Positions 1 through 64,000 of a DNA stretch of 64,000 bases are shown piece after piece. Source of the stretch: Microbacterium foliorum (lineage in GTDB: Bacteria; Actinomycetota; Actinomycetes; Actinomycetales; Microbacteriaceae); contig NZ_CP031425.1 of NCBI RefSeq assembly GCF_003367705.1, positions 2,480,001 to 2,544,000 of the forward strand. Direction: 5' to 3'. Within the stretch, counting starts at the first letter, position 1, and each line of letters starts with the position of its first letter. The notes below the pieces were generated by a model, which worked only from the letters and a program-made list of their open reading frames with translations, was not told the DNA's origin and did no database searches. The translations under genes were made by a program, and so were the position numbers.

Positions 1-741
1 CTCGAGATCGTCTGCGTGCTCCTCGCGGTCGTCCTGATCTCACGCATGGCGACGACGCCGGTACCTCCGCGCTCCGCGGGCGAGGGCGAGAGATCTCCCG
101 TGCACACCGACATCGGCGAGGGCCTGCGCTGGCTGTGGCGCAACCCGCCGGTGCGGATGCTGGTGCTGATCATCCTCGTGTTCAACGTCACATGGGCAGC
201 ACCGTGGGGCGTGCTCGTGCTCTACGCCACCGAGCATTTGCACATGGGCGCGGTCGGGTACGGCGCCCTCACCACGGCGTCCGCGGTGGGCGGGATCCTC
301 GCCACGCTGTGCTTCGGATGGCTGGAGCGGCATGTGTCCTTCGCGACGCTCATGCGGGTCGTGCTGTCGCTGGAGGTGCTGATGCACCTCGCGTTCGCCC
401 TCACCTCCACAGGGTGGGTCGCGCTGGTGATCATGTTCGTCTTCGGGGCGTACGCCTTCGTCTGGGGCACGATCTCGACCACGGTGCGACAACGCCTCGT
501 GCCGGCCGAGCTGCAGGGCCGAGTCGCCTCGGTCAACATGGTCGGAGTGTTCGGCGGCATGGTGATCGGACAGGCGCTGGGTGGCGTGATCGCGCAGGTG
601 TGGGGACTCACCGCGCCCTGGTGGTTCGCGTTCGTCGGCGCCGCGCTCACGCTGGCGCTGGTCTGGAAGCCGATCTCGCAGATCATCAGCGCAGCACCGG
701 TCGATCAGTCGCTGAACGAGACTCAGACGAACGAGCCGTAG
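1..741 (+). CDS. MFS transporter, C-terminal part (5' end outside window)
   Basis: The reading frame is open to the window edge, so this is the distal part of a larger gene. The visible 246 residues contain about five to six hydrophobic segments, a cytoplasmic stretch (GLRWLWRNPPVRMLVL) and an RQRLVPAELQGRVASV segment. The latter matches the conserved cytoplasmic loop of the MFS_3 / enterobactin-exporter-like group of major facilitator permeases. These are proton-driven exporters of drugs or small molecules at the cytoplasmic membrane; the substrate cannot be told. The last 19 bases overlap the tail of the convergent tatD gene. Confidence 0.85.
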   Translation, partial: LEIVCVLLAVVLISRMATTPVPPRSAGEGERSPVHTDIGEGLRWLWRNPPVRMLVLIILVFNVTWAAPWGVLVLYATEHLHMGAVGYGALTTASAVGGILATLCFGWLERHVSFATLMRVVLSLEVLMHLAFALTSTGWVALVIMFVFGAYAFVWGTISTTVRQRLVPAELQGRVASVNMVGVFGGMVIGQALGGVIAQVWGLTAPWWFAFVGAALTLALVWKPISQIISAAPVDQSLNETQTNEP

Positions 742-1607
742 ACCCGCAGCGTGTTCTCGGCGATCTGTGCGGACAGCTCGTCGACCTCGATGCCGAGTTC
801 CGCCGCCATGAAGCGCACGGTGATCGGCACCAGATAGGGCGCATTCGGTCGACCGCGCAGCGGGGACGGCGTGAGGAACGGCGCGTCGGTCTCGACGAGG
901 ATGCGATCGAGCGGCGTCACCTTCAGCGCATCCCGCAGGTTCTGCGCGTTCTTGAACGTGACGTTGCCCGCGAACGACAGGTGGTAGCCGGCATCCGCAC
1001 AGATCCTGGCCATCGCGTCATCGCCCGAGAAGCAGTGGAACACCGTGCGCTCCGGCGCCCCGACCCGGTGCAAGGTCTCGAGAACCGCATCATGGGCGTC
1101 GCGATCGTGGATCTGCATCGCGATGCCGTGCGTCTTCGCGAGAGAGATGTGAGCCTCGAACGACTCGAACTGCGCCCCCCTGCGCTCGGGCTCCGTGCGG
1201 AAGAAATCGAGCCCGGTCTCGCCGATCGCCCGCGTCCGCGGGTGGGCTGCGAGCTCGTCGATCACCGCGATCGCCTCGTCGAGACCGACCCCGCCGAGCC
1301 GCCCGGCCTCGGCATAGGCGGGCGCGTCGTTCGGATGGATCGCCACCGCCGCGAGCACGCGGGCGTCGGATGCCGCGGCCTCGACCGCCCACCGCGACGA
1401 CTCGATGTCGCCCGACGCCTGCACCACTCCGGCGATGCCGACCGCCTCGGCCCGATCGAGCTGCTCGGTCAGCGACAGCGGCTGGTCGCCGTCGAGGATC
1501 TCGAGGTGCGCGTGGTTGTCGTACACGGGCACGGCGAGGGGCTCGGGCGCCGCCGGATACCGGAGGTCCTTGCGCCCGTCGCCGTCTCGCTGCTGCACGT
1601 AGGTCAT
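723..1607 (-). CDS. tatD: TatD family metal-dependent hydrolase (DNase)
   Basis: 294 residues, the usual length for TatD/YcfH nucleases. The metal-binding pattern is visible: YDNHAHLE near the N-terminus (H-x-H), GETGLDFFR, QIHDRDAHDA, FHCFSGD and ILVETDAPFLTP near the C-terminus. TatD proteins are cytoplasmic metal-dependent 3'-exonucleases or deoxyribonucleases of the amidohydrolase superfamily. The gene follows metG by 10 bp on the same strand, an arrangement common in actinobacteria (metG-tatD), and probably shares its transcript. The ATG start at 1607 is the only good one. Confidence 0.93.
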   Translation of the reverse strand: MTYVQQRDGDGRKDLRYPAAPEPLAVPVYDNHAHLEILDGDQPLSLTEQLDRAEAVGIAGVVQASGDIESSRWAVEAAASDARVLAAVAIHPNDAPAYAEAGRLGGVGLDEAIAVIDELAAHPRTRAIGETGLDFFRTEPERRGAQFESFEAHISLAKTHGIAMQIHDRDAHDAVLETLHRVGAPERTVFHCFSGDDAMARICADAGYHLSFAGNVTFKNAQNLRDALKVTPLDRILVETDAPFLTPSPLRGRPNAPYLVPITVRFMAAELGIEVDELSAQIAENTLRVYGSFV

Positions 1608-1617
1608 CGGATGCGGC

Positions 1618-3210
1618 TCAGGCGGCGGTCTCCACGCGCGGGAACAGCGGCGCGAGCGCGCTGACGCTCGTGCCGGGGCGCAGTACGCCCCACGCCCCCG
1701 CCTCGCGGATCGGCTGATCCTGCAGACGCCCGAGGCTCTCGGCGGCCCCGAGGGCGCTCCAGAGCTTCTCCGTCGACTGCGGCATCACCGGCGAGAGCAG
1801 CACGGCGAGCGCGCGCAGCCCCTCGGCGCAGGTGTACAGCACGGTGCCGAGGCGACCGCGCTTCTCGTCGTCTCCGCTGTTCGACTGCTTGGCCAGCGCC
1901 CACGGCTCGTTCTCGGTGATGTAGCCGTTCAGGGCATCGACGATCGTCCAGATCGACGAGATGGCCTCGTTGATGCGGAACTGCTCGACCGCGGCATCCG
2001 CGCTCGTGGCGGCATCCGCGACGATCTTCTGGATCTCGAGGTCACGCGCCGTGTACTCGGCGGCCTCGGGGACGACACCGCCGAAGTACTTCTCGATCAT
2101 CGCGACGGTGCGCGAGGCAAGGTTGCCGAAGCCGTTGGCGAGCTCGGACTGGTAGCGCGCCGACAGGTCCTCCCACGAGAACGAGCCGTCCTGACCGAAG
2201 GCGATCGCGGACAGGAAGTAGTAGCGGTACGCGTCGGAGCCGAAGACGTCGGTGATCTCGGTCGGCGCGATGCCGGTGAGCTTCGACTTCGACATCTTCT
2301 CGCCGCCCACGAGCAGCCAGCCGTGCGCGAAGACGCCGCGGGGCACCTCGAGCCCTGCCGCCATCAGCAGCGCGGGCCAGATCACCGCGTGGAATCGCAG
2401 GATGTCTTTGCCGACCACGTGGTAGGCGGGCCAGCGACGGTCGAACGTCGCCTGGTCGGCGCCGTACCCGACGGCGGTGGCGTAGTTGAGCAGCGCATCG
2501 ACCCACACATAGATGACGTGCGACTCGTCCCACGGGAGCGGAATGCCCCAGTCGAACGTCGAGCGCGAGATCGAGAGGTCCTTGAGCCCCTGGCTCACGA
2601 AGGAGACGACCTCGTTGCGGGCCGAATCGGGGCGCACGAAATCGGGCTGCGTGCGGTACAGCTCCAGCAGACGGTCCTGGAACTCGCTGAGCTTGAAGAA
2701 GTAGTTCTTCTCCTGCAGCAGCTCGAGGGGCTTGGAGTGGATCGCGCAGACCTTGAGCCCCTCGAAGGGACCGGTGCCGTCGACGATCTCGGACTCGGGC
2801 TTGAACTCCTCGCAGCCCACGCAGTAGAGCGCCTCGTACTCGCCCGCATAGATGTACCCGTTGTCGTAGAGACGCTGGAAGAACGTCTGCACGTTCGTCT
2901 CGTGGCGCTCCTGGGTGGTGCGGATGAAGTCGTCGTTGGCGACGTCGAGGGTCTCCAGCAGCGGGAACCACGACTCGGTGACGAGCTTGTCGACCCACTC
3001 CTGCGGGGTGACGTTGTTCGCCGCCGCCGCCCGCAGCATCTTCTGGCCGTGCTCGTCGGTGCCCGTGAGCATCCACGTGTCGTCGCCGCCCTGGCGGTGC
3101 CAGCGCGCGAGCGCGTCGACCGCCACCGACGTGTACCCGTGGCCGATGTGCGGGACATCGGAGGGGTAGTAGATGGGCGTGGTGATGTAGAACGAGTCGC
3201 CTGCGGGCAT
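1618..3210 (-). CDS. metG: methionine--tRNA ligase
   Basis: 530 residues. Charges tRNA-Met with methionine in the cytoplasm. The frame is open far upstream, but the protein clearly starts at MPAGDSFYITTPIYYPSDVP, where the Rossmann fold begins. The class I signatures are present: HIGH as HIGHGYTS, KMSKS as GEKMSKSKLTG, and the anticodon-binding helix bundle follows. The zinc knuckle is the short one-knuckle form (YCVGCEEF), consistent with the shorter MetRS class without a C-terminal EMAP domain. A TAGAAT box ends 7 nt before the ATG, suggesting a leaderless mRNA. tatD is downstream. Confidence 0.96.
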   Translation of the reverse strand: MPAGDSFYITTPIYYPSDVPHIGHGYTSVAVDALARWHRQGGDDTWMLTGTDEHGQKMLRAAAANNVTPQEWVDKLVTESWFPLLETLDVANDDFIRTTQERHETNVQTFFQRLYDNGYIYAGEYEALYCVGCEEFKPESEIVDGTGPFEGLKVCAIHSKPLELLQEKNYFFKLSEFQDRLLELYRTQPDFVRPDSARNEVVSFVSQGLKDLSISRSTFDWGIPLPWDESHVIYVWVDALLNYATAVGYGADQATFDRRWPAYHVVGKDILRFHAVIWPALLMAAGLEVPRGVFAHGWLLVGGEKMSKSKLTGIAPTEITDVFGSDAYRYYFLSAIAFGQDGSFSWEDLSARYQSELANGFGNLASRTVAMIEKYFGGVVPEAAEYTARDLEIQKIVADAATSADAAVEQFRINEAISSIWTIVDALNGYITENEPWALAKQSNSGDDEKRGRLGTVLYTCAEGLRALAVLLSPVMPQSTEKLWSALGAAESLGRLQDQPIREAGAWGVLRPGTSVSALAPLFPRVETAA

Positions 3211-3217
3211 GGGGACA

Positions 3218-3223
3218 ATTCTA
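3218..3223 (-). promoter_or_regulatory. -10 box of metG, leaderless type
   Basis: Read on the minus strand this is TAGAAT, 7 nt before the metG ATG. It matches the TANNNT-N6/7-start pattern seen at many transcription units in the window, and there is no Shine-Dalgarno sequence between. Confidence 0.55.
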
Positions 3224-3263
3224 GGCGGGATGCCGGGGGTCGTTACGCCGTCGGGAACGGCGC

Positions 3264-4820
3264 TCACGCCACCGAGACCTGGATGCGATGCCACCCCTGC
3301 GCGCCGTCGGGCACGACACCCGCCGGTTCCGAGGTCTGGGTCTCGCCGTCGGCGCTCAGCGCCCGGCACTCGACGGTGTGCATGCCGCTCTCGGCCGCCC
3401 ACGGCAGGCGCCACTGCACCCAGGTGTCGGGCGAGATCGGGGTCGAGAGCTCGGCACGTCGCCAGGGCCCTTCGTCGATGCGCACCTCGACGCCCTCGAT
3501 GCCGATGTGCTGCTGCCAGGCCATGCCGGCGATGACCGCGTCGCCGGCGTCGATCCGCTGCCCCGGTCGGGGCACGTCGATGCGGGACTGCAGTTTGACG
3601 GGCCCGCGCTCGGACCAGCCGCGATCGGTCCAGTACGCGGTCGCTCGATCGAACCGGGTGACCTCGAGCTCGGTCACCCACTTCGTCGCGGACACGTAGC
3701 CGTAGAGCCCCGGCACCACCATGCGCACCGGGAATCCGTGCTCGATCGGCAGCGGCTCGCCGTTCATGGCGACGGCCAGCAGCGCGTCGCGGTCATCGGT
3801 CAGCGCCTCGATCGGGGTCGACGCGGTGAATCCGTCGGACGACCTCGACAGCACCATGTCGGCGTCGGCGTCGACCCCCGCCCTGGCGAGAAGTTCGCGC
3901 ACGGGGTGCCCGAGCCACCGGGCGTTGCCGATCAGGTCTCCACCGACCTCGTTCGAGACGCAGGCGAGCGTCACGTAGGCCTCCTGCATCGGGAGTGCGA
4001 GGAGCTCGTCCCACGTGATCCGCACCTCGCGCTCGACCATGCCGTGGATGCGCAGCGTCCAGTCCGCGGGGTCGAGACGCGGAACGATCAGCGCGGTGTC
4101 GATGCGGTAGAAGTCGGCGTTCGAGGTGACCACCGACGCGAGACCGGGCACGCCGAGCTCGGCGCTCGCGGCGACCGCGGGCGCCGGCGCGGTCGGCGCA
4201 GGCAGGCGCAGAGCGGTGCGCACGGCCTCGATCGATCGGGTCGCACCCCGCGCGGCGTTGCCGACGACCAGCGCCACGACGCCGGTCGCGGCGACCCCGG
4301 CCGTCCACAGCAGGAACCGGCGGCGCTCCTCGGCATCGGGGCGGAGGTACGGCACCGGACTCAGCCGTCGCACGAGCAGCCGCAGGGCGACCACGGCGAC
4401 CGCTCCGGCGACGAGCCCGGGAAGCCAGGCGAACGGCCCGGCGCCAGGACGGATCATCGCGGCGACCAGCGCCACCACGCCGAGGGCGGCGAGGACCGCG
4501 GCGCCCACTCCCGCGCGACGCCGCTCGAGGATGCCGGCGAGGGCGGCGACCCCGGCGAGGACGATCGCGATCCCGGTGATCAGGGCGAGCTTGTCACCGG
4601 TGCCGAAGAGGGCGATGGCGGCGTCCTTCGCCCAGCTCGGCGCGAGATCGATCAGACCGCCGCCGATCACCGCGAACGGACTCGCACTGGGTTCCACGAC
4701 CGCGGCGACGAGCTCTGCCAGGCCGACCGCGACGACCGCCGAGCTCAGCCCGGCGGCCGCCGACCGCAGCCGGTCCCCTCGCAGCGTGCGTGTCTCGTCG
4801 GTCACGGTCTGCGGGGTCAT
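3264..4820 (-). CDS. membrane-anchored molybdopterin-dependent oxidoreductase (sulfite oxidase-like)
   Basis: 518 residues. The N-terminal 190 residues carry about five transmembrane segments (roughly 20-42, 78-97, 104-123, 133-150, 168-187). A sulfite-oxidase-family molybdopterin domain follows, with the molybdenum-ligating cysteine in LACVSNEVGGDLIGNARW (Cys287). The C-terminal part (about 415 onward, DVPRPGQRIDAGDAVIAGMAWQ) is the Mo-co oxidoreductase dimerisation domain. The catalytic domain should face the outside of the membrane. The family reduces or oxidises sulfoxides, sulfite or other oxyanions; the substrate here is unknown. A TACCCT box ends 6 nt before the ATG. Convergent or operon partners are not obvious. 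Confidence 0.88.
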   Translation of the reverse strand: MTPQTVTDETRTLRGDRLRSAAAGLSSAVVAVGLAELVAAVVEPSASPFAVIGGGLIDLAPSWAKDAAIALFGTGDKLALITGIAIVLAGVAALAGILERRRAGVGAAVLAALGVVALVAAMIRPGAGPFAWLPGLVAGAVAVVALRLLVRRLSPVPYLRPDAEERRRFLLWTAGVAATGVVALVVGNAARGATRSIEAVRTALRLPAPTAPAPAVAASAELGVPGLASVVTSNADFYRIDTALIVPRLDPADWTLRIHGMVEREVRITWDELLALPMQEAYVTLACVSNEVGGDLIGNARWLGHPVRELLARAGVDADADMVLSRSSDGFTASTPIEALTDDRDALLAVAMNGEPLPIEHGFPVRMVVPGLYGYVSATKWVTELEVTRFDRATAYWTDRGWSERGPVKLQSRIDVPRPGQRIDAGDAVIAGMAWQQHIGIEGVEVRIDEGPWRRAELSTPISPDTWVQWRLPWAAESGMHTVECRALSADGETQTSEPAGVVPDGAQGWHRIQVSVA

Positions 4821-4826
4821 GATCCG

Positions 4827-4832
4827 AGGGTA
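4827..4832 (-). promoter_or_regulatory. -10 box of molybdopterin oxidoreductase gene
   Basis: TACCCT on the minus strand, exactly 6 nt before the ATG, with no ribosome binding site between. Probable leaderless promoter. Confidence 0.5.
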
Positions 4833-4838
4833 ACCCCG

Positions 4839-6008
4839 TCAGAGGCCGTTGCGGCGTGCGACCTCTCCCAGCCATGCCAGCGACGGCTTCGGCGTGCGTG
4901 CGAACGTCTCGTGGTCGAAGCCGATCAGCCCGAAGGTCGGGCGGAATCCGCTCGCCCACTCGTAGTTGTCGAGCGCACTCCAGTGCTGATACGCCTTGAC
5001 CTCGATGCCGTCCGAGATCGCCCGGTGCAGACCTTCGAGCGCGCCCTGGGTGTATGCGATGCGGCGTGTGTCGTCGGCGGTCGCGATGCCGTTCTCGGTC
5101 ACGAGCACCGGCACGCCTCCGCTGCGTTCCCACGCGCTGCGCACTCCCAGCTCGAGCGCCTCGGGGAAGAACTCCCATCCGGTGAGCGTCGTCTCGACGT
5201 CGTCCGCGACCGGGCGAGGGCCCTCGGGGCCGATGAAGGTGCGCGTGTACGCCTGCACACCGACGAAGTCGTCGCCCGCGGACTGGTCGAGGTACCAGTG
5301 ATCGCGAGGGTCGCCGTACTCGGCCAGCATCTCGTCGGCACCGGGCTCGCCGGTGGAGTGGAAGGCCTGCGTCGCGATCGTCCATCCCGCCTGCACGCCC
5401 GGCACGGAGTGCAGGATCTCGGACGCCCGGTGGTGCGCGTCGAGAAGGGTGTCGGCCACCGCGAGGTCGGGGTTCGGCAGCCCGAACGCGACGAGGTTGG
5501 CCGCATCCTCTCCCCCGGCGAGCATCGCCGCGATGTTCGGCTCGTTTATCGTGCACACGTAGGTCACGCCGTCGAGGATCGGCAGCACCGTCTCGACATA
5601 GCGCGAGAAGAGGTCGACCGCGTCGTCCGCGCGCCAGAATCCGTCTTTCTGGAACCACTGCGGCACCGTGAAGTGCATCAGCGTCACCGTCGGGTCTAGC
5701 CCGTTCTCGCGCGCCGTGTCGATCATCCGCCGGTAGTGGTCGAGCATCGCCCGCGACACGAAGCCGCGCTCGGGCTCGATGCGCGCCCACTCCACCGAGA
5801 AGCGGTAGGAGTTCAGTCCGGCGTCGGCGAGCAGCCGCATGTCCTCCGGGTACCGGTGGAAGTGGTCCGCGGCATCGCCCGAGGGCTCCACCATCGAGGA
5901 CCCCGGAGCATGCTCCATCGCCCACCAGTTGCTGGTCGTGTTGTTCCCCTCCACCTGATGGGCCGCGGTCGCGGCACCCCAGAGAAAGCCGTCAGGGAAT
6001 GTGAGCAC
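4839..6008 (-). CDS. glycoside hydrolase family 1 beta-glycosidase
   Basis: 389 residues. Hydrolyses beta-linked glucosides or oligosaccharides in the cytoplasm by a retaining mechanism. GH1 marks: N-terminal FPDGFLWGAATAAHQVEG, acid/base Glu156 in CTINEPN, and nucleophile Glu305 in VLVTENG. The C-terminal FGLIGFDHETFARTPKPSLAWL is also typical. It is shorter than most GH1 enzymes (about 440-480), but both catalytic glutamates and both termini are present, so it looks like a compact member rather than a truncation. It starts at GTG with AGGGG upstream. It is the last gene of the ABC importer operon, implying that imported glycosides are split inside the cell. Confidence 0.92.
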   Translation of the reverse strand: MLTFPDGFLWGAATAAHQVEGNNTTSNWWAMEHAPGSSMVEPSGDAADHFHRYPEDMRLLADAGLNSYRFSVEWARIEPERGFVSRAMLDHYRRMIDTARENGLDPTVTLMHFTVPQWFQKDGFWRADDAVDLFSRYVETVLPILDGVTYVCTINEPNIAAMLAGGEDAANLVAFGLPNPDLAVADTLLDAHHRASEILHSVPGVQAGWTIATQAFHSTGEPGADEMLAEYGDPRDHWYLDQSAGDDFVGVQAYTRTFIGPEGPRPVADDVETTLTGWEFFPEALELGVRSAWERSGGVPVLVTENGIATADDTRRIAYTQGALEGLHRAISDGIEVKAYQHWSALDNYEWASGFRPTFGLIGFDHETFARTPKPSLAWLGEVARRNGL

Positions 6009-6043
6009 AGGTGCGCCCCTCTCGTGTGTATGGGATGAGGTGT

Positions 6044-6076
6044 GTGACGGGTCAGCGATGGGTCAGTGACGGGTCA
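6044..6076 (+). repeat. three 11-bp tandem units between ABC ATPase and GH1 gene
   Basis: GTGACGGGTCA at 6044-6054, the imperfect GCGATGGGTCA at 6055-6065, and GTGACGGGTCA at 6066-6076. A fourth partial copy, GTGACGGGT, lies at 6084-6092. Each perfect unit has TGAC/GTCA palindromic arms and the period is one helical turn. The third unit contains the ATPase stop codon. Function unknown. Confidence 0.6.
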
Positions 6077-7783
6077 TCGGATGCGTGACGGGTTGGGTAC
6101 GGCATCCAGCAGCTGGACCGTGTACGGGTCTTCGGGATGCTGGAGCACGTGGGCGGTCTCTCCGCGTTCCACGACCCGACCGCTGTTGAGCACCAGGATG
6201 TTCTCGGTGACCAGGCGCGCGCTCAGGAGGTCGTGCGTGATGTAGAGCATGCTGATGCCCCAGCGCTCACGCAGGTCCTCGAGCAGGGCGAGCACGCCCG
6301 CGCGCAGCGACACGTCGAGCATCGAGACGGGCTCGTCGGCGATCAGCACCTGCGGGTCGCTGGCGAGCGCCCGCGCGATGACCACGCGCTGACGCTGGCC
6401 GCCCGAGAGCTGGTGCGGGAGCTTCGCCGCGAACTGCTCGACTGGCGTCAGACCCACCGTCTCGAGGAGCTCGAGCACGCGATCCCGTGCCTCCTGCCCG
6501 CGGAGTTTCGTGTAGTTGCGGATCGGTCGGCTGAGGGCGTATTCGACGGTGTGCAGCGGGTTGAGCGCCGCATACGGGTCTTGGAAGACCATCTGGACGT
6601 CCTTGCGGAGATCGCGCAGCCCCGTGCGGCCGAGGGTCGCGACATCGACGTCGCCGAAGCGCACGGTGCCGTCGGTGGGCTTCTCGACGCCCGTGATGAG
6701 CTTCGCGATCGTCGACTTGCCCGAGCCCGACGCACCGACGAGGGCGAGCGCCTCGCCCGGTTCGAGCCGGAACGACACGTCGTCGACCGCCGTCACCGGC
6801 TTCTCGCCGCGGCGGGGTGCGGGGTACCGCTTCGACACGCCCTCGACGACGATCGCGGCGTCCGCACGGCGCGTGTCCCGCTGCGACACCGTCGGCACCG
6901 TCTCGGTGACGTCGGTGCGCGAGCGGCCCTCGCGACGACGCGTGCCCAGGTCGACGAAACCGGGGATCGAGATCGACTCGGCCCTCGGGTCGGCGTAGTG
7001 GCTGAGCAGCATCTGCGTGTACTCGTCCTGCGGCCGGGTGAGGATGTCGATGCTCGGTGCGTCCTCGACGATCCGCCCCTCGTGCATGACCATGACCCGA
7101 TCGGTGGCCTCGAGCACGATGCCCAGGTCGTGGCTGATCAGGATCGCGGTGAAGTGCTCGGACCGCTGCAGATCCTTGATCGTGTCCATGACGGCGTGCT
7201 GCACCAGCACGTCGAGGGCCGTGGTCGGCTCGTCGAACACCATCAGCTGGGGTTCCAGCGAGAGGGCGAGCGCGATCGACGTGCGCTGGCGCATTCCGCC
7301 GGACAGCTCGCTCGGATATCGCGCGAGCACCGAGCGGTCGAGACCCACCTTGCCGATCAGCTCCTCGGCCCTGGCCTCCCGATCCTTCTGGGCGACGTGT
7401 CCGTGGGCGGCGAAGATGTCGCGGAAGTGGTTGCCGACCGTGCGCACCGGGTTCAGCGCGTTCATACCCGACTGCAGCACCATCGCGAACCCGCCCTGAC
7501 GCTGACGCCGCAGCTCCTCTGCGTTCAGCTCGCGGATGTCGCGACCGTCGAACAGGATGCGGCCGCCGCTGATGCGCGCCGGAGGCTTCTGCAGACGGGT
7601 CAGCGCGAAGCCCAGGGTCGACTTTCCCGACCCGGACTCTCCGACGAGTCCGACGAACTCGCCGCGACGCAGCGAGAACGAGACGCTCTCGACCGCGGTC
7701 ACCGGCTTCGTGCCCGGCGAGGCGTACTCGACCGACAGATCCTGCACGTCGAGCAGGATGCCGCTGTCTTCCATGGCACTCAT
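6074..7783 (-). CDS. ABC transporter, fused double ATP-binding protein (DppD-DppF type)
   Basis: 569 residues with two ABC cassettes in one chain, equivalent to the separate DppD and DppF/OppD-OppF proteins. First half: Walker A GESGSGKST, signature LSGGMRQR, Walker B LMVFDEPTTALD. Second half: Walker A GASGSGKST, signature LSGGQRQR, Walker B VLIADEPVSMLD. Energises the two permeases encoded just upstream in the operon. The ATG overlaps the permease stop in ATGA, which indicates translational coupling. With the GH1 gene 65 bp downstream, the cargo is probably an oligosaccharide or glycoside rather than a peptide. Confidence 0.93.
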   Translation of the reverse strand: MSAMEDSGILLDVQDLSVEYASPGTKPVTAVESVSFSLRRGEFVGLVGESGSGKSTLGFALTRLQKPPARISGGRILFDGRDIRELNAEELRRQRQGGFAMVLQSGMNALNPVRTVGNHFRDIFAAHGHVAQKDREARAEELIGKVGLDRSVLARYPSELSGGMRQRTSIALALSLEPQLMVFDEPTTALDVLVQHAVMDTIKDLQRSEHFTAILISHDLGIVLEATDRVMVMHEGRIVEDAPSIDILTRPQDEYTQMLLSHYADPRAESISIPGFVDLGTRRREGRSRTDVTETVPTVSQRDTRRADAAIVVEGVSKRYPAPRRGEKPVTAVDDVSFRLEPGEALALVGASGSGKSTIAKLITGVEKPTDGTVRFGDVDVATLGRTGLRDLRKDVQMVFQDPYAALNPLHTVEYALSRPIRNYTKLRGQEARDRVLELLETVGLTPVEQFAAKLPHQLSGGQRQRVVIARALASDPQVLIADEPVSMLDVSLRAGVLALLEDLRERWGISMLYITHDLLSARLVTENILVLNSGRVVERGETAHVLQHPEDPYTVQLLDAVPNPSRIR

Positions 7784-8694
7784 CGGCCCTTCCCTTCACG
7801 CAGGCGCGGATTGGAGATGCCGTCCACGCCGAAGTTGATCAGTGTCAGGCTCAGGGCGAGCAGGGCGATGCACAGACCGGGGGCGAACAGCAGCAGCCAC
7901 TGCCCCGTGAGCAGGGAGTTGGAGTTCTGCGCCCAGTAGAGCATGGTGCCCCAGCTGACGATGCTGGAGTCTCCGAGACCGAGGAACTCGAGTCCGGCCT
8001 CCGCGAGGATCGCGGCCGTCGCCGCTCCGAAGAGCGTCCCGGCGATGATCGAGGTCATGTTCGGCAGGATCTCGCGGAACACGATGCGTGCACGGCTGTC
8101 ACCCGAGAACTGCGCCGAGGTGACGAAGTCGTTGCCGCGGAGCGACTGGGTCTGGCTGCGCAGCACGCGCGCTCCCCAGGCCCATCCGGTGACGACGATC
8201 ACCGCGATGATCATCAGGATGCCGCCGTTCTGCAGGTAGGCGGCGATCACGATCATGAGGGGAAGACCGGGGATCACGAGGAAGAGGTTGACGATGAAGC
8301 CGATCACCTCGCCCAGGAATCCGCGCATGTACCCCCAGCTGAGACCGATCAGCACGGCGACGATCGTCGAGAGGATGCCGGCGGCGAGGCCGACGAGCAG
8401 GCTGATCTGCGATCCGAAGATCAGCTGGCTCAGCACATCCTCCCCGGCGGCCGTCGTCCCGAGCCAGTGGGCCCACGAGGCGTCGGCGTTGCGCTCGAAC
8501 GAGTTGTCCTTGGCCCCGTACGGCGCGATCAGCGGTGCGAACACCGCCACCACGACGAAGAGTCCGAGGATGATGAGTCCGAGCCTGGCCTTGCCGTTCG
8601 ACCAGAGCGTGCCGACCATGCGGGCGAACGAGCGCCACGGGCTGGGAGCCGCGATCCGCTCGGCGGGAACCTTGACGTTCATGGTGGAGGTCAT
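7780..8694 (-). CDS. ABC transporter permease (DppC-like)
   Basis: 304 residues. Integral membrane subunit with about six transmembrane segments. It has the N-terminal OppC-type extension (APYGAKDNSF... HWLGTTAAGEDVLSQLI) and the EAA loop ILAEAGLEFLGLGD that contacts the ATPase. Second permease of the glycoside/peptide importer. Start and stop codons overlap both neighbours by 4 bp (ATGA), so the operon is tightly coupled. Confidence 0.93.
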   Translation of the reverse strand: MTSTMNVKVPAERIAAPSPWRSFARMVGTLWSNGKARLGLIILGLFVVVAVFAPLIAPYGAKDNSFERNADASWAHWLGTTAAGEDVLSQLIFGSQISLLVGLAAGILSTIVAVLIGLSWGYMRGFLGEVIGFIVNLFLVIPGLPLMIVIAAYLQNGGILMIIAVIVVTGWAWGARVLRSQTQSLRGNDFVTSAQFSGDSRARIVFREILPNMTSIIAGTLFGAATAAILAEAGLEFLGLGDSSIVSWGTMLYWAQNSNSLLTGQWLLLFAPGLCIALLALSLTLINFGVDGISNPRLREGKGR

Positions 8695-9671
8695 CGGCGA
8701 GTCCTCGGGTCGAGTACCCCGTAGAGGATGTCCACGAGGAAGTTGGCGACGAGCACGCTGACGGTGATCATCAGGAAGAGCGCCTGCATGAGCGGGTAGT
8801 CCTGCCCGATCACGGCGTTGAAGAGCAGATATCCGATACCGGGGTACTGGAAGACCTGCTCGACGAGGATCGATCCGCCGACCACACCGCCGAGGGTGAG
8901 ACCGAAGCCGGTGAGGTTCGGCAGGATCGCGTTGCGGGCGGCGTAGCGGATGGCGATCGTGCGGCCGTGCAGACCGTTCGCCTCGGCGAAGGTGACGTAG
9001 TCCTCACCCAGCGTGTTGATCATGGCGTTGCGCATGCCGATGATCCAGCCGCCGAGGGAGGTCAGCAGGATCGTCAGCGCCGGCAGCACCGCATGGCGGG
9101 CCAGGTCGGCGATGAAGTCGCCCGTGAAGCCCGGTGCCGTGGTCGCGGCGTACGCGCCGGTCGTCGGGAACCAGTGCAGCACATACCCGAGGAAGAACAG
9201 CAGCAGCAGCGCGGTCCAGAAGTACGGGAAGGTGCTGAGGAACGAGCCCGTCAGCGTCGGCAGCGAGTCGAGCCAGGTGCCGCGGCGCCACGCGGCGGCG
9301 ACGCCGATCAACGTGCCGATCACGAAGGCGAGGACCGTGACGATGCCGACCAGGCCGATCGTGTACGGCAGCGCGGTCGACACCATGCTCGACACGGTCT
9401 GCGGATAGAACGTGTACGAGACGCCGAAGTCGAGGCGGGCGACCTGTCCGAGGTAGGAGACGTACTGATCCCACAGCGAACCGGTCGGCACGCCCAGCTG
9501 CGCCTCGATGGCGGCGCGGGTCGCATCGGACACCGGGCCGTTCTGCGCGAGCTTGGCGATCGCGGCATCCGCCGGGGAACCCGGCATCATCCGCGGGAGG
9601 AAGAAGTTCAGCGTGATCGCGGCCCACAGCGTGAGAGCGAAGAGGCCGACCTTCTGCAGGACGTACTTCAC
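8691..9671 (-). CDS. ABC transporter permease (DppB-like)
   Basis: 326 residues from the GTG at 9671. The frame is open further upstream, but the protein family starts at VKYVLQKVGLFALTLWAA, the GTG overlaps the stop of the binding-protein gene in GTGA, and GGGAGA lies just upstream. Six membrane segments; the EAA loop region is FAEANGLHGRTIAIRYAARNAILP. Forms the heteromeric channel with the DppC-like permease. Confidence 0.92.
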   Translation of the reverse strand: MKYVLQKVGLFALTLWAAITLNFFLPRMMPGSPADAAIAKLAQNGPVSDATRAAIEAQLGVPTGSLWDQYVSYLGQVARLDFGVSYTFYPQTVSSMVSTALPYTIGLVGIVTVLAFVIGTLIGVAAAWRRGTWLDSLPTLTGSFLSTFPYFWTALLLLFFLGYVLHWFPTTGAYAATTAPGFTGDFIADLARHAVLPALTILLTSLGGWIIGMRNAMINTLGEDYVTFAEANGLHGRTIAIRYAARNAILPNLTGFGLTLGGVVGGSILVEQVFQYPGIGYLLFNAVIGQDYPLMQALFLMITVSVLVANFLVDILYGVLDPRTRR

Positions 9672-11332
9672 TGGTCGTCTCCCTTCACGCGCTCGAGCCT
9701 GGTGAAGATCAGCAGCGGCGCCGAGTCGTAGTTCTGCGGGATCATGTACGGGTCGTCCGCCGAGGGCCACCCGGTGAACTTGGCGTCGTTGAAGAGACCC
9801 CAGATACCGCCGTAGTAGAGCCCGATCACCGGCATCTCGTCGTAGACGATCTTCTGCAGCTCGTGCGTGATCTCGGTCTGCCGCGCGGGGTCGACCGTCT
9901 CGCGGTACTCCGCGAGCAGCGCGTCGACCTCGTCGGACCGGTACCGCTCGAAGTTGTTCGCGGTGGCCTCTCCGGAGGGGACATAGAACTGACTCGAGAG
10001 CAGGTTGTTGTACGCCTGGTAGATGTCGCCGTTGCCCATGCCTCCGATCGCCATCTCGAAGTCGCCGTTGCTGATCGCACTCTGATATCCCGCGGGCTGC
10101 GGCAGCTTGAGAGTGACCTTCACGCCGACGTCGGCGAGCTGGCGCTGCACGGTCTGCGCGGCACGCGTCCAGTCCGAATAGCCGTTGGCGGTCGTGAGCG
10201 CGAACTCGAGCTGCGCGCCGTCGGGGCCGACGAGGCGGTCTCCGTCGAGCGTGTATCCGGACTCCGCGAAGGCCGCGAGCGCGGCATCCCTGTCCTGCGT
10301 GATCATTCCCTGATCGGGGATCGAGGGATCCAGGTACTCCTCCTGGTTGGGCAGGATGAGTCCGGTCTGGCCGGCGGGCTGCATGTACCCCTCGGAGGCG
10401 GTCTCGGCGATCTCCTCACGATCGAGCGAGAGCGCGATGCCGCGACGCACGTTCACGTCGTCGAACGGCGCGACCTCGAGGTTCGGCATCAGGGCGATCA
10501 CGCCGCCCGGCGGGAACCACCAGGTGTTGTGCTCGCTCGCCGCACCCCAGGTGCCCTCGACGTCGGAGATGAACGAGTACGACCAGTCGTAGCCGCGCGT
10601 CACCGTGTCGAGCTGGGTGTTGGTGCCGGGCAGGATGATGTGCTCGATCTCGATCTTGTCGGCCTGCCAGTAGTCGGGGTTCTTGTCCATCGAGTACTGC
10701 TGGTCGTTGTAGTTGCCCAGCACGAAGGGGCCGGTGCCGACCGGGTTCTCGTTGCGGAACGTGCCGGGGTCCTTGACATCGCTCCAGATGTGCTCGGGGA
10801 CGATCATCGTCAGACCGAGGATCGACAGTGACGGGGCGTCGTCGGTCTGCAGGTGCATGATGACGTCGTCGCCGTCGACCTCGACGCTCTCGAGGTGCTG
10901 CCACGCGCCCTTGATGTCGAGGGCGGGGTTGTCCTTCAGCAGCTGGAACGTGAAGGCGACATCTTCGGGGGTCAGCTCTTCGCCGTCGCTCCATTCCACG
11001 CCGTCGCGGATCGTCATGACGACCGTGCGCGCATCGGGCTGCGACCAGGACTCGGCCAGCCACGGGTTGAGCGTGTTGTCGAGCGGGTTCACCAGGATCA
11101 GCGGTTCATAGATCCACCTCGACGCGGTGCGGGTGTTCGTCAGGTACGGATTGAAGTTCCGCGTGAAGAACGGGTTCCCCTTGTCCGCATTGATGAGCAT
11201 CGTGTCGTCGCCGATCGATGGATCGGGCTGCGAACTGATCTGGATGCTGCAACCGCTGAGGACCACGGCCGCTGCCGCCAGTCCCACGATCGCCGCTCTC
11301 CGCCAGCGCCGGAGCATGTGCGTCTTCGCCAC
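9668..11332 (-). CDS. ABC transporter substrate-binding lipoprotein, family 5
   Basis: 554 residues. Extracytoplasmic solute-binding protein of the peptide/nickel/oligosaccharide group (SBP_bac_5). A lipoprotein signal peptide is clear: basic MAKTHMLRRWRR, hydrophobic core, then lipobox LSGC with acylated Cys28. The mature part shows typical family 5 features (WLAESWSQPDARTVVMTIRDG, WSDGEELTPEDVAFTFQ). First gene of the importer-GH1 operon. GTG start with GAGGTGG 4 nt upstream. Family 5 proteins can bind cello- or other beta-oligosaccharides, and the operon content supports that here. Confidence 0.92.
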   Translation of the reverse strand: MAKTHMLRRWRRAAIVGLAAAAVVLSGCSIQISSQPDPSIGDDTMLINADKGNPFFTRNFNPYLTNTRTASRWIYEPLILVNPLDNTLNPWLAESWSQPDARTVVMTIRDGVEWSDGEELTPEDVAFTFQLLKDNPALDIKGAWQHLESVEVDGDDVIMHLQTDDAPSLSILGLTMIVPEHIWSDVKDPGTFRNENPVGTGPFVLGNYNDQQYSMDKNPDYWQADKIEIEHIILPGTNTQLDTVTRGYDWSYSFISDVEGTWGAASEHNTWWFPPGGVIALMPNLEVAPFDDVNVRRGIALSLDREEIAETASEGYMQPAGQTGLILPNQEEYLDPSIPDQGMITQDRDAALAAFAESGYTLDGDRLVGPDGAQLEFALTTANGYSDWTRAAQTVQRQLADVGVKVTLKLPQPAGYQSAISNGDFEMAIGGMGNGDIYQAYNNLLSSQFYVPSGEATANNFERYRSDEVDALLAEYRETVDPARQTEITHELQKIVYDEMPVIGLYYGGIWGLFNDAKFTGWPSADDPYMIPQNYDSAPLLIFTRLERVKGDDQ

Positions 11333-11410
11333 ACTGCCACCTCATGTCGTCTGTGTCATGAAGGGATCCCACGGGTCGGGGCACCCCACGGCCGAAGCCG
11401 TTCCGGCAAT

Positions 11411-11424
11411 TGTAAGCGCATACA
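11411..11424. promoter_or_regulatory. LacI-family-like operator upstream of glycoside importer operon
   Basis: TGTAAGCGCATACA is a 14-bp near-palindrome centred on GCGC, the hallmark of LacI/GalR operators (central CpG). It lies about 80 bp upstream of the binding-protein start. The LacI-type regulator encoded at 12410-13513 is the obvious candidate to bind it. The binding itself is inference. Confidence 0.6.
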
Positions 11425-11484
11425 TTTACGCCGCGCAACCCCCGCTCGACGAGGGAGCGATTCAGCGGGTGGGGCTGCGCAGGC

Positions 11485-11937
11485 TCAATGAGTGGGGCTG
11501 CGCAGAGACCTGGTCATACTCTGCAGCGCACGGAACGCCGCGGACTGATCCGCCTCCGTCATACCCGCGAGCATGCGGATCTCGACGGAGCGGACCGCCG
11601 CCGTGGCGGCGGCGAGACTCTCCCGCCCGCGCGGGGTGAGGCGGGCCGGAAGCGCCTTGCCGACCGGAGGAGCGGCGGGGCGCGAGACGAGGCCGTCGCG
11701 CTCGAGCGCCTGGAGCAGGACGTTCATGGACTGCCGTGTGACGAAGGCCCCACGGGCGAGCTCGGAGTTCGAGAGGCCGGGGCGCTGGGCGAGCAGCTCG
11801 AGGCAGGAGTAGTGCGTGATCGTCATCCCGAGCGGACGCAGCACCTCCTCCATGGCCGCGCGGAGGGCGCTCGACGCCTCCTTGAGCAGATACCCGAGCG
11901 AAGTGTCGAGGTCGATGCCGCTGCCGTCTTGACTCAT
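11485..11937 (-). CDS. MarR family transcriptional regulator
   Basis: 150 residues from ATG 11937. An in-frame upstream start exists, but it would run the coding region through the palindromic promoter. Winged-helix DNA-binding core: MTITHYSCLELLAQRPGLSN, then SELARGAFVTRQSMNVLLQALERDGLVSR and the wing. MarR dimers usually repress their own and adjacent genes and release DNA on binding phenolics or on oxidation. It is divergent from the VOC gene, and two TGTCAG-N4-CTGACA palindromes sit between them, fitting a shared autoregulated operator. Confidence 0.9.
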   Translation of the reverse strand: MSQDGSGIDLDTSLGYLLKEASSALRAAMEEVLRPLGMTITHYSCLELLAQRPGLSNSELARGAFVTRQSMNVLLQALERDGLVSRPAAPPVGKALPARLTPRGRESLAAATAAVRSVEIRMLAGMTEADQSAAFRALQSMTRSLRSPTH

Positions 11938-11952
11938 GTCAGTATTCTGACA
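11937..11952. promoter_or_regulatory. MarR operator candidate 1 (palindrome)
   Basis: TGTCAGTATTCTGACA, with perfect 6-bp arms and a 4-nt spacer, overlaps the marR start codon. Same arm sequence as the second palindrome, 28 bp away centre to centre. Confidence 0.65.
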
Positions 11953-11962
11953 TATGCTGACT

Positions 11963-11982
11963 CGTGTCAGATAACTGACACG
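11963..11982. promoter_or_regulatory. MarR operator candidate 2 (palindrome)
   Basis: CGTGTCAGATAACTGACACG, with perfect 8-bp arms and a 4-nt spacer, just upstream of the VOC gene. Together with the palindrome at 11937-11952 it forms a two-site operator for the divergent pair. Confidence 0.7.
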
Positions 11983-12001
11983 AACAAGAGAAGAGCACCC
12001 C

Positions 12002-12370
12002 ATGCCCGTCACCGGCCCCGACTTCGTCTCCCTTCAGACCCGCGACCTCACCGCCTCCCAGGCCTTCTACGAGAAGTACCTCGGCCTCGTCCGCTCACCG
12101 GCAGGCCCCCCGCACGCCGTGGTCTTCACGACGACTCCCATCGCCTTCGCCCTGCGCGACATCGCCCCCGGCACCGACCTCGACGCCGTCGACCAGCCGG
12201 GCATCGGCGCCGCGATCTGGCTCCATGCCACCGACGTGCAGGAGATCCACGACGCGCTGGTCGCCGACGGCCACACGATCGTCGCCGCACCGATCGACGG
12301 CCCGTTCGGGCGCACGTTCACGTTCGCCGACCCCGACGGCTACCGCATCACGCTGCACGATCGCGCCTGA
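12002..12370 (+). CDS. VOC family protein (glyoxalase/dioxygenase fold)
   Basis: 122 residues, a single vicinal-oxygen-chelate module. Two beta-alpha-beta-beta-beta repeats are visible: FVSLQTRDLTASQAFYEKYLGL, and then FTFADPDGYRITLHD with the usual C-terminal metal or substrate residues. VOC proteins include glyoxalases, dioxygenases and drug-binding proteins; the exact reaction is unknown. Start ATG with AAGAGAAGAG upstream. Divergent from marR, so its expression is probably controlled by that regulator, perhaps for electrophile or antibiotic resistance. Confidence 0.9.
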   Translation: MPVTGPDFVSLQTRDLTASQAFYEKYLGLVRSPAGPPHAVVFTTTPIAFALRDIAPGTDLDAVDQPGIGAAIWLHATDVQEIHDALVADGHTIVAAPIDGPFGRTFTFADPDGYRITLHDRA

Positions 12371-12409
12371 GCAGCCGCTCTCGGGACCGCCGTCGCCGCC
12401 GTCCGTCGG

Positions 12410-13513
12410 TCAGGGGCGCTGCGAGCTCTCGCGGACGATGATCTGCAACGGCAGGCGCACGGTCATCGGATCGGCGTCCGGCCGCTCGAGGCGGCGGGAG
12501 AGCAGCTGCACGGCGGCACGACCGAGATCGATCATCGGCTGCCGCACGGTGGTCAGCGCCGGACGCGACAGCGCCGCGGCCTCGATGCCGTCGAAACCGG
12601 TGACCCGCACATCCTCGGGAACCCGGATGCCCGCCGAGCGGAACGCGTCGATGGCACCGAGCGCCATCTGGTCGTTGGCGGCCACGAGCACCGCGGGCGC
12701 TCCGCCGACGATCAGCGTCTGCGCCGCCGCATGACCCGACGCGCGCGTGAAGTCGCCGCGCAGCACGGTGACGTCATCGAGCGCGAGCCCCGCCTCGGCG
12801 ACGGCGGCGGCGAAGCCGTCCCACCGCTGTGCACCGTCAGGAGAATCCGCGGGTCCCCCGAGGTAGGCGATCCCCCCGGGGTCGGCCTGCGCGAGAACCA
12901 GGCGGGTCAGCTCGGCCATGGCCTCGGCGTTGTCCACCGTGACGTGGTCGTAGCTGTCGCCGCGCGCGGGCCCCGACAGCACGACCACCGGGATCCGCCG
13001 GGCGAGCCGGGCGAGCACATCGTCGGGCACGCTCCGGGCGAGCACCATCAGCCCGTCGACCCGACCGGCGATGTCGCGCACCGTCTCCCGGCCGGGATCG
13101 TCGCGACCGACGCCGATCATGAGCACGAAGCCCTGCTTCCAGGCCTCCAGCTCGGCACCGCGCAGCACCTCGTCGAGGAACAGCATGGTCGGCTGCGGGA
13201 CGCCGGCATCAGCGGTGCGCTGTTCGACCGTGAACGACGGACGGGTCGGCTGCCCCTCGGCGAGCACGTCGAGCGCCGGGGCGTCCTCCGAGGCGTCGAA
13301 CCCCGGGAAGTACAGTCCCAGCACACCGGTGCGGCGCTCCGCGAGCCCGCGCGCGCTGCCGCTGGGCACGTACCCGAGCTCGGAGACCGTGTCGAGCACG
13401 CGCTCACGCGTCGCGGGACGCACGGCGTCCGGCTGCCGGAGCACGCGCGACACCGTCGCGATCGACACGCCGGCGCGCTCCGCGACGTCGTAGACGGTCG
13501 CCTTCCTGCTCAC
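12410..13513 (-). CDS. LacI family transcriptional regulator
   Basis: 367 residues from GTG 13513, chosen because GGAGGAGGAG lies 5-6 nt upstream and the HTH begins at once (KATVYDVAERAGVSIATVSRVL). The hinge helix region follows (GYVPSGSARGLAERRTGVLGL), then a periplasmic-binding-protein-like sensor domain ending in TVRQPMIDLGRAAVQLL. Represses sugar-use genes in the absence of the effector sugar. The nearest sugar operon is the importer-GH1 cluster at 4839-11332, which carries a GCGC-centred palindrome at 11411-11424, so it is the likely target. The GC-rich frame upstream of the start is non-coding. Confidence 0.92.
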   Translation of the reverse strand: MSRKATVYDVAERAGVSIATVSRVLRQPDAVRPATRERVLDTVSELGYVPSGSARGLAERRTGVLGLYFPGFDASEDAPALDVLAEGQPTRPSFTVEQRTADAGVPQPTMLFLDEVLRGAELEAWKQGFVLMIGVGRDDPGRETVRDIAGRVDGLMVLARSVPDDVLARLARRIPVVVLSGPARGDSYDHVTVDNAEAMAELTRLVLAQADPGGIAYLGGPADSPDGAQRWDGFAAAVAEAGLALDDVTVLRGDFTRASGHAAAQTLIVGGAPAVLVAANDQMALGAIDAFRSAGIRVPEDVRVTGFDGIEAAALSRPALTTVRQPMIDLGRAAVQLLSRRLERPDADPMTVRLPLQIIVRESSQRP

Positions 13514-13547
13514 GCTCGCTCCTCCTCCGGGTGGGTGTGCAGCAAGG

Positions 13548-14174
13548 CTACCCGGGTGTCGAGCGCGCGATGAGCGACCCATGCGGCCGAGTGCTGATCT
13601 CGCCGGGCTCGCGCCCGCGGCTCTCCGACGACACGACCTCGAGCCCCGTCTCGGCCAGCGCCGCGGCGAGCGCGTCGGCCGACCAGAAGTACGCCGGAGC
13701 GATCGCATGCGCGAAGCTCTCTCGCGGCTCGCCGTCGAAGAAGCCGATCAGGAGGCTGCCCCCGGGAACCAGCACCCGCGCGAACTCCGCGAGGATCTCG
13801 GGCAGCTCTGCAGGGGGAACGTGGATCAGCGAGTACCAGGCGAGGATGCCGCCGACCGACCGGTCGTCCGGAGGCAGGTCGCGGAAGGAGCCGACGTCGA
13901 AGCGGATGCCGGGGTGCCGGCGCCGCGCGGAGGCGACGAAGGCGGCCGACAGATCGATCCCGCGCGCCTCACGCTCCCCTCGGGCCAGCAGCTGCGTCCA
14001 CTGACCGGGCCCGCATCCTGCGTCCAGCAGCGCGCCCGCGGTGCCGTCGCGCCAGGCAGCGATGACCGCCGCATCCCGCGCATCCAGCTGTGCGATCGTG
14101 CCCGCCAGCGCGACGTACTCGGCCGCGCGCGCGTCGTACGCCGCCGCGATCTCGGCATCGACCCCCGCGGTCAT
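13548..14174 (-). CDS. class I SAM-dependent methyltransferase
   Basis: 208 residues. Rossmann-type methyltransferase: motif I LLDAGCGPGQW binds S-adenosylmethionine, followed by ARGIDLSAAFV (motif II) and GGILAWYSLIHVP (motif IV). Substrate unknown; the family resembles small-molecule Methyltransf_11/25 enzymes. The start codon overlaps the rsmI stop by one base (TGATG), so the two genes are translationally coupled, but a role in rRNA modification does not follow from that alone. Confidence 0.88.
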   Translation of the reverse strand: MTAGVDAEIAAAYDARAAEYVALAGTIAQLDARDAAVIAAWRDGTAGALLDAGCGPGQWTQLLARGEREARGIDLSAAFVASARRRHPGIRFDVGSFRDLPPDDRSVGGILAWYSLIHVPPAELPEILAEFARVLVPGGSLLIGFFDGEPRESFAHAIAPAYFWSADALAAALAETGLEVVSSESRGREPGEISTRPHGSLIARSTPG

Positions 14175-14992
14175 CAGCTGCGGGCGGCGAGCGCGGCCTG
14201 GTACAGGTCGCGCGATGAGAGACCGGTGGCCGCGGCGACCTCGGCGCAGGCCTCCTTCAGGCGCACTCCGGAGGACACGAGCCGCTGCACCTGCGCGAGC
14301 GCGTCATCCGCCGAGGCCTCCCTGCGGGGCGCCCCCTCGACGACGACCACGACCTCGCCCTTGACCCCCGCCGTCGCCCACTCCACCAGTTCGGCGGAGG
14401 TGCCTCGGCGGACCTCCTCGTAGAACTTCGTGAGCTCGCGGCACACCGCGATGCGTCGGTCGTCGCCGAAGGCTGTGCCCATGTCGGCGAGCGACGACGC
14501 CAGCCGTGCCGGCGACTCGAAGAAGACCATGGTGCGGGGCTCGGCGGCGAGCGCGCGCAGCGTCGAGCGCCGCTCCCCCGGCTTGCGGGGCAGGAACCCC
14601 TCGAACGTGAACCGGTCGGTCGGCAGTCCCGAGATCGACAGGGCCATCAGCACCGCGCTGGGACCGGGGATGGCGGTCACGGTCACGCCCAGCGCCACGG
14701 CCGCGGCGACCAGCCCGTAGCCGGGGTCGCTGATCGCCGGCATCCCGGCATCGCTGACGACGACGACATCGGTCTCGATCGCGAGCGTCGCGAGCTCGGC
14801 CGCCTTCTGCTTCTCGTTGTGATCGTGCAGGGCGATCAGCCGCGGCCGATTCGCGATCTGCAGGGCCTGCAGCAGTCGCCCGGTGGTGCGGGTGTCTTCG
14901 GCGACGACGACCTCGGCGTTCTCCAGCACCTCGACGAGGCGACGTGACGCATCCCCGAGGTTTCCGATCGGGGTCGCGGCGAGGATGATCAC
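14174..14992 (-). CDS. rsmI: 16S rRNA (cytidine(1402)-2'-O)-methyltransferase
   Basis: 272 residues. Methylates the ribose 2'-OH of C1402 in the 16S rRNA decoding centre. Tetrapyrrole-methylase fold with the RsmI signature: LAATPIGNLGDAS at the N-terminus, VVAEDTRTTGRLL, VVSDAGMPAISDPG, and IPGPSAVLMALSISGLPTDRFTFEGFLPRK. GTG start. Transcribed divergently from the O-mannosyltransferase gene, a widely conserved actinobacterial arrangement. Confidence 0.96.
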   Translation of the reverse strand: MIILAATPIGNLGDASRRLVEVLENAEVVVAEDTRTTGRLLQALQIANRPRLIALHDHNEKQKAAELATLAIETDVVVVSDAGMPAISDPGYGLVAAAVALGVTVTAIPGPSAVLMALSISGLPTDRFTFEGFLPRKPGERRSTLRALAAEPRTMVFFESPARLASSLADMGTAFGDDRRIAVCRELTKFYEEVRRGTSAELVEWATAGVKGEVVVVVEGAPRREASADDALAQVQRLVSSGVRLKEACAEVAAATGLSSRDLYQAALAARS

Positions 14993-15028
14993 CCGCCCAG
15001 CTTAGGCGGACGCCATGGCCGGGTTGTC

Positions 15029-15034
15029 TAGGCT
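15029..15034 (+). promoter_or_regulatory. -10 box of O-mannosyltransferase gene
   Basis: TAGGCT, 6 nt before the GTG start; leaderless-type spacing, no Shine-Dalgarno. Confidence 0.55.
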
Positions 15035-15040
15035 GGAGCG

Positions 15041-16594
15041 GTGACCACGCCCGTACCGCTGATGCCTCCGCCTGAGGAACGGCTGACGCGCTACGGACGG
15101 CTGCGCGACCGCCTCCTCGACGACCCGGACTGGGGGCGGATGCTGCGCTGGTTCGCACCGCTGGTCGTGACGGCGCTCGCCGCCGTGCTGCGTCTGGTCA
15201 ACCTCGGGCATCCGCACCAGCTCGCGTTCGACGAGACGTACTACGTCAAGGACGCCTGGTCGCTGTGGACCCTGGGCTACGAGGGCACGTGGGGCAAGGA
15301 CGCGAACGAGGCCTTCATCACCCTGCAGCAGCTTCCGCTGTCGGAGGCGGGGTCGTTCATCGTGCATCCGCCGCTGGGAAAATGGCTGATCGCCCTGGGG
15401 ATGGCCGTCGGCGGACCGGACAACACCGTCGGCTGGCGCATCGCGACCGCCCTGCTCGGCACCGCCACGGTGCTGCTCGTGTACCTGGTCGCGCGCCGTC
15501 TGACCGGCTCGATCGTCGTCGGGACCGTCGCCGCGACGCTGCTCGCGATCGACGGCCTCAGCATCGTGATGAGCCGCACCGCGCTGCTCGACGGTCCGCT
15601 CACGTTCTTCCTGATGCTCGGGGCGCTCTTCATCCTCATCGACCGCGACCGGGTCATCCCGGTGCTCGAACGCGCCGACCCCGACGCCCCCGACCCGATG
15701 TGGGGCCGGGTGCTGTGGCGGCGGCCGTGGCTGCTCGCCGCCGGTGTCGCGCTCGGCGCCGCGTGCGCCGTGAAGTGGTCGGGCCTGTACGCCCTCGCCG
15801 CGTTCGGACTCTACGTCGTGGTGACCGATGCCCTCGCCCGCCGACGCGCCGGCGTGGTGCTGTGGCCCACCTCCGCCGCCTTCCGCCAGGGGCCCGTGTC
15901 GTTCGTGCTGCTGGTCGTCCCGGCCTTCGCGGTCTACCTCGCCAGCTGGACCGGGTGGCTGGTGACCTCCGGCGGCTACGCCCGCCAGAGCGACCCGAAC
16001 CCGCTGATCGCCCTGTGGAACTACCACGAGGCGATCCTGAACTTCCACGTCGGACTCGTGAAGGGGCATCCGTACGCCAGTCCTGCATGGGAGTGGCCGT
16101 TCCTGCTGCGCCCGACGGCGGTCTGGGTGGGCAGCGACCCCGGCCCGTGCGGCGTCGACCACTGCATCGCCGTGATCTCGACGATCCCGAATCCGCTCAT
16201 CTGGTACGCCGGTGTCGCCGCCGCCGTCTACCTCATCTACCGGATGGTCCGCGGCTGGATCTCCCGTCGCCCCGTCGGACCGGCCTTCACCTTCGCGCTC
16301 GTCGGCCTCGCCGCCACGTACATCCCGTGGCTGCTGTTCCCCGAGCGCACGATCTTCCAGTTCTACACGGTGGCGATGGCACCCTTCCTCGCGATCGCGC
16401 TCGCCGTCGTGCTGCGTCACCTCGCCGGACGCCGCGAGGACCCGCTGCACCGACGTCAGGCGGGCGAACGGACGGTGCTGATCTTCCTCGTCGTCGTGGT
16501 GCTGGTCTCCGCGTTCTTCTACCCCGTCTGGACCGGCATGAGCGTGCCGTACGAGTTCTGGCTGCTGCACAACTGGATGCCGGGCTGGATCTGA
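15041..16594 (+). CDS. dolichyl-phosphate-mannose--protein mannosyltransferase (GT39, Pmt)
   Basis: 517 residues. Polytopic membrane enzyme that transfers mannose from a polyprenyl-phosphate donor to serine or threonine of proteins exported by Sec. The first extracytoplasmic loop has the catalytic acidic pair (LAFDETYYVKDAWSL). Further family marks are FIVHPPLGKWLIALGM, then DGPLTFFLMLGALFI, and the C-terminal PYEFWLLHNWMPGWI. At least nine hydrophobic segments. Begins at GTG 6 nt after a TAGGCT box and is divergent from rsmI. Confidence 0.94.
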   Translation: MTTPVPLMPPPEERLTRYGRLRDRLLDDPDWGRMLRWFAPLVVTALAAVLRLVNLGHPHQLAFDETYYVKDAWSLWTLGYEGTWGKDANEAFITLQQLPLSEAGSFIVHPPLGKWLIALGMAVGGPDNTVGWRIATALLGTATVLLVYLVARRLTGSIVVGTVAATLLAIDGLSIVMSRTALLDGPLTFFLMLGALFILIDRDRVIPVLERADPDAPDPMWGRVLWRRPWLLAAGVALGAACAVKWSGLYALAAFGLYVVVTDALARRRAGVVLWPTSAAFRQGPVSFVLLVVPAFAVYLASWTGWLVTSGGYARQSDPNPLIALWNYHEAILNFHVGLVKGHPYASPAWEWPFLLRPTAVWVGSDPGPCGVDHCIAVISTIPNPLIWYAGVAAAVYLIYRMVRGWISRRPVGPAFTFALVGLAATYIPWLLFPERTIFQFYTVAMAPFLAIALAVVLRHLAGRREDPLHRRQAGERTVLIFLVVVVLVSAFFYPVWTGMSVPYEFWLLHNWMPGWI

Positions 16595-16603
16595 CCCGAG
16601 GTC

Positions 16604-16609
16604 TACGAT
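16604..16609 (+). promoter_or_regulatory. -10 box of small hypothetical gene
   Basis: TACGAT, 6 nt before the ATG at 16616; leaderless-type promoter. Confidence 0.5.
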
Positions 16610-16615
16610 CGCAGC

Positions 16616-16855
16616 ATGGGCAGCCCCTCCGGTTTCGAGTTCACCGTGCGCGGCGACGACGTCGTCATCCAACACCACGGGACGACCGCGACAGTGCTTC
16701 GCGGCGCGCGGGCGCGCGACTTCCTCGCTCAGGTCGCAGGCACCGATGCGCAGCCTGCAGGCCCTGATGCGCAGTTGCTGATGGCGCGGATCACCGGCGA
16801 CTACCGCCGCGGCAACGAGCGCACCGCGCGCCGGCATCCGCGCAACGCCGGCTGA
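16616..16855 (+). CDS. small conserved-looking hypothetical protein
   Basis: 79 residues, not recognised by name. A short beta-rich N-terminal half (FEFTVRGDDVVIQHHGTTATVLRG) is followed by a helical, basic C-terminus. The pattern is typical of small actinobacterial proteins of unknown role. Support comes from codon use consistent with its neighbours, a clean -10 box 6 nt upstream, and its position between two confidently called genes. It converges with the DUF255 gene. Confidence 0.65.
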   Translation: MGSPSGFEFTVRGDDVVIQHHGTTATVLRGARARDFLAQVAGTDAQPAGPDAQLLMARITGDYRRGNERTARRHPRNAG

Positions 16856-16876
16856 GCGGGCAGGACCCGCCGCCGA

Positions 16877-18691
16877 TCATCTCGCACGGGAGATCTCGCC
16901 GGGATCGCTCACCGGCAGCCGGCAGACGAACCCTCGGCAGTCGAACGCCCGCTCGGCGGCATTCGCCTCGGCGGGTGCGCCCTTGCCCTCGAACAGCGTG
17001 AACCCGGCATCCGCGAACGCCTCGGCCTGGCTGGGCGTGACGATCGAGATCACGTCGGCATCGCTGCGGCGCGCAGCGGCGGCGAGCGCCCCAGAGGGTG
17101 ACGGCGTCACCACGACCAGCTGGCGGGGAGCATCGACGAGCCCGGCCGCGACCCGCAGCAGGCTGCCGTGCGCGAAAGGCTGGGCGAGAGCGGATGCCGC
17201 GTGCCCGCGCACCCGCTCGGCGGCGGCCTCCCGATACCGCTCCCCCGCTCCCAGACGCCAGGCGGTGAGCGCGGCCTGGGCGACGGCGGCCGTACCCGAC
17301 GGCAGATCGCCGTCGGTCTGATCCGGCGCGGCGGCGATGCCGTGCGCGGCGAGCAGCGGATCGCCGTCCAGGCCCTCGATGGCGGTGTCGAGCAGGTCGC
17401 GTGCGAAGACGGCCCACGCTGCCTGCCCCGTCGCGAGCGCGAGGGCGAACAGCCCCTCGGCGAGCAGCGCGACATCGGCGGTCGTCGCCACCGCATCGGA
17501 CGCGGCCCCGTCGAGCGAGGCGCGCACGAGCCTCCCGGCGGAGTCCGTGTTGACGCGCAGCACGTACTCGGCGGCCTCCTGCGCCGCGCGCACCCACGAC
17601 GGCTCGGCATGCACCGCCCCCGCCGTGGCGAGCGCGGCGATCGCCAGGCCGTTCCAGCCCGTGATCACCTTGCCGTCGACCGACGGCGGCTCCAGACCCG
17701 CCCGCGCCGACACCGGCCGCAGGTAGTAGCCGCCCTCGCTGCGCGCGCCGTCGATCCACGACTCCGAGTCCTGCGCGGCGCCGAACCCTCCCCCGTCGAG
17801 GCGCAGCGTGTCGAGCAGGAACCCCGCCAGGCCGCGGACCGTCGGCTCATCGTCCGCGTCGAGAGCCACGAGGAGCAGCTGCGCGTTGTCGGTCAGCATC
17901 CGCTCGTAGTGCGGCACCGTCCAGTCGCGCTGTGTGGCGTAGCGGAAGAACCCGCCGTCGGCGTCTCGCAGGTCGGATGCCGCCATCGCCGCAAGCGCCC
18001 GTTCGGCCGCCGCCGCGGCATCCGCGGCTTCCCGGCGCACCAGCGGGGCCTGCAGCAGCCCCAGCGTCGTCGCCACCGGGAACTTGGGTGCGCCGCCGAA
18101 CCCGGCGAACTGCGGATCCTCGCGCGCGGCGATCGCCCCGGCCGCGGCGGCGATCGCCGCGACATCCGGCAGATCGGAGGGCGTCGAGGTCGCCGCCCTC
18201 GCCAGCGCGTCGGCCACCGCATCCGCGGACTCCTCCGCCTGCCCGCGGCGGACGGTCCAGGCCTCGTGCACGGCCGCGAGGACGTCTCGGAACGCGGGCA
18301 TCGGCGGCCGCGCCTCGGGCGGCCAGTAGGTGCCGGCGTAGAACGCGCGCCCCCGGGGTGTGGTGAAGACCGTGAGCGGCCAGCCGAGATTCTGCGTGAA
18401 CGCCGACGCGGCGGCCATGTAGGCGCTGTCGACCTCGGGATGCTCCTCGCGATCGACCTTCACCGCGACGAAATCGCGGTCGATGAGCGCGGCCGTCTCG
18501 GGATCCGCGAACGACTCCCGCGCCATGACATGGCACCAGTGGCACGTCGAATACCCGATCGAGATCATCAGGGGCACGTCGCGGCGCTGCGCCTCGGCGA
18601 ACGCCTCAGGCCCCCACGGATACCAGTCGACCGGATTGTCGGCATGAGCGCGGAGATAGGGGCTGAGCGTGTCGGCGAGCCGGTTGGTCAT
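16877..18691 (-). CDS. DUF255 / thioredoxin-like YyaL family protein
   Basis: 604 residues. N-terminal thioredoxin-like domain with a TCHWCHVM motif (Cys50, Cys53) after [11 protein letters not shown] and before DREEHPEVD, exactly as in the YyaL/SPATA20 family. A long six-hairpin (alpha/alpha) barrel resembling N-acylglucosamine 2-epimerase folds follows. The biochemical role is not established for the family; the CxxC suggests redox activity. A TAGCGT box lies 6 nt before the ATG. Confidence 0.93.
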
Positions 18692-18697
18692 GCCATC

Positions 18698-18703
18698 ACG
18701 CTA
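18698..18703 (-). promoter_or_regulatory. -10 box of DUF255 gene
   Basis: TAGCGT on the minus strand, 6 nt from the ATG at 18691; leaderless-type. Confidence 0.5.
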
Positions 18704-18741
18704 CGCCGCCGCGCCGACGACGAGGCGCGGAGACGAACTGC

Positions 18742-19314
18742 TCAGGAGACGAGGAGCTGCTCCGCGGGACGCGATGCCGCGTAGCCGACGAGCGGCAGGG
18801 CGCGCTCGGCCGCGAGCGCGATCCTCGCCCGCAGCACCTCCGACGCGATCACGTAGCCGTCGAAGTCGGTGTTGCTGGCGTACACGCCCACCGGCAGCGT
18901 GAGCGCCTGGAAGAACGCGAACAGCGGTCGCAGCTGGTGCTCGATGATGAGCGCGTGGCGCTCGCCGCCGCCGGTCGCGGCGAGCAGCACCGGCTTGCCG
19001 ACGAGCTCGTACTGGCCGACGAAGTCGAACAGGTGCTTGAAGAGCCCGGTGAAGGAGGCCCGGTAGACGGGGCTCCCGACGATCAGAAGGTCGCTCGCCT
19101 CGATCGCGACGAGCTTCTCCTCGACCTCGGCGGGCAGCTGATCGCGGCGCAGTGCACCCGCGAGCGAGGGTCCGATGTCGGTGAGCTCGACGATCTCGAT
19201 CTCGACCTCCGCGCGCTCGGCGACGGCATCGGCGATGGCACGGATGAGCGCCGTGGTCTTGCTGGGCTCGTGCAGGGAGCCGGAGACGGCGACGACGCGG
19301 TAGGGAGCAGTCAT
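18742..19314 (-). CDS. NADPH-dependent FMN reductase (MsuE/SsuE-like)
   Basis: 190 residues from ATG 19314; an upstream in-frame start is unlikely because it would bury the TAGCGT box 7 nt upstream. Flavodoxin-like fold: VVAVSGSLHEPSKTTALI is the phosphate-binding loop, DLLIVGSPVYRASFTGLFKHLFD surrounds the flavin, and PVLLAATGGGERHALIIEHQLRPLFAFF is diagnostic of the MsuE group. These enzymes feed reduced FMN to two-component LLM monooxygenases. Two such monooxygenases occur in the window at 26351 and 34720, though 7 kb or more away, so a functional link is only possible. Confidence 0.9.
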   Translation of the reverse strand: MTAPYRVVAVSGSLHEPSKTTALIRAIADAVAERAEVEIEIVELTDIGPSLAGALRRDQLPAEVEEKLVAIEASDLLIVGSPVYRASFTGLFKHLFDFVGQYELVGKPVLLAATGGGERHALIIEHQLRPLFAFFQALTLPVGVYASNTDFDGYVIASEVLRARIALAAERALPLVGYAASRPAEQLLVS

Positions 19315-19321
19315 GCCGACG

Positions 19322-19327
19322 ACGCTA
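19322..19327 (-). promoter_or_regulatory. -10 box of FMN reductase gene
   Basis: TAGCGT on the minus strand, 7 nt before the ATG at 19314. Confidence 0.45.
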
Positions 19328-19335
19328 CTCACGAC

Positions 19336-19370
19336 GACGCCCCGTGTCGCGAGCGGCGACACGGGGCGTC
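19336..19370 (-). terminator. hairpin terminator after aldo/keto reductase gene
   Basis: GACGCCCCGTGTCGC and GCGACACGGGGCGTC form a perfect 15-bp stem with a GAGCG loop, 51 bp beyond the stop of the gene at 19421. There is no clear U-tract, which is common in high-GC actinobacteria. Confidence 0.7.
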
Positions 19371-19420
19371 ATCTGTCGATACGGGACGTCTCCGTCCGAG
19401 CCGGGTCAGGGCACCTGGCC

Positions 19421-21456
<2,036 letters not shown>

Positions 21457-21462
21457 GGATGA

Positions 21463-21472
21463 ATCGTACGAT
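21463..21472. promoter_or_regulatory. shared divergent -10 element between membrane-protein gene and hrpA
   Basis: ATCGTACGAT is a 10-bp perfect palindrome that reads TACGAT on both strands. On the minus strand it ends 6 nt before the GTG of the membrane protein. On the plus strand it ends 9 nt before the hrpA ATG. One short palindrome may therefore serve as the -10 box in both directions. Confidence 0.5.
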
Positions 21473-21481
21473 GGGAGTTCT

Positions 21482-24400
21482 ATGTCCTCCCCCGTCATCT
21501 TCTATCCTCCCGAGCTGCCCGTCAGCGCCGCGCGGGACGAGATCGCCGACGCCATCCGCGACAATCAGGTCGTGATCGTGGCGGGCGCGACGGGATCCGG
21601 CAAGACCACGCAGCTGCCGAAGATCTGCCTCGACCTCGGCCGTGAGCGCATCGCCCACACGCAGCCCCGCCGCCTCGCCGCCCGCACGATCGCCGAGCGC
21701 GTCGCCGAAGAGCTGCAGGTGGAGCTGGGCGGCGTCGTCGGGTACAAGGTGCGCTTCACCGACAAGGTGTCCGACGAGACGCGCATCGCCCTGATGACCG
21801 ACGGCATCCTGCTCAACGAGATCCACCGCGACCGACTGCTGCGCCGCTACGACACGATCATCATCGACGAGGCGCACGAGCGCTCGCTCAACGTCGACTT
21901 CCTGCTGGGCTACCTGGTGCGCATCCTGCCCGAGCGCCCCGACCTCAAGGTGATCATCACCTCGGCGACGATCGATCCCGAGAGCTTCGCCCGGCACTTC
22001 GCCACCGCCGCCGGCGAGCCCGCCCCGATCATCGAGGTGTCCGGTCGCACCTTCCCGGTGGAGATCCGCTACCGCGCGCAGACCGACGAGAACGAGGAGA
22101 CCGGCGAGACCGGCTCCGCGGAGGAGGCCGACGAGGTGACCGCGATCGTCGCGGCGCTGCGCGAGCTCGATCGCGAGGAGCCGGGCGACGTGCTCGTGTT
22201 CCTGCCCGGCGAGGCGGAGATCCGCGACGCCGCGGATGCCGTGCGCGGCGCCTACGCGAAGGACCGCTCCCCCACCGAGGTCCTGCCGCTGTACGGGCGC
22301 CTGTCGGCCGCCGAGCAGCACCGGGTGTTCGAGAAGAGCCGGGTGGCCGGCGTGCGCAGACGCGTCGTGCTCGCCACGAACGTCGCCGAGACCAGCCTGA
22401 CCGTGCCGGGCATCCGCTACGTGATCGACACCGGCACCGCGCGCATCTCGCGCTACAGCAGCCGGTCGAAGGTGCAGCGCCTGCCCATCGAGGCGATCTC
22501 CCAGGCCTCGGCGAACCAGCGCTCGGGCCGTGCGGGCCGCACGAGCGACGGCATCGCGATCCGTCTCTACAGCGAAGAGGACTTCGACAGGAGGGCGGAG
22601 TTCACCGAGCCCGAGATCCTGCGCACCTCCCTCGCCTCGGTCATCCTGCAGATGCTGTCGCTCGGCTTCGGCGACATCACCGCCTTCCCCTTCCTCACCC
22701 CTCCCGATTCCCGGGGTGTGAAGGCGGCCGTCGACCTGCTCACCGAGCTCGGCGCCGTCGACGGCGGCGGGGACTCCCCGCGCCTCACCCGCATCGGCCG
22801 CGACATCTCGCGCATCCCCATCGACCCGCGTTTCGCCCGCATGCTGATCGAGGCCGGTCGCGCGGGCGGCGCCGCCGTCAGCCGTGACGTGCTCGCGATC
22901 GTGGCCGGGATGTCGATCCAGGACGTCCGTGAGCGCCCGTCGCAGGACGCCCCGCAGAGCGTGCGCGACGAGGCCGACCGGATGCACGCGCGGTTCGCCG
23001 ACCCGACGAGCGACTTCCTCTCGATCCTCAACCTCTGGAACCACCTCAGGGAACAGCAGCGCGAACTCGGGTCGAGCGCGTTCCGGCGACTGTGCCGCTC
23101 CGAGCACCTCAACTACGTGCGGGTGCGGGAGTGGTTCGACGTGCACCGTCAGCTGCGCTCGCTGGTCAGGGAGAAGGACACGGGCGGCTCGGGCGCCGCG
23201 GATCCGGACGCGATCCATCGCGCGCTGCTCGCTGGTCTGCTGTCGCAGATCGGCATCCTCGACGAGCGCAACAGCGGCAAGGGCGTGGATCCCAAGAAGA
23301 AGCGGATGGCGGAGTACCGCGGTGCGCGCGGCATCCGCTTCTCGATCTTCCCCGGTTCCGCGCTGCGCAAGAAGGCCCCGCAGGCGGTCATGGCCGCCGA
23401 GATCGTCGAGACGTCGCGCACCTACGCGCGCACGGTCGCCGCGATCGATCCGGCCTGGGCCGAGGCTCTCGCGGGTGACCTCGCCAAGCGTCAGGTCACC
23501 GAGCCGCACTGGTCGAAGGATGCCGGCGCCGCCGTCGCCTACGAGAAGGTGACGCTGTTCGGGGTCGAGATCATCCCTCGGCGCCGTGTGCAGTTCGCCC
23601 GCATCGACCGCGCCGCGTCGCGCGAGCTGTTCCTCCGGCATGCGCTGGTCGAGGGCGAGTGGGATCCGACGCGCATCGACAAGCGTGTGAGCGCCTTCTG
23701 GCGCAGCAACGCCGAACTGCGCCGACGTCTCGAGAAGCTCGAGGAGCGCGAGCGCCGCCGTGACATCCTCGCGGGTGACGAGGCCGTCTTCCGCTTCTAC
23801 GACGAGCGCATCCCCTCGGACGTGTTCGATGTCCGCTCGTTCGAGACCTGGTGGCGAGAGCAGCTGTCCACCACGCCGAAGCTCCTCGTGATGCGCGAGG
23901 CCGACCTGCTCGACGACGACGGTCGCGCCGATCAGAACGAGTTCCCGACCAGATGGACGCAGGGCGACCAGGTGCTCGGCCTCGCCTACCGCTTCGAGCC
24001 GGGAGCGGCCGATGACGGCGTGAGCGTCGTCATTCCGCTGCCCCTGCTCGCGCAGATCGAGGATCGCGGCTTCGACTGGCAGGTGCCGGGTCTGCGCGCC
24101 GAACTCGTCACGGGTCTGCTGCGCGCGCTGCCGAAGGCGATCCGCCGGCACGTGGTCCCCGCAGCCGACTGGGCCGACAGGTTCGGGGCGGAACTGGTCG
24201 GTCACGGCCCCGAATCGCACGGGGGTCTGCCGACGCGCACGCTGAAGGACGCGCTCGCGCGACTGATCCAGCCGCTGGCGAACCAGCTCGTCTCGGCGTC
24301 CGAGTTCGAGGACGACCGGGTGCCCGCGCACCTGCGCATGAACTTCCGCGCCGTCGACGAGCGCGGCCGAGTGGTCGCATCCAGTCGCGACCTGGGCGCA

Positions 24401-25387
24401 CTGCAGGCGCAGCTCGCCGACCGGGCGCGCAGCAGCGTCGCCCGCTCGATCGCGGCCCCGCCACGCCGCCCCGGCCCCGCGAAAGGACCGCAGCCGCCCG
24501 CCGTCGCCACCTCGATCGAGAAGGACGGCCTCACCGGTTGGACGTTCGGCGAGCTGCCCGAGGTCCTCGACACCCGCGTCGCCGGCGGCGTGGTGCGCGG
24601 CTACCCCGCCCTGGTCGACCAGGGCAAGACCGTGTCGGTGCGGGTGGAGTCCACGGCGGATGCCGCCGTGGCCGCCACACGCCGCGGTGTGCTGCGCCTC
24701 GTGCTGCTCGGGGTGCCCTCGCCCTCGTCGTACGTGCAGGAGCACCTCACCAGCCAGGAGAAGCTCGCCCTCGCCGCATCGCCCTATCAGTCGGCGGCGG
24801 CGCTCATCGAGGACTGCCGGGCCGCGGTGGTGCAGAACGTGATCGATCGCACCGTGCCGGGTGGCATCATCCGCACCGAGGCCGAATTCCAGCGCGTGCG
24901 CGAGGCGGTGTCGGCGGCTCTCGTCGACGCGCTGTTCGCGTGCGTGTCGCTCGTCGCGCGCATCCTGACGAAGACGCGCGACGTCGAACGCGGCATCCGC
25001 TCGCAGAACTCCCTCGCGCTGCTCGGCCCGCTGAACGACATCCGCACGCAGCTCTCAGGGCTGCTGCACCCGGGGTTCGTCTCCGCGGCGGGCGTCGACC
25101 GCCTCGCGCACTTCCCGCGCTACCTCGACGGGATGCTCGACCGGCTGAAGACCCTGGCGAGCGAGCCGGGCAAGGACCGTGCCCGGATGACCGAGTACGA
25201 GCGGATGGCGAGTGCGTTCGAGGACGCCGGAGGCGCGATCCCGCTCCCCGCCGATGCGCCGTCCGCACTGGTCGAGACGCGGTGGCTGCTCGAGGAGTAC
25301 CGCGTGAGCGTGTTCGCGCAGCGACTCGGCACCGCCCAGCCCGTCTCGCCGCAGCGCATCATGAAGGCGCTGTCGACGCGGGGGTAG
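21482..25387 (+). CDS. hrpA: ATP-dependent RNA helicase HrpA (DEAH box)
   Basis: 1301 residues. Starts at the ATG at 21482; the frame is open upstream, but that part is antisense to the membrane-protein gene. DEAH helicase core: Walker A GATGSGKT (35-42), TQPRRLAA, DEAH (129-132), SATI, then QRSGRAGR in motif VI. Helicase-associated and OB-fold domains follow, then the long DUF3418 C-terminal domain typical of HrpA. In E. coli, HrpA acts on mRNA and on stalled or collided ribosomes. Cytoplasmic and transcribed alone. Confidence 0.96.
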   Translation: MSSPVIFYPPELPVSAARDEIADAIRDNQVVIVAGATGSGKTTQLPKICLDLGRERIAHTQPRRLAARTIAERVAEELQVELGGVVGYKVRFTDKVSDETRIALMTDGILLNEIHRDRLLRRYDTIIIDEAHERSLNVDFLLGYLVRILPERPDLKVIITSATIDPESFARHFATAAGEPAPIIEVSGRTFPVEIRYRAQTDENEETGETGSAEEADEVTAIVAALRELDREEPGDVLVFLPGEAEIRDAADAVRGAYAKDRSPTEVLPLYGRLSAAEQHRVFEKSRVAGVRRRVVLATNVAETSLTVPGIRYVIDTGTARISRYSSRSKVQRLPIEAISQASANQRSGRAGRTSDGIAIRLYSEEDFDRRAEFTEPEILRTSLASVILQMLSLGFGDITAFPFLTPPDSRGVKAAVDLLTELGAVDGGGDSPRLTRIGRDISRIPIDPRFARMLIEAGRAGGAAVSRDVLAIVAGMSIQDVRERPSQDAPQSVRDEADRMHARFADPTSDFLSILNLWNHLREQQRELGSSAFRRLCRSEHLNYVRVREWFDVHRQLRSLVREKDTGGSGAADPDAIHRALLAGLLSQIGILDERNSGKGVDPKKKRMAEYRGARGIRFSIFPGSALRKKAPQAVMAAEIVETSRTYARTVAAIDPAWAEALAGDLAKRQVTEPHWSKDAGAAVAYEKVTLFGVEIIPRRRVQFARIDRAASRELFLRHALVEGEWDPTRIDKRVSAFWRSNAELRRRLEKLEERERRRDILAGDEAVFRFYDERIPSDVFDVRSFETWWREQLSTTPKLLVMREADLLDDDGRADQNEFPTRWTQGDQVLGLAYRFEPGAADDGVSVVIPLPLLAQIEDRGFDWQVPGLRAELVTGLLRALPKAIRRHVVPAADWADRFGAELVGHGPESHGGLPTRTLKDALARLIQPLANQLVSASEFEDDRVPAHLRMNFRAVDERGRVVASSRDLGALQAQLADRARSSVARSIAAPPRRPGPAKGPQPPAVATSIEKDGLTGWTFGELPEVLDTRVAGGVVRGYPALVDQGKTVSVRVESTADAAVAATRRGVLRLVLLGVPSPSSYVQEHLTSQEKLALAASPYQSAAALIEDCRAAVVQNVIDRTVPGGIIRTEAEFQRVREAVSAALVDALFACVSLVARILTKTRDVERGIRSQNSLALLGPLNDIRTQLSGLLHPGFVSAAGVDRLAHFPRYLDGMLDRLKTLASEPGKDRARMTEYERMASAFEDAGGAIPLPADAPSALVETRWLLEEYRVSVFAQRLGTAQPVSPQRIMKALSTRG

Positions 25388-25390
25388 CCT
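25385..25390 (+). promoter_or_regulatory. -10 box of quinone oxidoreductase gene
   Basis: TAGCCT, 6 nt before the ATG at 25397. It overlaps the hrpA stop codon (TAG), so the promoter sits at the very end of hrpA. Confidence 0.5.
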
Positions 25391-25396
25391 GGACGC

Positions 25397-26341
25397 ATGG
25401 CTCGCGCGATCGTCTATACGGAGTTCGGTTCCCCTGATGTGCTGCACCTGATCGAGGTCCCCGACCCGATCGCGCTCAGCGGCGAGGCGGTGGTGCGCAT
25501 CGAGGCCGCCGGAGTGAACCCGATCGACGCCAAGCTGCGCAGCGCGAAGCGCCCGTCGCCGCCGATCACCGAGCCGCGGGGTGTGGGCTTCGACGGCGCG
25601 GGCGTGATCGACTCCGTCGGCGACGGCGTCGAGACCTTCGGCGTGGGCGACCGCGTGGCGATCCGCGACACGGTCGGCACGTACGCGAGCCACCTCGCCG
25701 TCTCGGTCGAGAAGCTCGTCGCGCTGCCCGACTCCGTCACCTCGGCCGAGGGCGCCGGGATCGGCATCCCCGCAGGGACCGCGTTCCAGGCCCTCCGCTC
25801 GCTCGGCGTCGCGCAGGGCGACGTGGTGCTCGTGCACGGCGGGTCGGGGTCGGTCGGGCAGGCGGCTGTGCAGTTCGCCGTCGCCTGGGGCGCGACCGTC
25901 GTCGCGACCGCCAGCCCTGCGCGGCACGAGCAGCTGCGTGAACTCGGTGCGATCCCCGTCGCCTACGGCGAGGGACTGCTCGACCGCGTGCGCGACGCCG
26001 CCCCCGACGGGGTGACGGTGGCACTGGACTGCGCGGGCACCGACGAGGCCATCGAGGTCTCCCTCGAGCTCGTCGCCGACCGCGACCGCATCGCGACGAT
26101 CGTCCGGGGTCCCGACGCGGCGTCGTTCGGCATCCGCGCCTTCTCCGGCGGATCGCCCGAGCCCCTGACGCCGCAAGAGCTCGAGTGGCGAGCCGAGGCG
26201 CTCGCGGCGACCGTCGATCTGCTGGCCACCGGCGACTTCACGATCGAGCTCGGCCCCGAGCTGCCCCTCGCCGAGGCGGCACAGGCCCACGAGCTCGTGG
26301 AGTCCGGCGCCGCCTCCGGCAAGATCGTCCTCGTTCCGTAG
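25397..26341 (+). CDS. NADP-dependent quinone oxidoreductase / alcohol dehydrogenase-like
   Basis: 314 residues. Medium-chain dehydrogenase/reductase of the zeta-crystallin/Qor type: GroES-like N-terminal half (AAGVNPIDAKLRSA, GFDGAGVIDSVGDGV) and a Rossmann half with VLVHGGSGSVGQAAVQFAVAWGA. The structural zinc-binding cysteine cluster is absent, as expected for quinone reductases. Substrate unknown. Downstream of hrpA by 9 bp but with its own -10 box. It converges with the LLM gene 9 bp later. Confidence 0.92.
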   Translation: MARAIVYTEFGSPDVLHLIEVPDPIALSGEAVVRIEAAGVNPIDAKLRSAKRPSPPITEPRGVGFDGAGVIDSVGDGVETFGVGDRVAIRDTVGTYASHLAVSVEKLVALPDSVTSAEGAGIGIPAGTAFQALRSLGVAQGDVVLVHGGSGSVGQAAVQFAVAWGATVVATASPARHEQLRELGAIPVAYGEGLLDRVRDAAPDGVTVALDCAGTDEAIEVSLELVADRDRIATIVRGPDAASFGIRAFSGGSPEPLTPQELEWRAEALAATVDLLATGDFTIELGPELPLAEAAQAHELVESGAASGKIVLVP

Positions 26342-26350
26342 GGAGCGTGG

Positions 26351-27493
26351 TCAGGCGACGCGGGTCTCGTCACGTGCGTCGTCACGTGCTGCGCGCGCCT
26401 CATCCCGGAGCCGCGCGCCCTCGCGGAGCGCGGGGACGAGCTCGTCTCCCCACTCGCGCACGTCGCCGAGCGGATCGAATCCGCGGATGAGGAAGCGCGT
26501 CACACCCAGGTCGTAGTACTTCAGCAGCGCCTCGGCCACCTGCGCGGGCGTGCCCACCGGAGCCGTGGAGTTTCCCGACGGGCCCGTGAGCTTCGTGATC
26601 CCCAGCCAGAGGCGCTCGTCGTGCACGTCACCGCGCAGGGCCGCCTGCTGCAGGCGGTCGGCCGACACGGCGTTCTGCTCGCGCTGCAGGGGGCGCGCGA
26701 ACGACAGGGTGTCGCCGGACTCCCTGTCGCGGATCAGCGCCGCGGTCTCGGCGTGGATCCGGTCGGCCCTCTCCCAGGCCTCAGCTTCGGTGGCGCCGAT
26801 GATCGGGCGGGTCGAGAGACTGAACTCGACGGTGCGCCCTCGCGCGGCCGCCGCCGCGCGGATCACCCGGATGTTCTCGGCCACCTCGGCCAGCGGCTCA
26901 CCGAACAGCATGTACACGTCGGCCCCGCCCGCCCCGACGTCGACCGCACCGTCGGAGAGCCCGCCGAAGAAGATCGGGATGCCGGCCTCGGTCGCGGGCT
27001 TCACGGCCGAGAAGGCCCCCTGCACGCGATAGAAGTCGCCCTCGTAGTCGAAGGGCTCGTCGGAGGCGAGCGTGCGTCGGAGCACCTCGATGAACTCTCC
27101 GGTGCGGCGGTAGCGCTCGGACTTCGCGCTGAAGTCCCCGTCACGACGCTGATCGGCCTCGCTGCCACCGGTGATGTGGTGGATCGCCACCCGTCCGCCT
27201 CCGGTCAGGTGGTCGAGGGTGGCGAGCTTGCGCGCGACGACGGTCGGCGCGACGAACCCCGGTCGGTGGGCGATGAGCACCTTCAGCCGTTCGGTCGCGT
27301 GCAGCGCCGCGGCCGCGACGGCGAATCCGTCGGGAGAGCTGGCGCTGTAGCCGATCAGCACCCGGTCGAAACCGGATTCCTCGTGCGCGCGGGAGAACTC
27401 CCGCACGTACGCGGCGTCGACGACGGGGCCGGAGACCGCCGTCGATTCCGACCCCGCAGTGGTGGCGATCATTCCGAGGATCTCGATGGGCAT
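26351..27493 (-). CDS. LLM class flavin-dependent monooxygenase (alkanesulfonate monooxygenase-like)
   Basis: 380 residues. Bacterial luciferase-like TIM barrel that uses reduced FMN and oxygen. SsuD/SfnG-group features: IEILGMIATT, then FDRVLIGYSASSPDGF, RPGFVAPTVVARKLATLDHLTGGRV-type strand, HHITGGSEADQRRDGDF, and RYRRTGEFIEVLRR. Such enzymes release sulfite from alkanesulfonates or sulfones. It is the last gene of a six-gene minus-strand operon, 4 bp after an ABC ATPase, so the importer probably supplies its substrate. The reduced flavin source is not in the operon. Confidence 0.92.
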   Translation of the reverse strand: MPIEILGMIATTAGSESTAVSGPVVDAAYVREFSRAHEESGFDRVLIGYSASSPDGFAVAAAALHATERLKVLIAHRPGFVAPTVVARKLATLDHLTGGGRVAIHHITGGSEADQRRDGDFSAKSERYRRTGEFIEVLRRTLASDEPFDYEGDFYRVQGAFSAVKPATEAGIPIFFGGLSDGAVDVGAGGADVYMLFGEPLAEVAENIRVIRAAAAARGRTVEFSLSTRPIIGATEAEAWERADRIHAETAALIRDRESGDTLSFARPLQREQNAVSADRLQQAALRGDVHDERLWLGITKLTGPSGNSTAPVGTPAQVAEALLKYYDLGVTRFLIRGFDPLGDVREWGDELVPALREGARLRDEARAARDDARDETRVA

Positions 27494-27497
27494 GGTG

Positions 27498-28313
27498 TCA
27501 GCTCCTGGCGGGGACGGGCGAAGGTCGGTTCGCGGTGGGTGTGTGGATGAGGGGGACGGAGTCGATCAGCAGGCGGGTGTACGGGTGCTCCGGGCGCGAG
27601 ATCACGCGCCGCGTGGGGCCGTCCTCGACGATGCGTCCGCGGTCGAGCACCACCAGTCGGTCGCTCATGGCGGCGAGCGAGCCGATGTCATGTGAGATGA
27701 CGAGCATCGCCAGATCGTCGCCTCGCGCGTCGCGCAGAGCGATCAGAGCCTTGACCACGCGGTCACGGCTCGCGGCGTCCAGTGCGCTGACGGGCTCATC
27801 GAGCAGCAGCAGGCGAGGTTCGACGACGAGGGCCCTGGCGATCGCGGCGCGCTGCCGCTGCCCGCCGGAGAGGCCGGCGGGCACCCGCGTCAGGAGCTCC
27901 TCGTCGAGCCCCACGGCCTCCAACGCCGCCGCGCGACGACGGGTGGCCTCCTGCGCCGAGACCTTCGCGATGCGGAGCCCCTCGACGATCGACTCGGCGA
28001 CGCGCACCCCGGGGTCGAGCGAGCGGAGGGGATCCTGGAAGACGTACTGCACGACGCCGGCCCGGCGCCAGAGCCGCAGGCCGCGGCCGCGCAGGCGCGT
28101 CACGTCGCGGTCGTCGACGAGGATCCGCGAGCCCGCCGCGCTGTCGACCGCGCGCAGCACCGCCCTGGCGAGCGTCGTCTTGCCCGAGCCCGACTCGCCG
28201 ACGACGCCGACGACCTCGCCGGGGCGCACCGTGAGCGAGATGCGGTCGAGCACGCGGACGGCCCCGTAGTCGACCGACAGATCGTCGAGTCGGAGCAGCG
28301 GAGTGCGCGTCAT
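27498..28313 (-). CDS. ABC transporter ATP-binding protein (DppF-like)
   Basis: 271 residues. Walker A GESGSGKTT, signature LSGGQRQRAAIARAL, Walker B LLLLDEPVSALD, H-loop VISHD. C-terminal RPEHPYTRLLIDSVP is the Opp/Dpp-type extension. Pairs with the ATPase upstream, whose stop overlaps this start by 4 bp (ATGA). Powers the importer of the presumed organosulfur substrate. Confidence 0.93.
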   Translation of the reverse strand: MTRTPLLRLDDLSVDYGAVRVLDRISLTVRPGEVVGVVGESGSGKTTLARAVLRAVDSAAGSRILVDDRDVTRLRGRGLRLWRRAGVVQYVFQDPLRSLDPGVRVAESIVEGLRIAKVSAQEATRRRAAALEAVGLDEELLTRVPAGLSGGQRQRAAIARALVVEPRLLLLDEPVSALDAASRDRVVKALIALRDARGDDLAMLVISHDIGSLAAMSDRLVVLDRGRIVEDGPTRRVISRPEHPYTRLLIDSVPLIHTPTANRPSPVPARS

Positions 28314-29179
28314 GCGAGGAACCTCTCGAGTCCGTACGCGGCGTGCGCGCTGAGCAGTTCACGGGTGTAGGGGTGGGCGGGCGCCCGGAGCACCCGCGAC
28401 GTCGCACCGGCCTCGACGACCCGGCCGTCGCGGAACACCTGCACGCGCTCGCAGACCTGTGCGACGACGGCGAGGTCGTGCGAGACCAGGATGAGCGCGA
28501 GGTCGCGCTCCCGGCGGAGCCGCCGCAGCAGCTCGAGAAGCTCGGCCTGCACCGTGACGTCGAGAGCGGTCGTCGCCTCGTCGGCGATCAGCACGGCGGG
28601 GTCGGCGGCGAGCGCCATCGCGATCAGCACGCGCTGCAGCATGCCGCCCGAGAGCTGCGCGACGCGCTGGCGCAGCACCAGGTCGACGCGGCGGATGCCG
28701 AGGTCGCCGAGCAGCTCGCGCGCCCGCGCCCTGGCCCGTCGTCGCGGCACACGGGCGGTCACGCGCAGGGTCTCTTCGAGCTGCGCCCCGACCGGGATCG
28801 CCGGGTTCAGATACGAGGCGGGGTCCTGGAAGACCGCGCCGATGCGCGTGCCGCGCACCGGACGCCACTCCCGCTCCCCGGCGTGAGTGAGGTCGAGGCC
28901 GTCGATCTGCACCGCGCCCCCGGTGACCGACAGACCTGCGGGGAGGATGCCCAGCAGGGCGCGGCAGGTGAGCGTCTTGCCGCTGCCCGATTCGCCGACG
29001 ATGCCGAGGGCGTCACCGGGGCGCACCGACACGGAGACGCCCTGCACCAGCTCGGTGCCGTCGGGAGCGCTGACGACCAGGTCGGTGGCGGCGGCGATCG
29101 GCGGCCGCGCGAGCGACGCCTCGTCGAACGAGGGCGGCAGCGGCGCGGCCGGGCGCTCGAGGGAACGGAGATCAGACAT
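28310..29179 (-). CDS. ABC transporter ATP-binding protein (DppD-like)
   Basis: 289 residues from ATG 29179 (MSDLRSLERP); longer starts lie inside the upstream permease gene. Walker A GESGSGKTLT, signature LSGGMLQRVLIAMAL, Walker B VLIADEATTALD, H-loop LVSHD, and an Opp-type tail APAHPYTRELLS. Overlaps the permease stop by 8 bp. Confidence 0.93.
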   Translation of the reverse strand: MSDLRSLERPAAPLPPSFDEASLARPPIAAATDLVVSAPDGTELVQGVSVSVRPGDALGIVGESGSGKTLTCRALLGILPAGLSVTGGAVQIDGLDLTHAGEREWRPVRGTRIGAVFQDPASYLNPAIPVGAQLEETLRVTARVPRRRARARARELLGDLGIRRVDLVLRQRVAQLSGGMLQRVLIAMALAADPAVLIADEATTALDVTVQAELLELLRRLRRERDLALILVSHDLAVVAQVCERVQVFRDGRVVEAGATSRVLRAPAHPYTRELLSAHAAYGLERFLA

Positions 29180-30023
29180 GCGCCAGACCATCCCTGGCGG
29201 CATCCGCCACGAGGTTGAGCGCGCCGACCGTGAGGATGATCGCGAGCGCCGGGGCCACGGGCCCCCACGGGCGCTGACCGAGGTAGCCGAGGTCGCTCGA
29301 CAGCATCCCGCCCCAGGTGGGTGCCGGCGGCTGCACCCCGATCCCGAGAAAGGTCAGCGAGGCGACGGCCAGCAGCGCCCCGCCGAGGGCCGAGACCGAC
29401 GCGACCACGAGCGTCGGTGCCACGTGACGCCAGACATGACGACTCAGGATCCACCACGCGGACGCCCCGAGATAGCCGGCCGCATCGATGTACTGCGAAT
29501 CCCGCACCCGCAGGGTCGCGGCACGCGCGATGCGGAAGAAGCCGGGCGCGACGAGGATGCCGATGGCCAGCGTCGCCTGCACGAGGCCGTTGCCCAGCAG
29601 GGCGGCGAACACGATCGCGAAGAGGATGAAGGGCAGCGCCAGCAGGGCGTCGACCGCCCGCAGCGACAGCCACTCGGCCGCCCGCGGCACGAACACGCTG
29701 AGCGCTCCGGGCACCGCGCCGAGGACCAGTCCGATCAGCGCGGCGGACACCGCGCTCAGCAGAGACGCGGGCGCGCCGGCGAACAGTCTCGAGAGCACGT
29801 CCCTGCCGAGGTAGTCAGTGCCCAGCAGGTGCGTCAGGCTCGGCTCCTGCAGCGCCGCGGCGGGATTCTGCGCGAGCGGATCCTGAGGCGCGAGCGCGGG
29901 GCCGGCCACCGCGAGGATCGCCACGCCGAGCAGGATGACCAGCGCCGCCCTGGTCGCCCATCCCGTGTTCCAGAGTCCGGTGAGCGGTGCGATCCGTCCG
30001 GTGCGTGCGGCGAGGGCGGTCAT
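29172..30023 (-). CDS. ABC transporter permease (DppC-like)
   Basis: 283 residues, about six membrane segments. OppC-type N-terminal region APQDPLAQNPAAALQ followed by LLGTDYLGRDVLSRLFAG, and EAA loop region YIDAAGYLGASAWWILSRHVW. Second permease of the sulfur-cluster importer. The ATG overlaps the upstream permease stop in ATGA. Confidence 0.93.
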   Translation of the reverse strand: MTALAARTGRIAPLTGLWNTGWATRAALVILLGVAILAVAGPALAPQDPLAQNPAAALQEPSLTHLLGTDYLGRDVLSRLFAGAPASLLSAVSAALIGLVLGAVPGALSVFVPRAAEWLSLRAVDALLALPFILFAIVFAALLGNGLVQATLAIGILVAPGFFRIARAATLRVRDSQYIDAAGYLGASAWWILSRHVWRHVAPTLVVASVSALGGALLAVASLTFLGIGVQPPAPTWGGMLSSDLGYLGQRPWGPVAPALAIILTVGALNLVADAARDGLAHV

Positions 30024-31042
30024 GCGGCACTCCTCTCGGTTCCGGCGGTGCGGGAGATCACGACGTTGAGGATCGCGCCCACCACGACGATGACCGCGAT
30101 CGTGACGAGCAGGACCCCCTGTACGACGGGGACGTCACCCTGCAGCGCCGCCCGGTTCGCGAGTTGGCCGAGACCGGGCATCCCGAAGATCACCTCGGTG
30201 ATCACCGCGCCGCCGACCAACCGCGGCGCATGCACGCCCAGCGCCGAGAGGGCCGGGCCCGAGGCGATCGGCAGCGCATGCCGGAACACGATGCGCCCAG
30301 GCCCGAGCCCGTGCACGCGGGCGCCGACGATGAAGTTCTCGCCGAGGGTGCCGACGAGCGAGGTGCGCAGCTGTCGGGCGATGTCGGCCCCGGCGTCGAG
30401 GCTGAGCGCCACCGACGGCAGGACCAGGCACGTCAGCCAGGCCGCGATGCTCCTCTCCGGCGGCGTGTACCCGGCCACGGGGAACACGGGGATCGCGTAG
30501 GAGAACAGCAGGATGAGGCCGATCGCGGCCACGAACGCGGGAACGGTCGCGGCGACCGTGCTGAGCAGGGTGATCACCCGGTCGATCGCACCCCCGCGGG
30601 TCACCGCGGCGAGCACGCCGCCGAGAAAGCCGAAGACGAGGGCGACCAGGGTGGCGCCCGCCGCGATCGACAAGCTCACCGGGAACGCCTGCGCGATGCT
30701 GTCCCCCACGGGGATGGTGGTGAACCACGAGTTCCCGAGGTCGCCGCCGATCGCGCCTCCGATCCAGTCGACGTAGCGCACCAGGAACGGCCGGTCGAGA
30801 CCGAACTGGTGATTCAGCCGATCGACGTCGGCCTGCGTCGCGACCTCGCCGAGGGCGACGGCCGCGGGGTCCGATCCGCTCGCCGCTCCGAGTGCGAAGG
30901 TCGCGAACGTCGCGAGGACGAAGACCGTGACCGCCGTGAGCAGCGTCGCGACGACCGAGCGGAGCACCGGCCACGGTGTGCGAGGCGCGGTGGCCTCGTC
31001 GATGTCGGGCGCGCGGGGCGCCTCGGCGGTGGTGGTCGTCAT
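30020..31042 (-). CDS. ABC transporter permease (DppB-like)
   Basis: 340 residues. N-terminal membrane helix, then the DppB-type periplasmic loop (VDRLNHQFGLDRPFLVRYVDW), five further helices and an EAA-like FIVGARVHGLGPGRIVFRHALP. It has an N-terminal extension of about 20 residues compared with typical members (MTTTTAEAPRAPDIDEATAP). Seven bases after the binding-protein stop. Confidence 0.92.
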   Translation of the reverse strand: MTTTTAEAPRAPDIDEATAPRTPWPVLRSVVATLLTAVTVFVLATFATFALGAASGSDPAAVALGEVATQADVDRLNHQFGLDRPFLVRYVDWIGGAIGGDLGNSWFTTIPVGDSIAQAFPVSLSIAAGATLVALVFGFLGGVLAAVTRGGAIDRVITLLSTVAATVPAFVAAIGLILLFSYAIPVFPVAGYTPPERSIAAWLTCLVLPSVALSLDAGADIARQLRTSLVGTLGENFIVGARVHGLGPGRIVFRHALPIASGPALSALGVHAPRLVGGAVITEVIFGMPGLGQLANRAALQGDVPVVQGVLLVTIAVIVVVGAILNVVISRTAGTERSAA

Positions 31043-31049
31043 GGTCGTC

Positions 31050-32570
31050 TCAGCCGTCGACCTTCACGTCTTCCCAGCGCTGCACGTCGAGCCAGTGCTG
31101 GATGCCGGTCACCGTCTCGGGGTGCACGAGGATGCGCGGCCAGCTGAACAGGAAGGTGTTGGGCTGCAGCCTCACGCCCACCTCGACGGCGTCCTGCACC
31201 TTCTGCGCGTAGTCGTCGGCGTCGGTGGGCGTCGCCCTGGCCGCGTCGATGGCCGCGGTGAGCTCCGGAGGCGTCTGACGTCCGAGGTTCATCAGTCCCT
31301 CGGCGCCGTACAGCACCTCGAGCCCCTGCAGCGGAGACTGGCGTCCCGAGTAGCTGTCGAGCACGAAGGGCAGCGTGCGCTGCACGTAGTTCTGTGCCAC
31401 GGCTGCCGCCGGCAGCACGTCGAGCGTGACGTCGATGCCGGCCTTCGCCCACTGGGCCTGCAGCACCTCGGCGAGCGCGGTGTCGTCCTCGGTGAGCGAG
31501 AGGGTGATCGTGAGTCCGTCCGGATATCCGGCCTCGGTCAGCAGCTGCTCCGCGGCGTCGAGGTCGTACGGGTACAGATCGTCGAGCTCGGGGCTGTGCG
31601 CGACGTATCCGTCGGGGAAGGGCTGCCAGTTCGGCGTCCCCTGGCCGAAGTACGCCGCGTCCACCAGCGCCTGCCGGTCGGTGGCGTGGCTGATCGCCTG
31701 CAGCACTCTCTGGTCGTCGAACGGCGCGACGGTGCTGTTCACGTCGAGCGCCCGCACGGTCAGCGCCTTGATGGTCTCGACCTCGAGATTCGCGGCCTCG
31801 GCGCCCTGGACCTGCGCCGGCGGGACGATGGCGACGTCCCACTGGCCCGACGAGACCCCGGCGACGACCGTCGCGGGGTCGGTGACGGGGACGATCGAGA
31901 AGTCGTCGATGAAGATGTGGTCGGCGTTCCAGTAGTCGTCGTTCTTCTCGAGATCGGCGTGCGCGTTCGGCACGAACTCGGTGAGGGCGAACGGCCCCGA
32001 GCCCTCCGGCTGCGTCGCGAGGGCTCCGACATCGTCGAAGGCCGCGGGATTCACGATGAAGCCCGTCTTGCCGGCGAACAGATAGGGCACCTGGTAGTCC
32101 GCCTGGTCGAGATGCACGGTCACGGTCTGCTCGTCGACGACGTCGATGCCCACCACGATGCGCAGCTGCCCCGCAAGCGTCGAGTTCTCCTGATCGCGGC
32201 CCCGTTCCAGACTCTGCTTCACGGCATCGGCGGTCACCGGCGTCCCGTCCGTGAACTCGGCGCCCTCCCTCAGGTGGAAGGTGATCGCGGTGCCGTCGTC
32301 GCTGTACTCCCAGCTCTCGGCGAGGCCGGGCACGACCTGGCCCTCGGTGTCGAGCTGCGTGAGCCCGTCGTAGACGAGGGCGAGCGCGTGCGTGTCCCAT
32401 CCGGCCGTCGAGGTCACCGGGTCCCAGCTCGTGGGCAGCGCCCAGCCCCAGGTCAGCGAGGTGGGCCCCGCGGCGTCGGAGGGGGCGGCGGCGGCACCGG
32501 CGCATCCGGCCAGGGCGAGGGTGGCGAGAGAGGCGGCGGCGAACAGTGCGGCGCGAGGTCGTCGGGTCAT
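31050..32570 (-). CDS. ABC transporter substrate-binding lipoprotein, family 5
   Basis: 506 residues from ATG 32570. Lipoprotein signal: MTRRPRAALF, hydrophobic core, lipobox LAGC with Cys23. The mature domain is SBP_bac_5 (WALPTSWDPVTSTAGWDTHALALVYDG is too long to be anything but the family's N-terminal lobe; then WEYSDDGTAITFHLREGAEFTDGTPVTADAVKQS-like content). First gene of the six-gene operon ending with the LLM monooxygenase. A TAGCTT box ends 7 nt before the ATG. Divergent from the hydrolase-sulfhydrylase operon. Confidence 0.92.
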   Translation of the reverse strand: MTRRPRAALFAAASLATLALAGCAGAAAAPSDAAGPTSLTWGWALPTSWDPVTSTAGWDTHALALVYDGLTQLDTEGQVVPGLAESWEYSDDGTAITFHLREGAEFTDGTPVTADAVKQSLERGRDQENSTLAGQLRIVVGIDVVDEQTVTVHLDQADYQVPYLFAGKTGFIVNPAAFDDVGALATQPEGSGPFALTEFVPNAHADLEKNDDYWNADHIFIDDFSIVPVTDPATVVAGVSSGQWDVAIVPPAQVQGAEAANLEVETIKALTVRALDVNSTVAPFDDQRVLQAISHATDRQALVDAAYFGQGTPNWQPFPDGYVAHSPELDDLYPYDLDAAEQLLTEAGYPDGLTITLSLTEDDTALAEVLQAQWAKAGIDVTLDVLPAAAVAQNYVQRTLPFVLDSYSGRQSPLQGLEVLYGAEGLMNLGRQTPPELTAAIDAARATPTDADDYAQKVQDAVEVGVRLQPNTFLFSWPRILVHPETVTGIQHWLDVQRWEDVKVDG

Positions 32571-32577
32571 GCAAGCG

Positions 32578-32583
32578 AAGCTA
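32578..32583 (-). promoter_or_regulatory. -10 box of sulfur-cluster importer operon
   Basis: TAGCTT on the minus strand, 7 nt before the ATG at 32570. Confidence 0.45.
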
Positions 32584-32609
32584 GGAGCGCGACGACAGGG
32601 CCCACAATC

Positions 32610-32626
32610 CGCTCGGCAGTCGAGCG
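32610..32626. promoter_or_regulatory. palindrome in the divergent sulfur-cluster promoter region
   Basis: CGCTCG-GCAGT-CGAGCG, 6-bp arms, placed between the two divergent operons. Possible operator; no regulator is encoded in the cluster. Confidence 0.3.
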
Positions 32627-32691
32627 ACACGGACCGCAACACGGCGACACATCGGAACGCGGCCCCGCCCTCCCCGCACAGGATGGGCGGT

Positions 32692-33417
32692 ATGACTTCG
32701 ACCTCCTCCCCCACGCTGTGGACGCCGTCCGCGCGCGTTCGCGGCAGCCTCGCCGTCGTCACCGGACGCGGCGAGCGCGCCGGCGTGTACGAGCGCTTCG
32801 GCCGCCGACTGAGCGCCGACGGCTACACCGTCGCCGTCTTCGAAGGAGATGCGGATGCGGCGAGCGCCTGGCTCGGCGCGGCGACGGACGCCCCGAGGGT
32901 CTTCGTCGGCGCGGATGCCGGAGCATCCGCCGTCCTGCATCTCGTCGCGCAGGGCGCGCCGGTCGACGCGGCCGTCATCGCCGGCACCCTGGTGGATGCC
33001 GAGCTCGACCTGCCGTCCGCCGAGCAGCGCACCGCGTGCCCGCTGCATCTGGGCGTCCTCGCGGCGGAGGCGACGTCGGTCGACGTCGCGGCGGCCGCAC
33101 CGCTGCCCGCACCGGCCGATCTCGCGGCCGTGGAGGTTCCGGTGCTCGCCGTCCATGGCGGAGCCGACCCCGTGTCGCCGATCGCCGCCATATCGACCGC
33201 GCTTCGCAGCGTGCCCGACCTCGAGATCCTCGAGACCGTCGACGGTCTGCACGACGCTCTGAACGACCAGACGCACCGCAGCGTCGCGGCCGCACTGGTG
33301 CAGTGGCTCGAGCGGTTGCGCGGTGGAGACGTCCACGCTCCGATCGTCCGCGCGTACCAGGCGACGGCAGCGAACGCAGCGACGACGGCGGGGACGACGG
33401 CGGGGGCGACCGCATGA
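32692..33417 (+). CDS. alpha/beta hydrolase with Asp in the nucleophile elbow
   Basis: 241 residues. Alpha/beta-hydrolase core: LAVVTGRGERAGVYERFGRRLSADGYTVAV-type first strand-helix units, nucleophile elbow FVGADAGASAVLHL, VPVLAVHGGADPVSP carrying the acidic residue, and DGLHDALNDQTH with the probable catalytic His. The usual Gly-x-Ser-x-Gly serine is Asp (G-A-D-A-G), as in haloalkane dehalogenase and epoxide hydrolase type enzymes. Substrate unknown. Its stop overlaps the start of the sulfhydrylase gene (ATGA), placing it in the sulfur operon. ATG 32683 is an alternative start, giving three more residues. Confidence 0.78.
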   Translation: MTSTSSPTLWTPSARVRGSLAVVTGRGERAGVYERFGRRLSADGYTVAVFEGDADAASAWLGAATDAPRVFVGADAGASAVLHLVAQGAPVDAAVIAGTLVDAELDLPSAEQRTACPLHLGVLAAEATSVDVAAAAPLPAPADLAAVEVPVLAVHGGADPVSPIAAISTALRSVPDLEILETVDGLHDALNDQTHRSVAAALVQWLERLRGGDVHAPIVRAYQATAANAATTAGTTAGATA

Positions 33418-34706
33418 CCGGGTTCTCCACACGCCAGATCCAGGCCGGGTACGTCCCCGCCACTCCGCAGAACAGCGCCGTGCCGCCGATCTACCAGACC
33501 GCGGCCTACGAGTTCGGATCGCTCGCCGAGGCCGCCGACCTGTTCGCGCTGCGTACGGCGGGCAACCTCTACAGCCGCAACGCGAGCCCGACCCAGCAGG
33601 TGCTCGAAGAGCGCGTCGCGGCGCTCGAGGGCGGCGTGTCCGCGGTGGCGGTGGCCTCGGGTCAGGCGGCGGTCGCGGTGACGCTGCTCGCGCTCGTCGG
33701 TCGCGGCGGGCACATCGTCGCCGCCACCCAGCTGTACGGCGGCACGGTCGACCTGCTGCAGGAGACCTTCGACGACTTCGGCATCCCGGTGACCTTCGTC
33801 GATCAGGATGACACCGAGGCGTGGCGGGCGGCGATCCGCCCCGAGACGCGGGTGCTCTTCGCCGAGTCGATCGCGAATCCGATCGCGCAGGTCCTCGACA
33901 TCCGTGCGGTCGCCGACATCGCCCACGCCGCGGGAGTGCCGCTGGTGATCGACAACACCGTGGGCACCCCGTACCTGGTGCGACCGGGCGAGCACGGCGC
34001 CGACTTCGTGGTGCACTCCGCGACCAAGTTCCTGAGCGGCCACGGCACATCGCTCGGCGGCGTCGTCGTGGATCTGGGGACGTTCGACGCCGGGCGGGAG
34101 CCTGCCCGCTGGCCGCACTTCACCGAGCCGTACGCGCGCGTCGGCGACTTCACGCTGTGGGAGCGGTTCGGCATCGGGCAGGCGTTCGCGGCGCTCGTGA
34201 AGTCGAAGTACGTGCACGATCTGGGCCCGTCGCTCTCGCCGTTCAACGCCTGGCAGATCCTGCAGGGCATCGAGACCCTCGATCTGCGCGTGTCCCGGCA
34301 GAGCGCCACCGCGCTCGCGCTCGCGCGGCACCTGCAGCAGCATCCGGCCGTCGCGCGGGTGCACCACCCCGGCCTCGAGGGCACCCCCTGGCATGCGCTC
34401 GCCGAGCGCTACCTGCCCCGCGGCGGCCCGTCGGTGTTCTCGTTCGACCTCGCTGTCCCCCGCGGCGCCGACACGCACGCGAGCGTCGCCAGGGTGATCG
34501 ATGCGCTGCGCGTGATCCGTCTCGTGGCGAACATCGGCGATGCCCGCAGTCTCGTGAACCACCCGGCATCCATGACGCACTCCCACCTCACCGCGGCGCA
34601 GCGTGAGGCGGCGGGCATCTCACCCACCACCATCCGGCTGTCGGCGGGACTCGAGGACGCGGCCGACCTCATCGCCGACCTCGACCGGGCGCTCGCCCTG
34701 ACCTGA
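33414..34706 (+). CDS. O-acetylhomoserine aminocarboxypropyltransferase / sulfhydrylase-like PLP enzyme
   Basis: 430 residues, the usual length for MetY-type Cys/Met metabolism PLP enzymes. YSRNASPTQQVLEERVAALEGG near the N-terminus and PLP lysine K205 in VHSATKFLSGHGTSLGG are clear. SLVNHPASMTHSHL near the C-terminus is typical of O-acetylhomoserine sulfhydrylase. It would fix sulfide (or another thiol) onto O-acetylhomoserine to make homocysteine. Between an alpha/beta hydrolase and an LLM monooxygenase, it is likely to capture sulfur released from organic compounds. Confidence 0.93.
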   Translation: MTGFSTRQIQAGYVPATPQNSAVPPIYQTAAYEFGSLAEAADLFALRTAGNLYSRNASPTQQVLEERVAALEGGVSAVAVASGQAAVAVTLLALVGRGGHIVAATQLYGGTVDLLQETFDDFGIPVTFVDQDDTEAWRAAIRPETRVLFAESIANPIAQVLDIRAVADIAHAAGVPLVIDNTVGTPYLVRPGEHGADFVVHSATKFLSGHGTSLGGVVVDLGTFDAGREPARWPHFTEPYARVGDFTLWERFGIGQAFAALVKSKYVHDLGPSLSPFNAWQILQGIETLDLRVSRQSATALALARHLQQHPAVARVHHPGLEGTPWHALAERYLPRGGPSVFSFDLAVPRGADTHASVARVIDALRVIRLVANIGDARSLVNHPASMTHSHLTAAQREAAGISPTTIRLSAGLEDAADLIADLDRALALT

Positions 34707-34719
34707 CGGAAGGACCACC

Positions 34720-35775
34720 ATGGCCATCGATCTCGGATACTGGACCCCCGTGTACGGAGGGTTCCTGCGCAATGTCGCCGACGAGGGGCGCATGGCCGCC
34801 ACCTGGGACTACATCCGCGACGTGTCGGTGAGAGCCGACCGTCTCGGGTACCACACCACGCTCGTCCCCGAGCTGTACCTGAACGACCGCAAGGGCATCG
34901 ATGCGCCGAGCCTCGAGGCCTGGTCGCTGTCGGCGGCGATCCTCGCGGTCACCGACCGCCTGCGCGTGATGACGGCCGTGCGCCCCGGCTTCCACCTCCC
35001 CGCGGTGCTGGCGAAGACCGTCGGCACGCTCGATCGGATCGCACCGGGCCGGGTCTCCCTCAACGTCGTCGCGGCCTGGTGGGCCGAGGAGGCGCGCCAG
35101 TTCGGCGGGCGGTTCACGACCCACGACGAGCGCTACGTGCAGGCCGCGGAGTTCGTGTCCGTACTGAACGGTCTGTGGGAGCAGACGCCCTTCTCGTTCG
35201 ACGGGGCGCACTACACGCTGGACGGCACCATCGTCGAGCCGAAGCCGTCGAGTCATCCCGTCGTCTTCGCGGGCGGCGAGAGCGAGGCGGGACGCGAATC
35301 GATCGCCGGCTTCGCCGACGCCTACGTCATGCACGGCGGCACGCTCGACGAGGTCCGCGCGAACGTGACCGACATGAATGCACGCTCCGAACGGCTGCAC
35401 GGCCGCCCGATCGCCGAGTTCGGGATGCCGGCGTACGTGATCGTGCGCGACACCGAGGCCGAGGCGCAGCGCGAGCTCGATCGGATCACGACCGTCGATC
35501 CCGACTCGCCCGGCTACGCCTCGTTCGAGGAATTCCAGCGCAACTCCCAGCTGTCGCTCGAGCTCACCCGTCGGGAGTACTCGGTGGGCACGCGGGGTCT
35601 GCGTCCGAACCTGGTCGGCACTGCGGAGCAGGTGGCCGAGCGCATCGACGCGTACGCGGATGCGGGCATCACGCTGCTGCTGATCCAGGCGTCGCCCCTC
35701 GACGAGGAACTCGAGCGGATCGCCGCGCAGGTGCTCCCGCTCGTCTCGCCGCGCACTGCAGCCGCCCTGACCTGA
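34720..35775 (+). CDS. LLM class flavin-dependent monooxygenase (SfnG/SsuD-like)
   Basis: 351 residues. Luciferase-like TIM barrel: LGYWTPVYGGFLRN, RADRLGYHTTLVPELYLND, VMTAVRPGFHLPAVLAKTVGTLD, SLNVVAAWWAEEARQFGG, then HDERYVQAAEFVSVLNGLW. It resembles dimethylsulfone/alkanesulfonate monooxygenases more than long-chain alkane ones. Distinct from the LLM enzyme at 26351, so the cluster has two monooxygenases with presumably different substrates. Ribosome site GGAAGGA; 13 bp after the sulfhydrylase gene. Confidence 0.92.
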   Translation: MAIDLGYWTPVYGGFLRNVADEGRMAATWDYIRDVSVRADRLGYHTTLVPELYLNDRKGIDAPSLEAWSLSAAILAVTDRLRVMTAVRPGFHLPAVLAKTVGTLDRIAPGRVSLNVVAAWWAEEARQFGGRFTTHDERYVQAAEFVSVLNGLWEQTPFSFDGAHYTLDGTIVEPKPSSHPVVFAGGESEAGRESIAGFADAYVMHGGTLDEVRANVTDMNARSERLHGRPIAEFGMPAYVIVRDTEAEAQRELDRITTVDPDSPGYASFEEFQRNSQLSLELTRREYSVGTRGLRPNLVGTAEQVAERIDAYADAGITLLLIQASPLDEELERIAAQVLPLVSPRTAAALT

Positions 35776-35801
35776 ACACCCCGCGCGTCGGTCGCACCCC
35801 C

Positions 35802-35807
35802 TACGCT
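35802..35807 (+). promoter_or_regulatory. -10 box of Gfo/Idh/MocA gene
   Basis: TACGCT, 6 nt before the ATG at 35814. It separates this gene from the sulfur operon. Confidence 0.5.
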
Positions 35808-35813
35808 GAGAGG

Positions 35814-36809
35814 ATGACTGGTCTTCGTTGGGGAATCCTCGCGACCGGCGGCATCGCCGGCGCGTTCGCATCCGATCTGCGCACCGCGGGGCTCGATCTC
35901 GTCGCGGTCGGCTCTCGGTCTCAGGAGTCGGCCGACGCCTTCGCCGCACGCTTCGACATCGCCACCGCCCATCCCTCGTACGAGGCGCTCGTCGCGGATC
36001 CCGGCGTCGACATCATCTACGTCTCGACGCCGCATCCGATGCACCACGAGAACGCGAGGCTCGCGCTCGAGGCGGGAAAGCACGTGCTCGTCGAGAAGCC
36101 GTTCACGCTCAACCACGGGGAGGCGGAAGACCTGCAGCGGCTCGCCGCCGAGCGGGGTCTGCTCGTGATGGAGGCGATGTGGACGCGCTATCTGCCGCAC
36201 ATGGTGCGCATCCGCGAGATCATCGCCGCCGGCACTCTGGGCGAGATCCGAGCCGTGACCGCCGACCACACCCAGCTACTTCCGAGCGATCCCGCACACC
36301 GCCTCAACGCGCTCGAGCTCGGCGGCGGCGCGCTGCTCGACCTCGGCATCTACCCGATCTCCTTCGTGTGGGACATCCTGGGCGCCCCGACCGACATCCG
36401 TGCCGTCGGCCGTCTCATCGAGACGGGCGCCGACGCCGAGGTCGCCACCGTCATGACGCACGCGGGCGGGGCGATCTCCACCACGCTCTCGTCGTCCAGG
36501 GCCGCAGGCGCGAACGCCGCGACCGTCGTGGGCACCGCGGCGCGCATCGAGATCGACCGCGTCTGGTACGTCCCGACCACGTTCAGGGTCGTCCTGCCCG
36601 ACGGCACGGTCGTCGAGGAGTACGACTCCGAGGTCGCCGGTCGCGGGATGCAGTACCAGGCCCACGCCGCCGAGCGACTCGTGCGCGACGGCCTGCTCCG
36701 CGGCGACCTGCTGCCCATCGCCGAGAGCGTCGCGATCATGGGCACCCTCGACGAGATCCGCTCCCAGATCGGGGTGCGCTACCCCGGCGAGGAGGCAGAC
36801 CGTGGCTGA
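35814..36809 (+). CDS. Gfo/Idh/MocA family NAD(P)-dependent oxidoreductase
   Basis: 331 residues. N-terminal Rossmann fold (LRWGILATGGIAGAFASDL), then YVSTPHPMHHENARLALEAGKHVLVEKP-type segment with the conserved EKP (H-V-L-V-E-K-P). The C-terminal oxidoreductase domain has LGGGALLDLGIYPISFV. The catalytic histidine/acid pair lies in that latter stretch. Substrate is probably a sugar or diol (trans-1,2-dihydrodiol dehydrogenase-like group). Ends with an 8-bp overlap into the NYN gene. Confidence 0.92.
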   Translation: MTGLRWGILATGGIAGAFASDLRTAGLDLVAVGSRSQESADAFAARFDIATAHPSYEALVADPGVDIIYVSTPHPMHHENARLALEAGKHVLVEKPFTLNHGEAEDLQRLAAERGLLVMEAMWTRYLPHMVRIREIIAAGTLGEIRAVTADHTQLLPSDPAHRLNALELGGGALLDLGIYPISFVWDILGAPTDIRAVGRLIETGADAEVATVMTHAGGAISTTLSSSRAAGANAATVVGTAARIEIDRVWYVPTTFRVVLPDGTVVEEYDSEVAGRGMQYQAHAAERLVRDGLLRGDLLPIAESVAIMGTLDEIRSQIGVRYPGEEADRG

Positions 36810-37839
36810 GGCTCCCGACGCGCGCGTCGCCGTCTACCTGGACTTCGACAACATCGTCATCTCCTGGTACGACCGTGTCCACGGGCGGAATGCCTACGGC
36901 AAGGACCGCCAGAGGATCACCGAGAACCCGTCCGACCCCGATGTCACCGAGCGGCTGTCCCGCGCGATGATCGAGGTGGGCGCGATCATCGACTACGCCG
37001 CCTCCTTCGGCACCCTCGTGCTCACCCGGGCCTATGCGGACTGGTCGTCGCCGGTGAACGCCGTGTACCGGTCGCAGCTCGTGGCGCGCGCCGTCGACCT
37101 CGTGCAGCTGTTCCCCGCGGCCGCGTACGCGAAGAACGGTGCCGACATCCGTCTCGCCGTCGACGCCGTCGAAGACATGTTCCGGCTTCCCGACCTGACC
37201 CACGTGGTGATCGTCGCCGGCGACAGCGACTACGTCCCCCTCGCCCAGCGCTGCAAGCGACTGGGCCGCTACGTGATCGGCGTGGGCGTGGCCGGGTCGA
37301 CCGCGAAGTCGCTGGCCGCGGCGTGCGACGAGTTCGAGGCGTACGACTCGCTGCCCGGCGTCGTCCGCCCGAGCAAGAGCGCCCCCGCACCGGTCGCCGC
37401 ACCGGTCGCAGAGGTCGTCGAGACCGTCGCCGAGCCGGTGGCGAAGACGAAATCGCGCGCCCAGACCAAGACGTCCAAGGCCAAGGCCCCGGCGCCCGCG
37501 CAGGCGCAGGCGCAGACTCAGGCTCCCGCACAGACGCCGGCGGCGGCGAGCACCACCGCGAAGTCCCCGGTCGTCGACGCGGGCGAGGCCACCGAGCAGA
37601 GCGAGGCCACCGAGCTGCTGCATCGCGCGCTGCGCCTCGGTCACGACAAGACCGATGCCGACGAGTGGCTGCACAGCTCCGCGGTGAAGACGCACATGCG
37701 CCGCATGGATCCGTCGTTCAGCGAGAAGGCCCTGGGGTACCGCTCGTTCTCCGACTTCGTCAAGTCGCGCGAAGACATCGCCGAGCTCGAGGAGACCGGG
37801 CACGAGCGTCTGGTCAGACTCCGCGACTCGTCGTCGTGA
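36802..37839 (+). CDS. NYN domain ribonuclease-like protein with C-terminal LOTUS/OST-HTH domain
   Basis: 345 residues. N-terminal NYN (PIN-like) domain about 1-170: VAVYLDFDNIVISWYD gives the first acidic pair, GADIRLAVDAVEDMF and VIVAGDSDYVPLAQRCK supply the others, as in LabA/Limkain-b1 type metal-dependent RNases. A low-complexity Ala/Gln/Pro linker (about 185-255) follows, then a 70-residue C-terminal OST-HTH/LOTUS-like domain (LLHRALRLGHDKTDADEWLHS to the end) that binds RNA. GTG start overlapping the previous gene. The RNA target is unknown. Confidence 0.9.
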   Translation: MAEAPDARVAVYLDFDNIVISWYDRVHGRNAYGKDRQRITENPSDPDVTERLSRAMIEVGAIIDYAASFGTLVLTRAYADWSSPVNAVYRSQLVARAVDLVQLFPAAAYAKNGADIRLAVDAVEDMFRLPDLTHVVIVAGDSDYVPLAQRCKRLGRYVIGVGVAGSTAKSLAAACDEFEAYDSLPGVVRPSKSAPAPVAAPVAEVVETVAEPVAKTKSRAQTKTSKAKAPAPAQAQAQTQAPAQTPAAASTTAKSPVVDAGEATEQSEATELLHRALRLGHDKTDADEWLHSSAVKTHMRRMDPSFSEKALGYRSFSDFVKSREDIAELEETGHERLVRLRDSSS

Positions 37840-37848
37840 GGTGAGACG

Positions 37849-38478
37849 ATGACGGCTGCGGACACCACCCACCTGTCGCCATACGAGCGCGCGCTGGGTG
37901 AGCGCATCTCGGAACTGCATCCGAAGACCGCGTGGTACTTCCGCACCATCCCCGACGGTCAGGTGGGGGTCGGCACGGGCGTGTTCACCAGCGCGGGCTC
38001 CCGCCACCGCTCGCTGTGGCCGGTCTTCCGCATCGCCGAGGCCCTCGGCGTCGCGTTCGCGGGCTGGGAGCGCGACGTCCCCTTCCGCATCGAGAACCGC
38101 ACGGTCGACGGCACGGCCGTCGCCGTCCGGCACTTCGAGCTCCCCGGGCGCACCTGGGTCATGCCCGACGTCGTGGTCCTCGGCGCGAACCGCATCCTGC
38201 GCAACGAGATCGGGCCGCACCGCACAGTCGTCACCACGTTCGACATCGATGTGCACGACGAGGCTGTCGTGCTCTCGATCCGGCGCGTCGGACTGCGCCT
38301 CGGTCCCCTGCGCATCGCGGCACCGCGGTTCCTGCGGCCACGGATCAGGCTCGTGGAGCGCTGGGATGCCGCGACCGAACGCCACCACGTGAACATGACG
38401 ATCGACGCCCCGCTGCTCGGTCGGGTCTACGAGTACACCGGCTTCTTCTCCTACGCGATCGAGAGCGAGACCCCGTGA
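37849..38478 (+). CDS. DUF4166 domain protein
   Basis: 209 residues, one DUF4166 domain. Characteristic parts: SPYERALGERISELHPKTAW (shortened family N-terminus), GVGTGVFTSAGSRHRSLWPVF, VPFRIENRTVDGTAVAVRHF, then FLRPRIRLVERWD and the C-terminal GRVYEYTGFFSYAI. Function unknown. Followed with a GTGA overlap by an NAD-dependent epimerase; the two domains also occur together elsewhere, so they likely act on the same lipid-like or small substrate. Confidence 0.85.
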   Translation: MTAADTTHLSPYERALGERISELHPKTAWYFRTIPDGQVGVGTGVFTSAGSRHRSLWPVFRIAEALGVAFAGWERDVPFRIENRTVDGTAVAVRHFELPGRTWVMPDVVVLGANRILRNEIGPHRTVVTTFDIDVHDEAVVLSIRRVGLRLGPLRIAAPRFLRPRIRLVERWDAATERHHVNMTIDAPLLGRVYEYTGFFSYAIESETP

Positions 38479-39464
38479 CCGCTGCTGCTCCCCTGCCCGC
38501 CGGGCCCGTCGTGATCGGCGGCTCCACGGGCTTCATGGGGAGCTATCTGATCCCCCGCCTGCGCGCCGCCGGGCGGGAGGTGATCACGATCTCGCGGTCG
38601 GGTGCCGACATCGCGTGGGGCGACCAGCGTGCGATCGACCGCGCCATCGACGGCTCCTCCCTCGTGATCGGCCTCGCGGGCAAGAGCGTGAACTGCCGCT
38701 ACACGCCCGCGAACCGCGCCGCGATCTTCCGCTCGCGCCTCGACACCACGTCGTCGCTCGGCTCCGCGATCGCGACGGCGTCGAACCCTCCGCCCCTGTG
38801 GGTGAACTCGTCGACCGCGACGATCTACCGCCACGCCGAGGATCGGCCGATGACGGAATCCTCGGGCGACATCGGCACCGGATTCTCCGTCGAGGTCGCC
38901 AAGGCCTGGGAGCGTGCACTGTTCGCCGACGACCTCCCGCAGACGCGAAGGGTCGCGCTGCGCAGCGCGATCGTGCTCGGCCATGGAGGGGTGCTCGGTC
39001 CGCTCAGGAATCTCGCCCGTCTCGGGTTGGGTGGAGCGCATCACGACGGCCCGTGGCCGATCGGACCCGCACGGCGCGCGGCCGGCACCGGGCACCGCCC
39101 CGGTGCACGCCGGGGCGAGCAGAGGTTCAGCTGGGTGCACGTCGAGGATGTCGCCCGCATCATCGACTTCCTCGAGGTCACGCCCTCCCTCGACGGGCCG
39201 GTCAACGCGGCGTCCCCGAACCCGTCGGACGACGCGGAGTTCATGGCGACCGTTCGTCGCGTGCTCGGCGCCGGGTTCGGCCCTCCGCTGCCGCGGTGGA
39301 TGCTGGAGCTCGGCGCGATCGGCATCCGCACCGAGACCGAGCTGATCCTGAAGAGCCGATGGGTGATACCCGAGAAGCTCACCCTCGCGGGTTTCGAATT
39401 CGCCTACCCGTCACTCGAAGACGCCGTCCGGGAATCGTTCGATCTCGTGCAGCCCGCCGCCTAG
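38475..39464 (+). CDS. NAD-dependent epimerase/dehydratase, TIGR01777/DUF1731 type
   Basis: 329 residues. Short-chain-dehydrogenase-like Rossmann fold with VVIGGSTGFMGSYLIPRLRA (nucleotide loop), LVIGLAGKSVNCRYTPANRA (diagnostic of the YfcH/SulA group), STATIYRHAEDRPMTE, the ending FSWVHVEDVARIIDFL and the C-terminal DUF1731 domain. About 25 extra residues (PWPIGPARRAAGTGHRPGAR) sit where the group usually has a short loop. Substrate unknown. GTG start. Its TAG stop shares the palindrome CTAG with the stop of the convergent gene. Confidence 0.88.
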   Translation: MTAAAPLPAGPVVIGGSTGFMGSYLIPRLRAAGREVITISRSGADIAWGDQRAIDRAIDGSSLVIGLAGKSVNCRYTPANRAAIFRSRLDTTSSLGSAIATASNPPPLWVNSSTATIYRHAEDRPMTESSGDIGTGFSVEVAKAWERALFADDLPQTRRVALRSAIVLGHGGVLGPLRNLARLGLGGAHHDGPWPIGPARRAAGTGHRPGARRGEQRFSWVHVEDVARIIDFLEVTPSLDGPVNAASPNPSDDAEFMATVRRVLGAGFGPPLPRWMLELGAIGIRTETELILKSRWVIPEKLTLAGFEFAYPSLEDAVRESFDLVQPAA

Positions 39465-39856
39465 ATCTGGACTGAACCCGGTCCTGCCGAGGCATCGCCG
39501 TTCTCTCCACGGCGCTTCTCGATCTCCTGCCGCAGCCGCCATTCCTCGATCTCCCGATCCAGGTCGGCGATCTGCTGCTCCGTGCTCCGCGTGTCGATCG
39601 GCATGACAGGAGCCGGAGCCGGCCTACTGCTCGTCGGCGGTGCGGACGCACGCATCCGCGGGATGCGCAGACCCGCCTCCGAGTACTCGCGTCCGATCGC
39701 GAACCACAGCAGGCTCCCGATCAGCGGCAGCAGGATCACGATGACGATCCAGGCCATCTTCGGCAGGTATCTGACCTGCGCATCGTCGCGTTTGATGATG
39801 TCGACGAGCGCGCCGACCATCAGGGCGATGACGAGGATCGTGAACAGGAACGGCAT
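39461..39856 (-). CDS. PLDc_N domain membrane protein
   Basis: 131 residues from ATG 39856. Two membrane segments (FLFTILVIALMVGALVDII, and MAWIVIVILLPLIGSLLWFAIG) around RYLPKMAW make a phospholipase D N-terminal-like (PLDc_N) anchor domain. A Pro/Ser-rich cytoplasmic stretch and a coiled-coil-like EQQIADLDREIEEWRLRQEI tail follow. No catalytic PLD domain. Function unknown. A TACCCT box lies 6 nt before the ATG. Confidence 0.82.
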   Translation of the reverse strand: MPFLFTILVIALMVGALVDIIKRDDAQVRYLPKMAWIVIVILLPLIGSLLWFAIGREYSEAGLRIPRMRASAPPTSSRPAPAPVMPIDTRSTEQQIADLDREIEEWRLRQEIEKRRGENGDASAGPGSVQI

Positions 39857-39862
39857 GTGTTC

Positions 39863-39868
39863 AGGGTA
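39863..39868 (-). promoter_or_regulatory. -10 box of PLDc_N gene
   Basis: TACCCT on the minus strand, 6 nt before the ATG at 39856. Confidence 0.45.
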
Positions 39869-39894
39869 GACGACGCGCGCCCGCGGCGCTCGGA

Positions 39895-40824
39895 CTAGGG
39901 CAGCAGGTGCCCCGCCGCACGGAACAGCTCGTACCATTCGGCGCGCGTGAGCTCGATGTCGGCGCCGGCGGCGGCATCCCGCACGCGGTCGGGCGTCGTG
40001 GTGCCGAGCACCACCTGCATCTTCGCGGGATGCCGGGTGATCCACGCCGTCGCGATCGCGATCGGCTCGACACCGTACGACGAGGCGAGACGATCGATCA
40101 CCACGTTCAGCTCGGCGTAGTTCGGGTCGCCGAGGAACACTCCCGTGAAGAACCCGCCCTGGAAGGGCGACCACGCCTGGATCGTGATGCCGTTGATGCG
40201 GCAGTACTCGACGATCCCTCCGCCGTCGCGGACGATGCTCTGGTCCTCGCCCGACATGTTCGCGGCGATCGGCTGGGCGATGATCGGCGCGTGCGTGATC
40301 GACAGCTGCAGCTGATTCGCGACCAGCGGCTGGGTCACCGCCGTGCGCAGCAGGTCGATCTGCCGGGGCGTGTGATTCGAGACGCCGAAGGCCCTGACCT
40401 TGCCGGCCGCTTCGAGCTCGTCGAACGCCCTCGCGACCTCTTCGGGCTCGACCAGCGCGTCGGGGCGGTGCAGGAGCAGCACATCGAGACGATCGGTGCG
40501 CAGCGCCGCGAGAGATCCCTCCACCTGCCGGATGATGTGGTCGTACGAGAAGTCGAACGACCCCTCGGCCGGGTTGATGCCGCACTTGGCCTGCAGGACG
40601 ATCTCGTCGCGTTCGCTCGCGGAGAGGCCGAGAGCGTCTGCGAAGCGCCCTTCGCAGACATGCATCGCGCCGCCGTAGATGTCGGCATGGTCGAAGAAGT
40701 CGATGCCGGCGGTGCGCGCACTGTCGTACAGCGCGCGGATGTGCGCGTCGTCCTTGTCGTCGATCCGCATCATTCCGGCGACGACGGCGGGGGCGGTGGT
40801 GGATCCGAAGGGGATGGTCTTCAT
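39895..40824 (-). CDS. aldo/keto reductase (YdhF-like)
   Basis: 309 residues. AKR family NADP-dependent oxidoreductase: GIDFFDHADIYGG holds the catalytic Asp and Tyr, IVLQAKCGI the Lys, DVLLLHRPDAL the His, and FGVSNHTPRQIDLL follows. The ANQLQLSITHAPII segment is typical of the YdhF subgroup rather than the diketogluconate reductases. Physiological substrate unknown. A TAGCGT box lies 6 nt before the ATG. Confidence 0.92.
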   Translation of the reverse strand: MKTIPFGSTTAPAVVAGMMRIDDKDDAHIRALYDSARTAGIDFFDHADIYGGAMHVCEGRFADALGLSASERDEIVLQAKCGINPAEGSFDFSYDHIIRQVEGSLAALRTDRLDVLLLHRPDALVEPEEVARAFDELEAAGKVRAFGVSNHTPRQIDLLRTAVTQPLVANQLQLSITHAPIIAQPIAANMSGEDQSIVRDGGGIVEYCRINGITIQAWSPFQGGFFTGVFLGDPNYAELNVVIDRLASSYGVEPIAIATAWITRHPAKMQVVLGTTTPDRVRDAAAGADIELTRAEWYELFRAAGHLLP

Positions 40825-40830
40825 ACGCCC

Positions 40831-40836
40831 ACGCTA
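40831..40836 (-). promoter_or_regulatory. -10 box of YdhF-like gene
   Basis: TAGCGT on the minus strand, 6 nt before the ATG at 40824. It overlaps the stop of the upstream XRE gene. Confidence 0.45.
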
Positions 40837-41052
40837 GCGCGCCGGTGGCACGAGTTCCTCCACCGATATCTCCAGTGCATGCGCGATGCCGGCGAGGTCG
40901 ACGACCGTGAAATCGGCGCGCAGCGCGAGCTTGTTCTGCAGCGCCTTCGTGGTGATCCCGGCCTGTTCGGCGAGCCACTGCGGCGTCCTTCCGGACGCGG
41001 CCATCTCGGCTCTCACCCTGGATGCGACCATTCGCCTCACATCTGTCGTCAC
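40834..41052 (-). CDS. small XRE-type HTH regulator
   Basis: 72 residues, essentially one helix-turn-helix domain: RVRAEMAASGRTPQWLAEQAGITTKALQNKLA, then VVDLAGIAHALEISVEELVPPA. Divergent from a second XRE gene at 41147 that is followed by an ImmA/IrrE peptidase gene. GTG start with TAGTGT 6 nt upstream. It probably regulates the divergent module or itself; the target is not shown. Confidence 0.82.
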   Translation of the reverse strand: MTTDVRRMVASRVRAEMAASGRTPQWLAEQAGITTKALQNKLALRADFTVVDLAGIAHALEISVEELVPPAR

Positions 41053-41058
41053 TCGTAG

Positions 41059-41064
41059 ACACTA
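41059..41064 (-). promoter_or_regulatory. -10 box of small XRE gene
   Basis: TAGTGT on the minus strand, 6 nt before the GTG at 41052. Confidence 0.45.
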
Positions 41065-41102
41065 TCGCCGCACATGACCTCACGACAAGCGCGGCAGCAC
41101 TG

Positions 41103-41116
41103 GTATGACGGCATAC
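41103..41116. promoter_or_regulatory. small palindrome between divergent XRE genes
   Basis: GTATG-ACGG-CATAC, about 18 bp upstream of the TATCGT -10 box of the plus-strand XRE gene. Candidate operator for one of the two repressors. Confidence 0.35.
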
Positions 41117-41133
41117 TGGCTCCGCAGCAGTGC

Positions 41134-41139
41134 TATCGT
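41134..41139 (+). promoter_or_regulatory. -10 box of XRE-ImmA module
   Basis: TATCGT, 7 nt before the GTG at 41147. Confidence 0.45.
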
Positions 41140-41146
41140 GACTCAC

Positions 41147-41524
41147 GTGAAGACACCGGGCGAGGAGTTCAACGCAGCAGTCGGCCGACAGCTACGAGGC
41201 GAGATCGCCGCCGCGGGCAGCAGCATCGCCGCGATGTCGCGGGAGATCGGCATCGCCCGCAGCGCGCTCGACAACTATGTCACCGGCAAGCGCGCGATCC
41301 CGGTTCCGATCGTCTACGCGGTGTGCGCAGCCGTCGACCTCGAGCCCCACCTGATCCTCCGACGCGCCGAGGAACGACTGCGGGCCGAGGCCGCACGCAA
41401 GGGCGCCACCATCACCCCTCTGCGCCCTCGCACCGATGTCCGCGGTCGACGAGAAGATGACTCCGAAGTCGCGTTCGACTCCCCCGTCACCCACGGCGAC
41501 GACACCGACGACCTGTACGACTGA
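41147..41524 (+). CDS. XRE-type HTH regulator, partner of ImmA/IrrE peptidase
   Basis: 125 residues from GTG 41147 (VKTPGEEFNAAVGRQLRGEI); an upstream ATG would include the -10 box. HTH: GSSIAAMSREIGIARSALDNYVTGKRAIPVPIVYAVCAAVDLE. An acidic, flexible C-terminal tail (REDDSEVAFDSPVTHGDDTDDLYD) could be the target of proteolysis. The next gene, 42 bp on, is an ImmA/IrrE metallopeptidase. The order repressor-then-peptidase recalls ImmR/ImmA of mobile elements, in which the peptidase cuts the repressor. Confidence 0.85.
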   Translation: MKTPGEEFNAAVGRQLRGEIAAAGSSIAAMSREIGIARSALDNYVTGKRAIPVPIVYAVCAAVDLEPHLILRRAEERLRAEAARKGATITPLRPRTDVRGRREDDSEVAFDSPVTHGDDTDDLYD

Positions 41525-41526
41525 CC

Positions 41527-41553
41527 CGCGACCCCGCGACCCCGCGACCCGCG
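41527..41553 (+). repeat. short tandem repeat between XRE and ImmA genes
   Basis: Three to four imperfect copies of an 8-bp unit (CGCGACCC/GCGACCCC) just before the ribosome binding site GAGGAGG. Probably slippage-derived. Confidence 0.5.
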
Positions 41554-41566
41554 ACGAGGAGGACTC

Positions 41567-42007
41567 ATGGAGCATCTCCTCCGCCTGCTCGAAGACAACG
41601 GGCTGCGCCTGATCGAGGCTCCCGGCCGCTCCTACGGCGGCTACGAGCCGACGACCGCGACGATCCGTGTGGTGCCGGGACTCACTGCGCGAGCGACCTG
41701 CAGCGTGCTCGCCCACGAGCTGGCGCACGCCGTACTCGGGCACACGCCGACGGGCGACCCCGCGCTGCGCGCGCGTCAGGAGCGTCGTGCCGACGAGTGG
41801 GCGGCTCGGCTGCTCATCACCGCGCCCGCATACGCCGAGGCCGAGCGGCTGCGCGGCACGCACCTGGCGAGCATGGCCTTCGAGCTGGGAGTGACCGTCG
41901 AGATCGTGACCGCCTACCGGCGTCTCCTGCTGCGCATCGGAGACACGACCTACGTCGGCGCGAGGATGGGCCGTGGGCAGTGGGACGAGCAGTCGCTGAG
42001 CGCCTGA
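41567..42007 (+). CDS. ImmA/IrrE family metallo-endopeptidase
   Basis: 146 residues. Zinc peptidase with HELAH in VLAHELAHAVLGHTP, and a second acidic ligand region RRADEWAARLLI, as in ImmA/IrrE (COG2856). Such enzymes cleave XRE-type repressors after a signal. Its likely target is the XRE protein encoded immediately upstream. No mobile-element genes surround it, so the module may be a domesticated stress switch. Confidence 0.9.
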   Translation: MEHLLRLLEDNGLRLIEAPGRSYGGYEPTTATIRVVPGLTARATCSVLAHELAHAVLGHTPTGDPALRARQERRADEWAARLLITAPAYAEAERLRGTHLASMAFELGVTVEIVTAYRRLLLRIGDTTYVGARMGRGQWDEQSLSA

Positions 42008-42042
42008 TCCCGCAACGCCCGCGGCGCTGATTGAATGACACC

Positions 42043-42645
42043 ATGACGTTCCGCGCCGCACCCGCCCCAGTCACCCTCACCGGTCGCCTCGTCGAGCTGC
42101 GCCCGCTCGACCCCTCGCACCATGACGGCCTGCTCGACGCGCTGCTCGAGGGCGACCTGTGGAAGAACGCGTGGTACACCTCGGTGCCCTCGCCGGAGGG
42201 ACTCGCGGCCGAGATCCAGCGCCGCATCGGCCTGATCGAGAGCGGCGGGATGATCCCGTTCACAGCGTTCGATGCGGACGGTCGCGTACTGGGACTCACC
42301 TCGTACTACGACCTCGACGAGGACGCACCCCGACTGCACATCGGCTACACCTGGAATCGGCCGTCCGTCCACGGCACCGGAACGAATGCAGAATCCAAGC
42401 TGCTGCTGCTGCAGCACGCGTTCGACGAGCTCGGCGTGTTCCGTGTCGGCCTGACGACCCAGTGGGTGAATTTCCAGTCCCGCGCGGCGATCGAGCGCCT
42501 GGGAGCGAAGCAGGACGGTGTCATGCGGGCGATGAGCCGCTACCGCAACGGCGCGCTGCGCGACAGCGTGGAGTTCTCGATCATCGAGCCGGAGTGGCCC
42601 GCGGTGAAGGCGAATCTCGAAGCGAGGCTCGCGAAGCGCGGCTGA
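42043..42645 (+). CDS. GNAT family N-acetyltransferase (RimJ/RimL-like)
   Basis: 200 residues. Begins with the Acetyltransf_3 signature (VTLTGRLVELRPLDPSHHDGLLDALLEGDLW) and has LHIGYTWNRPSVHGTGTNAESKLLLLQHAF, the acetyl-CoA pyrophosphate loop variant of this group, then RAAIERLGAKQDGVMR. Transfers acetyl from acetyl-CoA to an amine, possibly a protein N-terminus; substrate unknown. ATG at 42043 preferred over an upstream TTG. Confidence 0.88.
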   Translation: MTFRAAPAPVTLTGRLVELRPLDPSHHDGLLDALLEGDLWKNAWYTSVPSPEGLAAEIQRRIGLIESGGMIPFTAFDADGRVLGLTSYYDLDEDAPRLHIGYTWNRPSVHGTGTNAESKLLLLQHAFDELGVFRVGLTTQWVNFQSRAAIERLGAKQDGVMRAMSRYRNGALRDSVEFSIIEPEWPAVKANLEARLAKRG

Positions 42646-42660
42646 GCGCGCCGCGACCCA

Positions 42661-42864
42661 CTACTCGGTGGCGTTGCCCGACCAGTTGTCCTTGCGGCGG
42701 GTGGCGGAGCCTCCCGCGCGCATCATGAACGCCAGCGACAGGCTGGTGATGAGCAGGCCGCCGATGAACACGATCGCCTGGAAGTCCTCGAGCGACTGAG
42801 CGAGCCCCATGAGCCAGATGCCTCCGAGGAAGAGGATCATGAAGAAGATGAAGCTGAGGATCAC
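42661..42864 (-). CDS. small two-helix membrane protein
   Basis: 67 residues. Two transmembrane helices (ILSFIFFMILFLGGIWLMGL and AIVFIGGLLITSLSLAFMM) and a short basic C-terminal tail. GTG start with AGGAGA 5 nt before it. No recognised domain; similar small proteins are frequent in Microbacteriaceae. Converges with the GNAT gene. Confidence 0.75.
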   Translation of the reverse strand: MILSFIFFMILFLGGIWLMGLAQSLEDFQAIVFIGGLLITSLSLAFMMRAGGSATRRKDNWSGNATE

Positions 42865-42970
42865 GGGATCTCCTGTCGTAGCGGCCGTGTTCCACGATAC
42901 CGTCTAGCGCACACGCCCCGGGCACGGAACCCCCTGTGCCTGGCGCGACGATGGTGGTTTCGTGCGGGGT

Positions 42971-43582
42971 ATGAGCACTCCACTGACAGCACTGGCCATC
43001 TCCTGCACTCTCAAGCCCTCCCCCGCCGAGTCGAGCAGCGACCTGCTCGGCGAGCAGATCCTTGAAGCCCTTCGTGAGCACGGCGTGACGGGCGAGCTCG
43101 TCCGCGCCGTCGACCACGCGATCAGCCCCGGTGTCGAGGCGGACATGGGCGCGGGCGACGCCTGGCCGCAGCTGCGCGAGAAGGTCCACGCCGCCGACAT
43201 CCTCGTCTTCCTCACGCCCACCTGGATGGGACAGCACTCCAGCGTCGCTCAGCGCGTGCTCGAGCGCCTGGATGCGGAGCTGAGCGAGACCGACGACGCG
43301 GGACGCCCGATCCTCTTCGATAAGGTCGCGATCGCCGGCATCGTCGGCAACGAGGACGGCGCGCACCACATCGCCGCAATCCTGTTCCAGTCGCTGAACG
43401 ACATCGGATACTCCGTGCCGGCACAGGGGTCGGTCTACTGGAACGGCGAGGCGATGCACACCGTCGACTACAAGGACCTCGACGAGACGCCCGAGAAGGT
43501 CGCGCAGGCGACGGCGACCGCAGCCCGCAACGCCGCACACCTCGCACGCCTGCTGGCGGACGACGGCTACCCCACTGAGTAG
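42971..43582 (+). CDS. flavodoxin-like NAD(P)H-dependent FMN reductase
   Basis: 203 residues from ATG 42971. Flavodoxin fold: ALAISCTLKPSPAESSSDLL as the phosphate loop, DILVFLTPTWMGQHSSVAQRVLERLD around the flavin, KVAIAGIVGNEDGAHHIAAILFQSLNDIGY. Belongs to the flavodoxin family/NADPH-dependent FMN reductase (WrbA-like) broad group. Electron acceptor unknown. Confidence 0.87.
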   Translation: MSTPLTALAISCTLKPSPAESSSDLLGEQILEALREHGVTGELVRAVDHAISPGVEADMGAGDAWPQLREKVHAADILVFLTPTWMGQHSSVAQRVLERLDAELSETDDAGRPILFDKVAIAGIVGNEDGAHHIAAILFQSLNDIGYSVPAQGSVYWNGEAMHTVDYKDLDETPEKVAQATATAARNAAHLARLLADDGYPTE

Positions 43583-43610
43583 CTCACACCGCCGAGTAGC
43601 TCACACCGCC
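43577..43610 (+). repeat. 17-bp tandem duplication at a gene end
   Basis: GAGTAGCTCACACCGCC occurs twice head to tail (43577-43593, 43594-43610), followed by a partial third copy. The first copy contains the stop codon of the flavodoxin-like gene. Likely recent slippage. Confidence 0.7.
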
Positions 43611-43614
43611 GAGC

Positions 43615-43947
43615 TCACTCCTCGACGAGGCTGCCCTCGTTCTTGCCGAATTCGATGAAGTCGTCGATCACGAGTTCGCCGGTCGCGTTGAGAGAGCGCA
43701 TCATGTCCTCGATGCGCTGCTTCTCGACGTGCTGGGGCTCGGCGCTGGTGTAGAGGAACTGCAGCGGGATCGCGGGGTGGACCCACACGGTCACCCGTCC
43801 TGGGTCACCGCCCTCGCGCGGGCGCCAGCTCATCATGAAGCTCTCTTGACGACGTAGCTTCGTGCCCACGATGACCTTCAGATGCGCGAGCGTCTCATCG
43901 TCGATGAGGATCGGCTCTGAGATGCCGTCGTATCGGAGTCTTCCCAT
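43615..43947 (-). CDS. DUF7882-type protein, Microbacteriaceae small conserved protein
   Basis: 110 residues from ATG 43947, 6 nt after a TACGGT box. MGRLRYDGISEPILIDDETL, AHLKVIVGTKLRRQESFMMSW, VTVWVHPAIPLQFLY and the C-terminal IEDMMRSLNATGELVI match a small family common in Microbacteriaceae and sometimes mislabelled ATP-dependent DNA ligase. No ligase motif (KxDG) is present. Function unknown. Useful as a taxonomic marker. Confidence 0.8.
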   Translation of the reverse strand: MGRLRYDGISEPILIDDETLAHLKVIVGTKLRRQESFMMSWRPREGGDPGRVTVWVHPAIPLQFLYTSAEPQHVEKQRIEDMMRSLNATGELVIDDFIEFGKNEGSLVEE

Positions 43948-43953
43948 GAGAAA

Positions 43954-43959
43954 ACCGTA
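43954..43959 (-). promoter_or_regulatory. -10 box of DUF7882-type gene
   Basis: TACGGT on the minus strand, 6 nt before the ATG at 43947. Confidence 0.45.
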
Positions 43960-43994
43960 CCTCCACGCGCGCTCCGGCGCAGACATGTCATCGC

Positions 43995-45035
43995 TCAGAC
44001 ACCCCGCCGGAAGGTAACGACCTCGTCACGACGCGTCCGGTGCACGGCCATGCCCGCGAGCTCGAGCCGGCGGAAGACGCGTCGCGGCAGCGCGGGAAGC
44101 TCCGAGATGCGACCCGCGGGGGCTTTCGCCAGGCCGGCGATCAGCGAGAGATCCACGGCGGCACCCTCAGCGGTGGTGCCCTGCACTTCGATCCTCGCGT
44201 AGTCGCTGCGCGTCCGCCAGACGAGCGCCTGGAGGTCGCGGAACAGGATGCGATACGTCGAGGCGCCGGCCCGGATGCGCAGCTCGTCGTCGCCGAAGGC
44301 CACCGCGCACACGAGAGTGCGGCGCCGGGTGACCGCCAGCAGGACGAGGTACACGGGAAGCGCCAGGCCCGCTCCCACCACGATGACCGCGATCCTCGGG
44401 CCGAAGAGCATGCCGGCGCCGTCGAGGGCGATCAGCAGCGCGGTCCCCGCGAGCCCCACGACCACGACGATGACGACGATGGCCATCGTCAGCGTCCGCA
44501 TCCGCAGCGGCACGGCCGGAAAATCGACGCCTGATCCGTCGGCGGTGTCCTCCTGCTGCCAGACCGGCGCGACGGGGGCCGGCCTCTTCTCCGTGTCGCG
44601 ACGCCGGAACAGGTCGGTCACGCGTGAGAGCAGACCGAGCAGGATCCATCCCGTCGCGGGGCCCGCCGCGATCTGCAGCACGAGGGCGATCGCGCGCGCG
44701 GGCTCCGGCAGATCGGCAAGGAGCTCGGCCCCGTCGAACTCGATCATGACGAGCACCGTCGCGGCCAGCGCGGCAGCGACGACCACGTGCACGATGACGC
44801 CGACGCGCGCGGGGCGCATCTCCATCGTGGCGTTGACGAACGAGAAGGCGATGCCGAAGCCCCCCAACAGCATCAGCAGGAACGGGAAGAAGTCGAGGTC
44901 GCCACCGGCGAGGGTCCAGGCGATCGCAGCGACGAGCAGGCCGACGCCGATCACGAAGGGGTCACGCACGAACCGGCGGGTAACAGTGGCTCTGATCCGC
45001 CGGTCGGCTGCGGTCTCGGGGGCCGTATCGGTCAT
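43995..45035 (-). CDS. membrane protein with PH-like C-terminal domain, unknown function
   Basis: 346 residues from ATG 45035, 7 nt after TAGGAT (ATG 45044 would add three residues but bury that box). About six hydrophobic segments: two near [18 protein letters not shown] and [19 protein letters not shown], two in the middle, and two around [21 protein letters not shown] and [20 protein letters not shown]. The C-terminal 110 residues ([36 protein letters not shown]) look like a bacterial PH domain. No known pathway. Confidence 0.75.
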
Positions 45036-45042
45036 CGCAGTC

Positions 45043-45048
45043 ATCCTA
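45043..45048 (-). promoter_or_regulatory. -10 box of PH-like membrane protein gene
   Basis: TAGGAT on the minus strand, 7 nt before the ATG at 45035. Confidence 0.4.
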
Positions 45049-45095
45049 GGACGAGGGCAGTCGTCACGACGGGCGCGCAACCCTCCGCACGGCAG

Positions 45096-45101
45096 TACCG
45101 T
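45096..45101 (+). promoter_or_regulatory. -10 box of pgi
   Basis: TACCGT, 6 nt before the pgi ATG. Confidence 0.5.
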
Positions 45102-45107
45102 GGATCC

Positions 45108-46787
45108 ATGACCGCTCCCGTTGATCCGACACACACCCCCGCCTGGTCCGAGCTCGCCGCGCTGCGCGAGTCGATCAGCCCCGACCTGCGCGGCTGGTTC
45201 GCCGCCGATGCGGACCGCGCCGAGCGCCTCTCGTTCCCGCTCGCCGATCTCCATGTCGACCTGTCGAAGAACCTCGTGGATGACGACGTCCTCGCGGCAC
45301 TGCTCCGTCTGGCCGAGCAGACGGGCGTCGCCGAACGATTCGCCGCGATGCTCGAGGGCGCGCACCTCAACACCTCCGAGGACCGTGCCGTGCTGCACAC
45401 CGCACTCCGGCGACCGGCCGGAGCCTCCCCGGAACTCACCGTCGACGGCCAGGATGTGGATGCCGACGTGCAGTCCGTGCTCGAGGCGCTGAGCGCGTTC
45501 GCCACGCGGGTGCGCGAGGGCAAGTGGCTCGGGATCACCGGCAAGCGGGTCACCCACGTCGTGAACATCGGCATCGGCGGCTCGGACCTCGGACCCGTCA
45601 TGGTCTACGAGGCGTTGAAGCCCTATGCGGATGCCGGGATCGAGGCCAGGTTCGTGTCGAACATCGACCCCACGGACCTCGCCCAGAAGACCGCCGATCT
45701 CGACCCCGAGACGACGCTCTTCATCGTCGCGTCGAAGACGTTCACCACCCTGGAGACGCTGACCAACGCCCGGCTCGCGCGCGACTGGCTGTGGGCGGGG
45801 CTCACGGCATCCGCGGCGATCGCCGATGACGACGAGGCCCGCACCGACGCCGTCGCGCATCACTTCGTCGCCGTGTCGACCGCCCTCGACAAGGTGGCCG
45901 CGTTCGGCATCGACCCCGCCAACGCCTTCGGGTTCTGGGACTGGGTCGGCGGCCGCTACTCCGTCGACTCGGCGATCGGCCTGTCGCTCGCCGTCGCTCT
46001 GGGTCCCGATGTCTTCCGCGACCTGCTCGCCGGCTTCCATACGGTCGACGAGCACGTGCGCACCACGCCGCTCGAGCGCAACGTCCCGATCCTGATGGGC
46101 CTGCTGAACGTCTGGTACGTGAACTTCCATGGCGCGCAGTCGCACGCGGTGCTGCCCTACGCGCAGCAGCTGAACCGCTTCCCCGCATACCTGCAGCAGC
46201 TCACGATGGAATCCAACGGCAAGTCCGTGCGCTGGGACGGCACTCCGGCGACGACCGACACGGGCGAGGTCTTCTGGGGCGAGCCCGGCACCAACGGCCA
46301 GCACGCCTTCTACCAGCTGATCCACCAGGGCACCCGGCTCATCCCCGCCGACTTCATCGCGTTCGTGAACCCGGCGTATCCGTCGAGCGACGGCGACCAG
46401 GACGTGCACGAGCTGTTCCTCGCGAACTTCCTCGCTCAGACCAAGGCGCTCGCGTTCGGCAAGACGGCGGAGGAGGTCGAGGCGGAGGGCACCGAGGGCG
46501 CCCTCGTCGCCGCACGCACCTTCCCGGGCAACCGCCCGACGACGTCGATCTTCGCGCCGGCGCTGACGCCCCAGGTGCTCGGCCAGCTGATCGCCCTCTA
46601 CGAGCACATCACGTTCACGCAGGGCACGATCTGGGGCATCAACTCGTTCGACCAGTGGGGTGTCGAACTCGGCAAGCAGCTCGCCATGCAGATCGCGCCC
46701 GCGATCGGCGGCGACGCCGCGGCGATCGACGCCCAGGACGCGTCGACCAGGGCGCTGCTGGAGTACTACCGCGCGAACCGGACGTAG
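45108..46787 (+). CDS. pgi: glucose-6-phosphate isomerase
   Basis: 559 residues, normal length. Interconverts glucose 6-phosphate and fructose 6-phosphate. PGI signatures: [55 protein letters not shown], the catalytic Glu in [23 protein letters not shown] and the C-terminal [17 protein letters not shown] with the active-site lysine. ATG 6 nt after a TACCGT box; a strong hairpin terminator follows. It marks the last core gene before the accessory region. Confidence 0.97.
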
Positions 46788-46796
46788 GGGCGCAGA

Positions 46797-46840
46797 AACG
46801 ACGAAGGGGCGGATGCCGCGGCATCCGCCCCGTCGTCGTT
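46797..46840 (+). terminator. intrinsic terminator after pgi
   Basis: An outer 8-bp stem (AACGACGA / TCGTCGTT), one mismatch, then an inner 12-bp stem (GGGGCGGATGCC / GGCATCCGCCCC) end in TTCTCT. Very stable and 9 bp after the pgi stop. Confidence 0.85.
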
Positions 46841-47168
46841 CTCTCGGGCGTCTCGGTTCGGCGGGTGTGCCGCGTCGACATGCTTGGCGCAGATATACAG
46901 CACTTGGCTCAAGGGAACGCTGAAGACAGTCCGAGCCGCTAACTCCAAGACGCGTCGTAGAAGTTGGCACAGTCTTGGGGCCGCGAAATTCAAGGAGTCT
47001 AGGGTCATCAGGTCCGCATGGCTCGTATTGGCTGGTGCGTCACAGCTATCCGAGAGTTTCAGTTCCATCAGCTGGCCGGCGCCGTTCTCGCGGCGGACGA
47101 TCTCCGCTTTCGCCTCATCAGCGACCCGATGTGCCAATATGAAGCCACGGACGGGTGGGGGATGTGGC
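46841..47168. other. 328-bp stretch without a confident gene, island left edge
   Basis: Composition shifts here to lower GC. Open frames on both strands cross it, but none has a ribosome site, a recognisable domain or codon use like the neighbours. The last bases carry GGGGGATG, the probable ribosome site of the OLD-family gene. No integrase remnant, tRNA or clear attachment repeat was found. Confidence 0.5.
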
Positions 47169-49178
47169 ATGCAGCTGTGGAAGATCGAGTTCAACGGGTT
47201 CAAGCGGCTCGACCAGACATCCTGCAATGTCGACGGCCAGACCATCGCATTCATCGGTCCGAACGAAGCAGGCAAGACCAGCGTGCTACGAGGACTCGCG
47301 TGGCTTACCGGCGAGCATGAGGATCCAGCGCTCCCGCTCCGAGATCAGAATCGACGCCAGCGGCCGGCGGATGATGCGGTGGTTGTTCGTGCTCACTACC
47401 GCGTTGACGCCGACGACATCGAAGCGTTGAGGCAACTCGATCTGGACACCGACCAGCCCGTCTCGCTCAAGACAGTCAACCACTTCAGGCTCAATCGCCA
47501 GGCGAACGGTCAGCAGACCACCGGCCTCGAATCGACAGTGAAGCGGAATCCACGGCCTTTCGAGGACGCCTCGAAGCTGCTCGCCAAAGCCGCGTCTCGG
47601 ATGGAGGCGGCGTATGACGTCCTCGATGACCTCGAGATCGACGCCCCGAACGACGCCATCGAAGCGGCAGAGCACTCCCTCGATTCGTCAGACACGGTCT
47701 GGACCCCTCAGCGTGTCGCTCAGTTACGTATCGCGGGCGACGGCCTGCGCACTTTCGTGAATGAGATTGACCAGCAGGATCCCAAACCGAGGAATCTCAC
47801 CGCGCTGCGGACTGCGAGTCTTATCGCGGTCGGTTCCCTCCTGACCGCCGCCGTGGCAGGCGAGCGCGCGGATCCCAGAGATGCGATCCGCGCCGCCCTC
47901 AAGCAACGTGTACCGAAGTTCCTTCTGTTTGGCGACGATGACCGAGAGCTATCGGAGTCGTACCATCTCGAAGACTCATCGCTACGGGAAAGCCCTCCGT
48001 CTCCGCTGAAAAACCTCGTCAGTGTTGCGGGGACGAGCGTGGGAGAGGTGTGGGCTGCCACGACCGGAGGGGATCCAGCAACCATGCGGACGCTGGAACG
48101 CCGCATGAATGAGACTCTTCGCGAGCGACTCCAGCCGATGTGGACCCAGTCTGAGCTCACTATTGAGCTGAGACTGAACCAGGGCGGCGTGTTGGAGGTC
48201 AACATCCTGGAGCTGGATAGCCCCGACTACGTGGTTACGCCGATTGCTGAGCGCAGCGACGGGCTCCGAACGTTCCTCGGACTCATCTGTTTCCTCCTCG
48301 CTGCCAATCTCGATGTTCCCCCGGTGCTCCTCGTCGACGAGGCAGAGCGAAACCTCCACTATGACGCGCAAGCAGATCTGGTGCGAGTACTCACTCACGA
48401 GCTCAAAGTTCACAAGGTGATCTACACGACGCATTCGCCCGGGTGTCTACCCCTCGATCTGGGGACCGGCATCCGTGTAGTCTCGCGCAATGCCGACGAC
48501 CCAGGGACGAGTAGCGTGGCAAACAACTTCTGGACGAATGAACATCCCGGCTTCTCGCACCTGCTCTTCGCGATGGGCGCCGAAGCCGCCGCGTTCTCGG
48601 CTTTTCGCCGCGCGGTCCTCACGGAGGGCGTCAGCGAGATGATTTTGCTTCCCACTCTCTTGCGCAACGCGACCGACGGGTCGCAGCTCGACTTCCAAGT
48701 AGCCTTCGGACTGTCTAACCTCTCGGCGCCGAGAGCCATCAGCTCCGTCGCGCTCATCACTACGTTCTTGGTTGACGGCGACACATCGGGCGGGATCAAG
48801 AAGAAGCAGCTTGAAGATGAAGGAGTTCCGCGAAGTCACATCTTTCAACTACCCAAGGGCAAGGCCATCGAAGACCTCATCGACCGCGCGACCTACTTAG
48901 AGACCGTGAACGAGCTGCTGGCCGAGCGCGGAAAATCGATCCTGTTGAAAGACCTTGCAACGAATGTGACCATTGCGAAAGCCGTTGATGACTACGCCAG
49001 GAACCATCTTGGACTCCCCAACGGAGTGGGACACAAGATCGTCGCCTCTCGCCTCGCGAGCCGAGGAATCGCACTTCCGTTGAACGCGGCTGGGAAGCGG
49101 TATTTGTCGGGTTTGCGACCACAACTTGAAGCGGCTTTCAACGCGCCGTACACGCTGGCCGCTCCCGCCGGCAAGTAG
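47169..49178 (+). CDS. OLD family endonuclease (AAA ATPase plus TOPRIM)
   Basis: 669 residues from ATG 47169 (MQLWKIEFNGFKRL), where the SMC/RecF-like AAA domain starts; the open frame upstream has no domain. Walker A GPNEAGKTS (30-38), signature-like ERSDGLR (361-367), Walker B LLVDEAE (387-393), H-loop YTTHSPG. A C-terminal TOPRIM nuclease follows with TEG (Glu486) and DGD (536-538). OLD proteins cut DNA and act in anti-phage defence (P2 Old, GajA). No UvrD/GajB-like helicase follows, so this is a stand-alone class 1-type member, not a Gabija pair. Confidence 0.88.
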   Translation: MQLWKIEFNGFKRLDQTSCNVDGQTIAFIGPNEAGKTSVLRGLAWLTGEHEDPALPLRDQNRRQRPADDAVVVRAHYRVDADDIEALRQLDLDTDQPVSLKTVNHFRLNRQANGQQTTGLESTVKRNPRPFEDASKLLAKAASRMEAAYDVLDDLEIDAPNDAIEAAEHSLDSSDTVWTPQRVAQLRIAGDGLRTFVNEIDQQDPKPRNLTALRTASLIAVGSLLTAAVAGERADPRDAIRAALKQRVPKFLLFGDDDRELSESYHLEDSSLRESPPSPLKNLVSVAGTSVGEVWAATTGGDPATMRTLERRMNETLRERLQPMWTQSELTIELRLNQGGVLEVNILELDSPDYVVTPIAERSDGLRTFLGLICFLLAANLDVPPVLLVDEAERNLHYDAQADLVRVLTHELKVHKVIYTTHSPGCLPLDLGTGIRVVSRNADDPGTSSVANNFWTNEHPGFSHLLFAMGAEAAAFSAFRRAVLTEGVSEMILLPTLLRNATDGSQLDFQVAFGLSNLSAPRAISSVALITTFLVDGDTSGGIKKKQLEDEGVPRSHIFQLPKGKAIEDLIDRATYLETVNELLAERGKSILLKDLATNVTIAKAVDDYARNHLGLPNGVGHKIVASRLASRGIALPLNAAGKRYLSGLRPQLEAAFNAPYTLAAPAGK

Positions 49179-49192
49179 CCGCGGCGAGATCG

Positions 49193-49654
49193 CTACTCGT
49201 CCCGATACCACGCGAGGTTCTCGGTCGGCGTACCTACGCGAACGGCTTTTCGCCGATACCAGCGAATGAACGGGAGCGCACGCCAACGTACAACCGCCTT
49301 CAATGAGCGTGGGTCGACTTTGCCGTTCGCCCAGGTACCGCTGCCTTCCCCTATTTCGAAGAAAGGGGTGACCATGAACTCCTGGTCGTGCGATTCATCG
49401 GGCTTCAGCGTCCCAACCGTCCACACTTCGTCCAGACCGTCCCCTGGCAAGACTCGGAGCCGAACATCCCAGGCCTCGCCGTTGCCTCGATTGGACACAC
49501 GGATCCGCCACCGTGGTTGCGATGTCTCACTGTTGTCTTTCAGATCGCTGATCTCCACGCGAATGAACGGGCGCTGCCGCCATGCCAATGTAATGAATAT
49601 GGCGACCGCGGAGAGCGCCAACGCAAGCGCAGAGGTCAGTTCGCTGAGGGACAT
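49193..49654 (-). CDS. membrane-anchored hypothetical protein with beta-sandwich-like domain
   Basis: 153 residues from ATG 49654 (GTG 49663 is possible, adding three). One N-terminal transmembrane helix (LTSALALALSAVAIFITLAW), then a strand-rich domain with WRIRVSNRGNGEAWDVRLRV, reminiscent of CARDB/immunoglobulin-like folds exposed on one face of the membrane. Not recognised. Convergent with the OLD gene (14-bp gap) and divergent from the YegP-domain gene. Confidence 0.7.
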   Translation of the reverse strand: MSLSELTSALALALSAVAIFITLAWRQRPFIRVEISDLKDNSETSQPRWRIRVSNRGNGEAWDVRLRVLPGDGLDEVWTVGTLKPDESHDQEFMVTPFFEIGEGSGTWANGKVDPRSLKAVVRWRALPFIRWYRRKAVRVGTPTENLAWYRDE

Positions 49655-49758
49655 ACACGACACTCTCTCAGAATCACTGATTTAGCGTTAGATCAGAAGG
49701 ATGAGACGCCAGATGTCGGCCACTACCCTTCATGCGCGGTGCTCGGTCGAGTCAGCGC

Positions 49759-49764
49759 TATCGT
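49759..49764 (+). promoter_or_regulatory. -10 box of YegP-domain gene
   Basis: TATCGT, 6 nt before the ATG at 49771. Confidence 0.45.
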
Positions 49765-49770
49765 GAGCCC

Positions 49771-50322
49771 ATGGATGAGACCACCGCCACGCTCATCGCT
49801 GCCATCATCGCCGCGGCCATCGCGACACTCGGCCTCGCATGGTCAGTCGTCAGTTTCTTCATCACTCGCCGCGCCCAACAGGCAGACGCCGCGCGGCAAG
49901 AGTGGGCGAGAAGGTACGAGCAGGCATTCGCGCAGGCGCTCAGCACGGATGCACGTGAATCCGCAGCGGGGCTGATCCTCATCGAGAAACTGTCCAAGGC
50001 CGAATGGGCGACCGACGAAGATCGTGCGACCGCGGCGAGCGTCCTCTCCTCTCTGGCGCCTTCACCCGATGACGAGGCGGCACACATCCGAGCCGCCGTC
50101 GTCAGCGCCATCACCGACAAGAGTGTCGCCGAGCAGCTGAAAAATGCGGCCGTCGGTCCACGGGGTCGATTCGAGGTGTACCACGACCGCGCCGGCGCCT
50201 ACCGCTGGCGGTTGAGGGCAGGGAATGGTGAAGTTCTCGCAGTCAGCGAGGGCCACGTCACGAAGGACGCGGCCCTCCGCTCCATCGACATCGCGAGAAG
50301 AACACTCGGCGCTCCCGAATAG
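49771..50322 (+). CDS. membrane-anchored protein with C-terminal DUF1508 (YegP-like) domain
   Basis: 183 residues. One N-terminal transmembrane helix (about 9-31, IAAIIAAAIATLGLAWSVVSF), a charged helical middle (RRAQQADAARQEWARRYEQAF) and, from about 129, a YegP/DUF1508 unit (GRFEVYHDRAGAYRWRLRAGN, then GHVTKDAALRSIDIARR). The middle also resembles small phage or defence membrane proteins. DUF1508 function is not settled. Start ATG 6 nt after TATCGT. Confidence 0.72.
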   Translation: MDETTATLIAAIIAAAIATLGLAWSVVSFFITRRAQQADAARQEWARRYEQAFAQALSTDARESAAGLILIEKLSKAEWATDEDRATAASVLSSLAPSPDDEAAHIRAAVVSAITDKSVAEQLKNAAVGPRGRFEVYHDRAGAYRWRLRAGNGEVLAVSEGHVTKDAALRSIDIARRTLGAPE

Positions 50323-50388
50323 TGAACGGTCGGTGCAGCGAACTCGATACGGGAGATCGCGGGTACCCGGGAGACGCAGGCTCCAGCC

Positions 50389-51286
50389 TCACGCCCGAGA
50401 CCGCTTCCGTTGCGCGCACTCCTTGAACCCCCGCTTGCTGTTCGCCCGCGAGTCCCCGGTCGACGGCCAGTCGTGGCCACAGGTCTGGCATTCCCACCAG
50501 ATGCGCTTGCCAGTTCCGGCCACCACGTCCTGAGGGGTGAGGTCGCCATTGCGGGATAGCGAGAACTCCGCGGTCATTTCGGGTCTGGTTGTCGCCATGT
50601 CGTTGAACCCCACCCACACTTTCTTGCCACTGCAGTACGGGCAGCCGGTGCCTGAACGGACTCTGTGGTCGCCGGACACATCCCAGTCGTGACCGTGCGG
50701 GGTGCATAGCCACCACAGCTTGTGGGAGGTGCCGGCCACGACGCTGCCCGGGGTCCGCTCACCGTTCTTCCACGGGTGGAACTCGGCGGCCAGGTCCGGT
50801 CGCGTCACCCGCATGCAGTTCTTCTTGCTGACGGCACGGTTCGAGCAGTAGCGGCAGCCGACACCCTCGACGCGCTTGGCGATGACCCCGTCGTAGTCGC
50901 ATCCGTTCACGCACTTCCACCATGCCTTGGCGGAGGACCCCGGGAACACATCCCGCGGGGTAAGGTCGCCGTTCATGGTCTCGTGCCACATGGCTGCTAC
51001 CTCGGGCGCGACGGTTGCCAGGCATGTGCTCGGGTTCACCACCTGGTGGGTGCAGACCAGGCACTGGGAGCCGCGGGTCCGGTTGGCGGGCGTCGTCTCA
51101 TAGTCGTGGCCGAGTGGGCATGTGAACGTCATCGTGCACCCGGAGCCTGCGACGACGTTGTCGGCCGTGCGCCCTTCGCTCAGTGCCTCGTTGACCTCGG
51201 CGGCGATGTTGGGGTGGGTGGCCCAGCAATAATGCGGAATAAAATCCGCAGAATATGAAAATGCGACCCAAGAACCGGAACAGCAC
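50389..51286 (-). pseudogene. zinc-ribbon (DUF4379-like) repeat protein, probably truncated
   Basis: The frame encodes about four repeats of a treble-clef zinc-ribbon unit (WWKC..GCDYDG..R..GVGCRYC, WWLCTPHGHDW..R..GTGCPYC, WWECQTCGHDW), as in DUF4379 proteins often linked to nucleases. No credible start: the only in-frame GTG (51324) lies before the hairpin that terminates dgt, and the first repeat is preceded by an AT-rich scar. The last repeat lacks its second CxxC (GFKECAQRKRSRA). Both ends look damaged, so it is called a remnant; a TTG start near 51285 cannot be excluded. Only the repeat-bearing part is given. Confidence 0.55.
51233..51250. repeat. AT-rich inverted repeat at truncated zinc-ribbon gene
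   Basis: TGCGGA-ATAAAA-TCCGCA, within a patch of about 40 bp of unusually low GC (51224-51265) where the zinc-ribbon protein loses homology. Possible recombination or insertion scar. Confidence 0.45.
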
Positions 51287-51287
51287 A

Positions 51288-51320
51288 AAGGAGGGCCGGC
51301 GACAACCGCCGACCCTCCTT
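51288..51320 (-). terminator. hairpin terminator after dGTPase gene
   Basis: AAGGAGGG-C-CGGCG and CGCCG-A-CCCTCCTT pair with one mismatch and an ACAAC loop, 57 bp beyond the dgt stop. On the minus strand it is followed by TGTGCTGTT. Confidence 0.75.
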
Positions 51321-51376
51321 GCACTCAGCCCTTGCCGAGCGTCGATCCGGCTGCGACGTATCCTGTCTGGCCGGAC

Positions 51377-53026
51377 CTAACTGTCCAGCCAGCTAACCGG
51401 CATCGAACCGGGCTCTCGCGAGCCGTTCAATTGGGCGGCGAGAGTTGCAAGCTGACTGTCCCGCATGCCGCAGAGAAAGTCGACGACGGATACGGCCACG
51501 GCGAACTCTGTGGCTGCGGTTATATTGACGGTCACGCCGCCCGCATCCTGGAGCTTAGCGATAGACTTCGGGCTAGTGTTTGCCAGGATGTACTCGCGGA
51601 GCGTTGCGGGTAATTCGCGGTAAAGGTTCGCGAGGTCGTTCAGTGGCACAGCACGAGTTCGCGATTTTTCATCTCGGCTGATTCGCTGGATCATCTGGCG
51701 GCTCATCTGGCAGTAGGTATCGAAGACCTGCTCGAGACTGTTCGCTTGGCCCGACTGCATTGCACCCAGCGCCCCGGTCTGGATGACAAAGTAGTCGTTC
51801 AGCGCCTTAAAGAATTCGGCAATGAGAATCCCACTGGGGTGGATCCGCAAGTTTAGCCGCTGGCTACTCCCGTCGTAGTTCACCGACGTTGCTGCGCTAA
51901 GCAGGCGGATCATCGAGCTCGCGAATCGCTGCAGCTTCTCATTTGCATCGTGCGTTCCTGAGAATGGGCCGCTAGGAAAGGACGAATTCTTCGCGAGCGC
52001 CTGCAGGAGTTTCCACATTTCTGGCAGGGAGGCGGTGAGACTGGAGCCGTCGAATGAGATGCTCTTTGAGAGCTTCTCCGCGACATAGATGAAGCAAGAG
52101 CGGATCTCGTCGTCTCGCACGTCCTTGAACGACGAGGTCATCCAGTCCGTGCTCGAGGGAAGATCTTGCAGCCCGGTTCGTACACGATGGAGGGGCAGCA
52201 TCCCAGCGCGGAAGAAGTCCTCGGCGTCGTGGACGGCGTAGGTGATGTCGTCGGCCCAGTCCATGATCTCAGCTTCGATCCAGCGGTCGACTCGGTTCAC
52301 CGCGCCATTAACGCGTTCGGTGCGCACGAACTCCTCGTCTTCGAGTTCACCCAGAATGGACGCCTCCTCGGGGTAAAAGTTCCACTTCTTCTCGAGCTTC
52401 CCCACCCCCGCCGGATGCTGCCCCTTCTGCCACGGGTATTTCGCGATGGCAGCGAGGGAGCGCAACGTCAGATTCAAGCCCAGCGGGCTTTCGCGACGCG
52501 CGGACAGAGAAGCCACGATCCGGGTGGACTGAGCGTTGCCCTCGAACGCGCGCGTGGAGAGCGCAGTGAGGCCCTGCCTTGTTTCCTCGACCTCGTGCTC
52601 GGACATTTTTCTGGTCGCTGCAGCCTGTTCAGCCCACCGGTCAGGGAGGCGTTCGAAGATGGTCTGCAGCTGGTGTTCGCCGGCATGCCCAAATGGTGGG
52701 TGGCCGATGTCGTGAGCGAGCCCGGCGACGTAGCAGTAATCGGGGTCCACCCAGCCTGCGATGGGCGCGTTCTGAGGGCCTACAAGCGGGTGCTTGTGGG
52801 CCAGTCGGCGAGCCAGCGTTTCGGCCACCTGCGCGACCTTGAGAGAGTGTGTCAGTCGGTCGTGGAAAAGGTAGCCCGACTGCGGAGGGATGACTTGAGT
52901 GACTCCGGAGAGCCGCCTGAACTCGCGAGAATAGAAGACTCTGTCCTTATCCACGTGGGCATCTGTGCGCCAGGGCTCCGGATTCCGGGTGAGATTATGA
53001 ACGCGTCGGGTCGAGTTGCGGACCAC
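51377..53026 (-). CDS. dgt: deoxyguanosinetriphosphate triphosphohydrolase-like protein (dGTPase)
   Basis: 549 residues. HD-superfamily dNTP triphosphohydrolase. The metal site is complete: HDRLTHSLKVAQ with His60, GLAHDIGHPPFGHAGE with His105-Asp106, and EIMDWADDITYAVHDAEDFF with the last Asp. R-R-L-x-x-x-T-Q-V (FRRLSGVTQV) is the dGTPase N-terminal mark. Splits dNTP into nucleoside and triphosphate; some members defend against phage by draining dNTPs. GTG start only 5 nt after the stop of a 96-residue gene, so translation is probably coupled. Confidence 0.92.
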   Translation of the reverse strand: MVRNSTRRVHNLTRNPEPWRTDAHVDKDRVFYSREFRRLSGVTQVIPPQSGYLFHDRLTHSLKVAQVAETLARRLAHKHPLVGPQNAPIAGWVDPDYCYVAGLAHDIGHPPFGHAGEHQLQTIFERLPDRWAEQAAATRKMSEHEVEETRQGLTALSTRAFEGNAQSTRIVASLSARRESPLGLNLTLRSLAAIAKYPWQKGQHPAGVGKLEKKWNFYPEEASILGELEDEEFVRTERVNGAVNRVDRWIEAEIMDWADDITYAVHDAEDFFRAGMLPLHRVRTGLQDLPSSTDWMTSSFKDVRDDEIRSCFIYVAEKLSKSISFDGSSLTASLPEMWKLLQALAKNSSFPSGPFSGTHDANEKLQRFASSMIRLLSAATSVNYDGSSQRLNLRIHPSGILIAEFFKALNDYFVIQTGALGAMQSGQANSLEQVFDTYCQMSRQMIQRISRDEKSRTRAVPLNDLANLYRELPATLREYILANTSPKSIAKLQDAGGVTVNITAATEFAVAVSVVDFLCGMRDSQLATLAAQLNGSREPGSMPVSWLDS

Positions 53027-53031
53027 TTCGC

Positions 53032-53322
53032 TTACCGGGCAAAGGACAGCTCGAAGATGTCTGAGCTCTGCCGCAGCGCACCCTCGTCGCTCAGCCTCCA
53101 GACTGCGCTGGAAGCCAGTGACTCGTTGACCTCTGCTTCGGTTGTGAGCTGCTCAATGAGTTTTGACTCGGAGATGGAGGCGTTGCGCTTGAGGATGCTC
53201 TTCGCAACTGCGACAACCTGCGAGAAGACCTCGGCATCATGCGCTGCACTTCTTTGCAGCACCGCGATCCCCTCAAGGACCTCGCTGCTCGGTACGACAT
53301 CATCTGTCCAGACGGTGCTCAT
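53032..53322 (-). CDS. small protein upstream of dGTPase, winged-helix-like
   Basis: 96 residues, ATG with GGGGA 4-5 nt upstream. No named family recognised. The second half (KSILKRNASISESKLIEQLTTE... ESLASSAVWRLSDEGALR) has the helix spacing of a winged helix, with SSAVWRLSDEGALR as a plausible recognition helix and wing. Its stop is 5 nt before the dgt start. It could regulate dGTPase expression or activity. It is not similar in sequence to known dgt partners I can name. Confidence 0.68.
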   Translation of the reverse strand: MSTVWTDDVVPSSEVLEGIAVLQRSAAHDAEVFSQVVAVAKSILKRNASISESKLIEQLTTEAEVNESLASSAVWRLSDEGALRQSSDIFELSFAR

Positions 53323-53437
53323 CAGTTCCCCATTCTCCGACGCTGCCGAGAGTCAATTACCTCGCTACCAGCGGTGACGCTATGCTCTCACACTACCCCG
53401 CCCCTCTCGCCGCCCGGCCCTGACTCGCGAACACGGT

Positions 53438-54577
53438 CTAATCTAGGAGTGTCAGTCGGGGGCGTTCGTCGTGGGCGCCAAGCATGCGCCGAACGTGAGC
53501 GGGTGTCCACGCGAGTTCTGTGGCAAGCTCGGGAATCGTAATGCCTCGCTGCTCCGCGAGTTCGACAGCAGTTGAGAGCAGCGACGGGAGCTCGCCGGGG
53601 AACTGCGCAACTGGCTCGTGCACTATGCCGACCTGATTGAGGCGGATGTAGCCTCGGCGTGCGGTGGCCTCGGAAATCTTTCCGAGCTCGCGGCTGCGGT
53701 AGACAACAGACTTGGGCTCTACGCCCCATTCGCGGCTCACCTTCAGCACATCTGCCATGTCTAGCCGAGTCTTCAGCCGAGGTTCCATTGCGGCCCGCGG
53801 TGTGAGGAACTCCGCCGCGAACTTGTCGGCCTCACGCTCGATGTCCGCGGTGCCGGCGACACGTCCACCGTGGAGGATGATGTGCCCCAGCTCGTGAGCC
53901 GCGCTGAACCGGTGACGGTAGACATCGTCCGCCCGGTCGGGCGAGAGCACCATCACTGGTCGGTTGAACGCCGACGTTGAGAATGCGTCGATGCGTGCAA
54001 CCTCGGCCTCGACCATCGGGACGAGGACAGTGACAATCCCCTTGGACTCCGCCAGGCGAACCACCTGTGGCACAGGCTCATCGCCCAGATTCCACGCTTC
54101 ACGCAGCTGCCTAGCAGCCGCGGCGGGGTCGGCAGAGAAAGTGCCCGGCGCGATCTCCCCGCCTGCAAACCCCTGGATGTCGATGGAGGGGAAACGCACG
54201 TGCCGCTCGAGAGCGTTCGCGAGTTCCCAGACCTGTTCCGTGTAGGAAACGGCCTTTTTCCGCTGGCGAGAGGTCGTCGCCCGCAGGCTGCGGAAGAACA
54301 CACTGTCTGACTCGAGCCGAACCCGGGGCCGCCCCGCCGCGAAGAAGCCGACGGGTACCTTCAAGAAGCTGGCGAGCTTCTCGACTGTGTCAGCCCGCGG
54401 CGGAGTGACGCCTGATTCGAACTGGCCGATGGCTGCTGCGGACACACCGACAGCGTCAGCCACGTCCTGCTTCGTCCGCAGCGCGAGCTGCCGCGCTTGC
54501 TGCAACCGTTCGGGGTCGAACGCGCGCGCGACGGTCGCTGGGTCCGCGGCCGATGTGCCGCCCGAGATCGGCCTCAC
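53438..54577 (-). CDS. XRE-ImmA/IrrE fusion protein
   Basis: 379 residues. N-terminal HTH (about 23-78: RLQQARQLALRTKQDVADAV, AIGQFESGVTPPRADTVEKLA) and a C-terminal ImmA/IrrE zinc peptidase domain with AAHELGHIILHGG and EREADKFAAEFLTP. The extreme C-terminus (ITIPELATELAWTPAHVRRML) adds another helical DNA-binding-like segment. The GTG overlaps the stop of the 239-residue partner gene (GTGA). HTH-peptidase fusions with a partner protein occur as toxin-antitoxin-like and anti-phage modules. Confidence 0.9.
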   Translation of the reverse strand: MRPISGGTSAADPATVARAFDPERLQQARQLALRTKQDVADAVGVSAAAIGQFESGVTPPRADTVEKLASFLKVPVGFFAAGRPRVRLESDSVFFRSLRATTSRQRKKAVSYTEQVWELANALERHVRFPSIDIQGFAGGEIAPGTFSADPAAAARQLREAWNLGDEPVPQVVRLAESKGIVTVLVPMVEAEVARIDAFSTSAFNRPVMVLSPDRADDVYRHRFSAAHELGHIILHGGRVAGTADIEREADKFAAEFLTPRAAMEPRLKTRLDMADVLKVSREWGVEPKSVVYRSRELGKISEATARRGYIRLNQVGIVHEPVAQFPGELPSLLSTAVELAEQRGITIPELATELAWTPAHVRRMLGAHDERPRLTLLD

Positions 54578-55293
54578 TGGCTGCCCCTTGCGAGATCGTC
54601 GTCCTCACGTACAGCCATGTCGAGGCTCCGCATCGGCGCTTCGTCGAAGCGGCGCGGTTCGCTCGCCTCGTCCGTGACGTCGAGGTCGAGCGCCACCTCG
54701 ACGGGCAGTTCTTCGTGGTGGAGCCAGATCACTGCGCCGTTGCCGTCGAGGTAGCCGTCTCCAATATGGATCCGCTCGAGGCCAGCGCGGTCACTCGCTA
54801 CGAACGCGACGAGTACAACAGCTTCAGCCTCGGATGTCGGGGACACGAGCTCTTCGGTGCCCTCGTCGTCCTGCCACTCCTCCAGGGGAAGGTACTCCTC
54901 GGGGCGACGCTCGACATCGGACAGGAGTTCGTCGCGGAACTGCGACCAGCGGATGACGAGGCGATCAGCCTCGGGGCCCGACTGCGATGCACACTTCGCA
55001 GCGTAGATGGTGGTGCCAGCGACGACGGGCAGGTGGAAACGGCTGCCTTTCGGGCGGATCTTACGCACGTTCTGGACCTCGGCGAGCTCTTCGACGACGC
55101 CGAGCGCGAGCACCTGCCAGAACGTTGCCCCGTAGGGCTCGTCCGTGCGCAGACCGCTCGTCGCCTTGGTATCGGCTGACGTGTCATGCGCGGATCGGCC
55201 GGCTCGAATAAGGGCAGCTGCCACGGTGGGCGCCGCATCGCCAAACCGTGAGCGGAACCACTCGCTCCCGCCAAGTTCTTGTGCCGTGTTCAT
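54574..55293 (-). CDS. partner protein of XRE-ImmA module, unknown
   Basis: 239 residues. Not recognised by name. An alpha-helical N-terminal third is followed by mixed strands: GATFWQVLALGVVEELAEVQNVR, SRFHLPVVAGTTIYAAKCAS, VVLVAFVASDRAGLERIHIGDGYLD, and AVIWLHHEELP. The last two resemble a repeated pattern seen in proteins encoded next to XRE-ImmA genes in other actinobacteria. ATG with GGGGG upstream; first gene of the pair. It could be the toxin or the sensed partner of the peptidase-repressor. Confidence 0.75.
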   Translation of the reverse strand: MNTAQELGGSEWFRSRFGDAAPTVAAALIRAGRSAHDTSADTKATSGLRTDEPYGATFWQVLALGVVEELAEVQNVRKIRPKGSRFHLPVVAGTTIYAAKCASQSGPEADRLVIRWSQFRDELLSDVERRPEEYLPLEEWQDDEGTEELVSPTSEAEAVVLVAFVASDRAGLERIHIGDGYLDGNGAVIWLHHEELPVEVALDLDVTDEASEPRRFDEAPMRSLDMAVREDDDLARGSQ

Positions 55294-55394
55294 ACATCCC
55301 CCAGCTTTCTCACGCCTAACCGACTCCTATACTTTACATCTATTCCGAAAACAAACACAAGCGGTTCAGTGCTTAGCGAGTCCGCCATGGCCTT
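55294..55394. promoter_or_regulatory. low-GC promoter region upstream of XRE-ImmA operon
   Basis: About 100 bp with AT-rich blocks (TATACTTTACATCTATTCC, AAAACAAACACAAG), far below the window's GC. On the minus strand TTGTTT and TAAAGT-like elements could form the promoter of the 54574-55293 gene. No palindrome of note. Confidence 0.35.
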
Positions 55395-55850
55395 TTGCGC
55401 AGATCCCTAGACTCGCACGTTCCGCTCGAGGAGATGCTCACCGTCGGCGGTCACCGTATCCTGCCCACCCCCGTACTGGCGCCCGGTCTAGGACTCGAGG
55501 AGATACACGAGGTGATCCGGCTCACCGAACGGGAGAATACAGACGCGGTGCGCACCGCCGACGGCGAACTTCGCTTCGAGTATGCGTCTATCCACCTCGA
55601 GGTCATCCTCACGCTGGCCGAAAAGCGAAGAATCCGCGCCTGGAATGCAGCCGCATACATCGCCCAGCAGGTCTTCCCGGAGCTCACCGTTCTGGATTCG
55701 ACCAAGACGCCGGTCACCATGCTCGACGCGCTCCCACGCCACGACGGCGTCGACCAGCGGTCGTTCCACGGCATGTCGAACTTCCCGCTGAGCGTCGCAC
55801 CGCCGGCCTGGTTCCCCAAGGCAGGGATGCCGAACGTCGTGTTCAGCTGA
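55395..55850 (+). CDS. hypothetical protein in island
   Basis: Up to 151 residues from a TTG; an internal ATG at 55434 (MLTVGGHRILPTPVLAPG) gives 138 and has GAGGAG too close to be a normal ribosome site, so the start is uncertain. Sequence is well-composed (ELRFEYASIHLEVILTLAEKRR, AAAYIAQQVFPELTVLD), with an amphipathic helix and strands, but no family recognised. It lies tail-to-tail with the KAP gene. Could be 5'-truncated. Confidence 0.5.
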   Translation: MRRSLDSHVPLEEMLTVGGHRILPTPVLAPGLGLEEIHEVIRLTERENTDAVRTADGELRFEYASIHLEVILTLAEKRRIRAWNAAAYIAQQVFPELTVLDSTKTPVTMLDALPRHDGVDQRSFHGMSNFPLSVAPPAWFPKAGMPNVVFS

Positions 55851-55932
55851 CGGATCTGCCGGGAGCTTATTGAGGCGCGGTTGCCGGGTCCACAGTGACA
55901 ACGCTAGCCTCTACCGCCCACTGCACCTCCGG

Positions 55933-58900
55933 CTAGCGCCGACCTCGGATGCGCTTGACAACTCCCCAAAGGGGCGAGTTCTTCGTTGCGAAACCATGGT
56001 CGACCAGCCATGCGATATCTTGCTTGGCGACGTTCCCCTCGCCTTCCTCCGCCCAGCGGGAGACGAGAGGTTTCAAGGATTTTGTCGCTGCGCTCGGAAG
56101 CACGCGGGCGTACGCCCGGAGAAGCAGGACTCCTGACGCCAGCTCTGTGCGCTTCTTGTCCTGCGCCATCACCTTTACCATCGCGCGCACCTCATCGGCC
56201 GCGTCCGATCTCACCGGAAGCTGCAAGAACGTCTTCACGGCGCGCTCGCGGACGGATACGGTGCCCGCTTCGCGAACTGCCTGACCCATCTGCTCATAGA
56301 TCGCGAGGTTCAGACCCGCTTTGCCGAGGGCGCCAATACGGTCGAAGGGCGCCTGCTTCTTCACCATGAACTGCCACGCCTCCCCGCGCTGCTCTTCGGT
56401 CGCGGACGCTCCGAATCGACCCCACGCCCCCGCGGGGATGGTCACTACATTCGGAACGCGCTCGACATCAGCGACCGGCGGCGCCGTAGAGAGCCATGCT
56501 GCAGCGAGGGGGCGATTGAACTTTGCTTCACTCAGCGCCGCCACCGGCTGGGGCGGGAGCGTCTCGACGTCCAGGCCACCGGACAAGGCGCAGATCTGCG
56601 CCGCCAAGATCACGCGAATGACGAGCTCGGGATTGTCCTGCTCCCACGGTGCCCGCGCACTCAGCTCTGTCGCGACGAACGCGGCAAGCGACGGGTCTTC
56701 AGCTCCTAGGGACGACGCGAGGATATCCACCGCGGCACCTTCAGCTTGAGCAGCAACGACCGCGGTCAGATACAGAGTGGCGCGTTTATGCCCGGTCGTC
56801 TGAGGATCATCATCGAGGATGTCGAGGACCTTCAACAGTCGTAGCTGTGTCTCGAATCGAGAGTCCGAGTATTCATCCCAGTCGGTCGCGAGGTCGCTTC
56901 GAACCAGCTCGACTACCTCAGTCAGGTCAAACTCATCGGAACGAAGCTCTGCGACGGTCTGCGCGGCTATGGAACCGGCCTCGCGGGTTGCTTCGTTCGA
57001 GCTTTCCGTGACGAGCTTGAGGATGGCGCGCAGGGCGTTGTCCTTGCGCGATGCGGATACTGACCTACTTGTGTCGAGCTTGTCCCGCCAGCGGGCGACA
57101 CGTCCGGGACGGTCGTCTATCGCGCTTAGCAGGAGAGTGTTCGCCTCATCCACCTGTCCGCGCTCGATGTCCCGGTCGATGAGCGAGTCATGCAACTCAT
57201 AGAAGCCTCGCCCCTTCTCAACACGTCTGAACACGCGCAGGAGATCTCGGCGCACCTCCGAGTTCAGGGTCATGTCAGCCCACCCCGACGCGAGACTTGC
57301 AGCGACCTCGCGGTTCGCTCTACGCTGCGCCTCGTACGCCTCATCGTTCTCCGCGTCCTGTTCCTCCGCCGCCGCCTTCGCTGCAGCCGTAGCGGATGCC
57401 GGTTCGACTGGCTTCGGTGCGATGGCTGTAAGCGACGCGGCGAGGGCGTCTATGTCGTCCCAGGGGATGTCCGCCTCGATGTCGCGGGAGTACCGCACGA
57501 AGAAAGCAGATGCAACATCCGGAGCAGCGACAGCATGCTCGAGAACTATCGGCAGAAGGTCACTTCGGGCGGTCTCCCAGTCGTCCTCGCCAATGCTGAT
57601 GACAAGCGTCCTGACGACCTCGGCGACACTCGCTCCGCGCTGCGCGGACGCGACTCGGAGAATCGTCTGCATCTCTGACTGGTCGTACGCTGCGGCGGCC
57701 GCAGCCCCGAAACCTTGAAGGCTTCGAATCGTCATTCCACCGACGGACGAAGACACTCGTCCGCGCAGTAGACGCGCGAGTTCTGGTTCGACGGCCGACA
57801 GTTTGGCGGTGATCTCACCGACGAGCACGACGAGCCGATCCGAGACCTCCCGAGCCTCCTTCTCAGTCTGATCCAAGAGATAACGAACCGCTTCTGCGAG
57901 GTCGTGCTCGCTTGCTTCGCTCAACGCGCCCAGGACGTCCTTTCGAGGCATGTCAGCTGCGGAGAGGAGCTCGTGGTAAACGCCGGGATCGTTGAAAGCA
58001 AGGAGTGACCCGTCGGAGTGCATCATGATGAGGTCGGCCCGGGGCTCCGGCACGTGACGTTCCTTAAGAAGGCGTAGGTACCGCTGCAGGTTCTCCTCGA
58101 GTCGCCCTGCAACCTCGCGCTTATCGTTTCCCACGACCTCGTCGAGCGGCGTAGGTTCACCAGCGGCGTCTTCGGAGTACTGCTTGACGAGCGCATGAAG
58201 CGATTCACGATTCGGCACCTCATCGCCGTAGAGGAAACGCATGAGCGCGGGCTCACGTTCGAGATCCGCAGCCAGGCGCGGGAACTCCGTCTGCAGAACC
58301 GTGAGCACTGCGATCTCCTCCGCCCTGTCGAGCCAGTCAAACCCCATCCCCTCGTAGACGCGCGCGTTGACCGCGAAGTCGTTGAGCAGCACCTTGGTCC
58401 TGCGAGGACTGGCCAAGTGCATGGGAGACAGAATGTTGACAACGCGGTCGAGGAGGTCCGGTTGGTCGGCGCGAAGCTGGGCCCACACTCCGCCGCGCTC
58501 TCGTACGAGTGAGGTGGCGAAGCGTCGGAAGGTGTGGACCGGCTGCGGGGGAAGTGCGAGCTGGAACTGGAAGATCTTGTCGAGATACTCACCACTCGTG
58601 CGGTAGTACGGGGCTGCGTTCTCACGTGATGTCATCGCCCCCAGCTTGGTGGCGATGACCCCCGCGATGGCCTCCCGGTCGAACGCGACGACGAACACGC
58701 ATCTGGGGTGACCGAGAAAGGTGCGGAGACCCTCGAGGGTAGCCATCACGTCGTCCGGGCTACACCGGTCGAGTTCATCGATGAAGATCACGAAGCGATG
58801 ATTCTTCTTCGTGTTCAATATTTCGTGGAAGAGCTTGCCGAATTGAGCAACATGGCTCGGTGTCGACTTCGAGACCGTGACTTTGGATAGTTCGATGACG

Positions 58901-59487
58901 GCGAGGACGACAACCACAACGAGAGTGCCACTCGCTGCCATGCTCGCGAATCCGCCGATGTTCTCGGAGTAGAGGCTTGGGAACTCGCGATCCATACCAA
59001 GGATCAGATGGAGAACGGTCCAGATCGCGGGTAGACCGAGGAAGATGCCCACGAGAAAGCTGACGAGCGTCGCGATCCTGCGACGTTTGCTCCATTGAAG
59101 ATCTGTCAGCGGACCACGCACGGAACTCGTCGACTGAAAGAGCTTGTCGGAGATCTTGACATCCGCGTGCATCTGTTCCGCCACCTCTGAAAGGAAGTTG
59201 GTCCGAAACCCGGTACCCGCGTTCTTCCATGCGTCGAAAGTGATGTGCTGTGTTTTCGAGGCGTGCGAGCTCAGCTCCTCCCGAAGTAACGCGTTGAAGC
59301 TGCTTTTGCCCGATCCCCAGGGACCGAACAGAGCGACGTTTACGTTTCCGGACGACGACATCGCCAGTTCTGCCGTTCGTTGCGCCAGCACACGGTGATG
59401 TAGCAGATCGTCTTTCGCGCCGATGCTGCCTGTCCTCGTACCGAGTGGCTCATCCGGAACGAGGTCCTCCGCGCTGAGTGCACGCAT
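55933..59487 (-). CDS. KAP family P-loop NTPase with two membrane helices and long helical C-terminus
   Basis: 1184 residues from ATG 59487; the ATG two codons upstream leaves no room for the AGGGGA ribosome site, which sits 6 nt from this one. Residue numbers count from the upstream ATG. Walker A GPWGSGKS (57-64), FDAWK (86-90), two transmembrane helices inserted in the NTPase domain (about 140-166 and 183-203), Walker B FVIFIDELDRCSPD (234-247), as in KAP/PifA ATPases. From about 480 a long helical region, perhaps HEAT-like, has no named domain. Some KAP proteins restrict phage. An HTH gene lies upstream on the same strand. Confidence 0.88.
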   Translation of the reverse strand: MRALSAEDLVPDEPLGTRTGSIGAKDDLLHHRVLAQRTAELAMSSSGNVNVALFGPWGSGKSSFNALLREELSSHASKTQHITFDAWKNAGTGFRTNFLSEVAEQMHADVKISDKLFQSTSSVRGPLTDLQWSKRRRIATLVSFLVGIFLGLPAIWTVLHLILGMDREFPSLYSENIGGFASMAASGTLVVVVVLAVIELSKVTVSKSTPSHVAQFGKLFHEILNTKKNHRFVIFIDELDRCSPDDVMATLEGLRTFLGHPRCVFVVAFDREAIAGVIATKLGAMTSRENAAPYYRTSGEYLDKIFQFQLALPPQPVHTFRRFATSLVRERGGVWAQLRADQPDLLDRVVNILSPMHLASPRRTKVLLNDFAVNARVYEGMGFDWLDRAEEIAVLTVLQTEFPRLAADLEREPALMRFLYGDEVPNRESLHALVKQYSEDAAGEPTPLDEVVGNDKREVAGRLEENLQRYLRLLKERHVPEPRADLIMMHSDGSLLAFNDPGVYHELLSAADMPRKDVLGALSEASEHDLAEAVRYLLDQTEKEAREVSDRLVVLVGEITAKLSAVEPELARLLRGRVSSSVGGMTIRSLQGFGAAAAAAYDQSEMQTILRVASAQRGASVAEVVRTLVISIGEDDWETARSDLLPIVLEHAVAAPDVASAFFVRYSRDIEADIPWDDIDALAASLTAIAPKPVEPASATAAAKAAAEEQDAENDEAYEAQRRANREVAASLASGWADMTLNSEVRRDLLRVFRRVEKGRGFYELHDSLIDRDIERGQVDEANTLLLSAIDDRPGRVARWRDKLDTSRSVSASRKDNALRAILKLVTESSNEATREAGSIAAQTVAELRSDEFDLTEVVELVRSDLATDWDEYSDSRFETQLRLLKVLDILDDDPQTTGHKRATLYLTAVVAAQAEGAAVDILASSLGAEDPSLAAFVATELSARAPWEQDNPELVIRVILAAQICALSGGLDVETLPPQPVAALSEAKFNRPLAAAWLSTAPPVADVERVPNVVTIPAGAWGRFGASATEEQRGEAWQFMVKKQAPFDRIGALGKAGLNLAIYEQMGQAVREAGTVSVRERAVKTFLQLPVRSDAADEVRAMVKVMAQDKKRTELASGVLLLRAYARVLPSAATKSLKPLVSRWAEEGEGNVAKQDIAWLVDHGFATKNSPLWGVVKRIRGRR

Positions 59488-59493
59488 ATCCAT

Positions 59494-59795
59494 TCCCCTG
59501 TCATCAAACTGGATTGACTCTATCGGGATGAATAGACATCAACGCATGAATGGCGTGGCCGCCTCGAAGTCCTGCGGATATACGACCCTGGCCATCGCTC
59601 CTGCCTTTCGTTCTCACCATCGAGGATGGACCGTCCTCCCTGCGTGAGGGGCCGTAACACCGTGACGGCAAGCGCCGAGACGTGGAGCGCGCTCTCCGAC
59701 TACATCAGCTGCAGCCAGCGAGCTCTTGTCCTTGCGCCGCGAATGGCGCGAGTTAGACGCGCGACATGAGGTCCGCGACGCGGCATCACCGATCT
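59494..59795. other. 302-bp gap between HTH gene and KAP gene
   Basis: No domain-bearing protein is encoded. On the minus strand it holds a tiny 18-codon frame (59539-59595) with a plausible ribosome site, listed separately, and a KAP leader with AGGGGA. The rest is featureless. Confidence 0.45.
59539..59595 (-). CDS. possible 18-residue leader peptide or gene remnant upstream of KAP gene
   Basis: Encodes MARVVYPQDFEAATPFMR. AAGG lies 8 nt before the ATG, and the stop is 45-52 bp before the KAP start. It reads like the beginning of a normal protein cut short, so it may be a remnant; a regulatory leader peptide is the alternative. Weak evidence. Confidence 0.25.
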   Translation of the reverse strand: MARVVYPQDFEAATPFMR

Positions 59796-60095
59796 TCACG
59801 CATCAGCGCTCGGCTCGTCACGTCTTTCGCGTGCTGGCCACAGCGGTTCGCCGAGCGCGTGCTCACGCAGAGCAATCGTGCGCAGATCCGGCCAGCGGGC
59901 GCCCGACCGGATGTTGCGCAACGTCCCCTCGTCGAGGCCGGCAATGTCCGCGATTCCTCGTACGCTTTGACCACGAATCGCTCGTCGAACGCGGAGGGCA
60001 AGTTGACGTGCAACCTCGCCAGCAACATCCGAGGAGGGAGCATCGGTCCAGGAGGGAGTGAGGTCGGCAGGAGTAGCGCGCTGAGACTTTGGCAT
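59796..60095 (-). CDS. small HTH DNA-binding protein upstream of KAP gene
   Basis: 99 residues from ATG 60095. C-terminal XRE-like HTH: VRRAIRGQSVRGIADIAGLD, then EGTLRNIRSGARWPDLRTI and ALREHALGEPLWP, a pattern found in actinobacterial single-domain repressors where the first helices read SVRGIA..G. The N-terminal 25 residues are polar and Pro/Ser-rich. Three GCGCCA repeats spaced by 18-19 bp lie upstream and may be its operator. Probably controls itself and perhaps the KAP gene 308 bp downstream. Confidence 0.72.
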   Translation of the reverse strand: MPKSQRATPADLTPSWTDAPSSDVAGEVARQLALRVRRAIRGQSVRGIADIAGLDEGTLRNIRSGARWPDLRTIALREHALGEPLWPARERRDEPSADA

Positions 60096-60139
60096 AGCAC
60101 CTCGCAAAAAAGTGGCAGAGCATTAGTCGCGTATTTTCA

Positions 60140-60186
60140 TGCGCCAACTAGACCATCAGCGCCAGACTGTTTGAACTGCGCCAACT
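60140..60186. promoter_or_regulatory. three spaced GCGCCA direct repeats (iteron-like operator)
   Basis: TGCGCCAACT at 60140, AGCGCCAGAC at 60158 and TGCGCCAACT at 60177, starts 18 and 19 bp apart, that is close to two helical turns. The first and third are identical over 10 bp. They lie 45-90 bp upstream of the HTH gene start and before the nrd terminator. Confidence 0.6.
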
Positions 60187-60193
60187 TGAGTGG

Positions 60194-60224
60194 TGTGCGG
60201 CGCCGCGATGCGCGACGCCGCACA
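60194..60224 (-). terminator. hairpin terminator of nrd operon
   Basis: TGTGCGGCG-C-CGCG / CGCG-A-CGCCGCACA with an ATG loop; one internal mismatch. It starts 8 bp beyond the nrdF stop. Confidence 0.8.
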
Positions 60225-60231
60225 GCGGGAC

Positions 60232-63384
<3,153 letters not shown>

Positions 63385-63388
<4 letters not shown>

Positions 63389-63834
63389 TGCCTGCTCGTC
63401 AACTGTGCTGTCCACTGATGTTCCAATCCGTCGCTCACGCGATCCACGTCATCTTGTGTGCCGAATATCTCCAGCCGGTACAAGTGAGGCACGTGGCACT
63501 TGCGGCTGATGATGTCACCGGCGAGACAGAACGACTCGCCGAAGTTGGTGTTGCCCGCGGAGATCACTCCGCGGATGTGGCGCCGGTTGCGCTCGTCGTT
63601 GAGGAACCGGATCACCTGTTTGGGCACGGCACCTCGCTCGACGCCGCGTCCCTCACCCCCGCCGTAGGTGGGAGTGATCAGCACGAAGGGCTCGTCGACG
63701 ACGAGATCATCCTGCTGCCGGAGAAGGGGGATGCGGCGGGCCGGGAGCCCGAGCTTCTCGACGAAGCGGGCGGTGTTGCCCGACGCGCTCGAGAAGTAGA
63801 CCAGGAGCGGCGCAGCGGTCGCGACGGCGCTCAT
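63385..63834 (-). CDS. nrdI: NrdI flavodoxin-like protein
   Basis: 149 residues. Small flavodoxin that activates the manganese form of NrdF by supplying an oxidant. FMN-binding parts: [57 protein letters not shown] and the C-terminal [14 protein letters not shown]. Between nrdH and nrdE in the standard order. Confidence 0.95.
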
Positions 63835-63840
63835 GGCGGA

Positions 63841-64000
63841 TCAGGCCAGACGCGAGGCGAGCTCGTCGATCTTGTCGGGACGGAAGCCCGACCAGTGGCC
63901 CTCATCCGTCACGACGACGGGTGCCTGCATGTAGCCGAGCGACTTGACCTGCTCGAGGGCTGCCGGATCCTCCGACAGGTCGAGGATCTCGTACTCGATG
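63841..64000 (-). CDS. nrdH: NrdH glutaredoxin-like protein, C-terminal part
   Basis: The frame runs off the window end, so the CxxC active site is not visible. The visible end (LDLSEDPAALEQVKSLGYMQ, APVVVTDEGHWSGFRPDKI) is the NrdH signature: the APVV cis-proline and W-S-G-F-R-P-D-K motif. Reduces the NrdE disulfide using thioredoxin reductase. Six bases before nrdI. Confidence 0.93.
   Translation of the reverse strand, partial: IEYEILDLSEDPAALEQVKSLGYMQAPVVVTDEGHWSGFRPDKIDELASRLA

Follow-up and report, generated by a model that had tools for sequence, protein, structure and literature searches.

The window analyzed here is 64,000 bp of Microbacterium foliorum DNA (assembly GCF_003367705.1, contig NZ_CP031425.1, forward strand, 2,480,001 to 2,544,000), and all coordinates below are window positions; the host genome is labeled G000. 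Between pgi (44787..46787, plus strand; PF00342, 5.5e-194; ORF start uncertain) and nrdF (60232..61212, minus strand, 3' end at 60232) lies a block of mixed-strand genes of antiviral-type families. An initial annotation had described a defence-like accessory island of about 13 kb containing OLD-like, dGTPase, XRE-ImmA, KAP NTPase, and small proteins, and we recovered the block and each of these families. Its borders fall at 46866 and 60224, not at 46841 and 60190, and enclose an element of 13,359 bp.

Genes carried by the element

ORFs were called with a simple GC3 script. The leftmost gene (47166..49178, plus strand) encodes an OLD-like AAA ATPase (PF13175, 2.1e-16; PF13304, 9e-15; partial PADLOC matches to AriA, GajA, and Old); its ORF opens at 46884, and we placed the start at the ATG preceding the Walker region. 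Pfam identifies the protein as an ATPase, and TOPRIM-like motifs were seen by eye only. It is followed by a 156-aa protein (49193..49663, minus strand) with no PHROG or PADLOC family and by a DUF1508 protein (49768..50322, plus strand; PF07411, 8.7e-11), both with one N-terminal hydrophobic helix recognized by eye. What had been called a zinc-ribbon remnant is a 311-aa protein (50389..51324, minus strand) that matches the DUF4379 treble clef in four stretches (PF14311, 1.7e-50). The adjacent dGTP triphosphohydrolase (51377..53026, minus strand; TIGR01353, 3.2e-58; PADLOC dGTPase, 5.1e-66) passes the curated TIGR01353 cut-off (198.1 versus 152.35 bits) and scores below that of the anti-phage dGTPase model NF041026 (158.1 versus 400 bits). 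Directly upstream of its gene is that of a 96-aa protein (53032..53322, minus strand) with no family in Pfam, PADLOC, NCBIfam, or PHROG. A second dGTPase-like gene lies elsewhere in the same genome.

The XRE-ImmA protein, which joins an HTH to an M78 peptidase (53438..54577, minus strand; PF06114, 2.6e-17; PF01381, 7.4e-13), is RmrA-like by PADLOC model PDLC03955 (1.7e-88), from a library without a curated cut-off. Its gene overlaps that of a 239-aa partner (54574..55293, minus strand), which belongs to an orphan family: a homologue search gave 21 matches at E ≤ 0.001 including itself, the named ones being "hypothetical protein" from Microbacterium, Frigoribacterium, and Agromyces. The partner has no PADLOC family at 0.01, hence no match to the RmrT toxin, and a PDB sequence search with its alignment gave nothing; we regard it as a candidate defence component. 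A possible 151-aa gene (55395..55850, plus strand) is an uncertain ORF with no family in Pfam, PADLOC, NCBIfam, or PHROG. The 1186-aa KAP P-loop NTPase (55933..59493, minus strand; PF07693, 3.3e-28) matches PADLOC QatA and PifA in part and falls below the QatA cut-off (97.7 versus 600 bits). A small HTH protein is encoded at the right end (59796..60095, minus strand); the frame scanned at 59789-60100 in the PADLOC and NCBIfam scans is not the HTH frame, and the HTH protein was scanned separately. Family membership suggests a defence role for these genes.

Exact ends shared by sister elements

The ends of the element are defined to the base by comparison with an empty site in the close relative G134, whose NrdF is 100% identical and whose flanks are 96.1% and 99.6% identical to those of M. 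foliorum. The left end (46866..46992, plus strand) consists of the terminal inverted repeat TGTGCCGCGTCG and subterminal TTGGC repeats, in a gapless MAFFT alignment of G000, G071, G014, and G076. The right end (60093..60224, minus strand), described by a profile from seven genomes, has the terminal inverted repeat TGTGCGGCGTCG, a hairpin, and three subterminal TTGGCGC-type repeats. The terminal inverted repeat is imperfect (11/12) and begins with TGT, and several subterminal repeats stand at each end, as in Tn7-like elements. The direct repeat GCGGG flanks the element at 46861..46865 and 60225..60229, as read from the junction against G134; the empty site there reads ACGGG, a difference of a single base. 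The initial annotation was right that no integrase or tRNA is found (the window gave no tRNA, and no Rfam match reached the gathering threshold), and it missed the inverted and direct repeats. It had also seen a strong hairpin closing each core locus. Both hairpins are indeed strong (z -5.3 and -5.8), and the one at 46791..46841 is terminator-like and corresponds to the single hairpin between the convergent genes in the empty site; the hairpin on the nrdF side, however, is part of the right end of the element. Likewise, GC content is lower inside the element (0.58 to 0.67) than around pgi (0.67 to 0.71), but it does not mark the right border because the nrd genes are at 0.60 to 0.64 as well.

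A search with nrdF matched 143 of 149 genomes, and the same ends were found elsewhere. Of 366 Microbacterium genomes, 18 carry the right-end terminus 5 to 8 nt behind an nrdF stop codon and none matched a reversed-pattern control; the orientation is fixed, with the right end facing nrdF. At one of the 18 sites (G083) the nrdF 3' end is 100 kb away from the main nrdF reading. The first 8 bases of the right-end pieces at nrdF were fixed by the search pattern, and genomes used to build a profile match it by construction, so that only the other matches are independent. The right-end profile (built from G000, G071, G014, G125, G050, G137, and G132) matched 10 nrdF-site pieces outside its training set, nine at E ≤ 4e-17 and G459 at 1e-5; the left-end profile, built from the four aligned genomes, then matched G575, G050, G657, and G446 at 7e-19 to 5e-12. 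Left ends were recovered in 7 of 17 nrdF-site pieces. Perfect 5-bp border repeats occur in three of these seven elements, in three different sequences (GCGGG, CAGAA, and ACCCG); a fourth has a 9-bp border repeat, and in G071, G575, and G446 the border flanks do not match. Many copies look dead, with stops in the HTH frames of G014, G071, and G125. No left end matched in plasmids. In a family sample of 398 genomes, nine of them Microbacterium, the nrdF-plus-right-end pattern occurs only in G000 itself, so we found no autonomous version outside the genus. The element is one transposon-like unit of a family in Microbacterium.

Sister elements also sit behind an E2 acyltransferase-like gene. There, G124 has a perfect 22-bp inverted repeat with TCAGT on both sides, and G072 has TCAGT on both sides and a weaker terminal inverted repeat (13/18); no left end turned up within the 20 kb retrieved for G134, G088b, and G125b. 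A right-end-like sequence with no left end found stands behind an acyl-CoA dehydrogenase-like gene in G013. HTH genes beside a MerR-type gene (L097, L099, and L100) were not counted as a target site.

The cargo between these ends differs from element to element. Of the element's 11 proteins, tblastn matched just the HTH protein in the other 16 nrdF-site pieces, with copies in 11 of them, some truncated. By blastn against 20 neighboring loci the ends matched and the cargo did not, and against 257 loci the sole cargo matches fall in the HTH gene; a single gene set conserved at this position throughout is thereby excluded, and the view of a defence-like island at a variable site is borne out. When every ORF of at least 60 aa in six frames was compared among 23 regions (17 at nrdF and 6 elsewhere, with 12 kb taken where no left end was known), the HTH gene occurred in 16; a cluster in six regions was read as its antisense shadow, and the other clusters span at most three regions each. 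Behind the right ends of G459, G552, G539, and G083 the genes look metabolic by eye.

Cargo of the sister elements includes Avs3a, a Pycsar cyclase, a PDC-S28 helicase, TIR, and RmrA. We compared 53 ORFs (98.7 kb) of 11 elements, leaving out that of G000 and including DNA outside the elements where the left end was not used, with 73 ORFs (99.0 kb) from 14 control intervals of 13 genomes without a right end. Judged by the best 25 of 47 PADLOC families for the elements and the best 25 of 35 for the controls, the sister cargo is rich in defence-type proteins, although such proteins also occur in the control intervals. Among the families listed, the controls gave PDC-S73 once at 3.8e-113, mad3 in three members, and mad6, PD-T4-6, the C3a189 kinase, MkoA, and PglW in two each; we read most control matches as ordinary kinases and ATPases.

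Could the island have accreted piecemeal, through homologous recombination in its flanks and with no mobile unit, because the gap between two convergent core genes tolerates insertions? The pgi-nrdF intervals of genomes without the right end do vary, many carrying metabolic-looking genes by eye. The two genes share a contig within 30 kb in 18 genomes (tables read by eye, not counting G060, where pgi is reduced to a remnant), at distances from 90 bp in the empty G134 to 29.8 kb. Exact ends, an inverted repeat, direct repeats, shared left and right ends, fixed orientation, and the same behavior behind the unrelated E2 gene nevertheless speak against accretion, and we consider it highly improbable; in its plain form it is largely refuted by the recurrent exact ends. 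To call the locus a possible old hot-spot understated it, since exact ends mark a discrete transposon-like unit of a family.

The right-end HTH gene and the search for a mobilizing enzyme

The ORFs scanned in the element (Pfam, PADLOC, NCBIfam, and PHROG) matched no transposase, recombinase, or integrase family, and none of TnsB (rve), TnsC, or TniQ/TnsD. An integrative conjugative or mobilizable element was rejected, as Pfam and NCBIfam scans of the element gave no integrase, relaxase, or conjugation genes, and a prophage was rejected, as none of the matched families is structural. No rve transposase is at the nrdF site among the places listed for nine genomes; the whole genomes of G014 and G125 have no rve match, and G000 has three, all outside the window. 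TniQ occurs in 19 of 149 Microbacterium genomes at E ≤ 0.001 (14 above the cut-off), in none of the eight right-end carriers of that sample, and not in G000; the end profiles gave no match listed at E ≤ 1 in 17 TniQ surroundings. An autonomous element, with a transposase of unrecognized family among the cargo, would have the family-less proteins at 53032-53322, 54574-55293, and 49193-49663 as its candidates. Elements with near-identical ends, however, should have a transposase in common; this element shares only the HTH gene with the other nrdF-site pieces, and the 239-aa protein, whose gene overlaps XRE-ImmA, has no match in the other pieces; this explanation has very little probability in our estimation.

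The HTH gene (about 90 aa) is thus the only gene common to this and the other nrdF-site elements; counting our own, 12 of 17 pieces carry it at their right end. It is reduced to short pieces in G575 and G446, and tblastn found none in G459, G536, G539, G552, and G083. No family matched the HTH protein, and one homologue matches HTH_3. A search at E ≤ 0.01 gave matches in 53 of 149 genomes, from which rows weaker than about 1e-7 were then dropped; it was not found in phages, and plasmids gave two Curtobacterium records. In G088, where the right end is absent, a 38% homologue adjoins nrdF.

Relatives of the HTH gene in other Microbacteriaceae are divergent from genes for Xer-like proteins (the best XerD model in NCBIfam gives 1.6e-6 and stays under its cut-off) and are transcribed away from the target, in modules of DDE (IS1182-like), Xer-like, and HTH genes near tRNA 3' ends. 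The DDE-like protein of about 590 aa has a weak IS1182 match (3.3e-5) in one of four copies scanned; we take it to be a putative DDE enzyme from the invariant D, D, and E in an alignment of five sequences, with which a PDB sequence search gave nothing. Restriction-type genes were seen by eye near some of these modules.

The company of Xer-like proteins in other genera points to another chemistry. The element might then be a tyrosine-recombinase island of the GInt, SE, or Tn554 kind that has lost its integrases; its inverted repeats would be recombinase arms that flank a short spacer, and its HTH a GinD- or Srap-like helper. GInts and SEs are site specific, carry repeats in inverted or direct orientation, and encode a small fourth protein (PMC5385486, PMC10214605). 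SE spacers, however, are given there as 6 bp with the two sides of different origin, whereas the perfect border repeats of three nrdF-site elements are 5 bp long and unrelated to one another in sequence. In addition, no recombinase was found in the element, and the tRNA-adjacent sequences of recombinase-bearing elements look unlike our ends by eye. We therefore consider a recombinase origin unlikely.

A probable non-autonomous transposon and its likeness to known systems

The explanation that we favor, and hold to be probable, is that the island is a non-autonomous, site-specific transposon of 13,359 bp with Tn7-like ends, loaded with defence-type genes. We infer mobilization in trans because no mobilizing enzyme was found in the element. 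A DDE transposase supplied in trans would bind the subterminal repeats, pair the ends, and join them to the target on the 3' side of the nrdF stop codon, an insertion that would leave pgi and nrdF intact and supply a new hairpin to nrdF. Probable tasks of the HTH protein are to regulate the ends or to help pair them, and the cargo would act as anti-phage defence through dGTP depletion, the OLD-type ATPase, the RmrA-like protein with its orphan partner, and the KAP NTPase. Ends moved in trans around defence cargo would make the element a vehicle for swapping defence modules and a parasite of another element's transposition machinery. More tentatively, and with a good deal of doubt, such elements could be satellite transposons for immunity that discarded their transposase, kept complex ends and the HTH gene, and are moved in trans behind nrdF and E2, the HTH gene stemming from an undescribed transposition system of IS1182-like DDE, Xer-like, and HTH genes, whose own enzymes accompany it in other Microbacteriaceae.

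Descriptions of defence islands usually stop at loosely defined hot-spots, with neither the unit nor the means of transfer identified. In the present case the unit is bounded to the base, a relative has the empty site, the borders carry repeats, and sister copies occur in many species; a simple search pattern finds more of them, so that cargo can be excised from Microbacterium genomes with known borders. Movement in trans would mean that immunity genes spread as satellites of other mobile elements, and would turn the missing enzyme into a definite search target. A literature search outside the subscription journals found no description of nrdF-site or transposase-less defence transposons.

Tn7 has 5'-TGT ends, asymmetric with several subterminal repeats, inserts in one orientation, and duplicates 5 bp of target. 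Tn7-like transposons insert site specifically behind a conserved gene and carry variable, defence-rich cargo, according to the available text of Benler 2021 (PMC8649781) and Faure 2023 (PMC10293859), which does not mention nrdF. Our element shares with them oriented insertion behind a conserved gene, TGT ends, subterminal repeats, the 5-bp repeat, and variable defence-type cargo; it differs in that no TnsB, TnsC, or TniQ was found and in the small HTH gene at its right end. With GInts and SEs, as far as the accessible portions of PMC5385486 and PMC10214605 describe them, it shares a small protein (helix-loop-helix or HTH-like in the fourth protein of those elements), terminal repeats, site specificity, and variable cargo, but no tyrosine recombinase genes were found in it and its family has identical 5-bp border repeats of varied sequence. 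The DDE, Xer-like, and HTH modules have a homologous HTH gene transcribed away from the target gene, yet they carry their own DDE-like and Xer-like genes and other terminal sequences. RosmerTA has in common with our element the RmrA-like XRE-ImmA protein, whereas the partner here is an orphan that matches no PADLOC family. Finally, the chromosomal defence hot-spots of other species, as presented in the accessible portions of PMC10250203 and PMC10121019, have the same conserved flanks and variable defence cargo, whereas in Microbacterium the unit, its ends, and its border repeats are defined.

An insertion with shared ends behind nrdF

The window, which corresponds to bases 2480001-2544000 of one 3.57-Mb contig, carries about 10 genes on both strands between pgi, which ends at 46787, and the convergent nrdF, which ends at 60232. 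Domain scans identified an OLD-like AAA ATPase, a DUF1508 protein, a DUF4379 treble-clef protein, a dGTPase (51377-53026) with a 96-aa gene upstream, an XRE-ImmA protein whose gene overlaps that of a 239-aa partner, and a KAP NTPase. The gene at the right end codes for a small HTH protein. Outside the island, at G000:C1:2055762-2056379, the same genome has another dGTPase-like gene. NrdF and PGI searches covered 149 Microbacterium genomes. In the genome G134, whose NrdF and PGI are 100% and 98% identical to those of the window, pgi and nrdF are 90 bp apart, and alignment with the window places a single hairpin between them. Compared with this empty site, the window has an insertion of 13,359 bp (46866-60224) that starts with TGTGCCGCGTCG and finishes with CGACGCCGCACA. 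GCGGG flanks the element on each side, and the empty site has a single ACGGG. A PGI match was absent from 34 of the 135 good-quality Microbacterium genomes, reflecting either true loss or a highly divergent isomerase. Genome G001 has a 737-aa protein matching the PDC-S73/TIR-Argonaute models between pgi and nrdF (locus L005, 1167-3377), without element ends.

Among the initial set of pgi-nrdF intervals, the cargo DNA of the window element had no counterpart (blastn, 1e-5), and its end sequence was common to G071, G014, and G125. In four genomes (the window's own G000, G071, G014, and G076) the left end (LE) gave a gapless alignment of 130 columns, and a profile built from it recovered four further LEs in the extended set (G575, G050, G657, and G446). 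The right end (RE) has three TTGGCGC-type repeats, and the LE carries similar ones. A pattern joining the nrdF 3' end to TGTGCGGC across a gap of 3-10 bases was found in 18 of 366 Microbacterium genomes, with nrdF-to-RE distances of 5-8 nt, and the reversed control pattern in none of the 366. A relaxed form matched one genome in a family-wide sample of 398, that of the window itself. The RE faces nrdF in every case, as the pattern demands, and the recovered LEs lie on the far side. The case for an insertion, for its ends, and for a family of such elements is strong. At one of the 18 sites, in G083 (L142/L252), the nrdF 3' end with its RE is 100 kb away from the main reading of nrdF, itself split into two pieces.

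Border repeats and a second target gene

Seventeen of the 18 sites were extended and the LE was recovered in seven, giving elements of 1.9, 5.0, 5.5, 6.9, 12.1, 13.4, and 19.7 kb. Perfect 5-bp repeats flank three of the seven (GCGGG in G000, the window's genome; CAGAA in G014; ACCCG in G050), a 9-bp repeat flanks the element of G657, and the flanks mismatch in G071, G575, and G446. By our arithmetic, with a match chance of ~0.27 per base at local GC, at least three perfect 5-mers among seven would arise by chance with a probability of ~1e-7. DDE transposition is favored over tyrosine recombination because the duplicated border sequences are unrelated to one another, and DDE chemistry is the likely mode for this family. 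An RE-like palindrome stands 2-4 bp ahead of the LE in G076 (L063/L143) and G071 (L014, 9590-9625). The LE of G071 abuts its palindrome and thus points to a possible tandem insertion, and the junctions in both genomes may be traces of tandem insertion at one site.

The second target is a gene for a dihydrolipoamide acyltransferase-like (E2) protein, which has HTH homologues behind it in G134, G088, G124, G125, G072, and strain P30. In G124, the inverted repeat of the E2-site element is perfect over 22 bp, and the element is flanked on each side by TCAGT, which includes the stop codon; the E2-site element of G072 has TCAGT on each side and a weaker left repeat. An LE was looked for and not found in the E2-site elements of G134, G088, and G125. 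The start of a small protein, MANGDIRTYYEDGQWKS, is identical in G124 (E2 site; L092 8923-9366) and G132 (nrdF site; L087), an identity which suggests that cargo may have been exchanged between the lineages at the two targets.

Variable cargo around one common gene

When the 11 proteins of the window element were compared with 16 other nrdF-site pieces by tblastn, the HTH protein alone matched, in 11 of the 16, with matches in G575 and G446 spanning less than half of its length. Relatives of other proteins occur at other sites: the DUF4379 protein in G013, XRE-ImmA in G124 and G134, and the KAP NTPase in G072. When ORFs of 23 regions were compared all against all, the HTH cluster reached 16 regions and every other cluster at most three, except for one of six regions that we read as the antisense shadow of the HTH gene.

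Sister elements matched Avs3a (G050; PADLOC, 1083 bits), a PycC cyclase (G137; PADLOC, 3.4e-92), a PDC-S28 helicase (G014 and G132; PADLOC), an HNH-effector domain (G014; PADLOC), RmrA (G124; PADLOC, 1.8e-111), and a KAP NTPase (G072; Pfam, 1.2e-23). The PADLOC tally covered 53 ORFs of 11 elements, leaving aside the window element, with 25 of 47 families listed; among the matches listed were also the ThsB TIR model, PDC-M65B, and PDC-M05A. The control comprised 73 ORFs from an equal length of pgi-nrdF DNA without an RE, with 25 of 35 families listed. Among the matches listed there, PDC-S73 appeared once (3.8e-113), mad3 in three members, and mad6, PD-T4-6, MkoA, C3a189, and PglW in two each; we read the control matches as mostly ordinary kinases and ATPases. 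Elements and control differ in the kind of match rather than in the bare number. From these families we infer a probable defense function for the cargo, most strongly in the sister elements.

Mobilization and relationship to known systems

The scanned ORFs of the window element matched no transposase, integrase, or relaxase family. The 53-ORF set held one rve protein and one OrfB_IS605 protein (among 25 of 30 families listed). By eye, the former is IS3-type and belongs to G050, and IS3-type genes were also seen in G657 and G599; in the all-against-all comparison, such genes were not common to the elements. Of 149 Microbacterium genomes, 19 have TniQ, and none of these is G000, G014, G050, G071, G083, G125, G132, or G137; rve had no match in G014 or G125 at E<=0.001. 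Stops interrupt the HTH frames in G014, G071, and G125, and tblastn found no HTH at five REs of nrdF-site pieces; decay is therefore common. We infer that the window element is mobilized in trans.

The HTH family extends to 47 of 299 Microbacteriaceae genomes and 28 of 85 genera (E<=1e-6). In several other genera the HTH gene is divergent from a gene for an Xer-like protein, followed by one for a ~590-aa protein in which D, D, and E are invariant in an IS4/IS5-like context (L175 3728-8433, L177 11376-14430, L178, L181, and L182). These modules lie near the 3' ends of Ser, Leu, Ala, and Met tRNA genes, the ~590-aa gene ending 215-272 bp from the tRNA 3' end in five aligned loci, and by eye some have restriction-modification-looking genes close by. 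The DDE-like/Xer-like/HTH module is possibly an undescribed site-specific transposition system. By eye, its terminal sequences are unlike the LE and RE, so the HTH gene and its orientation are the sole link to the window element, for which we hypothesize a common origin with the module. Elsewhere (L099 9841-10400, L100, and L097), the HTH gene stands ahead of a MerR-type gene that has a start of its own, and in L099 it also follows the N-terminal codons of a different MerR-type frame; these are perhaps HTH-only mini-insertions that rebuilt a regulator.

In the open-licence literature we found no paper on nrdF-site or transposase-less defense transposons; Benler 2021 (PMC8649781) and Faure 2023 (PMC10293859) do not mention nrdF, nor does Faure 2023 mention dihydrolipoamide. 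The window element works in a manner like that of a Tn7-type site-specific transposon, but we do not count it as a member of that group, since none of the defining genes for transposition was found.
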